Below, piece by piece: positions 1 to 53,720 of a stretch of 53,720 nucleotides of DNA. The position numbers were made by a program, and so were the translations under genes. Within the stretch, counting starts at the first letter, position 1. Every line of letters begins with the position of its first letter. The notes under the pieces are model-generated. The model had not been told where the DNA came from. It saw only the letters and a list, made by a program, of their open reading frames with translations, and ran no database searches. The stretch lies in the IMG/VR virus record IMGVR_UViG_3300035204_001410, positions 1-53,720 of that record. One strand, 5' to 3'. Source of the stretch: a virus.

Positions 1-185
1 GTTGTCGACGGGCCTATCGTTGTCGACGGGCCTATTGTTGTCGACGGGCCTATTGTTGTCGACGGGCCTATCGTTGTCGACGGGCCTATTGTTGTCGTCG
101 AAGGAGGCATTGTTGGTCCCGGAGGTTGGGTTGTTGTTGGGGCGACGGATGTTACTGGACCTACTGTTGTCGACGGGCCTATTGT
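1..185 (-). repeat. 18-bp tandem repeats (TTIGPS) in fibre gene
   Basis: An 18-bp unit (gttgtcgacgggcctatt and variants) repeats about five times from position 1 to 90 and recurs near 160-185. Read in the fibre frame it encodes the hexapeptide TTIGPS. The unit is a multiple of three, so copy-number changes would keep the frame. The array continues past the left edge. Confidence 0.85.
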
Positions 186-3100
186 TGTTGTTGATGGTGG
201 CGCTGTTGTTGGTGGCGCTGTTGTTTGACCGGTTATATCTTCGAGCTCGATCACTCTCCAACAATCATTCCAATCTATGGAAGTTACTCCATTGGAAGTT
301 GACCCCGACATATTCCCGCGACTTGAATCATCGACTATCGTCGCTTTTATAGTCTTACCGGTTAAATCTCCAAACTTATGTTTAGCAGCAAGACATAGTG
401 AAGAGCCGGATGTATAGTAATCTGTCCCTCCCCATACACTTGGACCGGATAGCTCCGTACAGGCATCGCAAGTGAAAGTATACGAACAACCCACTGCCTC
501 TGGGTCTGCGCACGGGTCTGCAATTGGATGACATCCTGCACCGGTATCACTGTCAGAACATACCCCGCAGCCAGTACCCGGTGGGCATTCATCTATAGTA
601 ATGCTACAATCTATGTCTCCTAAGTCTTTCGGAGCTCCTTGAGCGTCACACGCAACTGTTGGGCTTACTGTTGTCGTTGTTGTTCCCGGAGGTGAAGTTG
701 TTATTGTCGTTGTTGTTCCCGGAGGTGAAGTTGTTATTGTCGTTGTTGTTCCCGGAGGTGAAGTTGTTATTGTCGTTGTTGTTCCCGGAGGTGAAGTTGT
801 TATTGTCGCTGTTGTTGTTGTTGTTGCTGTTGATGTCGTTGTTGTAAGGGGGGGTAAGGTTGTTCCTCCACCACAATTACAGTCGTTAAATAACTTGTCG
901 ACACAGTCATCTGGGCAAGCCAGACTGAATGTTCTTGAAGGATCATAACTCGCCGGTAGCGAAGAATGATGCTCAAGAACTAGGCCGCAATTGGCGGTCC
1001 CGATGCCCGGAATCTCAATATATTTCCCAACCATATTCGCGGGAGGACAATTACCCGGTGGGGAATACCCGCAATCTGATTGTATTTTTACCCATATTGC
1101 TTCGGGTGCATTAGCATTGCATTCATCTGGATGCTCACCTCCCCCGCCTCCTTCGCCTCCTTCTCCTCCTTCTCCAGCATGATAAGAGAAAGTGCGATTA
1201 TTTGCGGGGCCGGGAGTTGATGTTGTTGGTCCTACTGTCGGATCGGCTGAGTTTGGATCGCCTGTCGTTATCGCTATATGTTCTGTTGTCGTTGTACTCG
1301 CTGACGTTCCGTCTTCGCATGGGCAAACTAAATACCAATTATCTTCACATTCCTGCACTACCTCGGAATATGGGTAATACGGTAACTCCTTGATCATAAG
1401 GCCACCTCCTTCTACGCACGAACAACAGTCATCAAAAACCTCTTTAATGGGCTGGATGTTGTGTTGGGCCCATCGCTCAGTCCGATCATATTCAATATTA
1501 GTCAAACATAGACCGTCGCTCATGCGCGCTAGGCAACTCGGCATTGTAAGATTACCGCTCTCAATATCGTCGACAGAAGCATTGAGTAAATTAGACATAT
1601 CGGCTACGTAGAAATCCTCCACAATCTCACCCTCATAATTGACATCCACTATTCCGTCACAACGTTTTCCTTTAAGTATCGCAACAGGACACTCGGGGCA
1701 ATCGCCGCCGGGATCATTACAAGGAGGTAAGGACAGTGGGTGATAATAAATGCATCCACTACCGGGACATTTTGATTGGTCTAATAATTCATTAGCTTTA
1801 GTAAGTCTTATAGCCGGGCGATACCTTACTCCGGCATCGGCAACATCTTTCTTGCATTGAGTCTCCGCTTTTTTAAGCGGACCACCTGAAGCGTTCGTCG
1901 CTTGAACCCATGCACCTGCCGCACCTGCCGAACCTCCGCCAGCTGCAAATGGATTTTCGCCCGGTATCCAATAATACGTCTGGTTATTCCAAGTCGTTTC
2001 ACATTCTATGCATCGTTTTTCATTGCCTGTTACAATCCCAGTAGGCGTGGCATCACTACAGTTATAAATTGGTTTATGCTTGGGTACTGAATCTGGAGGA
2101 CTCCCCCAGTTATTGACGCCAAGCCAGTTCCCGTTTCTGTCCCTGTATCTTGTAGAAACTCCAACTGGTGGATCTATTCCAATGTCTATATAACCGCTGC
2201 TCAATCCGGTCCCCATTGTGTGTGTTATACTTTTTACTGTATGCGTATATTTACCGCCGCTTTCCGGTACCCCCGTTCCACAAACGCCTCGATTTATTCC
2301 GTATTCATCAATACAGTAACCACCTTGACAAGTCCCAAGTAAACAATTTCTCCTTCCCACAATTTTCGAAATAAGAGAGTAGTGTATACAGTCACCCACT
2401 TTTAAGAGCGATAATCCATCATTTGCCCCGGGCTTATTTTTCTTAGTTGCGTCATCACAAGAAGCAATACCCGGCCCGCAATCGCGTCCTCCACCTAGAG
2501 CTGAAGTCATGTATACTCGTAAATAATCCTGTCCACCCATGTTTTCCCACGTTGTGCTGGCCCAATTCTGATCTCCATTTTCGCACTGACATTGCGTTGG
2601 TAATCCGCCGAATCCTCCACCGCTACTGGGGGGGGCGCCATGAGTACTCCAGAAAGCTGATGTACATCTTGATAATATTTTTGGAAATGGTCCAGCTGCA
2701 CCCGGGAGGCCTTGCTTGTAAATTGGTAAATTGCATTGATTATCAAAATATTCTTTTGTGGTATTTCTTCCTTTACCATTTTCAGATTTAAAAGGATCAG
2801 TAGTGTCATTTCCTAGCGAGTCTCCAAAGGGTCCTAACTCTAAACTTTCTTGTCCTTCCGGAGCAAAGCCTTTATGCCAATATTTTTTATGTTTATTAGG
2901 ATGACTAGCATCATGAGCCGGGAGAAGGCCTAATTCCCATCTGGGATCAACACTTCCTGAGCTATTAGAAAATTCTACATATACCTGTGGCATAGTTGAA
3001 TCTCCAGAGCTACCAACTAAACCAATCAACTCTCCTTTTGAAACTTTTCCGAGGCAATTACCATTTGCTGAACGTTTCTTAAGGTGATCTGGTATACTAT

Positions 3101-6100
3101 TCTGACGAAGGTGCGAATATAAAGCGTATTTAACTTTTAAATCAGTAGAATAATGTTTTACGACTATATAGTTTGAGAATCCACTGCATCTATTTTGCGT
3201 ACCACCTACGGTATTTTTTCCATGTATAATATGATCTGGGAATCTTGAGTCACACTGATCTGGTTCAAGATCATGGAACCTCACGATTTCACCGTCTGCC
3301 GCAGAAACTACTTGATAAGGCTCGTTTTCGCTTGCTTCGATATCTTCTTGGGTAACTCTGCTCCAGCTGTCATTCGAACAAACATCGCTTTGGATAGCGT
3401 TCTCTGGAGGCGTATCCGGATCCCCCCCAATCGGATTAACCCAAGAATCGCATCGACAAACATCTATTGAATAATACCATTCGTTTGAGTCTTTAAATTC
3501 ACTCAGTCCCAACTCGTACGCTGAATGCGTATTGCCGATCGCCCCGTGGCTGCTACCTATGTCTGACTGAGGAATATAATAATTCACTCCGGGCTTGTTT
3601 TCACAACGCTCTGGGTTTGTTTCACAATCCCAAGTTTCTTCGGTCACAACGCCAAGCCACTGAGATGTAGGCACTTGATAATCTATGCCAGACCTAGGCC
3701 ACTTATCTTTATCCCAATCTGAAGAAAAATAAAAGTTCGCAGCGCCATCTAAGGCATCATGAAAACGTGAATAAGGTTTGCTATCTGAATCAGTACCTAA
3801 AGTTACTGCGTTCTCTGAGCAACTGGGATCAAGTGATTCATGACAATTTGTTTCGCAATCGAGGCATCTAGTACACTCTGTTTTGTCAGAATTAAATATA
3901 TACAGCCATGGGAATCGATCGCAATGACGTTTCTTATTAACTTTGAGGGCATTTGGCTTCCATCGGAAAACTGTCGGCTTGTCTCCCGCCATTTCTTCCT
4001 CACTGATTCCATCTGAAGTCGGATTTACGCTTATTCCATTATAAGTGCTTCCATCATCGTTTAAATAACTATCTGATGGGTTACCGTACCAATTTGGATA
4101 AGGCATTTGCATTTTTGCTTTTGGTCCAGCATCATTATCGGTTTTGGGATCTTTTATAAACCAACCCAATTTTTGTTCTCCTGACTGCGCTTCAGTTTCT
4201 TCAGAAAAATCATCGATTTCGTCACAACAATTACCTGTTTCTAATATACATGTCCGCATATCTTCAGTTATTGTAAGTTTTCCTTCGTGATCTCTGTCTG
4301 GCGTAATTAAGTCTTGACATGCATGATCAACGTGTTTTAGCTCATTTATCGGAACTCCATTATCCCCAACTTTTTCAACACGACAATCGTTAAGGAAGAG
4401 CATGTAATGATTTGCTAATCCCCATCCGCCATACACCTCACCAAGCTCTGATGAAATGTTTAAATTTTTCAAAAGACTCATGCATGATTGTCCGTATAAT
4501 CCGGTGAAGACATGTGGTTCATATTTATCTGCACCTTTACCAGTAGCATTGTCATAACTTTTCCAAACTGTCGAGCTCCTTTCGTCCTCATTACTTACTG
4601 TTGAAATATCTACAGTGAGTATTACTGCGTCTTCTCCCGTGGGTTTTTTGATTAACGTATTTACTCCTCCGCCACCACAACAGGCGCATTTTGTCCACCC
4701 ATTTAACGACACAATGCCGGGATCACCATACGCAAGACCGTGATCTGGAGATGTTCCTTTATAAGTATTGTTTACTTTATCTTCATCGGTTACGACGTAA
4801 CATCTTTTCGGATAGTCGGGTCCGGCTCCACCCCAGTCTGCCCCGGGAGGTCCGGGATTAGTCCATACCACATCTCCCAAGTTATAAGTTTTACTGTTCG
4901 ACCATTTCGAACTAGCTTCGCAACAGCTTCCGGAGATTTCTCCAAATTGCCCACATTTTCCTTTGTTTAATGGTAAGCTGCTGTGAGATTGGTCGGCCCA
5001 TATTGCAAATTTTTTATTTGGATGATTTTTTATTTCTTCTTCTATGGAGTTAGCAAAATATTCGTTAGAATGCATCCCATTTTGATCTGCACACCACATT
5101 TCGTGGCCTGCAGCTCTTTCGTTCATATCTGGACGGGCGAAGCGTTGGGGGCAATCAATGGAAACCACTTTGATTCCTGCAACAAGACATGTCTCTATGA
5201 CTTTCATTATTGCAACAGGATAAAGTGGCCCTAAGTCATTCCACTCTTCTTCGTTTGACCAGTGAGGATCAATCCGACTGAAATCGATATTTGATTTAAT
5301 CTCTTTATATAAGTCGCACCAGACTTTCTCACCCCATCTGTAATCAGAGCTTTCGGTGTAAGCACGAAGCGCTTTAGAGTCTTTGGGTAAAAAGCCTAAA
5401 AATAAAATACCATTAGATATAATTTCTGGTAAAATCTTTTCTAACAAATTAGCCACAGAAAAAATGTGTACAGGTGGGCGAATACTATCCGCTGACCTAA
5501 CAAAGCTATCACCAATAAAAATTCCATCACCTATTTCAATTTCATTTTTAAATTTATTTATAATAGAGAGATGAGTTTCTCCTTGATTATGTAGATAGTT
5601 ACAAGGTACTTTTTGCCAAATTATGTCTTCGGGGCTATTTTTTTCAAAGCTTCCGTTCGGAGGTGTCCTTAGATTTTTTTTCCATTTTGTATCTGATGCT
5701 CCGGGATGCTTAAGAGTTTCAGCTCCCTTGTCGGTAAGCATGTAACAAGCTCCTTCAAAAGAAACAATTGCGTTAGTATTCCAATTAAATTTTTTATTTT
5801 TGTTATCCCAATGAGCTGCTCTAGTATCTATAAAATCTTGAATAAGGTGAAGATTTCCATCATTGCTCCACAGGTCTGGACTGAGATCTAAATTGTTTTG
5901 CCATTCTTGAACAGGGGACCCACCAGACAAAACTTGTACTAATGTGTTTGCGTCATGATCGTATCTTAATGCGCTGTTTAATGAAACGCTGCCTTTAATT
6001 TCGGTATTTTTTTCTGAAAATAATAGTTTATCACCAGAAATGTCTTCCCCATTTTTTTCTATTGTTTGAATAACTTTAAGTTCTTGATTTGGCCCCTTAG

Positions 6101-8939
6101 GATCTATAATGATAACGTCTTCCTCCTTTAAGTTAGTAACGTTTTTCAATAATAAAACCTTATTTCCCGAAGTGATTGGGTTGGATAATGAACTGCGGAA
6201 ACAGGATTTTCCTAACTTATTACCTGTGTCAGAAGTGGGAGTAGTTTCTGTGGAAACAGACGTAGCTTTGTCATCTATATTTTCTCCCCATATTAATTCA
6301 TGACAAGCACTACAACCCCTTACCCCGACGTACCCTCTAAGACCTTGATATCCTAAACCCGCACCTTGATATCCTTGAACTCCTATACCACCTTGATACC
6401 CTTGATAACCTTGATAACCTTGATAACCTTTTCCTCCGTCTACACCTATAACACCATCTTCACCAGCTGCGCCAGCTGCGCCTTGATACCCTTGAACTCC
6501 TAGGCCACCCAAACCACCTTGATAGCCTTGATAACCTAACCCCTGATACCCTCGAATTCCTTGGTATCCTTGATATCCTTGATATCCTCTAAAGCCCAAA
6601 CTTCCTTGATAACCTTGATATCCTTTAGAACCCAAATCTCCTTGATATCCTTGATATCCTCTAAAGCCCAAACTTCCTTGATAACCTTGATATCCTTTAG
6701 AACCCAAATCTCCTTGATGGCCTTGATGACCTTGGAAACCCGGGTAACCTCTATCGCCTTGATAACCTTGATACCCTAAATCTCCTTGAGCTCCTTGAAA
6801 ACCCGGATAACCCCTGTCGCCTTGATAACCTTGAATACCTTGATAACCCTGATATCCTTGATAACCAAAAGCGCCCCAAGAGCCAGCTAAGCCTTGCGCG
6901 CCTATTTGTCCTTGATATCCTTGATAACCTTTTTCTCCGTCTATACCTATAGTTCCTTGTAGTCCTTGATAACCTTGAGCACCCGCATCACCTTGATCAC
7001 CTTTCTGTCCAATACTGATCAAATGACCTTCAAAGACTGAGTTAGTAGCTATCCACCCGCTATTACCCGTTTCATTATCTAATTGAAACCAAACTGAAAA
7101 ATCGTCATCACTACCATTGGCGTCTGCTATACCTTCTACTTCTACCGGCATTGGAGAAGTATTCGCTCCACCTTCAAATGTCTTTTCAGCAACGATTGTG
7201 CCTGACCCGTTGACGTCAGGATTTTTGACAATTTTCACTGTCATTCTTCGTTCGATGCCGTTGCTATTATCCCAGATTACGTTTAAGCCAACTATCAATG
7301 CGTGAAAATGATATTTACCAGCAGTACTTGGAGTAAACGTATTAGAAGAGTAGTCTCCTGATGTTGTGTCAAAAACTACGTCATCAAATTCTGCTTTAAC
7401 TAAGCTAGTTTTCCATGCGTAATTAGGAGATGAAGCAGATGATGGGTTAGCTTTAAACGCTGCTGTAGGTCCACCTTCCCCTTGTTGACCTTGGTAACCT
7501 TGATAACCCTTTTCGCCACTAATGCCTACGTCTCCTTGAAATCCTTGGTGACCCTCTCCTTGAAAACCTTGATACCCTTGATAACCCTTTTCACCATCAG
7601 CACCTATGTCTCCTTGAAATCCTTGATGACCTACTAACCCTTGATAACCTTGATGCCCTTGATGACCTTGAACCCCTTGAAAACCTTGATACCCCTGATA
7701 ACCCTTTTCGCCACCAGCGCCTATGTCTCCTTGAAATCCTTGATGACCTTCTCCTTGATGACCTTGAGGGCCTACATCTCCTTGGGAACCCGTTTGACCT
7801 TGATAACCTTGATAACCTAAAGCACCCCAAGAGCCAGCTAATCCTTGATGACCTTGATACCCTTGATGACCTGCTCCTTGATATCCTTGATAACCTTTTT
7901 CTCCGTCTACACCTATGATGCCATCTGCACCAGCTAAACCTTGGGGACCTATTTGTCCTTGATAACCTTGATACCCTAAACCTTGATATCCTCGAATACC
8001 TTGGGGACCTATTTGTCCTTGATAACCTTGATATCCTAATCCCTGAGAACCTTGGTCACCTGTTTTTGAAAATTGAAAAACTAATAAATCGTTTACTACG
8101 AAAGGATCATAAATAGTGCTTCCTTGTCCGGGGGGAGGATCAGATTTTTCTACGAATTCGACAGCTATAGAATCAAATGTACCACCACCGCCAATCCCGG
8201 CCTCATCTACTAAAGGACCTACAATGCTATATATGACATATTCAGATTCATCAAATTTTTTCTTTAAAGTTATATAGCCATAATTACCTGTAGGATTATT
8301 AGTGTTATCAAGAGTCGATTTCCATCCTGTTATGTCATTTCCAAAATAATCTTTGTCGTCAATATATATTTTTGTTGTATCGTCTGGCATTAGCGCATTA
8401 AACCAAAGACCACCATCACCTATCTCCTCAACGTTGTTAATGCCGTCTTGAAATTCAAATTGTATTCCTGCGGTACCTACTGTTCCTTGATACCCTTGAG
8501 CCCCCATTCCTTGATACCCTTGATATCCTCGGTCTACTGCTGCGCCAGTTAATCCTTGATACCCTTGCGGTCCTTCTATTCCTTGGAATCCTTGATGCCC
8601 CGCACCTTCTGCTCCTTGATGTCCTTGATAACCTATACCAGCCCACGCGCCATCTAATCCTTGATATCCTCTAGAACCTTGAACACCTATTCCACCATCT
8701 ACGCCATCAGCACCTTGATGACCTTGATACCCTTGATATCCTATGCCAACCCATGCGCCATCTAATCCTTGATATCCTTGGTATCCTTCTCCGTCGGATC
8801 CTTGAAAACCTTGGAAGCCGTGATCACCTTTTTGCCCTTGATGACCCTGATAGCCTTGAGAACCTTGAGCGCCACTACCCCCACTGCCACCGGATCCTCC
8901 GATAACACCGCCGCCTCCGCCTGTTACAATAACACCCAT
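1..8939 (-). CDS. Giant collagen-like tail fibre / adhesin (3' end outside window)
   Basis: An uninterrupted frame runs from the ATG at 8939 to the window edge: at least 2,979 codons with no stop in the stretches I translated. The N-terminus is glycine-rich (residues 1-25). Collagen-like Gly-X-Y blocks dominated by GYQ, GHQ and GFQ occupy about residues 25-157, 297-484 and 644-872. The first insert (160-295) resembles acidic inserts seen in phage fibres (IYIDD, WKSTLD). The second (487-642) is C1q-like: AAFKANP, FDDVVFD and FTPSTAGKYHFHA follow the family pattern. Residues 875 onward are cysteine-rich, with a GETH motif at 1120-1123, a GEGGEGG linker near 2590, and Thr-rich repeats (SPPGTTTTITT, TTIGPS) toward the C-terminus. 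The gene starts 9 nt after a baseplate-type gene. By analogy the protein is a receptor-binding fibre; the individual C-terminal functions are unknown. Confidence 0.9.
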   Translation of the reverse strand, partial: MGVIVTGGGGGVIGGSGGSGGSGAQGSQGYQGHQGQKGDHGFQGFQGSDGEGYQGYQGLDGAWVGIGYQGYQGHQGADGVDGGIGVQGSRGYQGLDGAWAGIGYQGHQGAEGAGHQGFQGIEGPQGYQGLTGAAVDRGYQGYQGMGAQGYQGTVGTAGIQFEFQDGINNVEEIGDGGLWFNALMPDDTTKIYIDDKDYFGNDITGWKSTLDNTNNPTGNYGYITLKKKFDESEYVIYSIVGPLVDEAGIGGGGTFDSIAVEFVEKSDPPPGQGSTIYDPFVVNDLLVFQFSKTGDQGSQGLGYQGYQGQIGPQGIRGYQGLGYQGYQGQIGPQGLAGADGIIGVDGEKGYQGYQGAGHQGYQGHQGLAGSWGALGYQGYQGQTGSQGDVGPQGHQGEGHQGFQGDIGAGGEKGYQGYQGFQGVQGHQGHQGYQGLVGHQGFQGDIGADGEKGYQGYQGFQGEGHQGFQGDVGISGEKGYQGYQGQQGEGGPTAAFKANPSSASSPNYAWKTSLVKAEFDDVVFDTTSGDYSSNTFTPSTAGKYHFHALIVGLNVIWDNSNGIERRMTVKIVKNPDVNGSGTIVAEKTFEGGANTSPMPVEVEGIADANGSDDDFSVWFQLDNETGNSGWIATNSVFEGHLISIGQKGDQGDAGAQGYQGLQGTIGIDGEKGYQGYQGQIGAQGLAGSWGAFGYQGYQGYQGIQGYQGDRGYPGFQGAQGDLGYQGYQGDRGYPGFQGHQGHQGDLGSKGYQGYQGSLGFRGYQGYQGDLGSKGYQGYQGSLGFRGYQGYQGYQGIRGYQGLGYQGYQGGLGGLGVQGYQGAAGAAGEDGVIGVDGGKGYQGYQGYQGYQGGIGVQGYQGAGLGYQGLRGYVGVRGCSACHELIWGENIDDKATSVSTETTPTSDTGNKLGKSCFRSSLSNPITSGNKVLLLKNVTNLKEEDVIIIDPKGPNQELKVIQTIEKNGEDISGDKLLFSEKNTEIKGSVSLNSALRYDHDANTLVQVLSGGSPVQEWQNNLDLSPDLWSNDGNLHLIQDFIDTRAAHWDNKNKKFNWNTNAIVSFEGACYMLTDKGAETLKHPGASDTKWKKNLRTPPNGSFEKNSPEDIIWQKVPCNYLHNQGETHLSIINKFKNEIEIGDGIFIGDSFVRSADSIRPPVHIFSVANLLEKILPEIISNGILFLGFLPKDSKALRAYTESSDYRWGEKVWCDLYKEIKSNIDFSRIDPHWSNEEEWNDLGPLYPVAIMKVIETCLVAGIKVVSIDCPQRFARPDMNERAAGHEMWCADQNGMHSNEYFANSIEEEIKNHPNKKFAIWADQSHSSLPLNKGKCGQFGEISGSCCEASSKWSNSKTYNLGDVVWTNPGPPGADWGGAGPDYPKRCYVVTDEDKVNNTYKGTSPDHGLAYGDPGIVSLNGWTKCACCGGGGVNTLIKKPTGEDAVILTVDISTVSNEDERSSTVWKSYDNATGKGADKYEPHVFTGLYGQSCMSLLKNLNISSELGEVYGGWGLANHYMLFLNDCRVEKVGDNGVPINELKHVDHACQDLITPDRDHEGKLTITEDMRTCILETGNCCDEIDDFSEETEAQSGEQKLGWFIKDPKTDNDAGPKAKMQMPYPNWYGNPSDSYLNDDGSTYNGISVNPTSDGISEEEMAGDKPTVFRWKPNALKVNKKRHCDRFPWLYIFNSDKTECTRCLDCETNCHESLDPSCSENAVTLGTDSDSKPYSRFHDALDGAANFYFSSDWDKDKWPRSGIDYQVPTSQWLGVVTEETWDCETNPERCENKPGVNYYIPQSDIGSSHGAIGNTHSAYELGLSEFKDSNEWYYSIDVCRCDSWVNPIGGDPDTPPENAIQSDVCSNDSWSRVTQEDIEASENEPYQVVSAADGEIVRFHDLEPDQCDSRFPDHIIHGKNTVGGTQNRCSGFSNYIVVKHYSTDLKVKYALYSHLRQNSIPDHLKKRSANGNCLGKVSKGELIGLVGSSGDSTMPQVYVEFSNSSGSVDPRWELGLLPAHDASHPNKHKKYWHKGFAPEGQESLELGPFGDSLGNDTTDPFKSENGKGRNTTKEYFDNQCNLPIYKQGLPGAAGPFPKILSRCTSAFWSTHGAPPSSGGGFGGLPTQCQCENGDQNWASTTWENMGGQDYLRVYMTSALGGGRDCGPGIASCDDATKKNKPGANDGLSLLKVGDCIHYSLISKIVGRRNCLLGTCQGGYCIDEYGINRGVCGTGVPESGGKYTHTVKSITHTMGTGLSSGYIDIGIDPPVGVSTRYRDRNGNWLGVNNWGSPPDSVPKHKPIYNCSDATPTGIVTGNEKRCIECETTWNNQTYYWIPGENPFAAGGGSAGAAGAWVQATNASGGPLKKAETQCKKDVADAGVRYRPAIRLTKANELLDQSKCPGSGCIYYHPLSLPPCNDPGGDCPECPVAILKGKRCDGIVDVNYEGEIVEDFYVADMSNLLNASVDDIESGNLTMPSCLARMSDGLCLTNIEYDRTERWAQHNIQPIKEVFDDCCSCVEGGGLMIKELPYYPYSEVVQECEDNWYLVCPCEDGTSASTTTTEHIAITTGDPNSADPTVGPTTSTPGPANNRTFSYHAGEGGEGGEGGGGGEHPDECNANAPEAIWVKIQSDCGYSPPGNCPPANMVGKYIEIPGIGTANCGLVLEHHSSLPASYDPSRTFSLACPDDCVDKLFNDCNCGGGTTLPPLTTTTSTATTTTTATITTSPPGTTTTITTSPPGTTTTITTSPPGTTTTITTSPPGTTTTTVSPTVACDAQGAPKDLGDIDCSITIDECPPGTGCGVCSDSDTGAGCHPIADPCADPEAVGCSYTFTCDACTELSGPSVWGGTDYYTSGSSLCLAAKHKFGDLTGKTIKATIVDDSSRGNMSGSTSNGVTSIDWNDCWRVIELEDITGQTTAPPTTAPPSTTTIGPSTTVGPVTSVAPTTTQPPGPTMPPSTTTIGPSTTIGPSTTIGPSTTIGPSTTIGPST
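670..810 (-). repeat. 33-bp tandem repeats (SPPGTTTTITT) in fibre gene
   Basis: Four near-perfect 33-bp units, each containing cgttgttgttcccggagg, encode SPPGTTTTITT in the fibre frame. The result is a Thr/Pro-rich, mucin-like linker between cysteine-rich segments. The period is a multiple of three. Confidence 0.9.
6580..6724 (-). repeat. 72-bp tandem duplication in collagen block 3
   Basis: A 72-bp segment containing ctctaaagcccaaac and tttagaacccaaatctcc occurs twice with an exact 72-bp offset. It encodes GDLGSKGYQGYQ plus GSLGFRGYQGYQ twice and looks like a recent in-frame duplication inside the collagen region. Confidence 0.85.
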
Positions 8940-8948
8940 TTCTTAGAA

Positions 8949-9293
8949 TTAAGTAGTGACCTCTGGATTAATTATGAACTTACCCATTAAAATTTTCTCT
9001 ACTTGTTCTGCGTCAGTTAATGAATATTTTTCAATATCATAAACCGCTTCCGTTACAGGTAAGTCTTCTGAAAAACTTGGAAGTATGATAATTTTAACAA
9101 TCCCCCCTGTTGCGTTAATAATTTGGGGAGCGAAAGTAATTAACGTAGTCTCGTCTGAATATCTGTTTTTAACAGCTCCCCTAATTCCATAGCCAGTAAG
9201 GTCTTGCGGATTGTTAAAATCATCCGTAAGTGCTATTTGAATTTCGAAAAGGGATCCTTTTGTAAGTGGCAGATCAACGACTACAGCGCTCAT
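8949..9293 (-). CDS. Baseplate/tail protein, BppU-N-like
   Basis: This 114-aa protein begins with VVDLPLTKGS and has a DLTGYGIRG segment and a C-terminal kilMGKFIINPEVT-type ending. That pattern is typical of small beta-sandwich proteins related to the N-terminal domain of upper baseplate proteins. It lies directly upstream of the giant fibre gene with a 9-nt gap, so it probably helps dock the fibre or forms part of the baseplate. The family assignment rests on pattern memory and is moderate. No transmembrane segment or signal peptide is visible. Confidence 0.6.
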   Translation of the reverse strand: MSAVVVDLPLTKGSLFEIQIALTDDFNNPQDLTGYGIRGAVKNRYSDETTLITFAPQIINATGGIVKIIILPSFSEDLPVTEAVYDIEKYSLTDAEQVEKILMGKFIINPEVTT

Positions 9294-9354
9294 ACCACTT
9301 ATTACAGTTAATTAATAAAAATTAACTACAAAAAATGTTTTTTTATGAAATAAT

Positions 9355-9759
9355 TTATCTGCCCTCAGATAGTATTCTGGTGGCACTTTTTGAGATGTTT
9401 GGAGGAGGCTTAATTGAAGAAGCCGGCTTTTGAAATCCAGAGACATACTTCTTATATTCAGACATTAATACTTTAATTAATCTTGTCCTGTCTTGGATTG
9501 GAATTAGTCCGTGCATATGGGCATGAGCTTGCAAATCAGTTGTGTTCATTTCGCTGATTTTAGTTAAATATTGCTCTTCATTGATGTTTCCGTATTTAGT
9601 ATTTGCGGATTCACCCCATACTTGGTCTAGTGTTGAGGGTTGAAAATTCTCTTCTTTCGCGTGCGTTTGGGTCATTTCTTTAGTTTTCTTCTTGGAAGCT
9701 TTAGCCTTTTTCGCTGTTTTCTTAGCTGTTTTCTTGCTGGATGTCTTTTTCTTAGGCAT
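9355..9759 (-). CDS. Lys-rich (histone-like) protein with SAP/Rho-N-like C-terminus
   Basis: A 134-aa product. The start is placed at 9759 because the frame upstream runs through the capsid gene's terminator. Residues 1-32 are almost entirely Lys, Ala, Ser and Thr (PKKKTSSKKTAKKTAKK), like histone H1 tails. The C-terminal half contains an LQAHAHMHGL...RLIKVLMSEYKKY segment with the spacing of a SAP or Rho-N helix-turn-helix. Together these suggest a nucleic-acid-binding protein, possibly packaged in the head, as its position next to the capsid gene suggests. Function is inferred only. Confidence 0.7.
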   Translation of the reverse strand: MPKKKTSSKKTAKKTAKKAKASKKKTKEMTQTHAKEENFQPSTLDQVWGESANTKYGNINEEQYLTKISEMNTTDLQAHAHMHGLIPIQDRTRLIKVLMSEYKKYVSGFQKPASSIKPPPNISKSATRILSEGR

Positions 9760-9802
9760 GTCGTATTCTAAATCTAATCTACCAAAATAACAAGAAAAAT
9801 AA

Positions 9803-9835
9803 ATAAAAAAAAACCCGCTGGGCGAACCCAGCGGG
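9803..9835 (-). terminator. Rho-independent terminator after major capsid gene
   Basis: A perfect stem, cccgctggg/cccagcggg (9814-9835, loop cgaa), is followed on the minus strand by an uninterrupted T-tract. It sits 26 nt after the capsid stop codon and probably gives the capsid gene its own mRNA 3' end. Confidence 0.93.
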
Positions 9836-9861
9836 GTGAATTTCATAAACTACAGTAATCT

Positions 9862-11031
9862 TTACGCAGTGAGTAACAAGCCCGCGATAGCGCGTGCATC
9901 GATACAAATACGTCCCTCATCGAGGAATCCGTAGAAGCCAGTCTTCTCAACTCGGCTACCATACATATTGAACTGTTCGTCTGGCAATGCGGTAAACGTA
10001 CCATTTCCTTGATAATCATGTTGACGAGCCACTGGGCGAATAAACGCACCCTTGGAATTATCAACACCAACAAGAAGTTGATGGTTTGCAGCGTTCCAGC
10101 TTGCAGCATTCAATTCAGTATATAGGTTGTCGCCGACAGCGTACGTCGCATTATCTGCGTTAGCAATCGCTAAGTCGTTAAACAATGTGTTATACTTCTT
10201 GCCCTTGCCAAGCTCAACCAACTCGTTGAGGTTAACTCCATAAATGGAAGACATGCCAGCGCTACGATAAATCTCAGAACGGATATCGTCCGGAAGATTT
10301 TGGCCGTATTTGTCTGCTCCTGCAGTATGGGCACCACTTGTGTTGGTTGGGTTATAGGCGAACGCGCGAACCATAGACATAACCTCTGGGCTTACGTATA
10401 AATCCGTAATACCATTGGAATAAGGCGCGACGGGAGTGTGTCCCGAGAACGACTCGTTAAGTCTGGTGTTATGTACCATTAAGGCGTTAAGATCAGCAAG
10501 ACCGAACTTGCCGGCTTCGTCCGTATTAAGTACATGTTTTGTTCCGCCTGTGTCAGCGTCGTTAAGAGCCTTCAGAATAACCGACCAAGCATTTCTTTCC
10601 TGCTTAATCAGAACTTCCTGAGCCATTCTTTCAAGCGCTTTGCTGACCACGTCTAAACGTGCTCTGCGAGCGTAACGTTTGTTGAAGCTTACTGCCGAAT
10701 CCAAGCGATAAGTAGCAATCTTGATTTCTCTCATGCCTTCGACTTGGGAGGTCGGCAGACCACCAGCCATGTGCTGACTCCAAACGGTGACGTGACCCTC
10801 TCCCTCGCCATGATAAAGGTCGAGTGGATAACTTGGGCTATCGTCTTCGTCATATGCAGAGTCTACATAGATCTGACTTGCGGTACCTGCTGTAAGGAGG
10901 ACCTTCTCAATGACAGGGCCGAGAAAAGCAGCAAATGCTTCCGAGGCCTCTCTAGCTACATTCTGATCCCTCGATCCGATAGCTTTGATAAGCTCCACCT
11001 GTTCCGGTGTATTTTTTAATTTTAATTTCAT
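9862..11031 (-). CDS. Major capsid protein
   Basis: A 389-aa protein located downstream of the protease/scaffold and a decoration-like protein and directly before a strong terminator, the usual place for the most abundant virion protein. The segment SAVSFNKRYARRARLDVVSK followed by a long amphipathic helix (ERMAQEVLIKQERNAW) is typical of HK97-fold capsid proteins. The C-terminus (ICIDARAIAGLLL) is a hydrophobic strand of the kind that closes such domains. A Shine-Dalgarno (GGAGAT) precedes the start. The role follows from position, size and these motifs, because no close family signature is memorised. Confidence 0.85.
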   Translation of the reverse strand: MKLKLKNTPEQVELIKAIGSRDQNVAREASEAFAAFLGPVIEKVLLTAGTASQIYVDSAYDEDDSPSYPLDLYHGEGEGHVTVWSQHMAGGLPTSQVEGMREIKIATYRLDSAVSFNKRYARRARLDVVSKALERMAQEVLIKQERNAWSVILKALNDADTGGTKHVLNTDEAGKFGLADLNALMVHNTRLNESFSGHTPVAPYSNGITDLYVSPEVMSMVRAFAYNPTNTSGAHTAGADKYGQNLPDDIRSEIYRSAGMSSIYGVNLNELVELGKGKKYNTLFNDLAIANADNATYAVGDNLYTELNAASWNAANHQLLVGVDNSKGAFIRPVARQHDYQGNGTFTALPDEQFNMYGSRVEKTGFYGFLDEGRICIDARAIAGLLLTA

Positions 11032-11052
11032 TATATTAATCTCCTATGAGGG

Positions 11053-11691
11053 TTAGAGTTCTAGTTTCATCAAGACGTCTCCGCCAGATACGATTCCCAG
11101 TCCTTTACCGATTTGAACAAGATCAACGCTACCATTGTTTGCACCACTTGTAATGGAACCATTTGCACCTGCGTACAATTTTCCACCAGCGGCTAACCAT
11201 GCTGCGTCCAAAGCAACGGGTGTGTTATCACCCTGATCAGATACGTCAACGCCGTTGACGAGGAAAATTCCTCTTGTTACGACTGGTACTGCTTGCCCAT
11301 CGATAACAGCTTCCAACTCAGAAGCTTTGCGTGGGTTGAATTTTAATTGCTCACCATTTTCGTCGTATGCGGCGACATGGTTAAGCGTGAGGCCCAACGG
11401 AATAAGTGCGCCACCAGCGCTCTTAATCTTAGCTGTAACCCCATAACGTTGTGTAGTTACGTTTGAAAGACCGGCGCTTCCAGCGCCAGCATCCCCGAGC
11501 ATTTCGTGGAGCTCTAATCCCTTGTTCCAACCATTGTCTAAAGCAACAACGTGACCGTGCGACAAACGTCCGGACCAATCGGTTCCGAGCGAAATTGCAC
11601 CATCAGCATTTGTTCCTGTAGCAAGGTTCATTGCAAACAAGTTGATTACGTCTTTCTCGTCATAATCTCTAAATGGTCTTAAACTTGCCAT
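11053..11691 (-). CDS. Probable capsid decoration / head structural protein
   Basis: A 212-aa protein that begins LRPFRDYDEKDVINLFA and is otherwise rich in Gly, Ala, Asn and beta-type sequence with almost no charged helices. It lies between the scaffold and the major capsid gene, the usual place for a head-decoration protein. Start phrases like this occur in head genes of some large phages, but I do not recognise a named family. No catalytic motif is visible. Confidence 0.65.
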   Translation of the reverse strand: MASLRPFRDYDEKDVINLFAMNLATGTNADGAISLGTDWSGRLSHGHVVALDNGWNKGLELHEMLGDAGAGSAGLSNVTTQRYGVTAKIKSAGGALIPLGLTLNHVAAYDENGEQLKFNPRKASELEAVIDGQAVPVVTRGIFLVNGVDVSDQGDNTPVALDAAWLAAGGKLYAGANGSITSGANNGSVDLVQIGKGLGIVSGGDVLMKLEL

Positions 11692-11740
11692 AATAATTTT
11701 TCCTTTTTAATATATATATTTTAGTTGATGTGTTTATAAA

Positions 11741-12403
11741 CTACTTAACAATGTCAAATTGATCAATTGTAAAAGCTTTCTTATACTTTTCAGCTAAAGT
11801 TTGGTCTTCTGCCGATGTAGAATTCGGAATGTCTTCCGAGTCCTCTACTTGAGCCTCTTCTACTACGGTTTCAATCGCCTTAGTATCGGATTGCTCTTCA
11901 ACAGTTTCAGAAGCTTTCGCTTCCTTGGCTTGTTCTTCAGCTGCTTGTTTTTCTTCGGCTTCCTTTTTCGCAAGAACTTCCTTGTTCTTCTCTAAGAGAA
12001 GGACGGAAAGTTTTTTCGAATAAGTTTCGAAATCTTCGTTATTCATGTCCTTAATGTCGGAAGCAATGACTTCACGATCTTCATCGGTCAGTGCATACTC
12101 TTCGTCTAGCGCGGACATGCGTTCATTAAACCTCTGTTGGTTTTCTCTCTCCTGCTTTTCTTGCTCGAGTTCAGCTAAGACTTTTTCAACAGAGGATAAC
12201 TTATCCTTAAGCTCTTCGTGCTCGTTGGAAAGGGCCTCTCCATTTTCCTTTGCTTCCTCTAGCTGTTTTTCATAAGCATCCCGTTCTTCTGAGAACTTTT
12301 CTGACGCTTTCTTGAGTTCGCTTTCAATAAAGTCAGCGACCGCAGAAGCAGATGTCTCCTTCAAAGATTCATCCGTTATGTCTTTAATCGATTCGATTTT
12401 CAT
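11741..12403 (-). CDS. Nested in-frame scaffold protein (internal start)
   Basis: Inside the protease/scaffold frame an ATG at 12403 is preceded by AAAGGAG at 6-nt spacing, a strong ribosome-binding site in an otherwise coding stretch. Translation from it gives 220 aa starting MKIESIKDITDESLKE, which is almost all acidic coiled coil. This copies the lambda C/Nu3 and similar arrangements, where a separate scaffold shares the C-terminus of the protease. The evidence is the internal Shine-Dalgarno and the domain boundary; expression is not proven. Confidence 0.65.
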   Translation of the reverse strand: MKIESIKDITDESLKETSASAVADFIESELKKASEKFSEERDAYEKQLEEAKENGEALSNEHEELKDKLSSVEKVLAELEQEKQERENQQRFNERMSALDEEYALTDEDREVIASDIKDMNNEDFETYSKKLSVLLLEKNKEVLAKKEAEEKQAAEEQAKEAKASETVEEQSDTKAIETVVEEAQVEDSEDIPNSTSAEDQTLAEKYKKAFTIDQFDIVK

Positions 12404-13240
12404 GATATTCTCCTTTGGAATTACATTCGTATTCTGATTTTGTGAAATATTATCAATTTCTTCAGCGTTTTTTGCTAAATTATTTTCAATATTTTTTGTT
12501 GTTTTTTCAGTGGATATACCCTTTACATCTGCTGCCGGAGTTTCCGTAAGTCCGATACCGAGAGGAACCACTTTTCCGATGACTTGACGATATGCTTGAG
12601 TATCACTGTCTACATATCCCTCACCACCAAAAGCTTTTAGATGGCTTTGAAGTTCTTCAATCTTTGCTTCATCAGCAATAACTTCGCCATTTTCTATGTT
12701 TTTTTCGTCATTTTTTAGTAAAATGATATTAAAATCTGAAAAGCCTAATTCCCAACTCGCTGATACTTTTAAGTAGTTTTCGTTAGTCGGGTCACTGGAA
12801 TCTTCTATAAGTTCGGCAATTTCATCATTAACAATCTTCCAAATAACCCCGCCCAAGGTGACGTTAAAAGGTCCGGTCATGGCTTTGACCTGCTCGACTG
12901 TTAAAGGCTTATCTGTTCCGAACTCGCTGAACCCAGAGGTTAAAATTGTACCAATAACTCTATTTCTATTATGCTCTATATTAATAGGCTTATTTAAAAA
13001 ATTCTCATGGATAGCAATAGCTGTGTCTGTGTCGATTACGTCACCATTCTTATTTACCCTATTCGCCACAAAAGCATTAAAAGCAACGGGAAGAAGGTCC
13101 ACGTTATACTCCATGTCAATATCAGGAATAAAGTCTCCAATATTTACTAAGCTTGCCAAAGACAGGTACTTATCCCTTTCTTCTGAAATGACCGCTTTAA
13201 TTTGTGAACTAAAACTTGTTTTATATTTGAAATCTTTCAT
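11741..13240 (-). CDS. Prohead protease fused to scaffold
   Basis: A 499-aa protein in two parts. Residues 1-240 are globular and beta-rich, with HENFLNKPINIEHNR and a later VSASWELGFSDF segment. A nucleophile or His motif resembling phage prohead proteases (H near 83 and 93, S near 165) is plausible, but I cannot assign the triad. Residues 270-499 are a highly charged Glu/Lys coiled coil (EELKDKLSSVEKVLAELEQEKQE), as in scaffolds. The gene stands just upstream of the head genes. The protease would mature the capsid while the coiled coil templates assembly. See the nested start at 12403. Confidence 0.75.
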   Translation of the reverse strand: MKDFKYKTSFSSQIKAVISEERDKYLSLASLVNIGDFIPDIDMEYNVDLLPVAFNAFVANRVNKNGDVIDTDTAIAIHENFLNKPINIEHNRNRVIGTILTSGFSEFGTDKPLTVEQVKAMTGPFNVTLGGVIWKIVNDEIAELIEDSSDPTNENYLKVSASWELGFSDFNIILLKNDEKNIENGEVIADEAKIEELQSHLKAFGGEGYVDSDTQAYRQVIGKVVPLGIGLTETPAADVKGISTEKTTKNIENNLAKNAEEIDNISQNQNTNVIPKENIMKIESIKDITDESLKETSASAVADFIESELKKASEKFSEERDAYEKQLEEAKENGEALSNEHEELKDKLSSVEKVLAELEQEKQERENQQRFNERMSALDEEYALTDEDREVIASDIKDMNNEDFETYSKKLSVLLLEKNKEVLAKKEAEEKQAAEEQAKEAKASETVEEQSDTKAIETVVEEAQVEDSEDIPNSTSAEDQTLAEKYKKAFTIDQFDIVK

Positions 13241-13243
13241 ATT

Positions 13244-13540
13244 TTAACCCTCAAGATAATAAGAGATTGTTACATTGCCTGCGCTACTGTTGACATATAA
13301 ACTTGCGCCTTTAGCAACTTTTATGGGGGAAGAAAGGTTGGAGGAGCCTCCAGCAAGGTAAGCAACGAGAGATCCACCGTTTATAGCGGTTCCCAAAGAT
13401 CCATTATTCTCAGAAACTATATCGCAAATTACTATATGCTTATCAGTAACCCCAGTTACGACTAAGCCATTGCTCTGCCCTCCAACACCACTACTAACGA
13501 GTCCCGCGTTTGGCCTTCCTGTTTCTCTGAAAATATTCAT
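13244..13540 (-). CDS. Small beta-rich virion protein, paralogue of 16564..17004
   Basis: A 98-aa protein beginning MNIFRETGRPNAGLV. The order of motifs (N-x-G-L-V-V-T-G, K-H-I-V-I-C-D-I, GGSLVAY, GG..., KG-x-S-L-Y-V-N, SYY-x-x-G) matches the protein at 16564..17004 along its whole length, so the two are paralogues. It is all beta, with no signal peptide or transmembrane segment. It probably is a small head-surface or fibre-like virion protein; the name is inferred from location. Confidence 0.65.
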   Translation of the reverse strand: MNIFRETGRPNAGLVSSGVGGQSNGLVVTGVTDKHIVICDIVSENNGSLGTAINGGSLVAYLAGGSSNLSSPIKVAKGASLYVNSSAGNVTISYYLEG

Positions 13541-13543
13541 AAC

Positions 13544-14242
13544 TTATCCCTTCTTTTCTAATTGGTCTGGAGTTTTATCTAAGACGTCTCCCTCTTTCCA
13601 AGTTTTTCCTGCGTTCGTACATTCATAAGCGACCGTTACTCCTTTGTCACCGTCAATTTTATTAAACTTCTTGACAACTCCCTCACTTTTATAGTGGGTG
13701 CATTTCGGGTTTACGTTTTTAACGTGATCACCTACTTTTAGCGGTCCACTATATTCGCCAGAAACCCTATTATATAAGTCCGAATAATCTTTTGCAGAAG
13801 CTTTGAGGCTTTCGTTATGAGCTGGATGATCCGAAACTGGAGTAACTTGATGATCGACTTCTCTAAGTTCAACTGCGCAATGAGGGATATCCTCCATTGT
13901 CCTAGTAGATTCATGTCTTGTCTTGATTTCTACCGGAGCTTTCTCGGGGTCCCATTGTGGATCCGCAGCAACGACTTCCGCTTCTTTTAGTTCTGGAAGC
14001 ACTGTGCATAAACGATTCTCGCAATCAAAATTAGTGAATTCGTTTTTCGGCTCATTGCCCCAATCATAACCTAGTTCGTTAAGGTAGGCTTTAATTGATT
14101 CTTGGTTAGAAAAGGTCAGCTTAATATATTGCCCTTTTTGATTCTTTGTAAAAAGAGCATATCCCTCAAAGCACGGAAAAGGCTTGTGAAGGATGTCTCG
14201 TTCTTTCATTTCTCTAATTTGTCCTGTGAAGTCGATATTCAT
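13544..14242 (-). CDS. Hypothetical structural-region protein
   Basis: A 232-aa protein of unrecognised family. The N-terminal part contains EGYALFTKNQKGQYIKLTF followed by ELGYDWGNEP. The C-terminal 60 residues (LKVGDHVKNVNPKCTHYKSEGVV...VTVAYECTNAGKTWKEGDVL) look like a small SH3/KOW-type beta barrel. It sits between scaffold and portal-side genes in one operon, 3 nt from the gene downstream. I do not assign a function. Confidence 0.55.
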   Translation of the reverse strand: MNIDFTGQIREMKERDILHKPFPCFEGYALFTKNQKGQYIKLTFSNQESIKAYLNELGYDWGNEPKNEFTNFDCENRLCTVLPELKEAEVVAADPQWDPEKAPVEIKTRHESTRTMEDIPHCAVELREVDHQVTPVSDHPAHNESLKASAKDYSDLYNRVSGEYSGPLKVGDHVKNVNPKCTHYKSEGVVKKFNKIDGDKGVTVAYECTNAGKTWKEGDVLDKTPDQLEKKG

Positions 14243-14245
14243 GGT

Positions 14246-14755
14246 TTACTCCCAATTAAATTGTATGGGTTTATAGGGTTCTAAATATAGTTCATCTATA
14301 TTTTTAAAGTTAAAATGTAATTTATGTTGTTCTATATCCGCTTTAGCGTAATCGATGTCCTCGTCTTGCGGCACCCATGCTTCAGAGATATCTAGAGGTT
14401 TGTTTGAGTTTTGGAGATTTTCTGATTCTAGGATTAGCTCAGAAAGCTCTTCTTTTTCTGCAAGCTTTGCTGAAACGACGCCCATCGTTTTTTGCTCTTT
14501 CATTCTGAGAAACATATTAACTCGAGCTAACCCATTTAAATTTGAATCTTCATCGCAAGTCGCTGCCCCCCGTTTATATACTTCTTTTAGTTGATCAATT
14601 TTGATATTAGCTTTATTTTTTTTATTAAAAGCTTTTTTCTTTTCTTCGAGACATGAAACAAGATCAGCAGAGAAAGCTATCCTCTGCTCTTCCAATTTTT
14701 TTTCGCTCTGTTGAGTCGATTGTTCTTGTATGTTTTCTTCAGTATCCTTTTTCAT
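14246..14755 (-). CDS. Hypothetical charged coiled-coil protein
   Basis: About 169 aa from the ATG at 14755 (MKKDTEENIQEQ). A longer GTG frame exists, but it would translate an AT-rich stretch (TATATTATATTGC) that looks like a promoter or leader. The protein is Glu/Lys-rich with heptads between residues 15 and 110 and an acidic C-terminus. It sits in the structural operon 4 nt from the next gene. No family recognised. Confidence 0.55.
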   Translation of the reverse strand: MKKDTEENIQEQSTQQSEKKLEEQRIAFSADLVSCLEEKKKAFNKKNKANIKIDQLKEVYKRGAATCDEDSNLNGLARVNMFLRMKEQKTMGVVSAKLAEKEELSELILESENLQNSNKPLDISEAWVPQDEDIDYAKADIEQHKLHFNFKNIDELYLEPYKPIQFNWE

Positions 14756-14843
14756 AAAAGCAAATTTTAACGTGGGCGCTATATGCAATATAATATACAC
14801 TAAATAACCATTGAAGATTATTTAAATTAATAATTAGTTAATT

Positions 14844-15350
14844 TTATTTACTGATAAGGTATATTTCTTTTAATACAGTGTCCTTTCCAAAAAAAGATAA
14901 AATATTTTGATGAACAGGGAAGCAGATCCAATGGTAGTTTAAGGTGCCTTTTTTCTTAATAAGTACTATTGCTGTATCCGTATCTTTATTTAAGTCTTCG
15001 TACTTCTTTACTTTGGAAACCTTAAAACCGTTTTCTTTTAAAACGTATAAAATTTCTTCGGGAAAAGTTATTCTTCTTGCATCGTTTACAAAAACCGCAG
15101 CGAAGTCTCTTATTAGAGTATTACATTGAAAACTTGCTTGAATTATATGACTTAAGTCATGTAAGCTTATTTTGATTCCAAATCTTGCTAATGAGTCCTG
15201 TAAAGCTTCGGGACCGCAACTATATACGTGAAGTACATCTCTATTTTGGCTCCGAAGAGATTTGTAGTAATCGGCCTCCCGAGACTGTTGGAATAGCCCA
15301 CATCCCGTTAAATTAAGCATTAGAACGAAATATAAAAAAAGGCGAATCAT
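14844..15350 (-). CDS. Lipoprotein with C39-like papain-fold domain
   Basis: A 168-aa protein with a short type II signal peptide and lipobox LTGC (Cys17), so it should be exported and lipid-anchored. The mature part has the motif order of C39-like peptidases: SCGPEAL (Cys45), then helices with ISLHDLSHIIQ, then YHWICF (His140) followed by a beta segment. It is small and lacks a transporter domain. Lipoproteins in phage genomes often act in superinfection exclusion, though a virion or lysis role is possible. It stands alone between the tubulin-like gene and an operon gene. Confidence 0.65.
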   Translation of the reverse strand: MIRLFLYFVLMLNLTGCGLFQQSREADYYKSLRSQNRDVLHVYSCGPEALQDSLARFGIKISLHDLSHIIQASFQCNTLIRDFAAVFVNDARRITFPEEILYVLKENGFKVSKVKKYEDLNKDTDTAIVLIKKKGTLNYHWICFPVHQNILSFFGKDTVLKEIYLISK

Positions 15351-15390
15351 TTAAAATGGTTACACCCTTTTTAAAAAAATAAGAAATCAC

Positions 15391-16548
15391 TTACTTATTA
15401 CTGGTAAGTCTTAATTCTTTTATTTTTTCCACTGGTTCTTCAAGCCCCCCAACAACGCTAAATATATTCAAAGTAGGCTTGTCTCCACTATAAACACCTC
15501 CATGGACAGTACTTCCTTGCTTTAACATTCTATTTAACTGATCTAAAGATTGATCTATATAAGATTGAGGAAGGTTATCTAAAACCTCCGTTCCGCCTAT
15601 CATAATAACTCCTGCGGTTGTTCCGGTTGATGGATCTATTCCAGCACAAAGCACGTTACTTTTTAAATTTTCTCTAACGACTCGAGCAATAGCTACGGAA
15701 TCTTTCCAGTTCTTAACCGGAGCAGCGCCAAATACGACTAAGCCAGAATCTAATATTCCTTTGTAATCGTTTTTGTCAAAAGACGAATAGCTGCTATCTT
15801 TTGCGGAAGTCAAATTAAATAAATGAAATAATCCTGCGAAATTTTTATTAGCAACATCCCAAAACTTAGATATAGCTACGTTAGGATATAATTGCGATAC
15901 TTTTTCGTTATCTAATAATATTAGAGGACTAATTTTACGAGCACTAACCAAAGAGTAAGCATTTCTTAAAGCAACCGCTGCGTTTGCAGCAACTTTTGCT
16001 CCTTCAGATTTTTTAGGCAATGTTAAAATCATTCCAACTTTTTTCTCGGTTGTACGTGATAACGCTTGTACTTCTGTCGCTAAATCAACCAAAGGTATTG
16101 CTGACCCAGAGCCAGTGCCACCCCCCGCGCCAGCGCAAATGATTATTCTGTCGAAGGTGTCGCCAAAAGAGTATCTCATAAAATCAATTACGTCTTCCCT
16201 CTTATCGTTTAATAATTTTTTAGCTACTTCGGGATCTTTTCCTGCCCCTCCTTCACCAATACATAGCTTGTTTTTTAAGTCTATCCCATTTAAGTCTTGC
16301 TGAGCTGTGTTTATAGCTGCTACTCTATTGTATCCCATTTTAGAAAAGGTTTCAGCAATTCTAGACCCTCCTTGCCCCACCCCTAGGAAACAGAACTTGA
16401 AAGCGCCATCTATGCTGTCTTCAACGTTAGTTATATTAGCGTACGCTGCTTCTTCTACTTCAGGAACCAAGAGTTCTTCTGGTAATGAAATATCTGAATC
16501 TCCATAAAGAGATTTTATTTGATCATCGTTAATATCGTTATCACTCAT
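15391..16548 (-). CDS. Tubulin/FtsZ-like GTPase
   Basis: A 385-aa protein with the tubulin signature GGGTGSG at residues 142-148, an N-terminal nucleotide-binding start (FCFLGVGQGGSRIAETF, 53-68) and AINTAQQDL near 78. Phage members of this superfamily (PhuZ, TubZ-like) build filaments that position DNA or capsids. The protein ends without the acidic tail typical of FtsZ. Its location inside the head-gene cluster is unusual, because PhuZ genes normally sit elsewhere. It may instead derive from FtsZ. GTP binding is well supported; the cellular role is inferred. Confidence 0.9.
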   Translation of the reverse strand: MSDNDINDDQIKSLYGDSDISLPEELLVPEVEEAAYANITNVEDSIDGAFKFCFLGVGQGGSRIAETFSKMGYNRVAAINTAQQDLNGIDLKNKLCIGEGGAGKDPEVAKKLLNDKREDVIDFMRYSFGDTFDRIIICAGAGGGTGSGSAIPLVDLATEVQALSRTTEKKVGMILTLPKKSEGAKVAANAAVALRNAYSLVSARKISPLILLDNEKVSQLYPNVAISKFWDVANKNFAGLFHLFNLTSAKDSSYSSFDKNDYKGILDSGLVVFGAAPVKNWKDSVAIARVVRENLKSNVLCAGIDPSTGTTAGVIMIGGTEVLDNLPQSYIDQSLDQLNRMLKQGSTVHGGVYSGDKPTLNIFSVVGGLEEPVEKIKELRLTSNK

Positions 16549-16563
16549 AATAATTTTTATTTT

Positions 16564-17004
16564 TTACGGCGCATTAGTTGTTGTCGTTGTACCTTGGTGT
16601 CCTGATGACGTGGTAGTAGTCGATGTGGTAGTAGCCGACGACGACGCATTTGCCATGACTCGTCCTTCTATTTCGTAATAAGTCACAGAAATATAAGGTG
16701 CTGTTGTATTTATATACACTGAATCTCCCTTAGAAACTATCATCGGTCTTTTAAAGTTGGTGGTTTCACCACCTCGAACGTACGAAATTAAAGACGCTGA
16801 TGATGGCGAAGCTCCTGCTTCAGTACTTAACTTAAAACTTCCAGTACCTCCTTGTGGGCCCACCAAGATATCACAAAGAGCTATGCTTTTCCCTGCGGTA
16901 CCAGTTACAAGTAACCCCGCATTATTATTTAACTGTAATGCAGTGGGATTCCTACTAATAACTGACCCTGATCGTATCCTTCCTGTATCTCTGTGGTAGT
17001 TCAT
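16564..17004 (-). CDS. Small beta-rich virion protein, paralogue of 13244..13540
   Basis: A 146-aa protein beginning MNYHRDTGRIRSGSV. It shares the N-x-x-G-L-L-V-T-G, K-S-I-A-L-C-D-I, SYVRGG, SKGDSVYIN and YYE.EG order with the 98-aa protein at 13244. It adds a low-complexity Ser/Thr tail (SATTTSTTTTSS...TTTTT) absent from the paralogue and similar in composition to the fibre's Thr repeats. It lies downstream of portal-side genes; likely a virion surface protein. Confidence 0.65.
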   Translation of the reverse strand: MNYHRDTGRIRSGSVISRNPTALQLNNNAGLLVTGTAGKSIALCDILVGPQGGTGSFKLSTEAGASPSSASLISYVRGGETTNFKRPMIVSKGDSVYINTTAPYISVTYYEIEGRVMANASSSATTTSTTTTSSGHQGTTTTTNAP

Positions 17005-17005
17005 T

Positions 17006-17200
17006 TTAGTCCTCGTTTTTTGGCGTTCCTTTGCAGCAATGGTTATACGCTGCCGAACGTCCTTTACAACTGCAATCGCACTTGTCGTTTTGGTAAAGTC
17101 CTATTTTACATAGCCAACGTTTAATTGCTTTCCACCATTTTCCATGATTTGGATCTTTTTTCTTAAATTTACCTATACCTGAGCTCCATGTGCTACTCAT
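17006..17200 (-). CDS. Small Cys-rich basic protein
   Basis: A 64-aa product whose start overlaps the portal stop by 8 nt (SD GGAGGAAG in the portal end), implying translational coupling. Residues 22-55 hold a basic Trp/Lys segment (HGKWWKAIKRWLCKI) and a CDCSCKG...HCCKG cluster of seven or so cysteines, suggesting metal binding. No family recognised. Confidence 0.65.
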   Translation of the reverse strand: MSSTWSSGIGKFKKKDPNHGKWWKAIKRWLCKIGLYQNDKCDCSCKGRSAAYNHCCKGTPKNED

Positions 17201-19292
17201 CTTTTTCTTCCTCCTTATCTATTTTACTATGATATAATACACTTCCCATAAACGTATTAACTTGATGCTCTAAACATATACCAGAGATTTCCTCAACAAC
17301 GTCATGGTTTTTGTCTACGGGATTATCGCAATACTCCGCGATAGATTCTTTCCAATCGTTTGGATTTTCGTTAGCGATAATGATTTCCGCTACGCTCGTA
17401 GCCACTTCTTTTTGTGACTTGTTTAATCTTTTTACTTTATGAGCTTTTCTTAGATGTGCTTCTACACTCTTTTCAAGATCTTGAAATAATAACATATTGT
17501 CTTTTATTTTAGTAAAGCTAAAAAATGACTTCGACTCTCTCTGATTTTGTTGAGGTATGCCATCTGTACCTCCGGGTCTACCCGCAGGCTGTTTCACCCC
17601 GGGTTGTTTTGCTGGTTTTTTGATGGATTTAGTTGGTTGTCCTTGTTGAGGTTGAGCTTGTTGGGGTTGTTTGTCAGCAATTTTTTCTGCGTTTTTAAGG
17701 CTTTTGTCCTGCATCCTAAGTTGAAGTTTACCGTCCTTATCTGCAAGCTCTTTCTGGGTGGCAGGACCACCGACTATAGGCTCATATAGCCCTGAATTTT
17801 TATGAGCCTTAAACTGTTTTTGGGACTCAAGAGACTCTTCCGCGCTAGGAAGCCTCCCAGTCTCGATAGCTTGTAAGCCCTCTTCTGGAGTTAATATTCC
17901 TAATTCTACAAGCCTACTGTAAACTTTAGCAAAGTTCGTGCTTTCCCTTAAAGAGATTTCGTCAAAAAATGGCGTAGGGTAATTCTTAAGGTTTACTGAT
18001 TGCGCAATTCTTTTCATTTCTGGAACTAAAAAATCGTTAAGGAATGTCTCTCTAGCCTGTTTAAGTCTTGCTAGGAATATCTCTACCTTCATCGAAAAGC
18101 TACTAGCTTTATCTCCTGAATCAGAGGAGACTCCTGCTCCAGCCCCCGTAATCATACTGTTTAATCCTGCTTGAATGTCTGCATTAATAACATGGTATTT
18201 TTTAGGATCTAATAAATCCCCTATTTGAGGAAGAACGAATTGAGCTTTAGTCGTATAATCAGCGATTAAGACTCGTCCTACTGACTGGTTTTCGAAAAGC
18301 TTTTGTAGCTCTACTAGATTTTTTTGATTCACTCCGCCTTTGTCTGGGTCTGTACCCGTAGTAACGAGCAACACAGCCTGTTGCATTGTTCTCGCTATTG
18401 CCATATCCATTCGTTTTAATTCGGACTTAAAGTTTATATCTTCAAGTACGGGATACCCCATGGGTACAGCGAATGGCTCGTAATCCATTTTTTTGTAGAA
18501 TAAAGCATAAATTTTATCAGACTCTAAAGGGATGTTGATGCTATTTACGACTGCTCCGGAGTTTAGCAACTTTTTAACTTCAGTCGGAAGATTCTCTCTT
18601 ATCTTTTTATCTTCTTCTGTTTTGGGATTTCTTACTCTTTCCAATTCGTAATCCGTAAGCACTTTTTGATATTTTTTTACGTCTGCAGAAAAACTTAATG
18701 ATCCAGAGAGCTGAATGTCTGCTGGATTTAGGATTACGTATCTATATGGAATTTTTACTTTTTTAGCTCCAAAAGTTTGAGAGATCTTTTTAACATCTGC
18801 CTGTTTTAATGATGCGTCCAATCTATAAAGGAAAACATTTCCAGATCTAAAATACTCTCTAAAAAATTGCCCCTGCAAATCCCAGATATTTATTTTCTTT
18901 AAAAGAGCTTGAAAAAACTTCTTTGATTTTTGACTCCCTCCCTGAAGGTAAATATCCGCTACAGAAAACTCAGTCATTAAATCTATTGCATTTCTAAAGA
19001 CTGAAAAATTATAATAAGCTTTTTGACATAAGATCACCGCATCCCTGACGGATAATCCACCTTTATTATCAGAAACCCTGAAGGGAACCAACCCCTTGTC
19101 TATGTTGCCAAATTTATCAGTTCTTTCAATATTTCCTGCTACGTTCCTCCTAGAAGAAGTTCTTCCCGAGGAGGAGGCGTTACTATCGTAGTTTTGTGAA
19201 GAAGCTTCGGAAACCATAATTGGAACCGTATCTTCGGCCTTGTTTTCCTTGGTTTTCTTCGTTTTCGGTTTTGTCTTTTTCGGAACGCTCAT
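17193..19292 (-). CDS. Portal protein
   Basis: A 699-aa protein directly downstream of the large terminase, the standard place for the portal. Segments such as AIDLMTEFSVADIYL, the VILNPADIQLSG strand and the SMKVEIFLARLKQARETFLND helix fit portal stem and wing architecture. The basic Lys/Glu N-terminus and the Gln/Pro-rich stretch (QPQQAQPQQGQP, about 560-600) are probably flexible. It forms the dodecameric DNA channel. Size is larger than the shortest portals but within range of T4-like ones. No protease fusion is seen. Confidence 0.85.
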   Translation of the reverse strand: MSVPKKTKPKTKKTKENKAEDTVPIMVSEASSQNYDSNASSSGRTSSRRNVAGNIERTDKFGNIDKGLVPFRVSDNKGGLSVRDAVILCQKAYYNFSVFRNAIDLMTEFSVADIYLQGGSQKSKKFFQALLKKINIWDLQGQFFREYFRSGNVFLYRLDASLKQADVKKISQTFGAKKVKIPYRYVILNPADIQLSGSLSFSADVKKYQKVLTDYELERVRNPKTEEDKKIRENLPTEVKKLLNSGAVVNSINIPLESDKIYALFYKKMDYEPFAVPMGYPVLEDINFKSELKRMDMAIARTMQQAVLLVTTGTDPDKGGVNQKNLVELQKLFENQSVGRVLIADYTTKAQFVLPQIGDLLDPKKYHVINADIQAGLNSMITGAGAGVSSDSGDKASSFSMKVEIFLARLKQARETFLNDFLVPEMKRIAQSVNLKNYPTPFFDEISLRESTNFAKVYSRLVELGILTPEEGLQAIETGRLPSAEESLESQKQFKAHKNSGLYEPIVGGPATQKELADKDGKLQLRMQDKSLKNAEKIADKQPQQAQPQQGQPTKSIKKPAKQPGVKQPAGRPGGTDGIPQQNQRESKSFFSFTKIKDNMLLFQDLEKSVEAHLRKAHKVKRLNKSQKEVATSVAEIIIANENPNDWKESIAEYCDNPVDKNHDVVEEISGICLEHQVNTFMGSVLYHSKIDKEEEKDE

Positions 19293-19339
19293 TTTGGGTT
19301 ATTTTGAGTTATTTTGATTAATAAAATGTTATTCTTGTA

Positions 19340-21172
19340 TTACACCATTCTAGGGACAAAGGTCGCGGCGTTATCATCTATTTTGTAATTACTCATATCA
19401 AAGTAGCATTTTACCGCCCAATTAGCTAAAAGTAAAGCTGTGTAATTATCTTTTCTTGCCCTACTTGCTGAGGTATTTCTCTTTAAATGCTGTGGTAAAT
19501 CAAAGGTTTGGGTTCCTCTGGCTGTGGTTTTGACCTCAACGAGAGCGCATTGTTTCTTCGTTTGATATATCAGATTATCTTGCGCTTCGATCAACATTCC
19601 TAAATTTTCTTCATGGACGTATTTTAAGTTAATTTTCGACATGCTTTGTTTGTCGAATTCTGAGCCATTTGCTGTGGTTCTAGAGGCAAACCATGTCTTT
19701 TTGTAGTCAATATTTGCTTGAAGCAATTCATTTGCTTTCCTTATCCATTCACTAGAAAATACTTGGTTAAATATTATATGTTTTGTTTCTTTATTATATG
19801 CTCTTTTAAAGTCTCTTATTTGTTTAATATAATCCACGCCTTCTTTGTTAGAATCAAATTCAATTGTTTTTAAGTTAATTCTGTTATCTATAAAGAGCTT
19901 AGAATTGTTAGCCGCCTCAAGGAACATGTCTGAGCCAGCATTATCAATACTTATCAGCTCTGGGTCAAAGTGGTCCAATATATAATTGAGGTATTTTACA
20001 TGTTTGCTCAAGCTGCCTAATCCAGCATAACAATGTACAAGTGTTGACGTTTCTTTTTCTTCGTCTAACTCCATTATAGCCATGCCAAAATAGTCAGCAC
20101 TGGGGCTATCGCTCATATTTGGGTCAATTCCTACCACATATTTCTTACTAGGTTTTTTTGTGATTAACGTAGTTGGTTCTTCTCCATCGGGAATAGTGCA
20201 TTGGTGCATTTTTATTGCGCTAAAATAACTGTCGCTGCCATCAGTAAACTGAGCGCAATACTCCCTTTGAAAAGAGGCGTTGGAAGAACCTCCGTCTTGA
20301 GCTGCTTCAATTATGCTGTGATCAATCATGTGCTCAGGTAAAGCCTCGTATCCCATTTGAGACACAAAGTAGGAAGAGTCTACTTCCCCATCTTTTTCGT
20401 AAATTTTATTGACCCAATCTTGGTAAGTTTTATATAGGTTTTCAAAAGTATAGCTAGCTGAAGAAAGTGCTATCATTTTGCTATCGTTTTCGAAAGTCAT
20501 CCTATCTTTTTCTTCCATTACCCCCTTTTCTATTAAGCTATCTTCCATCTCTCGTATTTCAATTCTTTCCTTCATGTTTTGTGGCGCTACCAAAAACGGC
20601 ATAAGTACTGTATTAATCAAGTCTTCTGGAAGAAGCAAATACTCATCCAGTAATAATACGTTTGCTCTGAAACCACGAATTTTTTCTCCGTTAAGGGGAA
20701 TAGCTGTGATTGTTCCACCATTTATTTGCCATTGAAATTGGTCGTTCCTTTTTGATTTCGCTCCAAAACATTGCATTAAAAGGGTCGCGCCTTCGGAGTC
20801 GACTATTCTCTCTAGGTTTTCAAAAATAAATCTAGCTGTTCTAAACGTTGGGCCCGCTACAAGAATTTTGGTCCCGGGGTTAAAGATACACTGTAGAAAG
20901 CAAAATACTGAAGCAATGAATGTCTTACCGCAACCACGTCCCCATACACACATTGAGAAGTTTCTCTCCATCATTCCTCGAAGAGTAATTTCTTGATAAG
21001 CTGCTAATTTAATTCCAGAGATAAGTTCTGTAGTTAAGCCTAAGTTCGCATGAAGAAACTGAATTAGAGTCATCTTAGCTTCATTGTCCGAAAGCGGACC
21101 TTTTAGCTTCTTCATGGTTTCGTTAACGTTTTTCGCGTTATCGTTTTTGTATTTATCAGGACAGTACCACAT
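19340..21172 (-). CDS. terL: Terminase large subunit
   Basis: A 610-aa protein with a Walker A motif GRGCGKT near residue 80, a Walker B VLLLDE near 170 and a nuclease-type acidic cluster (VVGIDPNMSD near 340, ISIDNAGSD near 405). These belong to the ATPase plus RNase H-like nuclease layout of phage packaging motors. Its start overlaps the ERCC4 nuclease stop as TAATG, so the two are coupled. The portal follows. Confidence 0.93.
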   Translation of the reverse strand: MWYCPDKYKNDNAKNVNETMKKLKGPLSDNEAKMTLIQFLHANLGLTTELISGIKLAAYQEITLRGMMERNFSMCVWGRGCGKTFIASVFCFLQCIFNPGTKILVAGPTFRTARFIFENLERIVDSEGATLLMQCFGAKSKRNDQFQWQINGGTITAIPLNGEKIRGFRANVLLLDEYLLLPEDLINTVLMPFLVAPQNMKERIEIREMEDSLIEKGVMEEKDRMTFENDSKMIALSSASYTFENLYKTYQDWVNKIYEKDGEVDSSYFVSQMGYEALPEHMIDHSIIEAAQDGGSSNASFQREYCAQFTDGSDSYFSAIKMHQCTIPDGEEPTTLITKKPSKKYVVGIDPNMSDSPSADYFGMAIMELDEEKETSTLVHCYAGLGSLSKHVKYLNYILDHFDPELISIDNAGSDMFLEAANNSKLFIDNRINLKTIEFDSNKEGVDYIKQIRDFKRAYNKETKHIIFNQVFSSEWIRKANELLQANIDYKKTWFASRTTANGSEFDKQSMSKINLKYVHEENLGMLIEAQDNLIYQTKKQCALVEVKTTARGTQTFDLPQHLKRNTSASRARKDNYTALLLANWAVKCYFDMSNYKIDDNAATFVPRMV

Positions 21173-22131
21173 TATAAGATATTTAAGTCGTAAGCATATT
21201 GTAAATCTACTTTTTTATAAAAGCACCCACTAAAGAATATTTTTTTAATAACCCTTTTAGACTCTTGTCTTCCTTTTACAAATAAAAACTGGATATGTGG
21301 ATACTTTTGGATTAAGTATCTAACGTTATGAAAAATATATTCAGGAGTAACTTTTATTTTTTTAGATATATAAGGTAGATATTTAAATTTCGCTGCGTTG
21401 TTTAAAGTGTCTTCCACGAGGACGATTAAATTGGCGTCCATTTCTTTTGCTCTAATTATCTCTTTCTCAAACCTTTCAAAATTCTTTACGCTTAAGGTTG
21501 ATATAAAATCCGGTAAAGACTTTCTTTCTATATAGCAATTACAAGTAAGCCGTGGTTCGCTAAAAGTATAATCCCCAACTGACAATGTTTTAACTTCTGT
21601 AGGGTAATCATCAAACGTCAAGGGTAACTGTTCTCTAGTGTCTACATGTATGGAGTATTGAGGCTTCTCATATTCTTTTCCAAGGATTATCTCCGTTGGT
21701 TTTTGGTATTTGTTTTTAAACCCCAAGGACTCGCAATAGGTGTAGTAATTACCAAAAATTTCATCATAATACTGAATGGGAGGAATCAGGACTGTTCTCA
21801 TCTCTGTTTGAGAGGGGGTATATATTAATTCTTTTTTATTTTTCCTTTCAAGCAGGGTTTTTTCGCAGTACTCTTTAGCTTCAGACACTTCCCTATCTTT
21901 TAGCCATAGTCTTAGCGTTGTTCTTGAGTTAAAGTCTGTTGAAAAATACTGTTCTTTCGTTTTATACTTTATAATTTTTCCATCGTGAAGATCATGTCTT
22001 GGGTAATATTTTTGATAATACTCTACAACTCTTAAGTTGTGTACTTTTATATGAGCATGCAACTGCCTGTCGGTTTTAAACTTTTTATCACACCCCTTAC
22101 AGGCTACTAAATTGTCTTGCTCGTTTGTCAT
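21172..22131 (-). CDS. C2H2-finger ERCC4-type nuclease
   Basis: A 319-aa protein with an N-terminal C2H2 finger (Cys11, Cys14, His27, His31). Its C-terminal half carries the XPF/ERCC4 nuclease signature: VDTREQ at 163-168, GDY at 186-188 and ERKSLPD at 202-208. The family cuts branched or flapped DNA. Location between a possible small terminase and TerL suggests a role in resolving replicated DNA before packaging. The start overlaps the upstream stop by 4 nt. Catalytic residues appear intact. Confidence 0.85.
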   Translation of the reverse strand: MTNEQDNLVACKGCDKKFKTDRQLHAHIKVHNLRVVEYYQKYYPRHDLHDGKIIKYKTKEQYFSTDFNSRTTLRLWLKDREVSEAKEYCEKTLLERKNKKELIYTPSQTEMRTVLIPPIQYYDEIFGNYYTYCESLGFKNKYQKPTEIILGKEYEKPQYSIHVDTREQLPLTFDDYPTEVKTLSVGDYTFSEPRLTCNCYIERKSLPDFISTLSVKNFERFEKEIIRAKEMDANLIVLVEDTLNNAAKFKYLPYISKKIKVTPEYIFHNVRYLIQKYPHIQFLFVKGRQESKRVIKKIFFSGCFYKKVDLQYAYDLNIL

Positions 22132-23201
22132 ATACTGTCTTCGTCTAACCCCAAGATCCTTGCTTTAACTTCGTCTATGTCTGCAAGTTTTTTAACCTCA
22201 TCTGATACAGCCTTTCTTCTTAATTCAGCGAGTTGTAAAAGTTTTTGCCGGCTTTCCTCTTCCTTCCAAAGTCTTACTAAGTTTAATACGCTAGCGTTTT
22301 CTTTTATTTGTTTTTTGAGTTTGTCGCTTCTTTTTTCTTTTAGGGAGTCTAATAATTTGCTTTGTCTATTTACTGATTGATTATATTCTGTTTCGGTTTT
22401 CCCTATAGCTTCAACTAAAGACATGGAAGCTCTTCCGTCTGTGTCTTCTACTATATTATCAAGTAATTGAGTTAAATGTTCTTTTCTTCTCTGTATGCTT
22501 GCGGCAATAACTACCTCAGAAGAAAGAACTATGTATTGATCGACTTCTTCCTGACTTAAATCTGATTTGTCGTACGTGTATCTTATAAAGCTAGATTCAA
22601 ACAACTCTCTATCTGTGCTGGTGGTATAGGTATTTATTTGGTAAGAAAATCTATAGGTATTTAAGTAGTTAATTAAAGCGTTTATATCTTTTTTGTTCTT
22701 GCTAGTAATTTTGCTTTTGTTAATTGAGTTGTTTGTATATTTGTTTACCCTGTAAAGAGTTTTATCAAATGTTTTTGGTGGTTTATACTCTTCGCTTGGA
22801 ACTTCGTTCGGGTTTTCGAAAACCCTGTCTTCATCTAAAGATTTTATAAAATCAGCAACAACGCGCGCTTCTTGATTTAAGTTTGTTAGCTCTGGGTTTT
22901 TAAAAATTATTCTAGATATTTCTACAGAACTCATAAATTCCACATTATTTTTTGTAAAAGTTTTATCTTCTTCCGAAAGCTCTATCTTTTCTTTTGGTTG
23001 GTATTCGTGCGAAGCACGAGCTTTAATTTCTCTAGAAGCTAAAAACTCTTTAACCGCTCTTCCTTCCTTGGTTCTTCCGTCTAGGTTTTGATCAGGGAAA
23101 GCCAAGTTTATAAGTTCTAATAACGAGGGTGGGGAATCTGGTCTAGAATTCCATTCGTTTAGAATTGTTTGTTCTTGCTCTTCTGTGAGTTTATGTTTCA
23201 T
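22128..23201 (-). CDS. Hypothetical protein, possible small terminase subunit
   Basis: A 357-aa protein in the small-terminase position, two genes upstream of TerL. The N-terminus shows two related helical modules (about residues 20-60 and 85-125), each with a SxxELxxLxF/SSVEISRIIF start and a G/ARxVxxFI ending, which look like tandem HTH repeats. The C-terminal third is charged coiled coil. This domain order fits a DNA-recognition small subunit, but no family signature is recognised. Confidence 0.5.
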   Translation of the reverse strand: MKHKLTEEQEQTILNEWNSRPDSPPSLLELINLAFPDQNLDGRTKEGRAVKEFLASREIKARASHEYQPKEKIELSEEDKTFTKNNVEFMSSVEISRIIFKNPELTNLNQEARVVADFIKSLDEDRVFENPNEVPSEEYKPPKTFDKTLYRVNKYTNNSINKSKITSKNKKDINALINYLNTYRFSYQINTYTTSTDRELFESSFIRYTYDKSDLSQEEVDQYIVLSSEVVIAASIQRRKEHLTQLLDNIVEDTDGRASMSLVEAIGKTETEYNQSVNRQSKLLDSLKEKRSDKLKKQIKENASVLNLVRLWKEEESRQKLLQLAELRRKAVSDEVKKLADIDEVKARILGLDEDSI

Positions 23202-23836
23202 TTCCTTGTTTTTTCTAAAGCCTTTTGGAACTCTTTATCAGATGCTTCTTTTTGCTCTGCTCTTCTTTTGGTTCCTTGCCAATAATTCCAACCATAATCT
23301 ACGAAAAGCTCTTCCCCCATAGCTATATCCCTTATCGAAATTAAATATAATAAAGTTTTATTGGGTACTGGCCAGTAATGGAGGTTATATCCGTCTTTTA
23401 CTTGCTCTTCAAATGGTTTGGAAATAAGGCCATCTTCGCCCGTTTTGTACTCTTCTTTAGTTCTTCCCTCTATTGCTCTTGTGTCGTTTGCAAATCCCCC
23501 AAGACCTATAGTGCTTTCACTTAAAGCGGGATGAGCATCAATACTTTCACCGTTAAGAGGATGGGTTAATACGTAAGGAAAATCTCTTTCCGTGTATCCT
23601 CCTACCAAAGTAAAGTTATAGCGTTTGTTTAAAAGTTCTTCGGGAAATCTGACGGGATCTCCTGCGTCATCCCCCAAAGGAACTCTCTCTGGGTTTTTAG
23701 AAAATACGTCGCCTTTATATTCGCAAACTGGTACTCCTGCAGGAATATCTATACCCGTAAAAAGCCCAACCCCAGCATTTGGAATAGTAGAAACGCGTAT
23801 CATTAATCTATGGGCTATGTTATCTATGATTTTCAT
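23198..23836 (-). CDS. SET-domain protein (putative lysine methyltransferase)
   Basis: A 212-aa protein with the SET order: NAGVGLFTGIDIPAG near residue 20 (N-terminal strand), GLGGFANDTR near residue 111 (position of the family's NH-box) and EELFVDYGWNYW near residue 177 (the catalytic E-L-x-x-D-Y-G). The canonical Asn-His is replaced by an Asn-Asp pair. SET proteins transfer methyl from SAM to lysine. It overlaps its neighbours by 4 nt. Substrate unknown; a virion, histone-like or host protein is possible. Confidence 0.8.
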   Translation of the reverse strand: MKIIDNIAHRLMIRVSTIPNAGVGLFTGIDIPAGVPVCEYKGDVFSKNPERVPLGDDAGDPVRFPEELLNKRYNFTLVGGYTERDFPYVLTHPLNGESIDAHPALSESTIGLGGFANDTRAIEGRTKEEYKTGEDGLISKPFEEQVKDGYNLHYWPVPNKTLLYLISIRDIAMGEELFVDYGWNYWQGTKRRAEQKEASDKEFQKALEKTRK

Positions 23837-24531
23837 ATTAATTCAATATCCCCCTTCTCTAATAAGTCTTTAGCTTTTTTAAGTATGCTTTTTTTTAAAT
23901 TTTTAATTTGTTTATATCCCGGCCTTCGATTCTTTTCGTTAGATGTAAACCCTAACTTTTGCGCAATCTGATCTTCTTCTAGATAACATATATAAAGCCC
24001 TTCGTAGACTATCCATTCATTAGGTTTTAAAATTTTTTTCATTTCTGCATGCATTTTTTTAATATGAATTTCTATATCTGCATGATCATTAAATTTTATA
24101 GAGTTTACTTCTACTTCATGGTCTTCTAGAGATAATGGTATTTTAATGTTATAAGCTGATCTTTTAGTCTTTTCCCACTTAGCATATAGCGGGCATTCAT
24201 CGCATTGTGTTTTATATATTTTGCAAGAACTTTCGCCCTCTGCTGCTTCACATTTTAAACACGGTCGAGCGAAATTCCCATAGTGATTCCTTACCAAATT
24301 TTTAATTTGGTTTGATATAATTCTGTTTAGCCATGGCGCGAGAGGTTTTTCACCATCATACAAATGCCATTTCTCATAGATATGCACTCGGATGATCTGT
24401 GAAACATCATCGTAATCTATCCAATTTAAAGACGTTAGGCTCCATTTTTTGCTTCTTTTGCGTATCTCTTGATTTATAAAGTCAAAACTTTCTTCAAACG
24501 TTGGCTTTGTTACTCCTTTATTCTTTTTCAT
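23833..24531 (-). CDS. Sigma-70-family factor with zinc-like insert
   Basis: A 232-aa protein. Residues 35-90 (WIDYDDVSQIIRVHIYEKW, APWLNRIISNQIKNLVR) fit sigma region 2. Residues 160-225 form a region 4-type HTH. Between them lies a compact insert with four or five cysteines (PCLKCEAAEGESSCKIY, QCDECPLY) that could bind zinc. It would direct RNA polymerase to phage late promoters, as its place next to packaging genes suggests. It overlaps both neighbours. The insert is unusual for small phage sigmas. Confidence 0.8.
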   Translation of the reverse strand: MKKNKGVTKPTFEESFDFINQEIRKRSKKWSLTSLNWIDYDDVSQIIRVHIYEKWHLYDGEKPLAPWLNRIISNQIKNLVRNHYGNFARPCLKCEAAEGESSCKIYKTQCDECPLYAKWEKTKRSAYNIKIPLSLEDHEVEVNSIKFNDHADIEIHIKKMHAEMKKILKPNEWIVYEGLYICYLEEDQIAQKLGFTSNEKNRRPGYKQIKNLKKSILKKAKDLLEKGDIELI

Positions 24532-24913
24532 CCGTTGGGATCGGCTTCCCTGACCTTAGGGTGCCGGCCTCTTGCTGAAACTGCTTCCGAAACTCTTCTT
24601 TCGATAATTTAGGTTGTTCTTGGTTAGGGTATTTTAAGGCTTTACTTGCTTCCTCCTTAATTGTCCCTATAGCATCACCTAATTTCTCTGGTGATTTAGT
24701 GTAAGATTCTATTTCGATTTCCAATTCCCCAATAGAGGGTACCTCGCTAACTTCATCTTCCGCTTCCTCTTCCTCGATAACCTTAGAAGTTGACACCCTT
24801 CGATCTGAACCTAAACTTAAAGACTCTCCACAGCCGTGGCAAAACTTAGGTTTGGAACTAACTGAAAATTCTATTTTTGCACCACATTGTTGGCAATAAA
24901 CTTTCATAATCAT
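24518..24913 (-). CDS. Zinc-ribbon acidic protein
   Basis: A 131-aa protein with an N-terminal four-cysteine ribbon (CQQCGAKI ... FCHGCGES) followed by an acidic, low-complexity region and a Gln/Arg-rich tail. A start at MKVYCQQ, 6 nt downstream, is equally possible. Its stop overlaps the sigma gene start by 14 nt. Such ribbons bind DNA, RNA or polymerase; co-operation with the sigma factor is suggested only by proximity. Confidence 0.7.
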   Translation of the reverse strand: MIMKVYCQQCGAKIEFSVSSKPKFCHGCGESLSLGSDRRVSTSKVIEEEEAEDEVSEVPSIGELEIEIESYTKSPEKLGDAIGTIKEEASKALKYPNQEQPKLSKEEFRKQFQQEAGTLRSGKPIPTDEKE

Positions 24914-24980
24914 TATTATAAGAAATTTAAAGAAAAATATACAAAAGAAAATAAAAAAAAAACTAAATAAGTGTAACGGC

Positions 24981-25295
24981 TTAAAGTCCTAAATACCTTA
25001 AATATTCTGTCGGAGTCTGAAGCTTAATTAATATTTCTTCAGTTATATCCGCAGGTAAACCGTCTTCAAGTTTAAAGCCCTCGCTTTCGGCCCAAGCCCA
25101 TTTTTTAAGGTTAACTTTAAAAACGTTTAGCATATTGTGTATTTCACCTTCTTCTATAGCTAGACATACTATTTTCTTGCCAGAAGATACAAAGGCAACG
25201 TTTTCTATTTGCGTCTCTATTAAGGATACGGAAATATTTCTTTTAATCGCTAAAGCTTTTAAATTTTTGAACTCCTTCCGTAAAGCCGCATGCAT
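24981..25295 (-). CDS. Hypothetical protein downstream of PhoH
   Basis: A 104-aa protein whose ATG overlaps the PhoH stop (TAATG), so it is coupled to PhoH. Mixed alpha/beta; contains AFVSSGKKIVCLAIEEGEIH. No recognised family. No signal peptide or transmembrane segment. Confidence 0.65.
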   Translation of the reverse strand: MHAALRKEFKNLKALAIKRNISVSLIETQIENVAFVSSGKKIVCLAIEEGEIHNMLNVFKVNLKKWAWAESEGFKLEDGLPADITEEILIKLQTPTEYLRYLGL

Positions 25296-26089
25296 TAGTC
25301 TTCCTCCGCGAATTTGTGGATTTTTTTAATTAAAAACTTAACCAAATCCGATCTCATGATATCTTCCTCAGAGAACTCAAATGTATATATCCCCATTTTA
25401 ATACTCTCTTCATCAGAAAAAACCCTAGATAACCCCTCGAATCCCCCTTGGGCATTTTCGTTTTTCAAATCGGTTTGCATCGGGTCTGCTAAGATAAAGC
25501 ACCTACATCCTTCTCCCATTCTAGTAAGAACCGTAACAATCTCTTTTATGGAGCTATTTTGAGCTTCGTCAAGTATTATACATTTATGTTTCCAATTCAT
25601 GCCTCTGGCAAAATTTACAGGAAACATAGATACTCTTTTTTGTTCTTCTAGTTTTTGAGCGGTGCTTTCTGTCAAAAGCTCATCGAGCTTATCGAGAAAA
25701 GGCAGATTGTAAAATCTTAGTTTTTCGTTTGCATCACCCGGTAAGTATCCCAAGCTTTTATCTGAACTTTCTACAGCAGACCTTAAATACATTATATCTT
25801 CGGTAATTTTCATGTTTAAAAGCTGTAAACCACAGTACACTGAAAGAAGCGTTTTTGCTGTACCGGCAGGACCGTTTACAAAAACTATATTGGTTGAAGG
25901 ATCTAAAGCTACTCTAAAAAATTCCTTTTGTTTTTCGGTCCAAGGAAATTGATTTAGTTTGATTTGTCTTTTGATGGGGTTCGGAGTTTTAGGGCGCTTT
26001 TTGTGCCCTGATTCGTTTAAGTCTTCCGCTAATTCCTTAGCGCCACGAATCTTCACTTTCCCCTTGGCAGGGCTGGACTTTTCTTTCAT
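25295..26089 (-). CDS. phoH: PhoH-like ATPase
   Basis: A 264-aa protein with Walker A GPAGTAKT at residues 73-80, Walker B IILDEAQN near 171 and sensor-type ADPMQTD. These identify the PhoH family, common in marine phages and implicated in RNA metabolism or phosphate stress. The basic N-terminus (KGKVKIRGAK) precedes the ATPase core. It starts an operon toward the sigma and packaging genes; the glycan cassette ends just upstream. Confidence 0.92.
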   Translation of the reverse strand: MKEKSSPAKGKVKIRGAKELAEDLNESGHKKRPKTPNPIKRQIKLNQFPWTEKQKEFFRVALDPSTNIVFVNGPAGTAKTLLSVYCGLQLLNMKITEDIMYLRSAVESSDKSLGYLPGDANEKLRFYNLPFLDKLDELLTESTAQKLEEQKRVSMFPVNFARGMNWKHKCIILDEAQNSSIKEIVTVLTRMGEGCRCFILADPMQTDLKNENAQGGFEGLSRVFSDEESIKMGIYTFEFSEEDIMRSDLVKFLIKKIHKFAEED

Positions 26090-26104
26090 GTAAAATTAAT
26101 TACA

Positions 26105-26743
26105 CTATTTTTTAAATAAATTTTCATCATTCATTAAATGATTTATTATAGAGTAATTTTCATTCATATAAGAAGAATAATAGCTAATATTTACGTTATT
26201 ACGTATAAAAAAGTGACTATTAAAAGTATCTTTATACATCGCAAACGTATGAAAATGCTTCGAGTTTTCTCTTTTACAAATTTGCATAACCTTATATTTA
26301 AAAGACCCCTTTAAGTTAGCGTGATCTATAGAAGATAAAGAAAATTTCGTATCGTGACCTAATAACTCGCTTATTCTAAAGACGCTATATGCTGATATCA
26401 TCGAAACACTGTCTGTTGGTAAATTAACTACTTCTTTTATGACAGGAAAAACTTTATCGAAGTTTAAAGAACCCTGATACTCTTGTCCTACTATTTTTAG
26501 AAAGTTTCTTTTCCATTTTCTAGACAGTATTACAATGTCACTTATAGGCTCGTAATCAGAACGAACAATTATTGGTATTTTAAATATAAATTTTTTATCA
26601 TTTCTTTTGATGATAGTTTTATCTGCCCACGACTTTTTATTGTAAAAAGAATCGTCGGCAAAGATGACTTTATCCACTTCCTTTACTACGTCAAAATAGC
26701 TTTTGAAAGGGAAAAAATTAGGTTGTAGTACGGTTATTTTCAT
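26105..26743 (-). CDS. WbqC-like protein
   Basis: A 212-aa protein beginning ITVLQPNFFPFKSYFDVV, then FADDSFYNKKSWADKT, the usual pattern of WbqC family proteins, which occur in O-antigen and other surface-glycan loci. Its biochemical activity is not firmly established. It overlaps the upstream gene by 4 nt and ends the cassette. Confidence 0.8.
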   Translation of the reverse strand: MKITVLQPNFFPFKSYFDVVKEVDKVIFADDSFYNKKSWADKTIIKRNDKKFIFKIPIIVRSDYEPISDIVILSRKWKRNFLKIVGQEYQGSLNFDKVFPVIKEVVNLPTDSVSMISAYSVFRISELLGHDTKFSLSSIDHANLKGSFKYKVMQICKRENSKHFHTFAMYKDTFNSHFFIRNNVNISYYSSYMNENYSIINHLMNDENLFKK

Positions 26744-27390
26744 TCCGCGTCAAAGAAAAACAATTGAAATAGTCTTGCATTCTCTTTTTTGTCTCCAAAG
26801 TACTCGGATGCAGCATGAATAGATTGCGCATTAAAGATTACAAGCCTGTTGTATACATTTCCCGCGACATCAACAACATCTAAATCTGTTTTATCATAAA
26901 AATTATTTCTAAATATTTGATAATGAAGTGCTCCTTGTGGAGTAGCTAATCTTTTAGCGTCTGCTTTAGTGGGGGCAGACCTTAAGCCGGTTCTCCTACT
27001 TCTATAAGTTGACGTACCGCAAGAGGGTGGCGCATTGGGGGTTAAATAGATCATAGCAGCATAAGATTGTTGGTCTACGTGGTAGACTAAAGCGTCTTGA
27101 GCTGTGCAAAACTGAAATACTCCATTTACCCCGTGTTCTTTCCACTTCGTTATTTTTTTATTTAAAAATTTTTCGAAAAGCTCTTTCATGCCTTTAGGAA
27201 GAAATCTATTACCAGTACGTGATCCTTTGTGATATTTATCGTTTGCTACGAATTTACAAGATAAAGCGAATTCTCTTACTTTATGTGGATCTTCGTAAAT
27301 ATCATCTACTATAATGATAGTAGGCGAGAGCCTCGTTGAAATCTTAAAGACGTCTTCTGTCTCGACTTTATCTATCGATGCCTCTTTCAT
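26740..27390 (-). CDS. 2OG-Fe(II) oxygenase-like protein (DUF6445-like)
   Basis: A 216-aa protein in which YHVDQQSYAAMIYLTPNAPP gives a H-x-D metal pair, IHAAS supplies the distal His and an ARLFQLFFF strand a possible 2OG-binding Arg. The pattern fits the small DUF6445 proteins of phage and bacterial sugar loci. It would oxidise a sugar, peptide or other substrate. Overlaps by 23 nt with the RmlB-like gene. Whether the substrate is the fibre collagen is speculative. Confidence 0.75.
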   Translation of the reverse strand: MKEASIDKVETEDVFKISTRLSPTIIIVDDIYEDPHKVREFALSCKFVANDKYHKGSRTGNRFLPKGMKELFEKFLNKKITKWKEHGVNGVFQFCTAQDALVYHVDQQSYAAMIYLTPNAPPSCGTSTYRSRRTGLRSAPTKADAKRLATPQGALHYQIFRNNFYDKTDLDVVDVAGNVYNRLVIFNAQSIHAASEYFGDKKENARLFQLFFFDAE

Positions 27391-28324
27391 AGTATTTTAC
27401 TGTTTTTTTAAGCCCGTTCTTAAGAGCAGTTCTGGGTTTCCAGTTTAAGTCTTTTTGGATTTTGCTATTATTAATCGCGTATCTAAAATCATGCCCTAAT
27501 CGATCTTCGACAAAATCAATATGATTTTCTGGGTCTTTCTCTAGTATTTTACAAATTTCATAGATTATTTCTAAATTAGTTTTTTCACAGTTTGCTCCAA
27601 CTAGATAAGTATCCCCAACCTCTCCTTTATTTAAGATCTTCCATAAAGCTTTGCAATGATCTTTGACATAAATCCAATCCCTAATGTTATCTCCTTTACC
27701 GTAGACAGGTATATCTAGATCATTCAATAAACAGTTAATTACTGTGGGGATAAATTTTTCTTTATGTTGGTTTGGGCCATAATTATTGCTGCAATTGGAA
27801 ATAGATATTGGTAAACCGTAAGTAGAATGATAAGCTCTTACCAAAAAATCAGAGCCAGCTTTAGAAGCGGAATAAGGGTTTCTTGGGTCATATGGAGTAT
27901 CTTCTGAAAACCTTTTGTCTTCCCGACCTAAATGCCCATATACTTCGTCAGTAGAGACATGATGAAATCGCTGTATTTTGAATTTTAAGCACGCTTTAAG
28001 TAGGTTATGTGTGCCAATGACATTTGACGTTAAAAACGCGTCAGCGTTCGAAATAGAGTTATCTACGTGCGTCTCAGCAGCAAGATGGACTACGTGAGTT
28101 ATATCATGCTTGTAAAAAGTATCGTAAGTCTTTTTGTAATCCGCTAGATCATACTTCTCTAAAAGGTATTTGGAATTGTTGTGAAATTTACTTGTGTTAT
28201 CTAATGAACCCGCATAAGAAAGGCAGTCGACATTAACAAGTTTGGAAACTTGTTTTTTTTCTATTACGTGTTTTATAAAATTAGAGCCAATAAAACCACA
28301 TCCGCCTGTAACTAGTAGGTTCAT
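27368..28324 (-). CDS. rmlB: dTDP-glucose 4,6-dehydratase (RmlB-like)
   Basis: A 318-aa extended short-chain dehydrogenase. GGCGFIGSNF near residue 7 is the NAD-binding GxxGxxG, STDEVYG follows and YSASKAG has the catalytic Tyr-x-x-x-Lys. It converts dTDP-glucose to the 4-keto-6-deoxy sugar, the second step of dTDP-rhamnose or related sugar synthesis, using the product of the RmlA homologue nearby. Length is typical. Confidence 0.93.
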   Translation of the reverse strand: MNLLVTGGCGFIGSNFIKHVIEKKQVSKLVNVDCLSYAGSLDNTSKFHNNSKYLLEKYDLADYKKTYDTFYKHDITHVVHLAAETHVDNSISNADAFLTSNVIGTHNLLKACLKFKIQRFHHVSTDEVYGHLGREDKRFSEDTPYDPRNPYSASKAGSDFLVRAYHSTYGLPISISNCSNNYGPNQHKEKFIPTVINCLLNDLDIPVYGKGDNIRDWIYVKDHCKALWKILNKGEVGDTYLVGANCEKTNLEIIYEICKILEKDPENHIDFVEDRLGHDFRYAINNSKIQKDLNWKPRTALKNGLKKTVKYYERGIDR

Positions 28325-28334
28325 AATATATAAT

Positions 28335-28901
28335 CTATGTTTGATATCCGAAAAGACTAAAATCTTTACCGTGATATTCCTTAACTAAAGCTTTAATTTT
28401 TGGACAACAATTTTCTCTAGTCGCGTAAGGGGTAGATACATTGATTCGGCCAAGCTTCATCTTGAGTCCAATTTTTTTGCAAATATAGTCAAAATCTTTT
28501 TGTAAGTTTTCAAAATGGCCTATAAAGTCAACGGAAATATTTCCATCAAAATCCGTTATCCAGTCTTCTTGCGATATATAACGACAGCTGGAGTGTTTTT
28601 TATATTTTCCCTTTATCCCATTCCGTACGAAATCCAGAAGGGAAGTCTTTGCTGGGATTGTTTTGTGTTTTTTGCTCCAATTATATAAAGATATCCAACG
28701 GTCATACGGATTCCGTACAAATGTAAATTTGAAATATTCGTCAAGATTTATATCTGGAAATTTCTTTTGGATATCTTTTATTGTTTGATGCTTCCTTGAC
28801 TTATTCCTTACTAACCCACCCCTACTAAGGGCTTGATAAATAGAAGAAGAAGCGGCCTTGCATATTCCTAAAAATATTATTTTTTCTTTTGTATTTATCA
28901 T
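28335..28901 (-). CDS. PAPS-dependent sulfotransferase
   Basis: A 188-aa protein with the 5'-PSB-like loop LGICKAASSSIYQAL near residue 11 and the 3'-PB-type FVRNPYDRWISLYN near 61. These identify the small carbohydrate-type sulfotransferase family (Sulfotransfer_2), which moves sulfate from PAPS to a sugar or protein hydroxyl. It lies between the RmlB-like gene and methyltransferases. Substrate unknown; a glycan or a tyrosine/serine side chain is possible. Confidence 0.85.
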   Translation of the reverse strand: MINTKEKIIFLGICKAASSSIYQALSRGGLVRNKSRKHQTIKDIQKKFPDINLDEYFKFTFVRNPYDRWISLYNWSKKHKTIPAKTSLLDFVRNGIKGKYKKHSSCRYISQEDWITDFDGNISVDFIGHFENLQKDFDYICKKIGLKMKLGRINVSTPYATRENCCPKIKALVKEYHGKDFSLFGYQT

Positions 28902-28902
28902 T

Positions 28903-29526
28903 CTAAAGCTTTATGTTATTTAGCTTTTTTGTATACAAAAAAACAACGCATGAACCATATTTTTTAAATTCTTTTACTTTAGTAAAATGATCACTGTATT
29001 TTGTTATAAATTTTCTTTGGTATTGAGCTACACCATAGTTAAAATCCATCAAAACTAATACTGTCTCGCCGGGTATCCAATACGGTGAGAAGGTTTTAAT
29101 TGCGTAAGAAAATAATTTTTCCGATTTACATACATCATCCATATAAAGCTCTATAACTCCATTATCCCATTGAGAATCTCGAATATCTTGTACTTTATGA
29201 TATTTGATATTCGGGTTTATAGGGTTTAGATAATCTTGAACGATGGGTAAGGTGTCTTGTCCAAGCTTTAGGTGGACCCCTTGTTTTTTTGCTTTTATTA
29301 TCTCTGTTTCTCCCACTCTATCCTTGGCGACATAGAACCTATCAAATAAATGTATATCAGTGTTCTTACCGGCCTCTGCAAGCGCTTTAGCCACGGGTTC
29401 AATAGATCCTCCTAGCCAAGACCCAAGTTCAACAACGCAACCATTTCCAGTAAGACTTTTTCCAAGCTCGTAACAATACTCTGCGACTTTTTTATTATTT
29501 TGAGATGGTATTTTAGATTTATACAT
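28903..29526 (-). CDS. Class I SAM-dependent methyltransferase
   Basis: A 207-aa protein with the SAM-binding VVELGSWLGGS motif near residue 35, an acidic strand end (DIHLFDRF) and a YMDDVCK motif, resembling the TylF/methyltransferase-24 group. Such enzymes often methylate sugars. It overlaps the upstream fusion gene by 8 nt. Substrate unknown. Confidence 0.75.
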   Translation of the reverse strand: MYKSKIPSQNNKKVAEYCYELGKSLTGNGCVVELGSWLGGSIEPVAKALAEAGKNTDIHLFDRFYVAKDRVGETEIIKAKKQGVHLKLGQDTLPIVQDYLNPINPNIKYHKVQDIRDSQWDNGVIELYMDDVCKSEKLFSYAIKTFSPYWIPGETVLVLMDFNYGVAQYQRKFITKYSDHFTKVKEFKKYGSCVVFLYTKKLNNIKL

Positions 29527-30919
29527 ATTTAAGATGTTCGGACCCCTTTATCCATTCTCCATGAACTTTTTCACAAATTTTATCTAGCTGCTTTACTAGC
29601 TTTTGATGAACCTTTTCGTCTACGTTTACTTTTTTGTAATGCCATTCAATATAGATTTCGTTAATATATTTTATGGTGCCGTCTTTTATCATTTTAGGTA
29701 AAACATGATATTCCGCTCCTTCTATATCCATTTTAAGTACAATGTAGTCTTTTTTCTCAAAGTTTTTAAAAATCCATTGACTAAAATTTATAGCGTCTAC
29801 TTCTAAAGGATTATCTAAGTCGTTTTCTTTATATCCGTTAGGATGTATTTTTTCAGTCAGGACGCTGCTTCCATCTCCGTCATTACGATCTAGGTAAAAA
29901 TTTATTTTTTCATCTTTTACCCATACAGCTTTGCTATGAATGTGAACTTCTGGATTATTTTTTGCATAGTTTTGTATTAAATCAAAGTTAGGCTCAAAAG
30001 AAAAAATTTCAAATTTTGAGTCTCTATATTGCTTACTTCTTTTAAATTTTTCAATCGATTGGCCTTTGTGTCCACCACAATCGATAAAGACGTTTCTTCT
30101 TCTATTTTGTTGACGCCATTTTAATGTATGACCTATTCTAGAAAATATTTTTTTATCGGTATCGATTTGTAGTCTTGGGTAGAAAGATCGTTCTATGTGT
30201 CTTAATATAGCTTGGTCTGAACCGCATCCCTTAGGAAACTCTCTCGATAATTTAGCTAGCTTGTTTATACGTTTTGGAGCGCTTTTACCCTCTTTTTCGT
30301 GGAACTTTATAACATTAACAGCATTGGTGATAGCTTTTTCTTTTTCGTACCATTCTTTAGCTTTTAGGTCTTCGTGTGTGACGTAGTCCAGAACCTTTTT
30401 GAATACTTCTATAACGAAGTCTTTTTTACCTATATAAGCTCCAGCGTTTAAAAATAAGTTATCATGCGTTTCCTTGGCCCATTTTTGATTTTCTAAAGAT
30501 TCTTCGGTATACCAATACCCCTTCCAGAAGCTTGTAGCGTTAAACAATAAATCGCAATCAAACTTATTTAAAAATATTTCTAATACTTCGTGAGGACTTT
30601 TGTAAAAGAACACATCGTCCGTATCGACAAAAATTACATATTTTTTATTTTTAGCGTATTTGCTTTCTAAAAAGTTAATATAAGGAATCAGTCTTTTAGT
30701 ATTGCTCCAAGGCTTAATATCTTTCAGCTTTAAACAGCGATAATTTTTACATTTATGATATTTCATTTGTTCCTCAAAAAAGGAATCATATGGATAATTA
30801 TGGCAGCCTATAAGTAATAAATCTTCAGGGACGATAAATTCCTTTGGCAGCAAGCCGTTTACCTTGTGGTATTCATACTCTTTTACGGCTCTTAGTTGAT
30901 CGTGATAAATAGGAACCAT
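29519..30919 (-). CDS. PLOD-type glycosyltransferase fused to FkbM methyltransferase
   Basis: A 466-aa two-domain protein. Residues 1-270 resemble the glycosyltransferase domain of lysyl hydroxylase/collagen glucosyltransferase enzymes: VIFVDTDDVFFYKSP (D-x-D metal site), then FNATSFW, then FLNAGAYIG. Residues 275-466 are an FkbM-type methyltransferase (FIDCGGHKGQSIEKF, SFEPN, LKMDIEGAEY). The fusion should transfer a sugar and methylate it or an adjacent group. It belongs to the glycan cassette. Assignments rest on motif order only. Confidence 0.8.
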   Translation of the reverse strand: MVPIYHDQLRAVKEYEYHKVNGLLPKEFIVPEDLLLIGCHNYPYDSFFEEQMKYHKCKNYRCLKLKDIKPWSNTKRLIPYINFLESKYAKNKKYVIFVDTDDVFFYKSPHEVLEIFLNKFDCDLLFNATSFWKGYWYTEESLENQKWAKETHDNLFLNAGAYIGKKDFVIEVFKKVLDYVTHEDLKAKEWYEKEKAITNAVNVIKFHEKEGKSAPKRINKLAKLSREFPKGCGSDQAILRHIERSFYPRLQIDTDKKIFSRIGHTLKWRQQNRRRNVFIDCGGHKGQSIEKFKRSKQYRDSKFEIFSFEPNFDLIQNYAKNNPEVHIHSKAVWVKDEKINFYLDRNDGDGSSVLTEKIHPNGYKENDLDNPLEVDAINFSQWIFKNFEKKDYIVLKMDIEGAEYHVLPKMIKDGTIKYINEIYIEWHYKKVNVDEKVHQKLVKQLDKICEKVHGEWIKGSEHLKYV

Positions 30920-30922
30920 AAT

Positions 30923-31780
30923 TTATTTTTCCCATCTCTCTAGAGAATCAACTAGAGCTTCTTCCGTGGTCCTCATCTCAAACCCTGTGGATAAAAGTTT
31001 AGAATTATCTAATAAACAATTAGACCTTGGAGCTGTCGCTCCAATATTGTAAAATTCTTCTTCAGAATCAAAAAAATTAAAATTATTAATACTTAAATGC
31101 TTGCCGATAAGCGAGCATACTTGCTCGGTATCAACCGATCCTGTATTAGTAATATTATATGTTCCAAATATACAGTTTTCTTGATATAGATGCAGGCATG
31201 CGTCAACGAAATCTGCTCTGTGCGATATTGAGTTTTGCATGTTCAATAATTTATCATAAGTCATTAACTTGGATAAATAATTCCTAGGGCTATTGATGTT
31301 ATCAAAAGGGATTCTTAATCTGCAAATATAAGAATTATTTTTGTTTATTAATTTCTCTGCTAAAGCTTTAGTGCCAGAATAAAAAGAACAATTATTTTGT
31401 TCAAAAGAAAAATTAGGGGGGTCTTCTTCAGTAAACTCCTTATCGTATCCGTTATATATACAACCAGAAGAAATATGCATAAATTTAATCATTACCTCTG
31501 AGCATAACGCAGAAAGCATCTGCGGAAGGATAACGTTACCTTCTATGCATTCTTCTTTATTGTTTTCACAGGCATCTACGTTGGGTTTACCAACATAACC
31601 AGCGCAATTAATTAGAATATCAAAATTAGCCGCGTTTGCATGTAAGAAATGCATTATTGTTTCATAATTTGTATAATCCATTCCAGACCTAGATAAGCCG
31701 AAAAATTCTATACCTTTATCCACAAACCTTTGTTTAAAGGCTTCTCCAATATATCCACTCTCTCCTAATAATAATATCAT
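30923..31780 (-). CDS. RmlD/epimerase-like NAD(P)-dependent sugar reductase
   Basis: A 285-aa SDR protein: LLLGESGYIGEAF at the N-terminus (Rossmann GxxGxxG), ISSGCIYNG and YSGTKALAEK (Tyr-x-x-x-Lys). The arrangement resembles dTDP-4-dehydrorhamnose reductase. It likely finishes a deoxysugar started by the RmlA and RmlB homologues; no RmlC is visible here, so another sugar is possible. Confidence 0.8.
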   Translation of the reverse strand: MILLLGESGYIGEAFKQRFVDKGIEFFGLSRSGMDYTNYETIMHFLHANAANFDILINCAGYVGKPNVDACENNKEECIEGNVILPQMLSALCSEVMIKFMHISSGCIYNGYDKEFTEEDPPNFSFEQNNCSFYSGTKALAEKLINKNNSYICRLRIPFDNINSPRNYLSKLMTYDKLLNMQNSISHRADFVDACLHLYQENCIFGTYNITNTGSVDTEQVCSLIGKHLSINNFNFFDSEEEFYNIGATAPRSNCLLDNSKLLSTGFEMRTTEEALVDSLERWEK

Positions 31781-31795
31781 AATATAAATTTATTT

Positions 31796-32656
31796 TTATT
31801 GTGAGACTCTCAACAAGTAGCTTTTATAATCGCTATCAGGCATCTTCGCCGCTAGATCTTTCAATTCTTTTTTGTTTATTAGTTTTTTATTGTAAGCAGC
31901 TTCCTCTATGCAACCAATTTTAATTCCTTGTCTTTCTTCAATGACTTTTATATACTCTGCTGATTCATGCAAAGATTTAGGAGTCCCAGCATCTAACCAT
32001 GCACAGCCGCGATTTAACTTAAAAGCTTTTAATTTACTAGTAGCTATATATTTATTAATAACAGAAGTAATCTCTAACTCTCCTCTCGGAGAGGGGCTAA
32101 TAGATTTAGCATAATCAACAACATTCTCATCAAATATATATAGCCCCGGAATTGCATAATTACTAGAAGGCTCTTTAGGTTTTTCAGTAACACTCCTTAC
32201 CCCACCACTCTTTTTAAAATTTATAACACCATACCTCTCTGGATCTTTAACTTCATAACCAAATATAATACCGCCAGATCTAAAATTATGAAACGCCCTT
32301 TTAAATACCCTACTTCCACCAGAAAAGATGTTATCTCCTAGAATTAAAGCAACTTTTTCTCCCTTTATAAAGTTTTTAGCAATTAAAAATGATTGAGCTA
32401 TGCCTTCTGGCTTTTTTTGAACCTTATAAGAGATGTTTATACCTAAAAAAGGAATATTTTTTAATATTTTTTTAAAATTATTGATATGTTCTGGAGAGGA
32501 AATTAAACAAATGTCATTAATCCCGTTTTCAATCAAAGTACAGAGTGGGTAGTAGATCATGGGTTTATCATATACCGGCAAAAGTCCTTTATTTTGAACA
32601 GATGTCGTAGGATAAAGCCTAGTCCCACTTCCTCCAATTAAGATTATGCCTTTCAT
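31796..32656 (-). CDS. rmlA: Glucose-1-phosphate thymidylyltransferase (RmlA-like)
   Basis: Starts at the ATG at 32656 (MKGIILIGG), not the upstream TTG. The 286-aa protein has GGSGTRLYPTTS and KGLLPVYDKPMIYYPL, the nucleotidyltransferase signatures, plus GDNIFSGG and EKPKEPSSNYAIPGLYIFD. It makes dTDP-glucose from glucose-1-phosphate and dTTP. It overlaps the small upstream gene's stop (4-nt ATGA-type overlap). Confidence 0.93.
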   Translation of the reverse strand: MKGIILIGGSGTRLYPTTSVQNKGLLPVYDKPMIYYPLCTLIENGINDICLISSPEHINNFKKILKNIPFLGINISYKVQKKPEGIAQSFLIAKNFIKGEKVALILGDNIFSGGSRVFKRAFHNFRSGGIIFGYEVKDPERYGVINFKKSGGVRSVTEKPKEPSSNYAIPGLYIFDENVVDYAKSISPSPRGELEITSVINKYIATSKLKAFKLNRGCAWLDAGTPKSLHESAEYIKVIEERQGIKIGCIEEAAYNKKLINKKELKDLAAKMPDSDYKSYLLRVSQ

Positions 32657-32835
32657 TTCACTACTGGCTTCCAAACAAATTCATTTATATCAGGATCAAA
32701 TACTTTTTTGTATTTTTTCCCATCCTCTTTCCACATGTAAATTACTTTCTCTTTATCTATTTCGCCTTGACCGGGTCTTCTGCTCAAGTAGTCATAATAG
32801 TCTTCCCCTTGACCAGTATGAAGGTTATCACTCAT
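32653..32835 (-). CDS. Hypothetical small protein at head of glycan cassette
   Basis: A 60-aa hydrophilic protein (MSDNLHTGQGEDYYDYLSRR) with acidic N-terminal and Lys/Trp-rich C-terminal halves, overlapping the RmlA-like start by 4 nt. A weak promoter-like TTGACG/TAGTAT pair at 17-nt spacing lies just upstream. Unknown function. Confidence 0.6.
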   Translation of the reverse strand: MSDNLHTGQGEDYYDYLSRRPGQGEIDKEKVIYMWKEDGKKYKKVFDPDINEFVWKPVVK

Positions 32836-33040
32836 AAAGTTATACTAGCGGCGAAAGTACAAAACGTCAAATTTAGCGCGTTTATACGTGCGTATGAATA
32901 TTTTTAAATAATTTATAATATTTATTGATAGAGTTTATTTTTTTCGGGCAGATTTATTTTAACCCCCCACCCCCCACACGCGAGCGCAAAAACTTTTTTG
33001 ATTCGAAAAATAGGGGGGGGTCGTCCTATTAGGCTCTTTT
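32836..33040. other. Intergenic junction of small-gene array and glycan cassette
   Basis: A 205-bp stretch with C-runs and G-runs (ccccccacccccc near 32960, gggggggg near 33014). No gene or firm promoter consensus is evident. The purine/pyrimidine runs look like those of junctions, not coding sequence. Confidence 0.5.
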
Positions 33041-33202
33041 TTAATTCGTTAAGCTCTCAAAGTAGCTTTTCCAGCCCTGACTTGCTAAAGCGATCCACAA
33101 AAAGGCCAAAAAAAGTATGCCGTAAGCAACAAAAGCTATTTGGGCAAATAATTTGACACATTCCCAAGGTTGAAACGTATTTTTTTTATGATTAGTCTTC
33201 AT
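33041..33202 (-). CDS. Small membrane protein (53 aa)
   Basis: Read directly from sequence: MKTNHKKNTFQPWECV, then a long hydrophobic segment (LFAQIAFVAYGILFLAFLW), then a polar tail. One strong transmembrane helix. The ATG lies 9 nt after the stop of the 54-aa membrane protein gene, so both probably share its promoter at 33383. Family unknown. Confidence 0.6.
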   Translation of the reverse strand: MKTNHKKNTFQPWECVKLFAQIAFVAYGILFLAFLWIALASQGWKSYFESLTN

Positions 33203-33211
33203 TAGTAGGTT

Positions 33212-33376
33212 TTAGCGAGTTAAAATGTCAATGGCGTCGATCATTTGGAATCCGTAATCCAAGATAACCGCAACAAAGATAATTGTCACAGCAAATTTGG
33301 TCATCGGCATCAACACTTCGTCGGCAAACATCTTGTTAGCTTCGTCGTTCCATTTTTGTAGGTTGTTTTTCTTCAT
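33212..33376 (-). CDS. Small membrane protein (54 aa), leaderless
   Basis: The ATG at 33376 (MKKNNLQKWNDEANK) was chosen because the frame upstream translates through the promoter. A transmembrane helix (FAVTIIFVAVILDYGF) follows. The -10 box ends 6 nt before the start codon. Unknown function. Confidence 0.7.
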   Translation of the reverse strand: MKKNNLQKWNDEANKMFADEVLMPMTKFAVTIIFVAVILDYGFQMIDAIDILTR

Positions 33377-33382
33377 TGGTAC

Positions 33383-33411
33383 AATATAACACAGATTAGG
33401 TTGCTTGTCAA
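33383..33411 (-). promoter_or_regulatory. Leaderless sigma70-type promoter
   Basis: The -35 TTGACA (33406-33411), 17-nt spacer and -10 TATATT (33383-33388) stand 6 nt before the ATG at 33376. Transcription should begin at or next to the A of the start codon. Confidence 0.85.
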
Positions 33412-33422
33412 GTGGTTTTTGT

Positions 33423-33632
33423 CTACCACTCAGGATATTCTTGTGCATCGTGCCACGCTTCGTCTGCGTATGAACCACAATCATCATCCAAAGTGTATTC
33501 AGCCAGAAAAGGTGTCGTAGGCAGATGCCCCACGCGCTCCAAAGATGGGGTTTCTGTTGGAACTTCTATTCCCTCGCATACTTGGTCGAGAAGTCGTTGG
33601 GTTTCTGGGTCAAAGTCAGGTCCGTTTTTCAT
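33423..33632 (-). CDS. Hypothetical acidic small protein
   Basis: A 69-aa protein starting at 33632 (MKNGPDFDPETQRLL), the first ATG after the promoter. Acidic with no recognised motif; C-terminus DEAWHDAQEYPEW. The -10 box is 8 nt upstream. Confidence 0.65.
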   Translation of the reverse strand: MKNGPDFDPETQRLLDQVCEGIEVPTETPSLERVGHLPTTPFLAEYTLDDDCGSYADEAWHDAQEYPEW

Positions 33633-33640
33633 AATATAAT

Positions 33641-33669
33641 AATATAACACAAGTTAAAGCATTTGTCAA
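33641..33669 (-). promoter_or_regulatory. Leaderless-type sigma70 promoter
   Basis: TTGACA (33664-33669), 17 nt, TATATT (33641-33646); the ATG at 33632 is 8 nt beyond. The TGA stop of the upstream gene lies inside the -35 box. Confidence 0.85.
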
Positions 33670-33974
33670 TCGATTTTTTCATATACTGTATGAGAACTTA
33701 ACCCCACTTCTTCTTTTTCATCTTCCCAATAGTATCCCTCTGGAGGCATGACTTCATCAAGGGCAGTACCTTTAGCTTGACTGATGATATAGGGCTTAAT
33801 CTCGTTCATATCAACGTTTCCCCATTCATTCTCAAAGCCCATCACAAGACCAAAGGCGATGCCGTTTTCGTCTGTCTCTCCGAGGTAATATTCCCAAAAG
33901 TTTTTTAGAATGATATGCTGGTGAACGGCGAAAGGTTCGCCACCTTGGTTGCTGATGATGTTTCTCGGTTTCAT
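33666..33974 (-). CDS. Hypothetical protein
   Basis: A 102-aa protein (MKPRNIISNQGGEPFAVHQ) with an IILKNFWEYYLGETDENG region. No family recognised. Its stop codon is contained in the next promoter's -35 hexamer. Confidence 0.7.
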   Translation of the reverse strand: MKPRNIISNQGGEPFAVHQHIILKNFWEYYLGETDENGIAFGLVMGFENEWGNVDMNEIKPYIISQAKGTALDEVMPPEGYYWEDEKEEVGLSSHTVYEKID

Positions 33975-33980
33975 TGTTAC

Positions 33981-34009
33981 AATATAACACAGAAACGAAT
34001 GCTTGTCAA
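33981..34009 (-). promoter_or_regulatory. Leaderless sigma70-type promoter
   Basis: TTGACA (34004-34009), 17 nt, TATATT (33981-33986); 6 nt then the ATG at 33974. The hairpin module HR1 lies directly upstream. Confidence 0.85.
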
Positions 34010-34010
34010 G

Positions 34011-34086
34011 TGTTGTGAATAACTTTCTGAAAAATAGGGGGGGTAAGTTGGCATACGACGTGCGGCAGCTTCCATGCCAAGTTACT
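34011..34086. repeat. HR1: DnaA-box + hairpin module
   Basis: tgtgaataa (34014-34022; minus strand TTATTCACA, a TTATNCACA-type DnaA box) is followed by arms gtaagttggcat (34043-34054) and atgccaagttac (34074-34085) around the loop acgacgtgcggcagcttcc. One arm mismatch. It lies between the promoter of 33974 and the preceding gene. Confidence 0.8.
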
Positions 34087-34153
34087 AGTCAATCATTGCT
34101 TTGTGCATAAGTAAAATGACAATGCCTGTCCAAATAATATAAAAAGTTTCCAT
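34085..34153 (-). CDS. Micro membrane peptide (22 aa)
   Basis: METFYIIWTGIVILLMHKAM is nearly all hydrophobic: one likely membrane helix. Its ATG directly follows the previous stop codon (TAAATG), a translational-coupling arrangement. No homology claim; small but the context is repeated at 40810 and 46983. Confidence 0.45.
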   Translation of the reverse strand: METFYIIWTGIVILLMHKAMID

Positions 34154-34378
34154 TTATATATCTTCGTTTAGTTCACTAATCAAGTGAGCGATTGTTTGAA
34201 GTGTTTTAGATGGGTCTGGTGATTGTCGTATCATCACAGCCATAACTAGTATTGGGTCATAATCTGATTTGCTACACTCCCTCCATTGGCCTACTTCTTT
34301 TACCCATAACGCAGATTGCCTTGTCCTGCTGTTTTGAAATATGGCAAAGTCTGGTGCTTTCTTATCCATACCATTCAT
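34154..34378 (-). CDS. Hypothetical protein
   Basis: A 74-aa protein starting at the ATG at 34378 (MNGMDKKAPDFAIFQ), which overlaps the upstream stop as TAATG. A longer frame from 34390 is less likely. Contains RTRQSALWVKEVGQWREC. Unknown family. Confidence 0.65.
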   Translation of the reverse strand: MNGMDKKAPDFAIFQNSRTRQSALWVKEVGQWRECSKSDYDPILVMAVMIRQSPDPSKTLQTIAHLISELNEDI

Positions 34379-34557
34379 TACACGTACCATCTCCCGTTCA
34401 TATACATTGGGCCTTGCGGAAGCTCAATGTTTGTCACGGTATCTTTGACAATCGTAGCTTTTGCCTGAAGGTCAGCACGTAGCTTTTTCGCTTCTTCTGC
34501 TGTGGCTCGCAAAGAAACAATCTCTGCTTCGAGGGGTAGGTTTTTTTCGTTGTTCAT
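34378..34557 (-). CDS. Hypothetical coiled-coil protein, leaderless
   Basis: A 59-aa protein starting at 34557 (MNNEKNLPLEAEIV). The charged helix SLRATAEEAKKLRADLQ suggests a coiled coil. Upstream frame translates the promoter. Confidence 0.65.
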   Translation of the reverse strand: MNNEKNLPLEAEIVSLRATAEEAKKLRADLQAKATIVKDTVTNIELPQGPMYMNGRWYV

Positions 34558-34564
34558 TAGATAC

Positions 34565-34593
34565 AATATAACACAGGTTGTAGGTTTTGTCAA
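34565..34593 (-). promoter_or_regulatory. Leaderless sigma70-type promoter
   Basis: TTGACA (34588-34593), 17 nt, TATATT (34565-34570); the ATG at 34557 follows after 7 nt. Confidence 0.85.
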
Positions 34594-34610
34594 GGGCCGT
34601 AATGACTTTT

Positions 34611-34775
34611 TTATTCCATTTCCCGCCAGCTTTCGCCATCGTCGTAAGAAATCAAATCCAATGCGTGAATCACGATTGCCTCTTGTCCAGCATAATCAAA
34701 GCTGTGTACTTCATACTCTATGCCGTCTACCACGGCGTTTCCGTTTTCGTTTAGTTCTATGTCGTTCATAATCAT
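34611..34775 (-). CDS. Hypothetical protein
   Basis: A 54-aa protein starting MIMNDIELNENG; GIEYEVHSFDYAGQEAIVIHALD follows. The ATG at 34775 is 6 nt beyond a TATATT box. No recognised motif. Confidence 0.6.
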   Translation of the reverse strand: MIMNDIELNENGNAVVDGIEYEVHSFDYAGQEAIVIHALDLISYDDGESWREME

Positions 34776-34781
34776 GTGTCT

Positions 34782-34787
34782 AATATA
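34782..34787 (-). promoter_or_regulatory. Candidate leaderless -10 box
   Basis: TATATT, 6 nt before the ATG at 34775, but no TTGACA lies at 17 nt (the hexamer there is TACGGA). A weaker member of the family or a degraded copy. Confidence 0.4.
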
Positions 34788-34813
34788 CCATAGGGGGTGA
34801 GACATCCGTAGTC

Positions 34814-35014
34814 CTACCATTCACTTTTTATCATTAAACTTTTCAGCATTTTAATCCGTCTTGGTGGGATATCCCCACCTTGCGGAAGGCTAGGGTAATG
34901 CTCTACCTCTACCCAACCATTAACGGGATGCCTTGGGCTCAGGTCGCTAGTGACGATTCCCAACCATGCACCATTGTCACGGTGACGCACTTTAGTTCCT
35001 GCCTTAATCTTCAT
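34814..35014 (-). CDS. Hypothetical basic protein, leaderless
   Basis: A 66-aa protein starting at 35014 (MKIKAGTKVRHRDNG). GTKVRHRDNGAWLGIVTSD and GWVEVEHYPSLP resemble a small SH3-like barrel. Upstream frame runs through the promoter. Confidence 0.65.
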   Translation of the reverse strand: MKIKAGTKVRHRDNGAWLGIVTSDLSPRHPVNGWVEVEHYPSLPQGGDIPPRRIKMLKSLMIKSEW

Positions 35015-35020
35015 TGGTAC

Positions 35021-35049
35021 AATATAACATACAAAAGGGTGTTTGTCAA
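35021..35049 (-). promoter_or_regulatory. Leaderless sigma70-type promoter
   Basis: TTGACA (35044-35049), 17 nt, TATATT (35021-35026); ATG at 35014 after 6 nt. HR2 lies just upstream. Confidence 0.85.
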
Positions 35050-35064
35050 GGGGTGAGGTACGAT

Positions 35065-35127
35065 TGTGAATAACTTTTTTCGGGTAAGTTGGCATGCGGC
35101 GTGCGGCAGCTTCCATGCCAAGTTACT
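35065..35127. repeat. HR2: DnaA-box + hairpin module
   Basis: tgtgaataa (35065-35073) and arms gtaagttggcat (35084-35095) / atgccaagttac (35115-35126), with an 8-bp perfect core ttggcatg/catgccaa. Same loop as HR1. Confidence 0.85.
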
Positions 35128-35174
35128 AATTAAAAAGGCGCAGCGAGCGAAAACATGAAAAAACTCGCTGCACC
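35128..35174 (-). terminator. Terminator after cell-wall hydrolase
   Basis: Stem ggcgcagcgag (35137-35147) / ctcgctgcacc (35164-35174), 11 bp with one G-T, and a minus-strand TTTTTAATT tract after it. It follows the hydrolase stop at 35183. Confidence 0.85.
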
Positions 35175-35182
35175 CTTTTTGC

Positions 35183-35716
35183 TCACCGTAATTTGTAGAA
35201 TAGATGCCGACCAATTCGTGCAACGGGTAGTTTACCTTTTGTCCAATACGGGCGCACACCGATAGCGTGGTAATGATCTGCAAATCCAGTAAATTTACGA
35301 TTGATAAGTGGTGGTGCTAGACTGGCTAATTGCATAGCAACCTTACCCTCATTCGATGCCCACAACATTGCTGGCGGCACTGGGATACGTCCATTATTCC
35401 AACAAGAGAATTGTTTTCTTTGCAAGCAAACTTGATGCGGTTGTAATTTCCTGTTTATAGCCCTTTGTTGTATAACAGCTAGAACAGCATGCATACCAAC
35501 AGCACCCTCTCCACGAGCTTCACCAAGTAAGGTTAAAGCAACGATCTGTATTGGTGATAAGCCTAGCCTATAAACTGGATGAACAGGTAAGGCAGGTCTT
35601 GGAGTATATGTTGGTTTTGGGTAGTTACTAGGCAAAACCCTAGGTTTAGGTTGTGCAAGAGCGACAGTGCAAACTATAAACACTAGCACCGTAATAATCA
35701 TCCAATGTTTTTTCAT
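35183..35716 (-). CDS. Cell-wall hydrolase (SleB/CwlJ-like) endolysin
   Basis: A 177-aa protein with an N-terminal signal or membrane segment (WMIITVLVFIVCTVALA) and a Pro-rich linker. The catalytic region is LTLLGEARGEGAVGMHAVLAV, then QQRAINRK, then FSCWNNG: the Hydrolase_2 (SleB/CwlJ) pattern, with Glu in LGEARGEG. It would cut peptidoglycan; the signal segment implies secretion independent of a holin or after membrane insertion. It has its own promoter and terminator. Confidence 0.88.
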   Translation of the reverse strand: MKKHWMIITVLVFIVCTVALAQPKPRVLPSNYPKPTYTPRPALPVHPVYRLGLSPIQIVALTLLGEARGEGAVGMHAVLAVIQQRAINRKLQPHQVCLQRKQFSCWNNGRIPVPPAMLWASNEGKVAMQLASLAPPLINRKFTGFADHYHAIGVRPYWTKGKLPVARIGRHLFYKLR

Positions 35717-35722
35717 AATTTT

Positions 35723-35750
35723 AGTATAAAGGTTTTTTTAATTTAGTCAA
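35723..35750 (-). promoter_or_regulatory. Leaderless-type promoter (TTGACT/TATACT)
   Basis: TTGACT (35745-35750), 16 nt, TATACT (35723-35728); the ATG at 35716 lies 6 nt beyond. The TAA stop of the gene at 35743 is partly within the -35 box (TTGACTAA). Confidence 0.8.
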
Positions 35751-35907
35751 GGGTTTTTTTGTTTATCTTTTTGTATTCAGCCCAAATCTTTTTATGCCAC
35801 TCTTTATAAGCGTCACTTTCAAGGGCTTCACTCATTTCTTTTTTACGTCTCAAGTAAAACTCTTTACTTGTTTCGTTTTTGTTGAATCTCCTATTCTCGT
35901 ACTTCAT
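35743..35907 (-). CDS. Small basic protein (54 aa)
   Basis: Read from sequence: MKYENRRFNKNETSKEFYLR, continuing as a Lys/Glu-rich helix to AEYKKINKKTLD. Its ATG overlaps the upstream stop as ATGA; coupling. Unknown function. Confidence 0.6.
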   Translation of the reverse strand: MKYENRRFNKNETSKEFYLRRKKEMSEALESDAYKEWHKKIWAEYKKINKKTLD

Positions 35908-36209
35908 GAAAGTAATTCAGAAGGAGGAGAAGTAGCAAGGCCAGAGTTAGGCAATGGTGGCAACTTTGGTAACGGCAACGGTGGCAACGGTGGTAATTGT
36001 ACTTTTGCGATTGGGCTGGAAAGCGAATTCTCGTTTACCGCGAAATGCTTCCTCAAGATGGGAATTGCTTTCTTGATGTTATAAAGCCGATAAGCCTCGG
36101 CTTTAGCCTCTCCGTGAGTCTGCCCCAACTTCTTGGCGGCAATGATGTGGTTGGTTACTTGTGCCGCTTTAACGGCGTTCTTTGCTTGGTAGGTTTTGTA
36201 GGTTTTCAT
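35904..36209 (-). CDS. Hypothetical protein with Pro-rich tail, leaderless
   Basis: A 101-aa protein starting at 36209 (MKTYKTYQAKNAVKAAQ). The N-terminal two thirds are basic and helical. The tail is a proline/leucine repeat (VQLPPLPPLPLPKLPPLP). Unknown function. Confidence 0.65.
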   Translation of the reverse strand: MKTYKTYQAKNAVKAAQVTNHIIAAKKLGQTHGEAKAEAYRLYNIKKAIPILRKHFAVNENSLSSPIAKVQLPPLPPLPLPKLPPLPNSGLATSPPSELLS

Positions 36210-36216
36210 TAGATAT

Positions 36217-36245
36217 AATATAACACAGGTTAGGTTGATTGTCAA
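36217..36245 (-). promoter_or_regulatory. Leaderless sigma70-type promoter
   Basis: TTGACA (36240-36245), 17 nt, TATATT (36217-36222); the ATG at 36209 is 7 nt beyond. Confidence 0.85.
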
Positions 36246-36248
36246 TAG

Positions 36249-36428
36249 TTAAACGAAATAAATTTGATGAATAATTACAAACCCTAATGCGAGGGATGCG
36301 CCCAAACAGGCAGAAATAATCCACTCGCAATAACGAATTTGTTTCTTGCAACGGGAGATGTCGGCTTGCAGTTCGAGGTTGCTGCGTTGTTGTTTGTAGC
36401 TGGTGTAGGTTTCTTTAATTGCTTTCAT
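36249..36428 (-). CDS. Small membrane protein (59 aa), leaderless
   Basis: MKAIKETYTSYKQQRSNLE, a basic helical segment, then a transmembrane helix (WIISACLGASLALGFVII). The ATG is 6 nt after the -10 box. Confidence 0.65.
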   Translation of the reverse strand: MKAIKETYTSYKQQRSNLELQADISRCKKQIRYCEWIISACLGASLALGFVIIHQIYFV

Positions 36429-36434
36429 TAGTAT

Positions 36435-36463
36435 AATATAACACAGGTTAGTGGGTTTGTCAA
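36435..36463 (-). promoter_or_regulatory. Leaderless sigma70-type promoter
   Basis: TTGACA (36458-36463), 17 nt, TATATT (36435-36440); ATG at 36428 after 6 nt. The TAG stop of the upstream gene abuts the -35. Confidence 0.85.
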
Positions 36464-36667
36464 CTAAAATGTTCTATGTTTTAAGTCTTCGGGTGTGGTG
36501 GTTGGTGGTCGCCAACCCTCATCACACTTACAATACTTCGGACAATCATCCTCTGCGCTTCCCTCTTTTGCTACTGTCTCGTGACAGGTAGGACACAGAA
36601 ACAATTGCCTAATCGCTGGATGATCCAAGCAGAATCGCTTTGTTAATGGGCCGAATTTAGTTGTCAT
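36464..36667 (-). CDS. Small zinc-ribbon-like protein
   Basis: A 67-aa protein with paired cysteines (LCPTCHETV ... DCPKYCKCDEGW) that could bind zinc. ATG at 36667 overlaps the upstream stop (ATGA). Unknown role. Confidence 0.65.
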   Translation of the reverse strand: MTTKFGPLTKRFCLDHPAIRQLFLCPTCHETVAKEGSAEDDCPKYCKCDEGWRPPTTTPEDLKHRTF

Positions 36668-36825
36668 ACTAATTCTTTTGTTGCTGTTGGTTCCTTACCC
36701 TCTCGGACTAGGTTAACGTCGAAACAGACTGCGCTTAATAGTTTGCCCTTGTCTGCGTTTCGGTTGCTCGCAATAATTGCCATTGTGAAGATGAAATCGA
36801 TTGCTTTTGATTCTTTAACTGTCAT
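36664..36825 (-). CDS. Hypothetical small protein (53 aa)
   Basis: MTVKESKAIDFIFTMAIIAS, then SNRNADKGKLLSAVCFDVNL. Coupled on both sides by ATGA overlaps, which supports real translation. No motif. Confidence 0.6.
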   Translation of the reverse strand: MTVKESKAIDFIFTMAIIASNRNADKGKLLSAVCFDVNLVREGKEPTATKELV

Positions 36826-37133
36826 TTTACTTCCTCATATACGGGGTTAGTCATACTTGCTCTAGTGCGGTACTCCCACTCTGGAGACATCACGCTAACA
36901 GGTTCCTCACCAGTTTGCACAAACAACTTGCCAACGGCATAATCTAGCCACCAACGCTTTTGTTGATTCCAGTAGAAGTCAATCGCTTTTTCCATATCGG
37001 CAACAAACTTCTGTGTCGCTGGTTTGTGCATACTACTAAAGTGAGCGCAGCACTCATCAAATCCATCCCAGCCAGTAGTTTCCTTTTTGCCTACGGCGTG
37101 AAGTTCAATATAGTAATGTTTTTCGTTTTCCAT
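36822..37133 (-). CDS. Hypothetical protein, leaderless
   Basis: A 103-aa protein starting at 37133 (MENEKHYYIELHAV). Contains TTGWDGFDECCAHFSS and KAIDFYWNQQKRWW. No family recognised. The long upstream extension in this frame reads through the promoter. Confidence 0.65.
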   Translation of the reverse strand: MENEKHYYIELHAVGKKETTGWDGFDECCAHFSSMHKPATQKFVADMEKAIDFYWNQQKRWWLDYAVGKLFVQTGEEPVSVMSPEWEYRTRASMTNPVYEEVK

Positions 37134-37139
37134 TGGTAC

Positions 37140-37168
37140 AATATAACACACAAATGACGGTTTGTCAA
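37140..37168 (-). promoter_or_regulatory. Leaderless sigma70-type promoter
   Basis: TTGACA (37163-37168), 17 nt, TATATT (37140-37145); ATG at 37133 after 6 nt. The upstream stop TGA is inside the -35. Confidence 0.85.
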
Positions 37169-37404
37169 ACGATTTTTTTAACTTTCTTAAATCCGTTTTC
37201 GCAGTAGTCCGTAAGCCCTTGCTTGTTAATGAAATGCTCTGCCAATTCGTCAAAGTCATCCTCACCTGTTCCCATGTTGTTGGCGTGCTGCAATGCCCGA
37301 AACAAGCCGCAAGCCTCATAATGATCGTCGCAAGCCTTGGCGGCAGCGAGGTTCTGCTTACGGGTGGTGGGGACTACGTTTTGAAGTTTACCGTTCTTAA
37401 TCAT
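37165..37404 (-). CDS. Hypothetical protein, leaderless
   Basis: A 79-aa protein starting at 37404 (MIKNGKLQNVVPTTR). ACDDHYEACGLFRALQHANN suggests a helical protein. Its stop is within the next -35 box. Confidence 0.65.
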   Translation of the reverse strand: MIKNGKLQNVVPTTRKQNLAAAKACDDHYEACGLFRALQHANNMGTGEDDFDELAEHFINKQGLTDYCENGFKKVKKIV

Positions 37405-37410
37405 TAGTAT

Positions 37411-37439
37411 AATATAACACAAGAACGTCACTTTGTCAA
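37411..37439 (-). promoter_or_regulatory. Leaderless sigma70-type promoter
   Basis: TTGACA (37434-37439), 17 nt, TATATT (37411-37416); ATG at 37404 after 6 nt. HR3 is just upstream. Confidence 0.85.
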
Positions 37440-37443
37440 GCGT

Positions 37444-37507
37444 TGTGAATAACTTTTTTTAGGGTAAGTTGGTATGCGGCGTGCTGCAGCTCCCATGCCA
37501 AGTTACT
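37444..37507. repeat. HR3: DnaA-box + hairpin module
   Basis: tgtgaataa (37444-37452), arms gtaagttggtat (37464-37475) / atgccaagttac (37495-37506). The TAA stop of the upstream gene lies in the right arm. Confidence 0.85.
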
Positions 37508-37907
37508 CAACTCTTACTTGAATGTCACTGTCTAGGCCAAGCTGCTTTATTAGCTTCTTCGTTATTTCGTCTTTAGTTATTTCATGCCCTGATTTATCTT
37601 TTGGCTTATCGCCCATAACTTCCTCCCACGGCACATCAATACGCCAACCAAAGGGTAAACACTCATGCCACACACCGTCAATGTTAATGTAGTCACCCAC
37701 CATCATTGAACGAACATTAAGATTCAAGAACTGCTGTGACTCATTGCCTGATCCCGCATTCCATTGCTCCCAAACAAAGTCGAGAATCTCATGATCTGTG
37801 TATTCCCGTTCTGCGTTTGCGTCTAACATCCAATCATAACAGAATTGCCAATCAGAGGAAATCCGTTTGCTGGTGTCGTCGTGATATCTAACTGATACGT
37901 GTTTCAT
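37503..37907 (-). CDS. Hypothetical protein
   Basis: A 134-aa protein starting at 37907 (MKHVSVRYHDDTSKR), 1 nt after the upstream stop. Contains WHECLPFGWRIDVPWEEV. A longer start at 37967 would overlap the upstream gene heavily. Unknown function. Confidence 0.65.
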   Translation of the reverse strand: MKHVSVRYHDDTSKRISSDWQFCYDWMLDANAEREYTDHEILDFVWEQWNAGSGNESQQFLNLNVRSMMVGDYINIDGVWHECLPFGWRIDVPWEEVMGDKPKDKSGHEITKDEITKKLIKQLGLDSDIQVRVE

Positions 37908-37908
37908 G

Positions 37909-38475
37909 TTAATTACTTTCTTGCGCCTCTGGTGTTGGAACTTGCGCCCATACTTTTGTATGCCCATTCTCTGTGCCTGTCAAAATGACTTTGCGAGCAG
38001 TAAAGATAGGTTCAATCTTATCTTCAATACTACCACGAAAAGGATTAGTATCCTTCGTTACAAAGGTTCGATACTTATAAGGGTTATAAAGAACCTCGCG
38101 CCATTCGTAGCCTTCGCGCTCATCCATATACTGTTTTTCGAAATACTTACTTGCATCTTTGGCGTGACCCTTCTCAAACGCATCCATATCAGCATAAGCC
38201 CATACAGCATTAACTATGCAACCACGAATAACTGCATGGACATTTTTGCGCTGTTCATCACGCACGCGCTGATTCCCTTTCGGGCCTACGGCAAAGGTGA
38301 CAGGGTACTTGGTGTTACCGTCCATGATGACGGTATAGGCGTGACCCTCAACGAGTCCATCCGAGCATTTGCGCACAGAATAAACTGTTTCGTCTCTCCA
38401 GTTAAGATTGCGATAGACTTCCCGACGCATATGCGCCACGGCCTTTTTAGTGTCAGTGATATCGTGTAAAGGCAT
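37909..38475 (-). CDS. Hypothetical protein
   Basis: A 188-aa protein starting at 38475 (MPLHDITDTKKAVAH); the frame upstream overlaps the 64-aa gene. Mixed, with YKYRTFVTKDTNPFRG and VILTGTENGHTKVWAQ. No recognised family. Confidence 0.65.
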   Translation of the reverse strand: MPLHDITDTKKAVAHMRREVYRNLNWRDETVYSVRKCSDGLVEGHAYTVIMDGNTKYPVTFAVGPKGNQRVRDEQRKNVHAVIRGCIVNAVWAYADMDAFEKGHAKDASKYFEKQYMDEREGYEWREVLYNPYKYRTFVTKDTNPFRGSIEDKIEPIFTARKVILTGTENGHTKVWAQVPTPEAQESN

Positions 38476-38479
38476 AGGA

Positions 38480-38674
38480 TTAGTCTCCAAAAACATTCTC
38501 CCACTCTTCTGGAGTGATGCCTGTTTTAATGAACTCACGCTCATCTGCCGAGAGGTTCGGCATGGCGTTTTGAATGAGTTCGCCACCTTGCCAAGAAGCG
38601 ATCTGCTCCTCAGTAACGTCAATATCCATGACGTTTTTGTTACCACTGAATGGGGATTCTTTCTCGATCAACAT
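38480..38674 (-). CDS. Hypothetical acidic protein, near-leaderless
   Basis: A 64-aa protein starting at 38674 (MLIEKESPFSGNKNV), rich in Glu with a helical DEREFIKTGITPEEWENV. The next gene starts 4 nt after its stop, so the two form an operon. Confidence 0.65.
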   Translation of the reverse strand: MLIEKESPFSGNKNVMDIDVTEEQIASWQGGELIQNAMPNLSADEREFIKTGITPEEWENVFGD

Positions 38675-38679
38675 AATAT

Positions 38680-38708
38680 AATATACCACAAGAACGTTGC
38701 TTTGTCAA
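38680..38708 (-). promoter_or_regulatory. Near-leaderless sigma70-type promoter
   Basis: TTGACA (38703-38708), 17 nt, TATATT (38680-38685); ATG at 38674 after 5 nt. Confidence 0.85.
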
Positions 38709-38723
38709 GGGGTTTTTTGCTTT

Positions 38724-39041
38724 TTATATCGCTTTCATGGGTAAGCGATGACCCTTCTTGAATTCGTCAAGACTCATGCTCCACACAGTCTCATCATGTT
38801 GCCCATGCTCACCCCAACGATGCACGATCTCTGCCTCACCAACAACACCACCAACGGCAGCAGCATCAGTAAGCAGCTGGTGCGCCTCTTTCAGTAGGGT
38901 GTTGAGACTGTCCCTGTTCTTCGGCAGCATATGGTGTCGGTCACCCAAGAACCAAAGCTCGTAGGTGTGCGTGGATAGACCAAGGTGCTGACGGACTGCT
39001 TCGGCTACTTGAGGAGAGGGGCTTGTTACTTCGATCTTCAT
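38724..39041 (-). CDS. Hypothetical protein, leaderless
   Basis: A 105-aa protein starting at 39041 (MKIEVTSPSPQVAEAVRQ). QHLGLSTHTYELWFLGDRHHM precedes a helical half. No recognised motif. Confidence 0.65.
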   Translation of the reverse strand: MKIEVTSPSPQVAEAVRQHLGLSTHTYELWFLGDRHHMLPKNRDSLNTLLKEAHQLLTDAAAVGGVVGEAEIVHRWGEHGQHDETVWSMSLDEFKKGHRLPMKAI

Positions 39042-39047
39042 ACCTAT

Positions 39048-39076
39048 AATATAACACCGAAACACCCTCCTGTCAA
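39048..39076 (-). promoter_or_regulatory. Leaderless sigma70-type promoter
   Basis: TTGACA (39071-39076), 17 nt, TATATT (39048-39053); ATG at 39041 after 6 nt. Confidence 0.85.
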
Positions 39077-39090
39077 GGGCTGGCGGTACG

Positions 39091-39155
39091 ATTGTGAATA
39101 ACTTTTTCAGAGTAAGTTGGCATGCTCGCTGCTCCCGCGCCGACCACAAGTTACT
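39091..39155. repeat. HR4: DnaA-box + hairpin module (degenerate right arm)
   Basis: tgtgaataa (39093-39101) and gtaagttggcat (39112-39123), but the right arm is cacaagttac with a divergent loop, so pairing is poorer. The TAA of the 47-aa gene is at its edge. Confidence 0.75.
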
Positions 39156-39294
39156 GGCAGCCGCAACACGGCGCATCCTCACACCCACACCGTAGGCCGG
39201 GATCATCATACACAGGCTCGGCGTCGAGGTCATCTATCCACGCACACAGGTCGGCATGGTCATCGTCTGAAAACTGGCTATAATGATCGTTCAT
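39151..39294 (-). CDS. Small acidic Cys-rich protein (47 aa), leaderless
   Basis: MNDHYSQFSDDDHADLCAWI, then DDLDAEPVYDDPG, ending CGCEDAPCCGCQ. Asp-rich with a C-terminal cysteine cluster that could bind metal. ATG is 6 nt after the -10 box. Confidence 0.65.
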   Translation of the reverse strand: MNDHYSQFSDDDHADLCAWIDDLDAEPVYDDPGLRCGCEDAPCCGCQ

Positions 39295-39300
39295 AATAAG

Positions 39301-39329
39301 AATATAACACGCAAAAGGCTATCTGTCAA
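39301..39329 (-). promoter_or_regulatory. Leaderless sigma70-type promoter
   Basis: TTGACA (39324-39329), 17 nt, TATATT (39301-39306); ATG at 39294 after 6 nt. An inverted TTATTCACC lies just upstream near 39338. Confidence 0.85.
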
Positions 39330-39341
39330 GGGGAAAGTTAT

Positions 39342-39527
39342 TCACCACCCCCGTGTGTTCTCGCGTATAGAGTAGCTGCTCAAGTCTTGGTCTGTGAGCT
39401 TGTCCCATCCGCACTTACACTCACCGTACCACGTGCCACCCCACACCTTTGCACCGGGGTACTCTTGGAAGGGTGCTTCATACTCCATCTCGACGGGCGC
39501 ACCACATTTTTCGCATTTGATTTTCAT
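39342..39527 (-). CDS. Small zinc-ribbon-like protein, leaderless
   Basis: MKIKCEKCGAPVEMEYEA, then WYGECKCGWDKLT: a four-cysteine ribbon (CEKC/CKC). 61 aa. ATG is 7 nt after the -10 box. Confidence 0.7.
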   Translation of the reverse strand: MKIKCEKCGAPVEMEYEAPFQEYPGAKVWGGTWYGECKCGWDKLTDQDLSSYSIRENTRGW

Positions 39528-39534
39528 TAGTTAT

Positions 39535-39563
39535 AATATAACACAAAAGAATGTAACTGTCAA
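39535..39563 (-). promoter_or_regulatory. Leaderless sigma70-type promoter
   Basis: TTGACA (39558-39563), 17 nt, TATATT (39535-39540); ATG at 39527 after 7 nt. Confidence 0.85.
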
Positions 39564-39572
39564 GTGATTTTA

Positions 39573-39607
39573 TAAAAAAAATGAGATGCTTCTTGTGAGG
39601 GTGCATC
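39573..39607 (-). terminator. Terminator of the structured ncRNA
   Basis: gatgc/gcatc stem (39585-39589 with 39603-39607), then TCATTTTTTTT on the minus strand. It ends the RNA that starts near 40144. Confidence 0.7.
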
Positions 39608-40144
39608 CCAACCCACGACCACTTAAGTTTATTCTGGTTGGCCGCTTAACCGCGTTTAGGTTTCTTACTCGCTCCAGTTACCTTCAGGCTCATCGCGCCT
39701 GACCACGTTCCGACTTCACCCTCGGTGGGCTTGTGTTGTTGTTGCCTACTAGCGTTATTGCCAGCAGGGCGTGTTCTTGTTACCTCGCCACGGCTTCCCA
39801 CATTGCCGACAGAAGGATTACTTATCTGCGTCCGGTTGAGGCGAGGGTAAATTACTGCTGGTGTGAGGGGCTCGAACCCTCCCCCGTCCCTATCGTGTCA
39901 CCGTCTAGTTTCAATGCATCTCCACTAGGGGCTTTCAGCCACGGGCGGTATTGCGGTACTTGCCGCCTTATAGGCCCGATACCCGTAATGGGGCGGTAAC
40001 CGTGCGACAGAGGTTATAACCGAATACTTCCAGTCTCACCAACATAAAATGTGTTCTCCTAGTCGTCACGCTGTGTCAGCGAGGTCTTTGACACTTCGAG
40101 CTTCAAGCGTAGGTTTTCGGAGAACTAAACTTCTCTCAAAGAAC
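39575..40144 (-). ncRNA. Large structured non-coding RNA (about 570 nt)
   Basis: No convincing open frame. A TTGACA/TATATT promoter (40151-40179) and a terminator bound it. Paired arms are visible throughout: GTTCTCC/GGAGAAC (40119-40125 with 40053-40059), GTGTCA/TGACAC (40089-40094 with 40073-40078), GGCTGAAAGCC, CTAGT/ACTAG, UUACCCUCGCC/GGCGAGGUAA (39840-39850 with 39780-39790), CCAGCAG/CTGCTGG (39855-39861 with 39761-39767), TCAGGC/GCCTGA and CCAACC/GGTTGG. A perfect T-arm-like hairpin, GAGGG-TTCGAGC-CCCTC, lies near 39866-39882. It is not an ordinary tRNA or rRNA. Possible relatives are the giant ornate phage RNAs such as GOLLD, which often associate with tRNA-like parts; I cannot test that here. 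Function unknown. Confidence 0.8.
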
Positions 40145-40150
40145 TACTAT

Positions 40151-40179
40151 AATATACCACGGAAACACCCTTTTGTCAA
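40151..40179 (-). promoter_or_regulatory. Promoter of the structured ncRNA
   Basis: TTGACA (40174-40179), 17 nt, TATATT (40151-40156); expected start about 40144. Same consensus as the mRNA promoters of the region. Confidence 0.85.
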
Positions 40180-40184
40180 GCGGT

Positions 40185-40440
40185 TTTTTAACTTTTTTTA
40201 ATTACCCTAATTAATCGCATTTAATTACCCCTAATTAGCCGCTCACAAATGATCGACAAATCAATTTGCCAACCAAAAAACGCAAAAAATGATCGACAAA
40301 GTTTCGTAAAAAGGGGTGTTTTCTCCGATGTGAAATTCGCTGTTTTTAAGAAACTGTCAGTAAGTTGTTAGTAACTTTCTCTGGTAAGTTGTGATCCGCG
40401 CGGGAGCACGCCCCATGCCAAGTTACTCGCGCCTGTTCCG
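40185..40440. other. Origin-like AT-rich direct-repeat region, with HR5
   Basis: Noncoding. aaatgatcgacaaa occurs at 40247-40260 and 40287-40300, spaced exactly 40 bp; TAATTACCC(C)TAATTA occurs at 40199-40213 and 40222-40237. A hairpin of the HR family (gtaagttgtgat 40384-40395 / atgccaagttac 40415-40426) closes it, without a DnaA box. The features suggest a replication or protein-binding locus. Confidence 0.5.
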
Positions 40441-40476
40441 AGTTACTTTCTTATGGGATGGGGTTTATTTCGATAT

Positions 40477-40659
40477 TTAATTGTTACTATTTAATCTAGC
40501 TTTTTCTGTAAAGCCTTCTTCGGAAAGGTAACAAGCAATATTTTCTAATTCTTCTTGAGTCAATGATTCGTCAGGAAAAATTATTTGTTGCTTGTCATAA
40601 TCTATTAATACAGTATTTCCATAAACGTTAATTTCTTCTATTTGATTTTGAGCTTTCAT
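40477..40659 (-). CDS. Hypothetical small protein
   Basis: A 60-aa protein (MKAQNQIEEINVYGNTVL) with a VLIDYDKQQIIFPDE strand. Its start overlaps the upstream gene by 32 nt. Confidence 0.6.
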   Translation of the reverse strand: MKAQNQIEEINVYGNTVLIDYDKQQIIFPDESLTQEELENIACYLSEEGFTEKARLNSNN

Positions 40660-40807
40660 TATCGATTAGTCTTTGCATTATATCTTCCCAGCGTTGCCTG
40701 TCTAATCCAATTTCATCTTCGTTTAACTGTATTGGTAACATTTCCCAAAAGCTAGTTTGCGAAAAGGTTTGAATTAGGTTCAGCCGGTCTTTGTCTGTTA
40801 TATTCAT
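40628..40807 (-). CDS. Hypothetical helical protein
   Basis: A 59-aa protein starting at the ATG at 40807 (MNITDKDRLNLIQTFSQ); GGAG lies upstream. Helical, with QRWEDIMQRLIDNE. No family. Confidence 0.6.
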   Translation of the reverse strand: MNITDKDRLNLIQTFSQTSFWEMLPIQLNEDEIGLDRQRWEDIMQRLIDNESSKSNRRN

Positions 40808-40809
40808 GA

Positions 40810-40881
40810 TTATAATTTTCTCCACATCTGTATTCCTAAGGCTATGATGCCTATAAACAAAAGTATGGTTATAATTTCCAT
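40810..40881 (-). CDS. Micro membrane peptide (23 aa)
   Basis: MEIITILLFIGIIALGIQMW is a single membrane helix. An AAGGA Shine-Dalgarno lies 6 nt before the ATG, which supports translation. Resembles the peptides at 34085, 46536 and 46983 only in hydrophobicity. Confidence 0.55.
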   Translation of the reverse strand: MEIITILLFIGIIALGIQMWRKL

Positions 40882-40895
40882 GGGGATCCTTTCTG

Positions 40896-41633
40896 TTATG
40901 CTGTTGCTAGTTGTTGTTTGTTTGCTTTTTTGATTGCTGACAACGCCACGCTTGCCACACTACCCTTGGGCTGCGTACCATGAATCAACAACGCAAAATT
41001 CTCTTTACCAAATGCTGCGTGTGTGTCGTCGTGGTCAATTTCCAAGTCACGCTCTTTTGCTTCTTGCTCGCTGTAAACGACAAGAGCTTCTTTCCATCCG
41101 TGCAAATCAATTAGCTCGTCGTGCTTGCCACCACGGGAAGCAGTTAAAACTAAATTTTCGGGAAGGGCAAACTGTTTGAAGAAATGCAAGCTCTTGGAAT
41201 AAGAGTAAAACACTTTGTCGGGATTCCTTTTGGCAACTTCAATCCACGCTTGCAAATACTTGGCGTTAAAATAATCACCGCCAACGTGAACGCGCATAAT
41301 GTCGAACTTTTTTGGAAGTGATTCGCAAATCAAATCCGCGCAAGCATCGACACCATCCACAAGTGAATCTTTTAGCAAGCCAAGGTTATGCCAAACCATT
41401 TTTCGCAATGATGGATACGTTGCTTCTGCACTAGCAGCAAAACAACGAAACTGCGTGTCAGGCCCATCTTGAATCTTGCCCGTTTGCCTATCTGCACGCG
41501 ACAAACAATCTTTTGCACCGGGGCAAGTATGCCCTGCGGGAAGCGTAAAGGTTTTGAGGGTTAGGCCGAGCTTCCGAATCATTTTCTTGAGCTTGGAGTT
41601 CGGATCTCCAAATCGTAGTAGGTTGTTGTTCAT
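40896..41633 (-). CDS. Gp88-family protein, leaderless
   Basis: A 245-aa protein starting at 41633 (MNNNLLRFGDPNSKLKK); the upstream frame reads through the promoter. TLPAGHTCPGAKDCLS and IMRVHVGGDYFNAKYLQAWIE are the gp88-family hallmarks (first seen in mycobacteriophages). Function of the family is not settled. The ATG is 6 nt after the -10 box. Leads the array after the two small genes downstream. Confidence 0.8.
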   Translation of the reverse strand: MNNNLLRFGDPNSKLKKMIRKLGLTLKTFTLPAGHTCPGAKDCLSRADRQTGKIQDGPDTQFRCFAASAEATYPSLRKMVWHNLGLLKDSLVDGVDACADLICESLPKKFDIMRVHVGGDYFNAKYLQAWIEVAKRNPDKVFYSYSKSLHFFKQFALPENLVLTASRGGKHDELIDLHGWKEALVVYSEQEAKERDLEIDHDDTHAAFGKENFALLIHGTQPKGSVASVALSAIKKANKQQLATA

Positions 41634-41639
41634 AATAAC

Positions 41640-41668
41640 AATATAACACAGGTTTTGGGTTTTGTCAA
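41640..41668 (-). promoter_or_regulatory. Leaderless sigma70-type promoter
   Basis: TTGACA (41663-41668), 17 nt, TATATT (41640-41645); ATG at 41633 after 6 nt. The upstream TGA stop lies in the -35. Confidence 0.85.
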
Positions 41669-42126
41669 ACGGTTTGTAATCTGCTGCGTTGGCTTGCAGC
41701 GTTTTGCTTATATTCTTCTTCATCAAACGCCCTTACTTGAGCAGGGTTTTCTCTTGCCTCTGTACGGCCTATCGAATAATCATAAACGATTGGATCAGTA
41801 GACACAAACGCTTCGGAATTTTCCTTTAGTTCTTCCATACGTCGATTTGCAAGCCTTTGAGCCTCGCTCTTAACGCCGCCTTTTTCTCCCTTGAATCTGT
41901 TAGGGTACTTGTTAAGAAGTAAATGCAATGACGAGTTGAAAAAATACTTTTCTAGCTTTTCTTCACTGGTGGTAATATAAGCAAACGTATCACACATCCA
42001 ATGTAGTCCTCCGCCCGTTGCTTGGTGGTTCCAGAAGGAATAATACTGTTCTATAATTTTTTGTTCATCATTAGATTCAATACCTACGAGAGCAACTGTT
42101 CCGAGTGGTTGATATACGAGTTTCAT
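41665..42126 (-). CDS. Hypothetical protein
   Basis: A 153-aa protein (MKLVYQPLGTVALVG). GGGLHWMCDTFAYITTSEE and a charged C-terminal half are visible. No recognised motif. -10 box 9 nt upstream. Confidence 0.65.
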   Translation of the reverse strand: MKLVYQPLGTVALVGIESNDEQKIIEQYYSFWNHQATGGGLHWMCDTFAYITTSEEKLEKYFFNSSLHLLLNKYPNRFKGEKGGVKSEAQRLANRRMEELKENSEAFVSTDPIVYDYSIGRTEARENPAQVRAFDEEEYKQNAASQRSRLQTV

Positions 42127-42135
42127 AACTAATAC

Positions 42136-42164
42136 AATATAACACGTAAAAGGCTATCTGTCAA
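42136..42164 (-). promoter_or_regulatory. Sigma70-type promoter, near-leaderless
   Basis: TTGACA (42159-42164), 17 nt, TATATT (42136-42141); ATG at 42126 after 9 nt, so the leader is only a few nucleotides. Confidence 0.8.
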
Positions 42165-42309
42165 GGGGTTTCTGATGTTTTTTTCTACGACGAAAAGACC
42201 CTTTACCCTTTCTCACGCGATGTTCCCTAGATGCACTACCCATAAGTCCGTCTTTGTTCACTCGCGCGCGAGGGTGGGCGCGTTGGTTTCTTTGTCTTTT
42301 CCTTTTCAC
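42154..42309 (-). CDS. Highly basic small protein (51 aa), leaderless GTG
   Basis: Starts at GTG 42309: V/MKRKRQRNQRAHPRARV, ending KGKGSFRRRKKHQKPLDR. More than a third of residues are Arg/Lys, so it may bind nucleic acid. The GTG lies 6 nt after the -10 box. Upstream ATG frames would translate the promoter. Confidence 0.6.
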   Translation of the reverse strand: MKRKRQRNQRAHPRARVNKDGLMGSASREHRVRKGKGSFRRRKKHQKPLDR

Positions 42310-42315
42310 AATAAC

Positions 42316-42344
42316 AATATACCACAAGAACATCACTTTGTCAA
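42316..42344 (-). promoter_or_regulatory. Leaderless sigma70-type promoter (GTG start)
   Basis: TTGACA (42339-42344), 17 nt, TATATT (42316-42321); GTG at 42309 after 6 nt. Confidence 0.8.
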
Positions 42345-42378
42345 GGGTTGTGAATACTTTGTTAATAACTTTCTCAGG

Positions 42379-42421
42379 GTAAGTTGGCATAAAAGCTGCC
42401 GCACGCCGCATGCCAAGTTAC
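42379..42421. repeat. HR6: hairpin module with inverted loop
   Basis: gtaagttggcat (42379-42390) and atgccaagttac (42410-42421) keep the order of the other copies, but the loop aaaagctgccgcacgccgc is the reverse complement of the loop in HR1 and HR2. The nearby DnaA box is degenerate (tgtgaatac). Confidence 0.85.
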
Positions 42422-42437
42422 CACAAAAACTTACTCA

Positions 42438-42462
42438 CAAAAAAACCCCGCGCATGGCGGGG
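42438..42462 (-). terminator. Rho-independent terminator
   Basis: ccccgc/gcgggg stem (42446-42462) with a TTTTTTT tract on the minus strand. It ends the DUF932 gene transcript. Confidence 0.9.
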
Positions 42463-42483
42463 TGTGCTGGTAGGTTATTAGCG

Positions 42484-43374
42484 TTATTCCGTAACGGTCA
42501 CAACCACATCCTTCTCCTTCGCGGGAGTCCAGAGCTTTTTCAAGCGGTTAGGGTTGCGAGCAGCAAGGTCAAAACGCCGCAGCACGTTAGTAGTGACACG
42601 GTTGGCATACTCAAAACGAGAGTCAGCAACCTCATGCGTAACGTGTTGAGTCACGGCATTGTTAAGGTTGTAAAGGTTGCGAGCCTTATCCTCATCGTGT
42701 GTAGGGTTAACCCAGATTTTTGCAATCTCCTCGCGTAGCTTTTCAGAGATAACCTTGCCTTGGGTGAGAGTCTTGAGAATGTTCAAGCCCTGTTCTTCGC
42801 TCAAGTCAACTTGAGCCAAACGACCATAAACGCTGACACTATCCTTGAGCTTGGCAAGAGCATTGTCAAGCGCGTCATCAGTGACAAGGTCAGCAATGTT
42901 TAGTTGTTTGGAGTGCTTTTTCACCATGTCCACCTCTTTTTCGGTGGTGGTCATACCGTTGGTGCAAACGAGACGAACCAAGCCAAGCGCAAACGAAACA
43001 CGCAAGGAACGGTCAAACGAGTTTTGTGCCGTCAAGCGGTAAGCCATAACGTCACCCACTTGCGGTACTTCAGACTGAAACAGGTCGCCACCTAAATCAT
43101 ACTGCGCTCGCATTTTCGCGCCACCTTCAGTGACAATCACCTTGCGAGTAACGTCGATACCGCGAGCCTCAAAAGCCTCATCGGCACGGGCAAGAACGTC
43201 ACGGTGATTCACAAGACCGTAACGCTCTGAAGTCCAACCCAGAATCTCGTTGTTGTCCTCACGGACGTTCATAAAATAGCCAGACTTACCGCCTTTTACT
43301 GGGTGAGGAACCTCCACTTGGTTCACGGTGAAATCGAAATCAGTGTTAATGGATTGTTTTGCTGCGATACTCAT
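42484..43374 (-). CDS. DUF932 phage/plasmid protein
   Basis: A 296-aa protein. GWTSERYGLVNHRDVLARADEA, YRLTAQNSFDRSLRVSFALG and LVCTNGMTT are DUF932 (TIGR03299-like) hallmarks, widespread in phages and plasmids; function unknown. Unlike its neighbours it has a leader of about 40 nt from the promoter at 43421. Confidence 0.85.
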   Translation of the reverse strand: MSIAAKQSINTDFDFTVNQVEVPHPVKGGKSGYFMNVREDNNEILGWTSERYGLVNHRDVLARADEAFEARGIDVTRKVIVTEGGAKMRAQYDLGGDLFQSEVPQVGDVMAYRLTAQNSFDRSLRVSFALGLVRLVCTNGMTTTEKEVDMVKKHSKQLNIADLVTDDALDNALAKLKDSVSVYGRLAQVDLSEEQGLNILKTLTQGKVISEKLREEIAKIWVNPTHDEDKARNLYNLNNAVTQHVTHEVADSRFEYANRVTTNVLRRFDLAARNPNRLKKLWTPAKEKDVVVTVTE

Positions 43375-43420
43375 TTTTTTCTTTCTGTTAAGGGTTAGTT
43401 TCTTTCGCTTTGTTACTTAT

Positions 43421-43448
43421 AATATACCACAATTTTTAAGAAAGTCAA
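43421..43448 (-). promoter_or_regulatory. Promoter with about 40-nt leader (TTGACT/TATATT)
   Basis: TTGACT (43443-43448), 16 nt, TATATT (43421-43426); the ATG at 43374 is about 40 nt past the expected start. The upstream TGA stop lies in the -35. Confidence 0.75.
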
Positions 43449-43663
43449 GGCGTAAAAGTGATTTTCTTAAACTTTTTTCTAGTTGACACGCAGCCCTCGC
43501 ATTCACAACCCTCAAGCACTAGGGACAGACTCAATTTTTCGTTAGGAGTTAACCCTTCAAGCGGGGGAGCGGCACAAGTCAGGCACTTACCGTTGTTTTC
43601 CTTAAGCAGTAAGGCGTCATTGCCGCACTGATTGCAAGGTTCAAAGGTGGTTTGCGTTGTCAT
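43445..43663 (-). CDS. Small zinc-ribbon-like protein, leaderless
   Basis: A 72-aa protein starting at 43663 (MTTQTTFEPCNQCGNDALL) with CNQCG, CLTC and CECEGC cysteine pairs. ATG 6 nt after the -10 box. Confidence 0.7.
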   Translation of the reverse strand: MTTQTTFEPCNQCGNDALLLKENNGKCLTCAAPPLEGLTPNEKLSLSLVLEGCECEGCVSTRKKFKKITFTP

Positions 43664-43669
43664 TGTTAC

Positions 43670-43698
43670 AATATACCACAAGAATGTCGCTTTGTCAA
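43670..43698 (-). promoter_or_regulatory. Leaderless sigma70-type promoter
   Basis: TTGACA (43693-43698), 17 nt, TATATT (43670-43675); ATG at 43663 after 6 nt. Confidence 0.85.
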
Positions 43699-43702
43699 GG
43701 GT

Positions 43703-43774
43703 TGTGAATAACTTTCTTATGGTAAGTTGTGGTAAGTTGGCATCCGGCGTGCTGCGCGTTTTTTACCAAGTTAC
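43703..43774. repeat. HR7: DnaA-box + hairpin module (degenerate)
   Basis: tgtgaataa (43703-43711), a duplicated gtaagtt, gtaagttggcat (43732-43743) and the weaker right arm taccaagttac (43764-43774). Confidence 0.75.
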
Positions 43775-43800
43775 AAGCATAAAATAAAAAAAATTTAATA

Positions 43801-43836
43801 TAAAAAAACTCTCCCTTACTATTATTTCGGGGAGAG
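43801..43836 (-). terminator. Rho-independent terminator
   Basis: ctctccc/ggggagag stem (43809-43815 with 43829-43836) followed by TTTTTTTA on the minus strand. Confidence 0.9.
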
Positions 43837-43884
43837 CCATTATTTGACCTATTTACCTGTATCCTATTATTTCTATTATTTCTA

Positions 43885-43968
43885 TTATTTACAGTTATTT
43901 AAAAGTTTGGCGGGAACCGTTGATTGCGTCTCTGCCTTGTTGCCTACTGGCATAACACGGAACGGCAT
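43885..43968 (-). CDS. Possible 27-aa peptide gene
   Basis: MPFRVMPVGNKAETQSTVP, 27 aa, with a GGCGGGG stretch 17 nt upstream as a weak ribosome site. Short; may not be translated. The surrounding region is AT-rich with three tctattatt repeats. Confidence 0.3.
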   Translation of the reverse strand: MPFRVMPVGNKAETQSTVPAKLLNNCK

Positions 43969-43999
43969 CAGGGCATTACCCCGCCTTAAATTATTATTA

Positions 44000-44356
44000 T
44001 TACCACCAACTACTATAATACAATTTATTATTATTGTTTAATATCTCTTTAGCTTTACTTATAAAACTTAAGTCATCATTTTTATATCCATATTCATCAT
44101 CTTCATAATCTTTATATGAATCATTACCAAAGAAAAATCCTTGTGTTTCAGGTAAATTTTTATTTAGTATTGTTGCCTCTAGCTGGTCAATGTCCTCAAG
44201 AGTTAATTCAACATCAACACAATTAAACTCCTCCATACCACCTTTGCGGCGATACAATTCTTCCATCCATCCTTGCAGACGATTGTGTTTGCGCCAGTAG
44301 AATACGTCTTCCCGTTCTTCTCCTGTGCCTGTGAATGCGTATTGGTCTAGTCCCAT
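44000..44356 (-). CDS. Conserved phage protein (MGLDQYAF family)
   Basis: A 118-aa protein: MGLDQYAFTGTGEE, FYWRKHNRLQGWMEELY, FNCVDVELTLEDIDQLE and LPETQGFFFGND. I recall this order from small phage proteins sometimes mislabelled as kinases. Function unknown. An AGGAG ribosome-binding site lies upstream within 13 nt of the RuvB-like stop. Confidence 0.75.
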   Translation of the reverse strand: MGLDQYAFTGTGEEREDVFYWRKHNRLQGWMEELYRRKGGMEEFNCVDVELTLEDIDQLEATILNKNLPETQGFFFGNDSYKDYEDDEYGYKNDDLSFISKAKEILNNNNKLYYSSWW

Positions 44357-44368
44357 GATATAATACTC

Positions 44369-45391
44369 CTATTTTATGTTGTGTGTTTTAAGGTAATCCA
44401 AACCTTGTTTAGAGAGAGAGCGTCCACCAGTGCCTATGTTCATTAGACTCTGTTTCTGCAAATACATCTCAAAGTCACGACGAATACACTCGGTAGTCAT
44501 GCCAACCTTCGCCGCAAGATTTGTAAGACTGCAAACCTTACGTTCGCGCAACGCTTTTAAAATCTGGATCTCGATGTCACTCAAGCCGAGAGGCATTATG
44601 CCTAAAGCGTGTTTTAGCTTGCTCCAATCACCCGCATCAAACTCCTTCTTCTTGGCGCGAGCGAGATAACTTTTCATATCGTTTGCCATCTTCTGCGCTG
44701 CCCTAGCGTTACCACGCAAGACTGTTGCGATCTCCTCCAACACCTCTGGGTCTGCCTTCATCGTCTCATTGTCCAAATTCAACTGGACAATTTTACCAAG
44801 CTCGCTCAAAGTATATTCCTCCATGTCAATACGATCACAACGATCAATCAACGCATGGAAAATCTTGTGTGCCTCTGTCGTAGCAAACATAAACGATTGT
44901 CTACGAAAATTAAAGTCAAACGTCCTGTCCTCGTAAGTCATCGTGTTAAAATGCTTGTCGTTTGGATTCAACGCAGTTAACAAGAACATGGTTACATCAG
45001 TAGGCAACATATGTGCCTCGTCAAATAAGACGGTAACTTCCTTGTTCATAATACGCTCCATAAGCAAGCCTTCAACAAATTGCGGAACAGACTTGATGCT
45101 GGAACAGTTAACTTCCAAGAAACGCTTGGGTGCTTTACCAGCAGGAACCTCGACAGTATTCCTGTCGCCAAATTCGTCAATAGTTGTACGAGACGTTGGT
45201 TCTGCCGAGAGAAGGTTGCGACCTACTGCTTTGGCAAGCATGGTCTTACCACACCCTTTAGGTGCAATAAACATCATGTGAGGCAATATCTTTGTTGCGT
45301 CAAAGTTGTCGAGATGAAAGTCTAACTTTCTTTTTGCTTTGGTTTGTCCGATAAGACCTTTGAAACGGTCTTTCTTTGTAGGTTTTGTCAT
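44369..45391 (-). CDS. RuvB-like AAA+ ATPase
   Basis: A 340-aa protein with Walker A APKGCGKT at residues 43-50, Walker B VLFDEAH at 121-127, arginine-finger-type DRCDRIDMEE near 188 and a C-terminal winged helix (SLTNLAAKVGMTTECIRRDF). The layout fits RuvB Holliday-junction motors, but without RuvA or RuvC nearby. It may act in recombination or replication. Confidence 0.88.
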   Translation of the reverse strand: MTKPTKKDRFKGLIGQTKAKRKLDFHLDNFDATKILPHMMFIAPKGCGKTMLAKAVGRNLLSAEPTSRTTIDEFGDRNTVEVPAGKAPKRFLEVNCSSIKSVPQFVEGLLMERIMNKEVTVLFDEAHMLPTDVTMFLLTALNPNDKHFNTMTYEDRTFDFNFRRQSFMFATTEAHKIFHALIDRCDRIDMEEYTLSELGKIVQLNLDNETMKADPEVLEEIATVLRGNARAAQKMANDMKSYLARAKKKEFDAGDWSKLKHALGIMPLGLSDIEIQILKALRERKVCSLTNLAAKVGMTTECIRRDFEMYLQKQSLMNIGTGGRSLSKQGLDYLKTHNIK

Positions 45392-45417
45392 AGTATAGGT
45401 TTTTAGGTTTTTTAGGT

Positions 45418-45654
45418 TTACCAGTTTTCTTCATCTACTTGAACCAGCGGCTCAAGTTCCTCACTCTTAAAGTCAACTGGTTTCTTCGCTTTAATGTTTG
45501 TCGTACTCGCTTCAAATTGCTCAACCTCAAGATTCAGAGTCTCCGCAAACCGACGAGAGACAACAACAACAGCGTCCTCTTTTAATACGCGATTCAACTC
45601 CTTCAGATTCACTTGGAGGAAGCTACCCGCGCCTTTTGTCTTTCCTCTTGCCAT
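45418..45654 (-). CDS. Hypothetical protein upstream of RuvB-like gene
   Basis: A 78-aa protein (MARGKTKGAGSFLQVNL) rich in charged residues, with a VSRRFAETLNLEVEQFE helix. ATG is 6 nt after the -10 box (leaderless). Confidence 0.65.
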   Translation of the reverse strand: MARGKTKGAGSFLQVNLKELNRVLKEDAVVVVSRRFAETLNLEVEQFEASTTNIKAKKPVDFKSEELEPLVQVDEENW

Positions 45655-45660
45655 ACTACT

Positions 45661-45688
45661 AATATACCAGCTTTTTTAAAAAAGTCAA
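45661..45688 (-). promoter_or_regulatory. Leaderless-type promoter (TTGACT, AT-rich spacer)
   Basis: TTGACT (45683-45688), 16-nt spacer tttttaaaaaagctgg type, TATATT (45661-45666); ATG at 45654 after 6 nt. Confidence 0.75.
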
Positions 45689-45714
45689 GCCCCTAATGGA
45701 ACTTTTTTTAATTT

Positions 45715-45900
45715 TTATTCAACAGAAAAAAGTAACTCTCTTTCCGTGTTTCTAGATACCTTTAATTCAAGGTCTTTAGCTTCTTTACTATATGGATCGC
45801 TTGAAACAATCTCTCTGATAGCTGGATTAAGATTATCATATTCTTCTTGATAGATTTTTTTATGGACATACCAATACTGGGGATGATTTTTAATGTTCAT
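45715..45900 (-). CDS. Hypothetical small protein
   Basis: A 61-aa protein (MNIKNHPQYWYVHKKIY), hydrophilic and helical. The upstream sequence has the AATAAATATTAATAA motif. Unknown function. Confidence 0.6.
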   Translation of the reverse strand: MNIKNHPQYWYVHKKIYQEEYDNLNPAIREIVSSDPYSKEAKDLELKVSRNTERELLFSVE

Positions 45901-45919
45901 ATTATTTATTAATATTTAT

Positions 45920-46135
45920 TTAAAATGGAGAATTAGTAGTTGATGCTTTCTTCTGACTATCATACTCCCATGACTCTGCGAGCTTAATAGCTTCTTTTGT
46001 AACCTCTTGGCTTACCCTCTCCCAGTCTGGAGATTCGTCCTCATGGTTAACAATTACTTTCTTTTTCCAACCGGGAAGCTTGTCAACTATTTGGTTCCAT
46101 GCTTTCTCGTAAAGTTTTGCCATTCGTTTGCTCAT
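45920..46135 (-). CDS. Hypothetical small protein
   Basis: A 71-aa protein (MSKRMAKLYEKAWNQIV), helical. Upstream GGAGG is only 4 nt from the ATG and sits between the -10 box and the expected start site. Confidence 0.65.
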   Translation of the reverse strand: MSKRMAKLYEKAWNQIVDKLPGWKKKVIVNHEDESPDWERVSQEVTKEAIKLAESWEYDSQKKASTTNSPF

Positions 46136-46144
46136 TGTACCTCC

Positions 46145-46172
46145 AGTATAAAGGGTTTTTTAAAAAAGTCAA
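46145..46172 (-). promoter_or_regulatory. Promoter (TTGACT/TATACT) with GGAGG next to -10
   Basis: TTGACT (46167-46172), 16 nt, TATACT (46145-46150), then GGAGGTACA and the ATG at 46135. If transcription starts 7 nt after the -10, most of the GGAGG is lost. Confidence 0.65.
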
Positions 46173-46500
46173 TATTAAAATACTTTAAAATAAACTATAT
46201 ATTCTATATTACATTTAAATTATCTATTTGTCAGTATATATTTCAAAAGAGCTAAAAAAATTGGGCCGAAAAATTATTAATATTTATTCATTAAATTAAT
46301 AGTAACTTTCTTCTTTCCTTCTCTTATATAGGGAAACCATATTACGCCGTATTACGACAACTGGCAAAAATTAGCAAAAATTATTAATATTTATTCGCCG
46401 CTTAATTGTTACTTTCTTGGCGGCGGAAGAATCTCACTTTCTATATTTGGCTCAAAATCATTTATCCTCTAAATCTATATTTGGGTCAAAATCAAATAAA
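46173..46500. other. AT-rich noncoding stretch with repeated motif
   Basis: About 330 bp with no gene. AATAAATATTAATAA (minus strand) appears near 46289 and 46395, with further copies at 46700 and 45900, and there are two degenerate tctatattTGGxTCAAAATCA repeats near 46440 and 46475. Confidence 0.5.
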
Positions 46501-46504
46501 CTTG

Positions 46505-46534
46505 AAAAAAACTCCCCCTGCTTCCAAGGGGAGT
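46505..46534 (-). terminator. Terminator of the 20-aa peptide transcript
   Basis: actcccc/ggggagt hairpin (46511-46518 with 46528-46534) then a T-tract on the minus strand; it lies immediately after the tiny peptide stop. Confidence 0.88.
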
Positions 46535-46535
46535 C

Positions 46536-46598
46536 TCATATTATTATTACAATGAGTAAGGAACCAACCAAGGCGGCGAGAAATAACAAAACCGCCAT
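46536..46598 (-). CDS. Micro hydrophobic peptide (20 aa)
   Basis: MAVLLFLAALVGSLLIVIII, entirely hydrophobic. A GAGGAG ribosome site precedes it, a TTGACT/TATACT promoter lies at 46617 and a terminator directly follows, so it looks like a complete one-peptide transcription unit. Resembles type I toxin-like peptides; unproven. Confidence 0.55.
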   Translation of the reverse strand: MAVLLFLAALVGSLLIVIII

Positions 46599-46616
46599 GC
46601 TCCTCACACTATAATT

Positions 46617-46644
46617 AGTATATCATTTATTTATATTTAGTCAA
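46617..46644 (-). promoter_or_regulatory. Promoter of the 20-aa peptide unit
   Basis: TTGACT (46639-46644), 16 nt, TATACT (46617-46622); the ATG at 46598 follows after an approximately 12-nt leader with GAGGAG. Confidence 0.7.
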
Positions 46645-46875
46645 GCTATATTTGCAAAAATATCTGGCAAAATTAATTATTAATATTTATTTATATTTAT
46701 TCGCCGCTATCTACTTGTATGTTTATTTAGCTCGTTTTCATTTAACCTGCAAAATTTATATTGACTTTAATAAAAATTATGTTATATTTATTACTGATTA
46801 CTTCAGCTTCTTATGTCTATATAGCTATAATACAATACAAAAAATAAATAAATAGATTTAAAAATTTATATTTGA
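46645..46875. other. AT-rich noncoding stretch
   Basis: About 230 bp with no convincing gene. It carries another AATAAATATTAATAA copy near 46700; otherwise only AT-rich sequence is seen. Confidence 0.45.
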
Positions 46876-46917
46876 CATAAAAATAAAAGTGTGGCACACC
46901 CCACAGCACCACACTTT
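46876..46917 (-). terminator. Hairpin terminator-like structure
   Basis: aaagtgtgg/ccacacttt 9-bp stem (46886-46894 with 46909-46917) with a TTTTATTTTT tract on the minus strand after it. It would close the transcript of the 24-aa peptide. Confidence 0.75.
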
Positions 46918-46982
46918 CACCCATACTGAAACACTAAAAACGTAAAAAACTTAATATATTTTAATAATTATAGACCTTATTC

Positions 46983-47057
46983 TTATAGCTTGTAAACTAC
47001 TATTCTATAAACAATGCTAAATATAAAAGCCATCAATAACAATCCTAAAAATTCCAT
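46983..47057 (-). CDS. Micro membrane peptide (24 aa)
   Basis: MEFLGLLLMAFIFSIVYRIV is one hydrophobic helix. GAAAGG lies upstream as a possible Shine-Dalgarno. Terminator-like hairpin at 46876 follows. Confidence 0.5.
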   Translation of the reverse strand: MEFLGLLLMAFIFSIVYRIVVYKL

Positions 47058-47145
47058 AAATACAACCTTTCATATATTACAAGGAACACTTTGTATCTTA
47101 CAAGGCTCCAAATGTAGGCTGTATTTACTTTAGTAGAAGTAGGTT

Positions 47146-47445
47146 CTACTGTTCTCTCATTTCTTCTATTCCAACTACCTTTCTTCCATCCCACTCCCAA
47201 ACACCATCGTATTCTTCAAGAACCTTCAGTTGTTTGTTCATGCGGATATATTGAAATTCTCCCTCCACCCCCTTCAGCACTCCAAAATCCTTTATGGGTA
47301 CAGTCGCCTTTTTAGGACTGCCATTCTCGTATGTCTGGTTAAAACAGGTTATACGGGCGTGTGTGGCGTGTTTAGGGGGCGTTGGTACTTCCACTTCCCA
47401 ACCGTTTACTCCTACTACTCTTGTTGGTTTGGTCTTAAAGGGCAT
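47146..47445 (-). CDS. Hypothetical protein
   Basis: A 99-aa protein starting at 47445 (MPFKTKPTRVVGVNG), 2 nt... within the GGAGAGGAATAAG ribosome site context of the upstream stop. Contains WEVEVPTPPKHATHARIT. No recognised family. Confidence 0.65.
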   Translation of the reverse strand: MPFKTKPTRVVGVNGWEVEVPTPPKHATHARITCFNQTYENGSPKKATVPIKDFGVLKGVEGEFQYIRMNKQLKVLEEYDGVWEWDGRKVVGIEEMREQ

Positions 47446-47446
47446 C

Positions 47447-47782
47447 TTATTCCTCTCCTGACCAATCACTATAAAAGTCAATATCTCCCTCGTTATATTC
47501 CAACCATGATTGGTGATACGGATCGACGAACATCGGAGTATGTTCGCCAACGTATGCGCCAGCTACATTAAATTCAAAGAACTCTATCGCTTCGTCCTCA
47601 TCCATGCCATCTCTTTCCATGAGTATATCTACGCACTTGTTAGTGTCATATAGAGCTTTCTTCGGTTCGTAGTTCTCAACGCCTATAAACGCATTGTCAA
47701 AACCGTCTGCAAGTAAAATCTTATCCATATCATTTGGATAATTATCTTTTAAATAAGTTGCTATATCTGATCTAGTTTTCAT
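47447..47782 (-). CDS. Conserved phage protein
   Basis: A 111-aa acidic protein: IATYLKDNYPNDMDKI, MERDGMDEDEAIEFFEFNV and AGAYVGEHTPMFVDP. The pattern recurs in phages I recall, but no function is known. It shares an operon with the gene downstream, which begins 2 nt after its stop. Confidence 0.7.
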   Translation of the reverse strand: MKTRSDIATYLKDNYPNDMDKILLADGFDNAFIGVENYEPKKALYDTNKCVDILMERDGMDEDEAIEFFEFNVAGAYVGEHTPMFVDPYHQSWLEYNEGDIDFYSDWSGEE

Positions 47783-47820
47783 TTTAATTAATTAATAAAT
47801 ATTCAAGTCTGGAAGGAGAA

Positions 47821-47842
47821 GGGGTAGGTTTTACCCTACCCC
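47821..47842 (-). terminator. Hairpin after rIIB-like gene
   Basis: ggggtagg/cctacccc hairpin (47821-47842) followed by TTCTCCTTCC; a weak terminator or RNA-end structure, T-poor. Confidence 0.5.
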
Positions 47843-47858
47843 ATTGAGTCCACCCCAA

Positions 47859-48704
47859 CTATTCCTCCAATTCGTCTTGCGCTGCTTTGTAACCAGCATC
47901 CCAGCCAGCACCGTATTCAACACTTTCCTCGTCCACACCGTCAAAATCCTCGTCCCATTCGACGTATGACGGCATGATTCCATCCTCCAAAGGAGGTGCT
48001 TCGATTGTTTCGTACACGCCAACTACAACGTATTTAGAAGTACGCAATTTTTGGCAATCGCAATCGTGAGGTACGCTTACAACGTCCCTTGGGTCGATCT
48101 CTACGACCATCAAATGACCTCCGCTACTAGCATATCCCTTGGCATATTCGTAGCTTCCAGCATGAAAACCATTAGAACAACCAATATTGGCATCATCACA
48201 TACGCCATTTCGACGCATTTCCAGTGTTTTACCCACACTGTTATCAAAACTGCGAGTATGGAAGTCCATGAACTCACTCGTAACACCCTTATAGGCAAGG
48301 AAGTTGCCATTAGCAGTCAGAGGCATATTTTTATGCTCCAGAAAGCGATATAGCTCGTTTACAGAGCGAGCGGAAGGGTTTTCCATTAGCTTGCCAAGAA
48401 ACTTAACAAGCGGCTTATATGGCAATCCTCCGCGCATAAACGCTAGGATTTTATCCACAACCAAGTTGTGAACGTACTCACCTTGATAAAGAACAGCACC
48501 GTCCTTAATCTCGACCTCTGCTTCAGAGTCAAGATAGTCCTCTACTGCTTTACCAACGTCAAAAAGACTCTCAAGACGCTCCCAATCTTCATCCTTTAAC
48601 GCTTCGTTAGCTTGTTGCCAAGCAGGATGGTCATGGTTCATCGTATGAGCCTTGCCCTCAATTACTACTGTAAGGGACTCATCGGTTAGTATGTATGGGT
48701 TCAT
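47859..48704 (-). CDS. rIIB-like protein
   Basis: A 281-aa protein. NPSARSVNELYRFLEHKNMP, LTANGNFLAYKGVT and CSNGFHAGSYEYA are rIIB hallmarks; the C-terminal tail is acidic. rIIB of T4-like phages acts with rIIA at the membrane in lysis timing and exclusion. An rIIA homologue lies upstream. Promoter at 48743. Confidence 0.88.
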   Translation of the reverse strand: MNPYILTDESLTVVIEGKAHTMNHDHPAWQQANEALKDEDWERLESLFDVGKAVEDYLDSEAEVEIKDGAVLYQGEYVHNLVVDKILAFMRGGLPYKPLVKFLGKLMENPSARSVNELYRFLEHKNMPLTANGNFLAYKGVTSEFMDFHTRSFDNSVGKTLEMRRNGVCDDANIGCSNGFHAGSYEYAKGYASSGGHLMVVEIDPRDVVSVPHDCDCQKLRTSKYVVVGVYETIEAPPLEDGIMPSYVEWDEDFDGVDEESVEYGAGWDAGYKAAQDELEE

Positions 48705-48742
48705 AATCTATTAGGTTTAGTTTGTTTCTCTTATCTACTTAT

Positions 48743-48770
48743 AGTATAACATCTTTTTTAATTAAGTCAA
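48743..48770 (-). promoter_or_regulatory. Promoter of rIIB-like gene (TTGACT/TATACT)
   Basis: TTGACT (48765-48770), 16 nt, TATACT (48743-48748), about 35-nt leader. The TGA stop of the upstream gene is in the -35. Confidence 0.75.
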
Positions 48771-48949
48771 GAGGTTTTTTCATTTTTTTTCTCATACCAA
48801 TGCTTACTAAACTTGGTTGATTCTAACTTTCTTAAATCATCAATCACTATTCGGAGTTGATTAGCTGCACCTCCATCATAATCATCCATAATAATCATAT
48901 CTCTTAATTGTTGTTGATATTCTTCAATTTGCTTTTTTAGTTCATTCAT
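48767..48949 (-). CDS. Hypothetical coiled-coil protein
   Basis: A 60-aa protein starting at 48949 (MNELKKQIEEYQQQLRD), helical. Overlaps the upstream stop by 8 nt; AAAGGA upstream. Confidence 0.6.
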   Translation of the reverse strand: MNELKKQIEEYQQQLRDMIIMDDYDGGAANQLRIVIDDLRKLESTKFSKHWYEKKNEKTS

Positions 48950-49382
48950 TTTCAAATCCTTTAAATAGTTTTAATTGTTTGTCTATACATTCTCTCATTT
49001 TATATTGAAGTAATAAGGACTGCTCCAGTTCTTCTACATAATCACTTACAAACAAGAATCTATTTTCTACTCCATCAAATTCTATCTCACTATCTCTCAA
49101 TGAAGGGGCAAGGTTTCTCATCTCGCTCATTTCTTTTTCAAACTTTACTGATGTGCTTATGTATTTTGCACCACACTCTCTTAACTTTTTTAATTTATTA
49201 ATAATTATATCATCCCGCGCATAAGCCTCTGGCTCTTTTAACATCTTCGCAAAGCTCTCAATTCGTTCCAATAAATCATCTAGTAGGTTGAAATACTTTT
49301 CTTCAATAGTATTTAGTTGTTCATGGAAAAACTCATAGCTCTCGCAATTTAATAATATTAGCTCTTTCGTTTTTTCGTCCAT
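48942..49382 (-). CDS. Hypothetical helical protein
   Basis: A 146-aa acidic, highly helical protein (FEKEMSEMRNLAPSLRD; YVEELEQSLLLQYKM). No recognised family. It lies between the rII genes. Confidence 0.65.
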   Translation of the reverse strand: MDEKTKELILLNCESYEFFHEQLNTIEEKYFNLLDDLLERIESFAKMLKEPEAYARDDIIINKLKKLRECGAKYISTSVKFEKEMSEMRNLAPSLRDSEIEFDGVENRFLFVSDYVEELEQSLLLQYKMRECIDKQLKLFKGFENE

Positions 49383-49395
49383 AAATTGAAAAGCG

Positions 49396-49464
49396 GGTAA
49401 CGAGGGAAAACCTACTAACCCTCGCTACCCTACCAAGAATGGACAACCTACGAACCATTCTTGG
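49396..49464 (-). other. Twin hairpins with shared loop at rIIA 3' end
   Basis: ggtaacgaggg/ccctcgctacc (49396-49406, 49419-49429) and ccaagaatgg/ccattcttgg (49433-49442, 49455-49464). On the minus strand both loops contain GTAGGTT. The second hairpin holds the rIIA stop codon. Confidence 0.75.
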
Positions 49465-51688
49465 AATTATGTTTGATGTTACATACATCTATAATGTTTA
49501 TGTAGTTGGCAAGATCGTCAACAAATTCGTTGGTGCATTGCCAGTTCCATCGGTTATACTCCATGTGTTTTAGCATGGTGTATCTTTCTTCAACCTTTTT
49601 CTTCAACCCTTTTAAGTCTGTGCTTGGTTCTACGTCGAGCTTCAACTCTATCCCCAAGTCAACGAGAGTGCCTTCTACGACCTCTAGCGTTTTCAGAGCG
49701 TCTTTTGTCATGGTCTTTTGAAGCATCCTTCTTGCGGTGTAAAACTCACGCATAGGACTATCTTCAGAAACAATACCCTTTAGTAAACGGATTAGATGCT
49801 TATCGCTCTTATCCCATGCCCAATTCGTATTGCTCGATACATTCTTGAGTAAACGATTATCAACTATGGTCTGTTGGAGGCTATCAATGTGCTTTTTAAC
49901 CTCTCTAGGTAGCCATTTGAAGAAGTTTTCCCAACCGTCTTTACCTTCGACCTTGTTGCGACTACCATTCTTAACACCAATCACTCTTGGAAGTTTAATG
50001 TTAAAATGTTCTAGTACGTTCGCAAGGTTTTTCCAACTCCGCAAGTCTTGCAACCTGTGAGAAGGTGCGTCAAGTGCTTGGAATCGGTCAATAATTACAT
50101 ATAAGCCAGACTCGTTATCAAAATCAACAGATTCTTTAGTCCAATAGGCAGAGTGCTTGTCTTGCCAGTTCCCAATCTTTTTCCAATCGGCTTGGAATAC
50201 TTTGCTTGCGAGCTTTTCGTCCTTTTTCCATTCACCACTAACCGTGGAGGTTCGTCCATACCCTTCAAACTCGTTTAGTTTGCGTACAGGTAGTTCGGAG
50301 AACTTTTGTGTTGGTGCATCAAAGTTCAGCTTCTTTAGCTCCTTTTTGGCTTCTTTTGGATCAAGGTAAGTGACAAGGTAAGGCTTTAAGTCCTGCTCTA
50401 TTGCCAACCCAAGCAACCTGTTCATTAACCCGCGAGTAGCTTTCTCATCGTTTATGATAACCACCGTATTGTGTCTGCACTCGATACGATTGGTAGTCTC
50501 GACCTTGAACTTGTTACTACGTTGGGTTTTGCCCAAGTGTTGAACCTTTAGTGCGTTCTCCGAAATGTTCCCCGTCCAAAAATGATCGCTTTCAACTTTA
50601 ACACCGTTGACTTCAATATTTTTGTTAATTAATTCGCGGAACTGGTAAAGCCCACTTGAGAAATCGTCGATAGTACCGATAAGGCATTTAGCTTCAAACA
50701 TAGTAGTGCAATCACCAAACTCCTTTTGGATTTCCGCAATCAGTTCTTCCTTAACTTTCTTGAGCTTCTGGATGACGCTCTTGTTGGTGTGGTCAGTATA
50801 TTGGAGTTGTTCGCGGGATGCGGAAATCTCCATATCACCAATTTCGACCTCAAGAATTAAGTTATCAGAACAAAGATTTTGCAATTCACGCCAATCTTCA
50901 TTGTTTGAATCATAATTTAGAGAATGAAAGTCAATAGGGTATCCGATATTCCCCATTACTGCTATGGCATTACCATCGTTGCTGCGACTGTAATAATTGT
51001 TGTAATGATGCTTTTGTTTGCGCCATTTCCAATCTTTCCCCTCGTATAAGACGGTTCTATCGTCAAATTCCACTGGTTGCCCCTTAATAAGTGGACGAAC
51101 CTTAAAATGCTGGAAAATTTCTTCTGCTGTTGAGCGAAAAGTTTCGACATCTTCCTCTTTGGTAGGAATAACAATCTCAATACCATTTTCTTCATCAGTA
51201 TCTTCAACGCCAAGTTTAGCAATTTGTCCAACTTGAGATGGATCAATAAAGGCGTTGTAGGTATGCTTCTGACCGTCAACGAATGAGTTGATTACAAAGT
51301 TATCACCGTATGCGAACGCACTTTTTGAACCGATGCCAAGCATACCTGTTTGGCTATTCGTATTCCGCTTCGTACTTTCGCCGTAAAAGGCATATATATC
51401 TTGAACATCTTTATCTGTAAGAGCAGTACCAAAGTCTCTGATTTTTAGATTTGGATTGAGTTGAGTTGGAAGGGTTACTTCGATTGGCCTTTCTGGGCAT
51501 CCCGCTTCCACATGAGAATCAACACCGTTTACGGCATACTCCCGTAGGACTGCCATATACTTGTTTGAATAAAGCTGATTGCGTAATACATTGAAGATAT
51601 GTGCGAATCCATCTTCTTTGATTCCGAAAGAGACTGTGTTGGTGATTCCGCTCGATGCGAGCTTTCGTGATGTAGGTTGTTGTATCAT
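49448..51688 (-). CDS. rIIA-like protein (GHKL ATPase domain)
   Basis: A 746-aa protein with an N-terminal GHKL (HSP90/gyrase B-type) ATP site: LREYAVNGVDSH at 48-59 (E-x-x-x-N-x-x-D), IRDFGTALTD at 83-92 and GMLGIGSKSAFAYG at 115-128. It fits T4 rIIA. The large C-terminal region is not assigned. A promoter with about 26-nt leader lies at 51721. Confidence 0.88.
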   Translation of the reverse strand: MIQQPTSRKLASSGITNTVSFGIKEDGFAHIFNVLRNQLYSNKYMAVLREYAVNGVDSHVEAGCPERPIEVTLPTQLNPNLKIRDFGTALTDKDVQDIYAFYGESTKRNTNSQTGMLGIGSKSAFAYGDNFVINSFVDGQKHTYNAFIDPSQVGQIAKLGVEDTDEENGIEIVIPTKEEDVETFRSTAEEIFQHFKVRPLIKGQPVEFDDRTVLYEGKDWKWRKQKHHYNNYYSRSNDGNAIAVMGNIGYPIDFHSLNYDSNNEDWRELQNLCSDNLILEVEIGDMEISASREQLQYTDHTNKSVIQKLKKVKEELIAEIQKEFGDCTTMFEAKCLIGTIDDFSSGLYQFRELINKNIEVNGVKVESDHFWTGNISENALKVQHLGKTQRSNKFKVETTNRIECRHNTVVIINDEKATRGLMNRLLGLAIEQDLKPYLVTYLDPKEAKKELKKLNFDAPTQKFSELPVRKLNEFEGYGRTSTVSGEWKKDEKLASKVFQADWKKIGNWQDKHSAYWTKESVDFDNESGLYVIIDRFQALDAPSHRLQDLRSWKNLANVLEHFNIKLPRVIGVKNGSRNKVEGKDGWENFFKWLPREVKKHIDSLQQTIVDNRLLKNVSSNTNWAWDKSDKHLIRLLKGIVSEDSPMREFYTARRMLQKTMTKDALKTLEVVEGTLVDLGIELKLDVEPSTDLKGLKKKVEERYTMLKHMEYNRWNWQCTNEFVDDLANYINIIDVCNIKHNSKNGS

Positions 51689-51720
51689 TTTCTTTTGTAG
51701 GTTTGTTCTTGTCTACATTC

Positions 51721-51748
51721 AATATACCATTTTTTTTAAATAAGTCAA
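51721..51748 (-). promoter_or_regulatory. Promoter of rIIA-like gene (TTGACT/TATATT)
   Basis: TTGACT (51743-51748), 16-nt AT-rich spacer, TATATT (51721-51726); about 26-nt leader to the ATG at 51688. Confidence 0.75.
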
Positions 51749-51833
51749 GTAGTTTTTTTAGTTTTTTTGAATCTATTAAATTGAAGAAAGTGATTTTCTT
51801 AAAATCACAACACATCTCAATAAATTTTAATAT

Positions 51834-52037
51834 TTATCTCCACCTCTTATCTCTCCTTGCTTGGAGCATTGCCTCAAATTTAGCCTTCTTTTTCTTTTCC
51901 TTCTTTACTTCAGATGGTTTCTTGTAGTATCTACGCTCTTTCAACTTATCCATGACCTGTTCTCTGTCTAGTTGTGATTTTAGACGCTTTAAACCTCTGT
52001 CAACTGATTCGCCTTTATGTAATTTAACTTCAGCCAT
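51834..52037 (-). CDS. rpsU: Ribosomal protein bS21 homologue
   Basis: A 67-aa protein (VKLHKGESVDRGLKRLKSQ, then KERRYYKKPSEVKKEK, then a basic tail) that follows bacterial bS21 end to end. bS21 sits near the mRNA 5' end/anti-Shine-Dalgarno region of the 30S subunit. Phage copies are known in marine phages. Its start overlaps the upstream stop as TAATG. The acidic residues of the family's core are retained. Confidence 0.9.
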   Translation of the reverse strand: MAEVKLHKGESVDRGLKRLKSQLDREQVMDKLKERRYYKKPSEVKKEKKKKAKFEAMLQARRDKRWR

Positions 52038-52402
52038 TATGCTATCTCCTTTACTTTGTTAATTACTTCCATAACTTCGTTTAGTTGTTCTGGAGTAAAT
52101 CTTGTACGATTAAAATGAATGTAATTTTCTTGGGTATTTATTGTTGCAACAATAGTCTCTGTTACTCGCCAAGACTTTGTTATCCATTCGCCGCTATCAT
52201 GGTTTTGGATTTTATTTTCTTTTGTTTCTGTGTTTTGAGGAAAATGAATGTTTATAGTAGGATACTCCTTGGTAACATTCGTCATGGTTACAGATACTTC
52301 GTTATCTTTAACATCTGATTCTTTTTCAAGAATATCTTCTTGGGGAATTTTTGAGTTCCTTTTAACTCTGCTATTTTTAATCCACTTTATCTTTGCGCTC
52401 AT
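52037..52402 (-). CDS. Hypothetical protein
   Basis: A 121-aa protein (MSAKIKWIKNSRVKRNSK) with a basic N-terminus and a beta-rich centre. TAAATATTAATATAA lies upstream of its start. Unknown function; coupled to bS21. Confidence 0.65.
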   Translation of the reverse strand: MSAKIKWIKNSRVKRNSKIPQEDILEKESDVKDNEVSVTMTNVTKEYPTINIHFPQNTETKENKIQNHDSGEWITKSWRVTETIVATINTQENYIHFNRTRFTPEQLNEVMEVINKVKEIA

Positions 52403-52449
52403 TTTATTATATTAATATTTACATTGAAAGGTTGCCAAACTATTTTAAA

Positions 52450-52716
52450 TTAATTTATATCCTTTACTGTCCCATCTTCCCCTATCTCTAGTCCACGATG
52501 CTTCTCTATTTCTGATACATCAACGCTATAACTTCCCGAAAAGTCAAGGTGATCGTTATGGTAAGCATCATTCTTTTCATCTTGCTTCTGCCATTCTCTT
52601 TCTATAAAATCTCTAAACTCTTTCGACCTCGCTTGAGATGGCACGTTAGCATCACCGTTTTGAGCGATGGCAACATGGCGACGATATACTTCTTCTAAAA
52701 TTTGACTATCATTCAT
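52450..52716 (-). CDS. Hypothetical protein
   Basis: An 88-aa protein starting at 52716 (MNDSQILEEVYRRHVAI), preceded by AAGGAAG. Contains QARSKEFRDFIEREWQKQ. No recognised family. Confidence 0.65.
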   Translation of the reverse strand: MNDSQILEEVYRRHVAIAQNGDANVPSQARSKEFRDFIEREWQKQDEKNDAYHNDHLDFSGSYSVDVSEIEKHRGLEIGEDGTVKDIN

Positions 52717-52774
52717 TTCACTTCCTTTCTTAATGTTGTCAAAGATAATCTTGTCCGACAAAAATAACAAGCAT

Positions 52775-53029
52775 TTAATCATCATCATCTGCGCTGAAAT
52801 GATGTCTACATTTCTTTTTTAATTTATCCTTAAACTTCTGAAGTAAGTCCCACAACTTTTGTTCTTCCGTAGTATTAGCTTTTATATCGTATTCATCTTT
52901 AGCTATAAAGAATATCTCACCAAACTTCTCGTCAACCATGTGATCTAACGTAATCTTCCTCTGCTCCTCAAAGGATTCTACCTTGCTTTTAGGAGGATAT
53001 GTGGTAACGCTGTCTTTGTTTTCTGGCAT
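52775..53029 (-). CDS. Hypothetical acidic protein
   Basis: An 84-aa protein (MPENKDSVTTYPPKSKV) with helical EEQKLWDLLQKFKDKLKKK and an Asp tail. It starts 1 nt after its upstream neighbour's stop. Unknown. Confidence 0.6.
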   Translation of the reverse strand: MPENKDSVTTYPPKSKVESFEEQRKITLDHMVDEKFGEIFFIAKDEYDIKANTTEEQKLWDLLQKFKDKLKKKCRHHFSADDDD

Positions 53030-53030
53030 T

Positions 53031-53219
53031 TTAATCCTCTCTCATTTCTGAATCTTCATAACAAGCATCACACATTAATACCTTTTGCGGTACGGATTGC
53101 GTCAGCATGAAGTGGAAATCTTCAATCGAGCTAACTTTGACACCGTTAAGTGCGTGATATAACTCGTATGTTTCTTGTCCACATTCGGGACAATTAATGG
53201 GTTTTGAGTATGTTGTCAT
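53031..53219 (-). CDS. Small zinc-ribbon-like protein
   Basis: A 62-aa protein with NCPECGQETYEL and MCDACYED, a four-cysteine ribbon. One of several in the region. Confidence 0.7.
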   Translation of the reverse strand: MTTYSKPINCPECGQETYELYHALNGVKVSSIEDFHFMLTQSVPQKVLMCDACYEDSEMRED

Positions 53220-53222
53220 AAT

Positions 53223-53399
53223 TTAATCGTCTAGTGGGCTATCTCCTCGATAGCTCTCTCTATATTTTTTAATATTTATATCGTCGGCATTTGATGCCTT
53301 CTTTCGAGGGAGGTTGTTATACAACTGCTCGTCGAGCTTTTTCTTTAATTGAGACTTCTGTTTGTCTCGCCAATTTTTATACGCTTTTTCGTTTTTCAT
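53223..53399 (-). CDS. Hypothetical basic protein (58 aa)
   Basis: MKNEKAYKNWRDKQKSQLK, then LYNNLPRKKASNADD. Basic, helical. Stop is 3 nt before the next start. Unknown. Confidence 0.6.
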   Translation of the reverse strand: MKNEKAYKNWRDKQKSQLKKKLDEQLYNNLPRKKASNADDINIKKYRESYRGDSPLDD

Positions 53400-53562
53400 T
53401 TCGTTTTTTAATGTCTCTTTGGTTATACCCTGTTTGTCTTTTGGACGGCATAGACGCTTTCAGTTGTTCGATTGCCTGTTCACCTTCTCCATCGCTCATG
53501 CTATAAAGAGTGTCTATCCACCAATCCCTATCCTTTATCCATTTATCTTTCAATCTTTTCAA
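53377..53562 (-). CDS. Hypothetical protein
   Basis: A 61-aa frame starting at TTG 53562 (MKRLKDKWIKDRDWW) or at an internal ATG (SMSDGEGEQ). It overlaps the next gene by 23 nt and the previous by 20. Start uncertain. Confidence 0.5.
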   Translation of the reverse strand: MKRLKDKWIKDRDWWIDTLYSMSDGEGEQAIEQLKASMPSKRQTGYNQRDIKKRNEKRKSV

Positions 53563-53707
53563 AGTGTTTGTCTACTATGTCGAGTACGTCCTCTTGTAGC
53601 GTCTGTTTCCATCCAGCCTCGTTGTCTAGTTGAGGCCAATACCGATTGAAGTATGCTTCAACATCTTCATGTATGTCTGCTTTAACGTCTAATATTTTGT
53701 ATCCCAT
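53543..53707 (-). CDS. Hypothetical acidic protein
   Basis: A 54-aa protein (MGYKILDVKADIHEDVEA, then YFNRYWPQLDNEAGW) preceded by GGAGG at 8-nt spacing. The first gene at the window edge. Confidence 0.65.
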   Translation of the reverse strand: MGYKILDVKADIHEDVEAYFNRYWPQLDNEAGWKQTLQEDVLDIVDKHFEKIER

Positions 53708-53720
53708 AATTTAATCCTCC

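Follow-up and report, generated by a model that had tools for sequence, protein, structure and literature searches.

Start codons at a conserved short distance from near-consensus promoters predict leaderless messages in an uncultured phage lineage

The cI message that phage lambda makes from PRM is leaderless. It is the classic phage example of such an mRNA (cI is named in PMC9031893). Most middle and late transcripts of the Thermus thermophilus phage phiYS40 are leaderless (PMC3594737), and a search of the literature on leaderless jumbo phages or cyanophages yielded no further precedent. In cells, many ORFs of Deinococcus-Thermus and Actinobacteria adjoin a −10 element (PMC12340547, PMC3160421), and TANNNT-led genes are described in Actinobacteria (PMC3160421); a −10 box a few bp 5' of an ORF gives a leaderless mRNA, and a −35 element added at 17 bp raises expression (PMC12340547).

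The stretch of DNA analysed here, the window, comprises 53,720 nt (positions 1-53,720 of IMG/VR record IMGVR_UViG_3300035204_001410). A search for TTGACA-N17-TATATT returned 18 exact matches between 33383 and 43698, every one of them on the minus strand, compared with a mean of 0.01 and a maximum of 1 in 100 dinucleotide shuffles. At 17 of the 18 sites a start codon follows, with 5–9 nt between the end of the −10 and the start codon (the distance d): d was 6 at 11 promoters (one with GTG), 7 at three, and 5, 8 and 9 at one each. The recount was identical to the initial annotation, which had reported 17 start codons 5–9 nt past TATATT, 11 of them at exactly 6, and the exact sites bear out its pairing of TATATT with TTGACA at exactly 17 nt. 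The LCYIV-type peptides that it had noticed where longer frames read through the promoter are likewise present, for example LCYIVPMKKNN and FVCYIVPMENEK. For a random minus-strand position within 33–44 kb, the probability of an ATG with at least 30 codons lying 5–9 nt downstream was 0.045, and that of an ATG at exactly 6 nt was 0.009, giving binomial P values for the window counts of ~4e-20 and ~2e-16, respectively. Nearly all sites in the window carry the extended −10 TGN, an A-rich, UP-like stretch lies 5' of the −35, and three additional short-distance promoters have a 16-nt spacer (45688, 35750, 46172). Just 5' of five promoters lies TTATTCACA, which was considered as a DnaA box; since relatives often carry TATTAACA at that position, an A/T-rich, UP-like role is likelier. 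The features are listed below; promoters are TTGACA-17-TATATT unless another form is given, and G numbers denote relatives.

33383..33411, minus strand: promoter, d = 6, ATG; ORF 33212-33376, 54 aa; orthologue in G006
33641..33669, minus strand: promoter, d = 8, ATG; ORF 33423-33632, 69 aa
33981..34009, minus strand: promoter, d = 6, ATG; ORF 33666-33974, 102 aa; orthologues in G002, G003 and G006 with d = 6, 6 and 7
34565..34593, minus strand: promoter, d = 7, ATG; ORF 34378-34557, 59 aa; orthologue in G001 with d = 6
35021..35049, minus strand: promoter, d = 6, ATG; ORF 34814-35014, 66 aa; orthologues in G001 and G002 with d = 6
35723..35750, minus strand: promoter TTGACT-16-TATACT, d = 6, ATG; cell-wall hydrolase ORF 35183-35716
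36217..36245, minus strand: promoter, d = 7, ATG; ORF 35904-36209, 101 aa
36435..36463, minus strand: promoter, d = 6, ATG; ORF 36249-36428, 59 aa
37140..37168, minus strand: promoter, d = 6, ATG; ORF 36822-37133
37411..37439, minus strand: promoter, d = 6, ATG; ORF 37165-37404, 79 aa; G001 and G002 with d = 6, G003 with d = 7
38680..38708, minus strand: promoter, d = 5, ATG; ORF 38480-38674
39048..39076, minus strand: promoter, d = 6, ATG; ORF 38724-39041
39301..39329, minus strand: promoter, d = 6, ATG; ORF 39151-39294, 47 aa; G001 with d = 6
39535..39563, minus strand: promoter, d = 7, ATG; ORF 39342-39527, 61 aa
39856..40044, minus strand: tRNA-like cloverleaf domain of the 18th promoter's RNA, with the near-invariant internal element GAAAGCCCCTAGTGGA..CTAGACGGTGAYACGATA
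40151..40179, minus strand: 18th identical promoter, without a start codon; structured RNA at ~40145-39600 downstream
41640..41668, minus strand: promoter, d = 6, ATG; ORF 40896-41633, 245 aa; G001, G002 and G008 with d = 6
42136..42164, minus strand: promoter, d = 9, ATG; ORF 41665-42126, 153 aa
42316..42344, minus strand: promoter, d = 6, GTG; ORF 42154-42309, 51 aa; ATG at d = 5-7 in the orthologues of five relatives
43421..43448, minus strand: leadered promoter TTGACT-16-TATATT; 46-nt A-rich leader without a Shine-Dalgarno (SD) sequence, DUF932 ORF 42484-43374
43670..43698, minus strand: promoter, d = 6, ATG; ORF 43445-43663, 72 aa; G001 and G002 with d = 6
43722..43774, minus strand: palindrome GTAACTTGG..CAACTTAC, ~23 nt 5' of a −35, one of seven copies
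42379, 40384, 39112, 37464, 35084, 34043: the other six palindrome copies in the window
45661..45688, minus strand: promoter TTGACT-16-TATATT, d = 6, ATG; ORF 45418-45654, 78 aa; d = 6 in four relatives, 9 in G005
48743..48770, minus strand: leadered promoter TTGACT-16-TATACT; 38-nt leader, rIIB-like ORF 47859-48704
51721..51748, minus strand: leadered promoter TTGACT-16-TATATT; 32-nt leader, rIIA-like ORF 49448-51688

The arrangement recurs across the lineage. Nine related phage contigs from IMG/VR contain 166 such promoters, of which 111 lie 5–9 nt before a start codon, with d = 6 at 63, 7 at 17, 9 at 12, 5 at 11 and 8 at eight. The seventeen, an exact count for the window, should be taken as a local instance of an arrangement that runs through the clade. 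The hexamers, TTGACA and TATAAT-like, lie 16–18 nt apart as in sigma70-type promoters, and TGN is present in 56 of the 63 sites with d = 6. The reversed-sequence control gave 13 sites, none at a distance of 0–15, and a promoter-independent scan for −10 hexamers 5' of ORF starts peaked at 6 nt (19 per 1000, compared with 1.6 at control ATGs). Among orthologous short-distance pairs d = 6 is kept (41 of 80 are 6/6), although the spacer and discriminator have diverged to 56% and 52% identity, respectively. The rule extends to a core gene with a known N-terminus, the clamp loader, which starts at d = 6 in G005, G006 and G008. Viral loci that are unrelated to these phages but use this promoter type were chosen by one such short-distance site each; with the selecting site excluded, their distances cluster at ~20–31 nt. 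A strict-pattern scan of viral contigs found single sites to be widespread; among the matches listed, arrays were rare, with at least two further small ones (L085, L151). The lineage has a GC content of 35–41%, and the promoter array lies outside the structural-gene region.

The start regions were then characterized. At codons 2–12, mismatches (0.16/0.11/0.36 by codon position) reveal an excess of third-position substitutions that starts right after the promoter-proximal ATG, and clamp-loader homology runs from the first residues on. ATG is used at 108 of the 111 short-distance starts, and SD 5-mers occur at three (97% without); one d = 9 gene (45920) has GGAGG inside its 9-nt gap. The first 40 nt are A-rich, with a folding energy of −2.1 kcal/mol compared with −6.3 for nt 41–80 of the same genes. 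TA-led genes as defined by Zheng et al. have a TANNNT box ~12 bp upstream and no upstream SD; here the first T lies 12 nt upstream at d = 6, and the scarcity of SD 5-mers agrees with that definition. A second conserved promoter class serves the rIIA, rIIB and DUF932 genes, whose leaders are 32–50 nt long, A-rich and nearly all without an SD, suggesting that the host may not need one.

The 18th promoter is followed by a structured RNA, and the same promoter element precedes structured RNAs as well as genes. The conserved 5' stem of the RNA starts 5–6 nt past the −10, in keeping with a transcription start there; this onset corresponds to 1–2 nt before the AUG position of the d = 6 genes. The cloverleaf arms covary. 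ARAGORN and Rfam models matched no tRNA, tmRNA or Rfam family, and the RNA element was found neither in 84,980 species genomes nor in cultured phages.

At the level of sequence, these comparisons establish the promoters, their distance from the start codon, the conservation of that distance, the true start codon and the missing SD. We propose that the genes are very probably expressed as leaderless mRNAs (leader of 0–3 nt), made by the host's sigma70-type RNA polymerase and translated by initiation at the 5'-terminal AUG. The region would be an early/middle gene array in which almost all of the small genes and short operons are served by separate strong promoters, each consisting of a UP-like stretch, TTGACA, a 17-nt spacer and a TGN-extended TATATT, and the host sigma70-type polymerase would use these promoters. 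The start codon would sit at the promoter's transcription start, so the mRNA would begin with AUG or at most ~3 nt before it; the 6-nt mode, orthologue conservation, lack of SD, coding signature and unstructured 5' ends support the initial annotation, which had each mRNA starting no more than a few nt from the start codon. Such a message would probably be bound through its 5'-terminal AUG by a 70S ribosome with initiator tRNA, and the A-rich, unstructured first 40 nt would help. Because the host polymerase's choice of start may shift by 1–3 nt, leaders of 1–3 nt may occur, particularly on genes with d = 7–9, and each message might also exist in leadered form through read-through from promoters further upstream. 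The GGAGG in the gap of the d = 9 gene at 45920 speaks against the leaderless reading.

Very short real leaders, with transcription starting 1–5 nt before the AUG and ordinary non-SD 30S initiation at an A-rich start region, are a possible if somewhat doubtful explanation, which partly overlaps the leaderless reading in that the latter allows 0–3 nt. The range of d from 5 to 9, the A-rich leaders without SD of the rIIA, rIIB and DUF932 genes, and the stem onset slightly before the d = 6 AUG position would all suit it; however, the peak at 6 nt precisely, which is the normal spacing between −10 and +1, is sharper than a rule of merely keeping leaders short predicts, and the 97% use of ATG fits leaderless initiation. 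That the motif is something other than a promoter, or that the starts are miscalled and true SD-led starts lie downstream, is highly improbable: the −35 and −10 are consensus elements with TGN and a UP-like stretch, the element also precedes structured RNAs, and wrongly called starts are contradicted by the clamp-loader homology from the first residues and the codon-position bias from codon 2. That the pattern is a chance hit or an artefact of searching AT-rich DNA with a permissive motif has a practically negligible probability given the shuffles (0.01 versus 18), the lack of short-distance sites in the reversed control, the binomial values (<=1e-16) and the recurrence in relatives.

We also weighed, as an unlikely account, movable promoter cassettes for gene shuffling, in which tight packing is a by-product of gene swapping. 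In its favor, small variable genes lie between core modules, and in the window, G001 and G002 several promoters have a palindrome 22–48 nt 5' of the −35, resembling the PeSLs of T4-type phages, units of a promoter and a stem-loop that recur between the small genes of a plastic region (cited in PMC4503421). A PeSL joins an early promoter to a terminator-type stem-loop, whereas the palindromes here lack a T-run, accompany some promoters only and occur in just three close relatives (absent from the more distant G003, G005, G006, G008, G009 and G011), and the distance from −10 to ATG is fixed. Most promoters have no palindrome, the distant relatives that lack it altogether still keep d = 6, and core genes such as the clamp loader follow the rule too. 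Cassettes would account for cassettes and not for the distance, and are compatible with leaderless expression.

The host was sought by several routes. Comparison with cultured phages found no close one, and a clamp-loader profile search of 84,980 species genomes found no relative. The tmRNA of G005 matches Caulobacter phages over 33 nt only, which is not host evidence. Judged from the phage sequences only, the host presumably tolerates leaderless messages. A broader scenario, which we regard as speculative and rather improbable, is a lineage-wide switch of the early/middle programme to leaderless messages, a route unlike the host's main one, possibly accompanied by a change in initiation factors that the phage brings about, as has been proposed for phiYS40, together with a new tRNA-like RNA on the same promoter type.

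If leaderless expression holds, the lineage represents a natural clade-wide system in which the promoter sets start-codon placement, and the array predicts something about the host's ribosomes. It would offer over 100 natural leaderless start regions furnished with near-consensus promoters and, as their matched leadered counterparts, the rIIA, rIIB and DUF932 genes of those genomes; whether phages outside Thermus use leaderless translation as a means of takeover could be tested with it. Gene-calling programs are liable to misplace starts in this array, as longer frames translate the promoter as protein.

Compared with lambda cI, a single gene, the arrangement is genome-wide. Like phiYS40, these phages would express many genes as leaderless mRNAs; in phiYS40, by contrast, such transcripts have been reported experimentally and are of the middle/late class, and the host is a thermophile whose phylum often makes leaderless mRNAs from its own genes, whereas here leaderlessness is inferred from sequence spacing, with a consensus −35 and extended −10 at 35–41% GC outside the structural-gene region. 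The position of the −10 a few bp from the ORF is shared with Deinococcus-Thermus and Actinobacteria, but cellular −10-adjacent promoters mostly lack a −35 (as shown for Deinococcus), and here the −35, spacer, TGN and UP-like stretch are near consensus and occur in a phage lineage. The initial annotation's description of the pattern as unusual is apt for phages with sigma70-type promoters, though phiYS40 and these bacterial phyla provide precedents. Leaderless expression is already known from a few bacteria and one hot-spring phage; here it would probably be a tightly kept trait across an entire, so far unstudied phage lineage.

We employed an exact search for TTGACA-N17-TATATT, which returned 18 sites in the window, spanning 33383 to 43698 and confined to the minus strand; after shuffling, the mean was 0.01. 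At seventeen of these a start codon lies 5–9 nt past the -10 box, and at eleven exactly 6 nt, as the initial annotation had counted. The ORFs behind the seventeen promoters are all small (47–245 aa), while the eighteenth site has no start codon after its -10 box and is followed by a structured RNA. The window's structural-gene region held no further strong sites of this type; because the promoters are of host type and absent from the structural region, the array genes may be expressed early or middle in infection.

The window, a 53.7-kb IMG/VR virus record, encodes rIIA, rIIB, a PhoH-like protein, a clamp-loader-like ATPase and a T4-type terminase large subunit, together with a sigma-70 region 2 protein and a tubulin-like GTPase:
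15391-16548, minus strand: GTPase of the tubulin/FtsZ family, encoded within the structural region (Pfam PF00091, E 3.5e-13)
A reading frame that stays open for at least 2980 codons and contains collagen-like GXY runs (1-8942, minus strand) continues past the window end. A search for a close cultured phage found none, and relatives were collected through the DUF932 protein (63–80% identity) and the clamp loader (45–58%). One relative, G005, carries a tmRNA gene (locus L041, 2872-3274; Rfam E 3.5e-54).

The short distance between promoter and ATG is a lineage-wide pattern. Nine contigs (the window, G001-G003, G005, G006, G008, G009 and G011; about 720 kb) were scanned for TTGAC-N-(16-18)-(-10), counting distance from the -10 box only to start codons that open at least 30 codons. 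Among 166 sites, the distance was 6 nt in 63, 7 in 17, 9 in 12, 5 in 11 and 8 in 8, and the same peak appeared when the -35 box was disregarded; reversed sequence gave 13 sites, none closer than 28 nt to a start codon. In 79 unrelated viral loci picked by one such site, the remaining sites mostly lay 20–31 nt from the start codon, the usual leader length.

Both members kept the 6-nt distance in 41 of 80 short-distance orthologous pairs, although identity was 56% in the spacer and 52% in the discriminator, a sign of selection on the distance. ATG is the start codon in 108 of the 111 short-distance starts, and SD motifs are lacking from all but 3. Substitutions in codons 2–12 were concentrated at the third position (0.36 compared with 0.16 and 0.11 at the first and second), which places translation in frame from the promoter-adjacent ATG. 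The clamp loader has a 6-nt distance in three relatives, and its homology begins near the first residues. The first 40 nt of short-distance genes are A-rich and fold weakly, a property that is permissive only, since long ORFs in general also fold weakly there (-2.9 kcal/mol).

Transcription starting 6–7 nt past the -10 box would place the mRNA 5' end at the AUG or a few nucleotides away, and leaders of 0–3 nt are, judging from sequence, very probable. Such messages could be bound by 70S ribosomes via the 5'-terminal AUG, as described for leaderless mRNAs, whose binding by 70S ribosomes is impeded by 5' leaders and structure (PMC9031893). The promoters are built like strong sigma70 ones with UP-like and extended -10 elements: TGN stands ahead of the -10 box in 56 of 63 sites at 6 nt, and the 20 nt 5' of the -35 box are A-rich. 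In the window and in G001 and G002, several -35 boxes are preceded at 22–48 nt by a palindrome, GTAACTTGG..CAACTTAC, which lacks a T-run and is a candidate terminator, insulator or recombination unit.
34043, 35084, 37464, 39112, 40384, 42379 and 43722, minus strand: seven palindrome copies upstream of promoters
34014, 35065, 37444, 39093 and 43703, minus strand: DnaA-box match TTATTCACA, adjoining five promoters on the upstream side

A second start type exists within the same genomes. In most relatives, rIIA, rIIB and DUF932 have conserved A-rich leaders, with 32–50 nt between promoter and start, and only 2 of 24 leadered starts in the clade scan carry an SD. The window copies are:
51720-51689, minus strand: rIIA leader, A-rich, without SD
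48742-48705, minus strand: rIIB leader, A-rich, without SD
43420-43375, minus strand: DUF932 leader, A-rich, without SD
The exceptions are the DUF932 orthologue in G011 (6 nt) and the rIIA orthologue in G009 (8 nt); therefore, genes can move between the two classes.

Two different structured RNAs also follow this promoter type:
39856-40044 (cloverleaf; whole RNA about 40145-39600), minus strand: tRNA-like RNA with its own sigma70-type promoter, the eighteenth site
17399-17700 of locus L009 (G001): second RNA, with 5'-terminal stem AGTTCGTGAG..CTCACGGACT
The cloverleaf RNA, also present in viral contigs L061-L063, L065-L068, L070 and L071, comprises an acceptor stem, a variable D-like arm, a T-arm with TTCGA and an arm bearing a near-invariant 45-nt element, GAAAGCCCCTAGTGGA..CTAGACGGTGAYACGATA. 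The arms covary across the window and seven other contigs, the D-like arm not being resolved in the window copy. ARAGORN and Rfam models did not recognize the window's cloverleaf RNA, and it was absent from cultured phages and species genomes at the search sensitivity used; it is possibly a new RNA family. Rfam placed a manA RNA (RF01745) near it in L061 (1307-1483) and L066 (11124-11317), exceeding the gathering score in L061 only, where it lies directly downstream. The 5' stem of the L009 RNA begins 5–6 nt after the -10 box, providing a rough internal mark of the transcription start.

Leaderless messages have precedents: most middle and late messages of phiYS40 are leaderless (PMC3594737), and -10 boxes adjoining ORFs are frequent in Deinococcus-Thermus and Actinobacteria, where an added -35 box at 17 bp strengthens them (PMC12340547, PMC3160421). 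The novelty therefore lies in the near-consensus, lineage-wide form of the arrangement in these phages.
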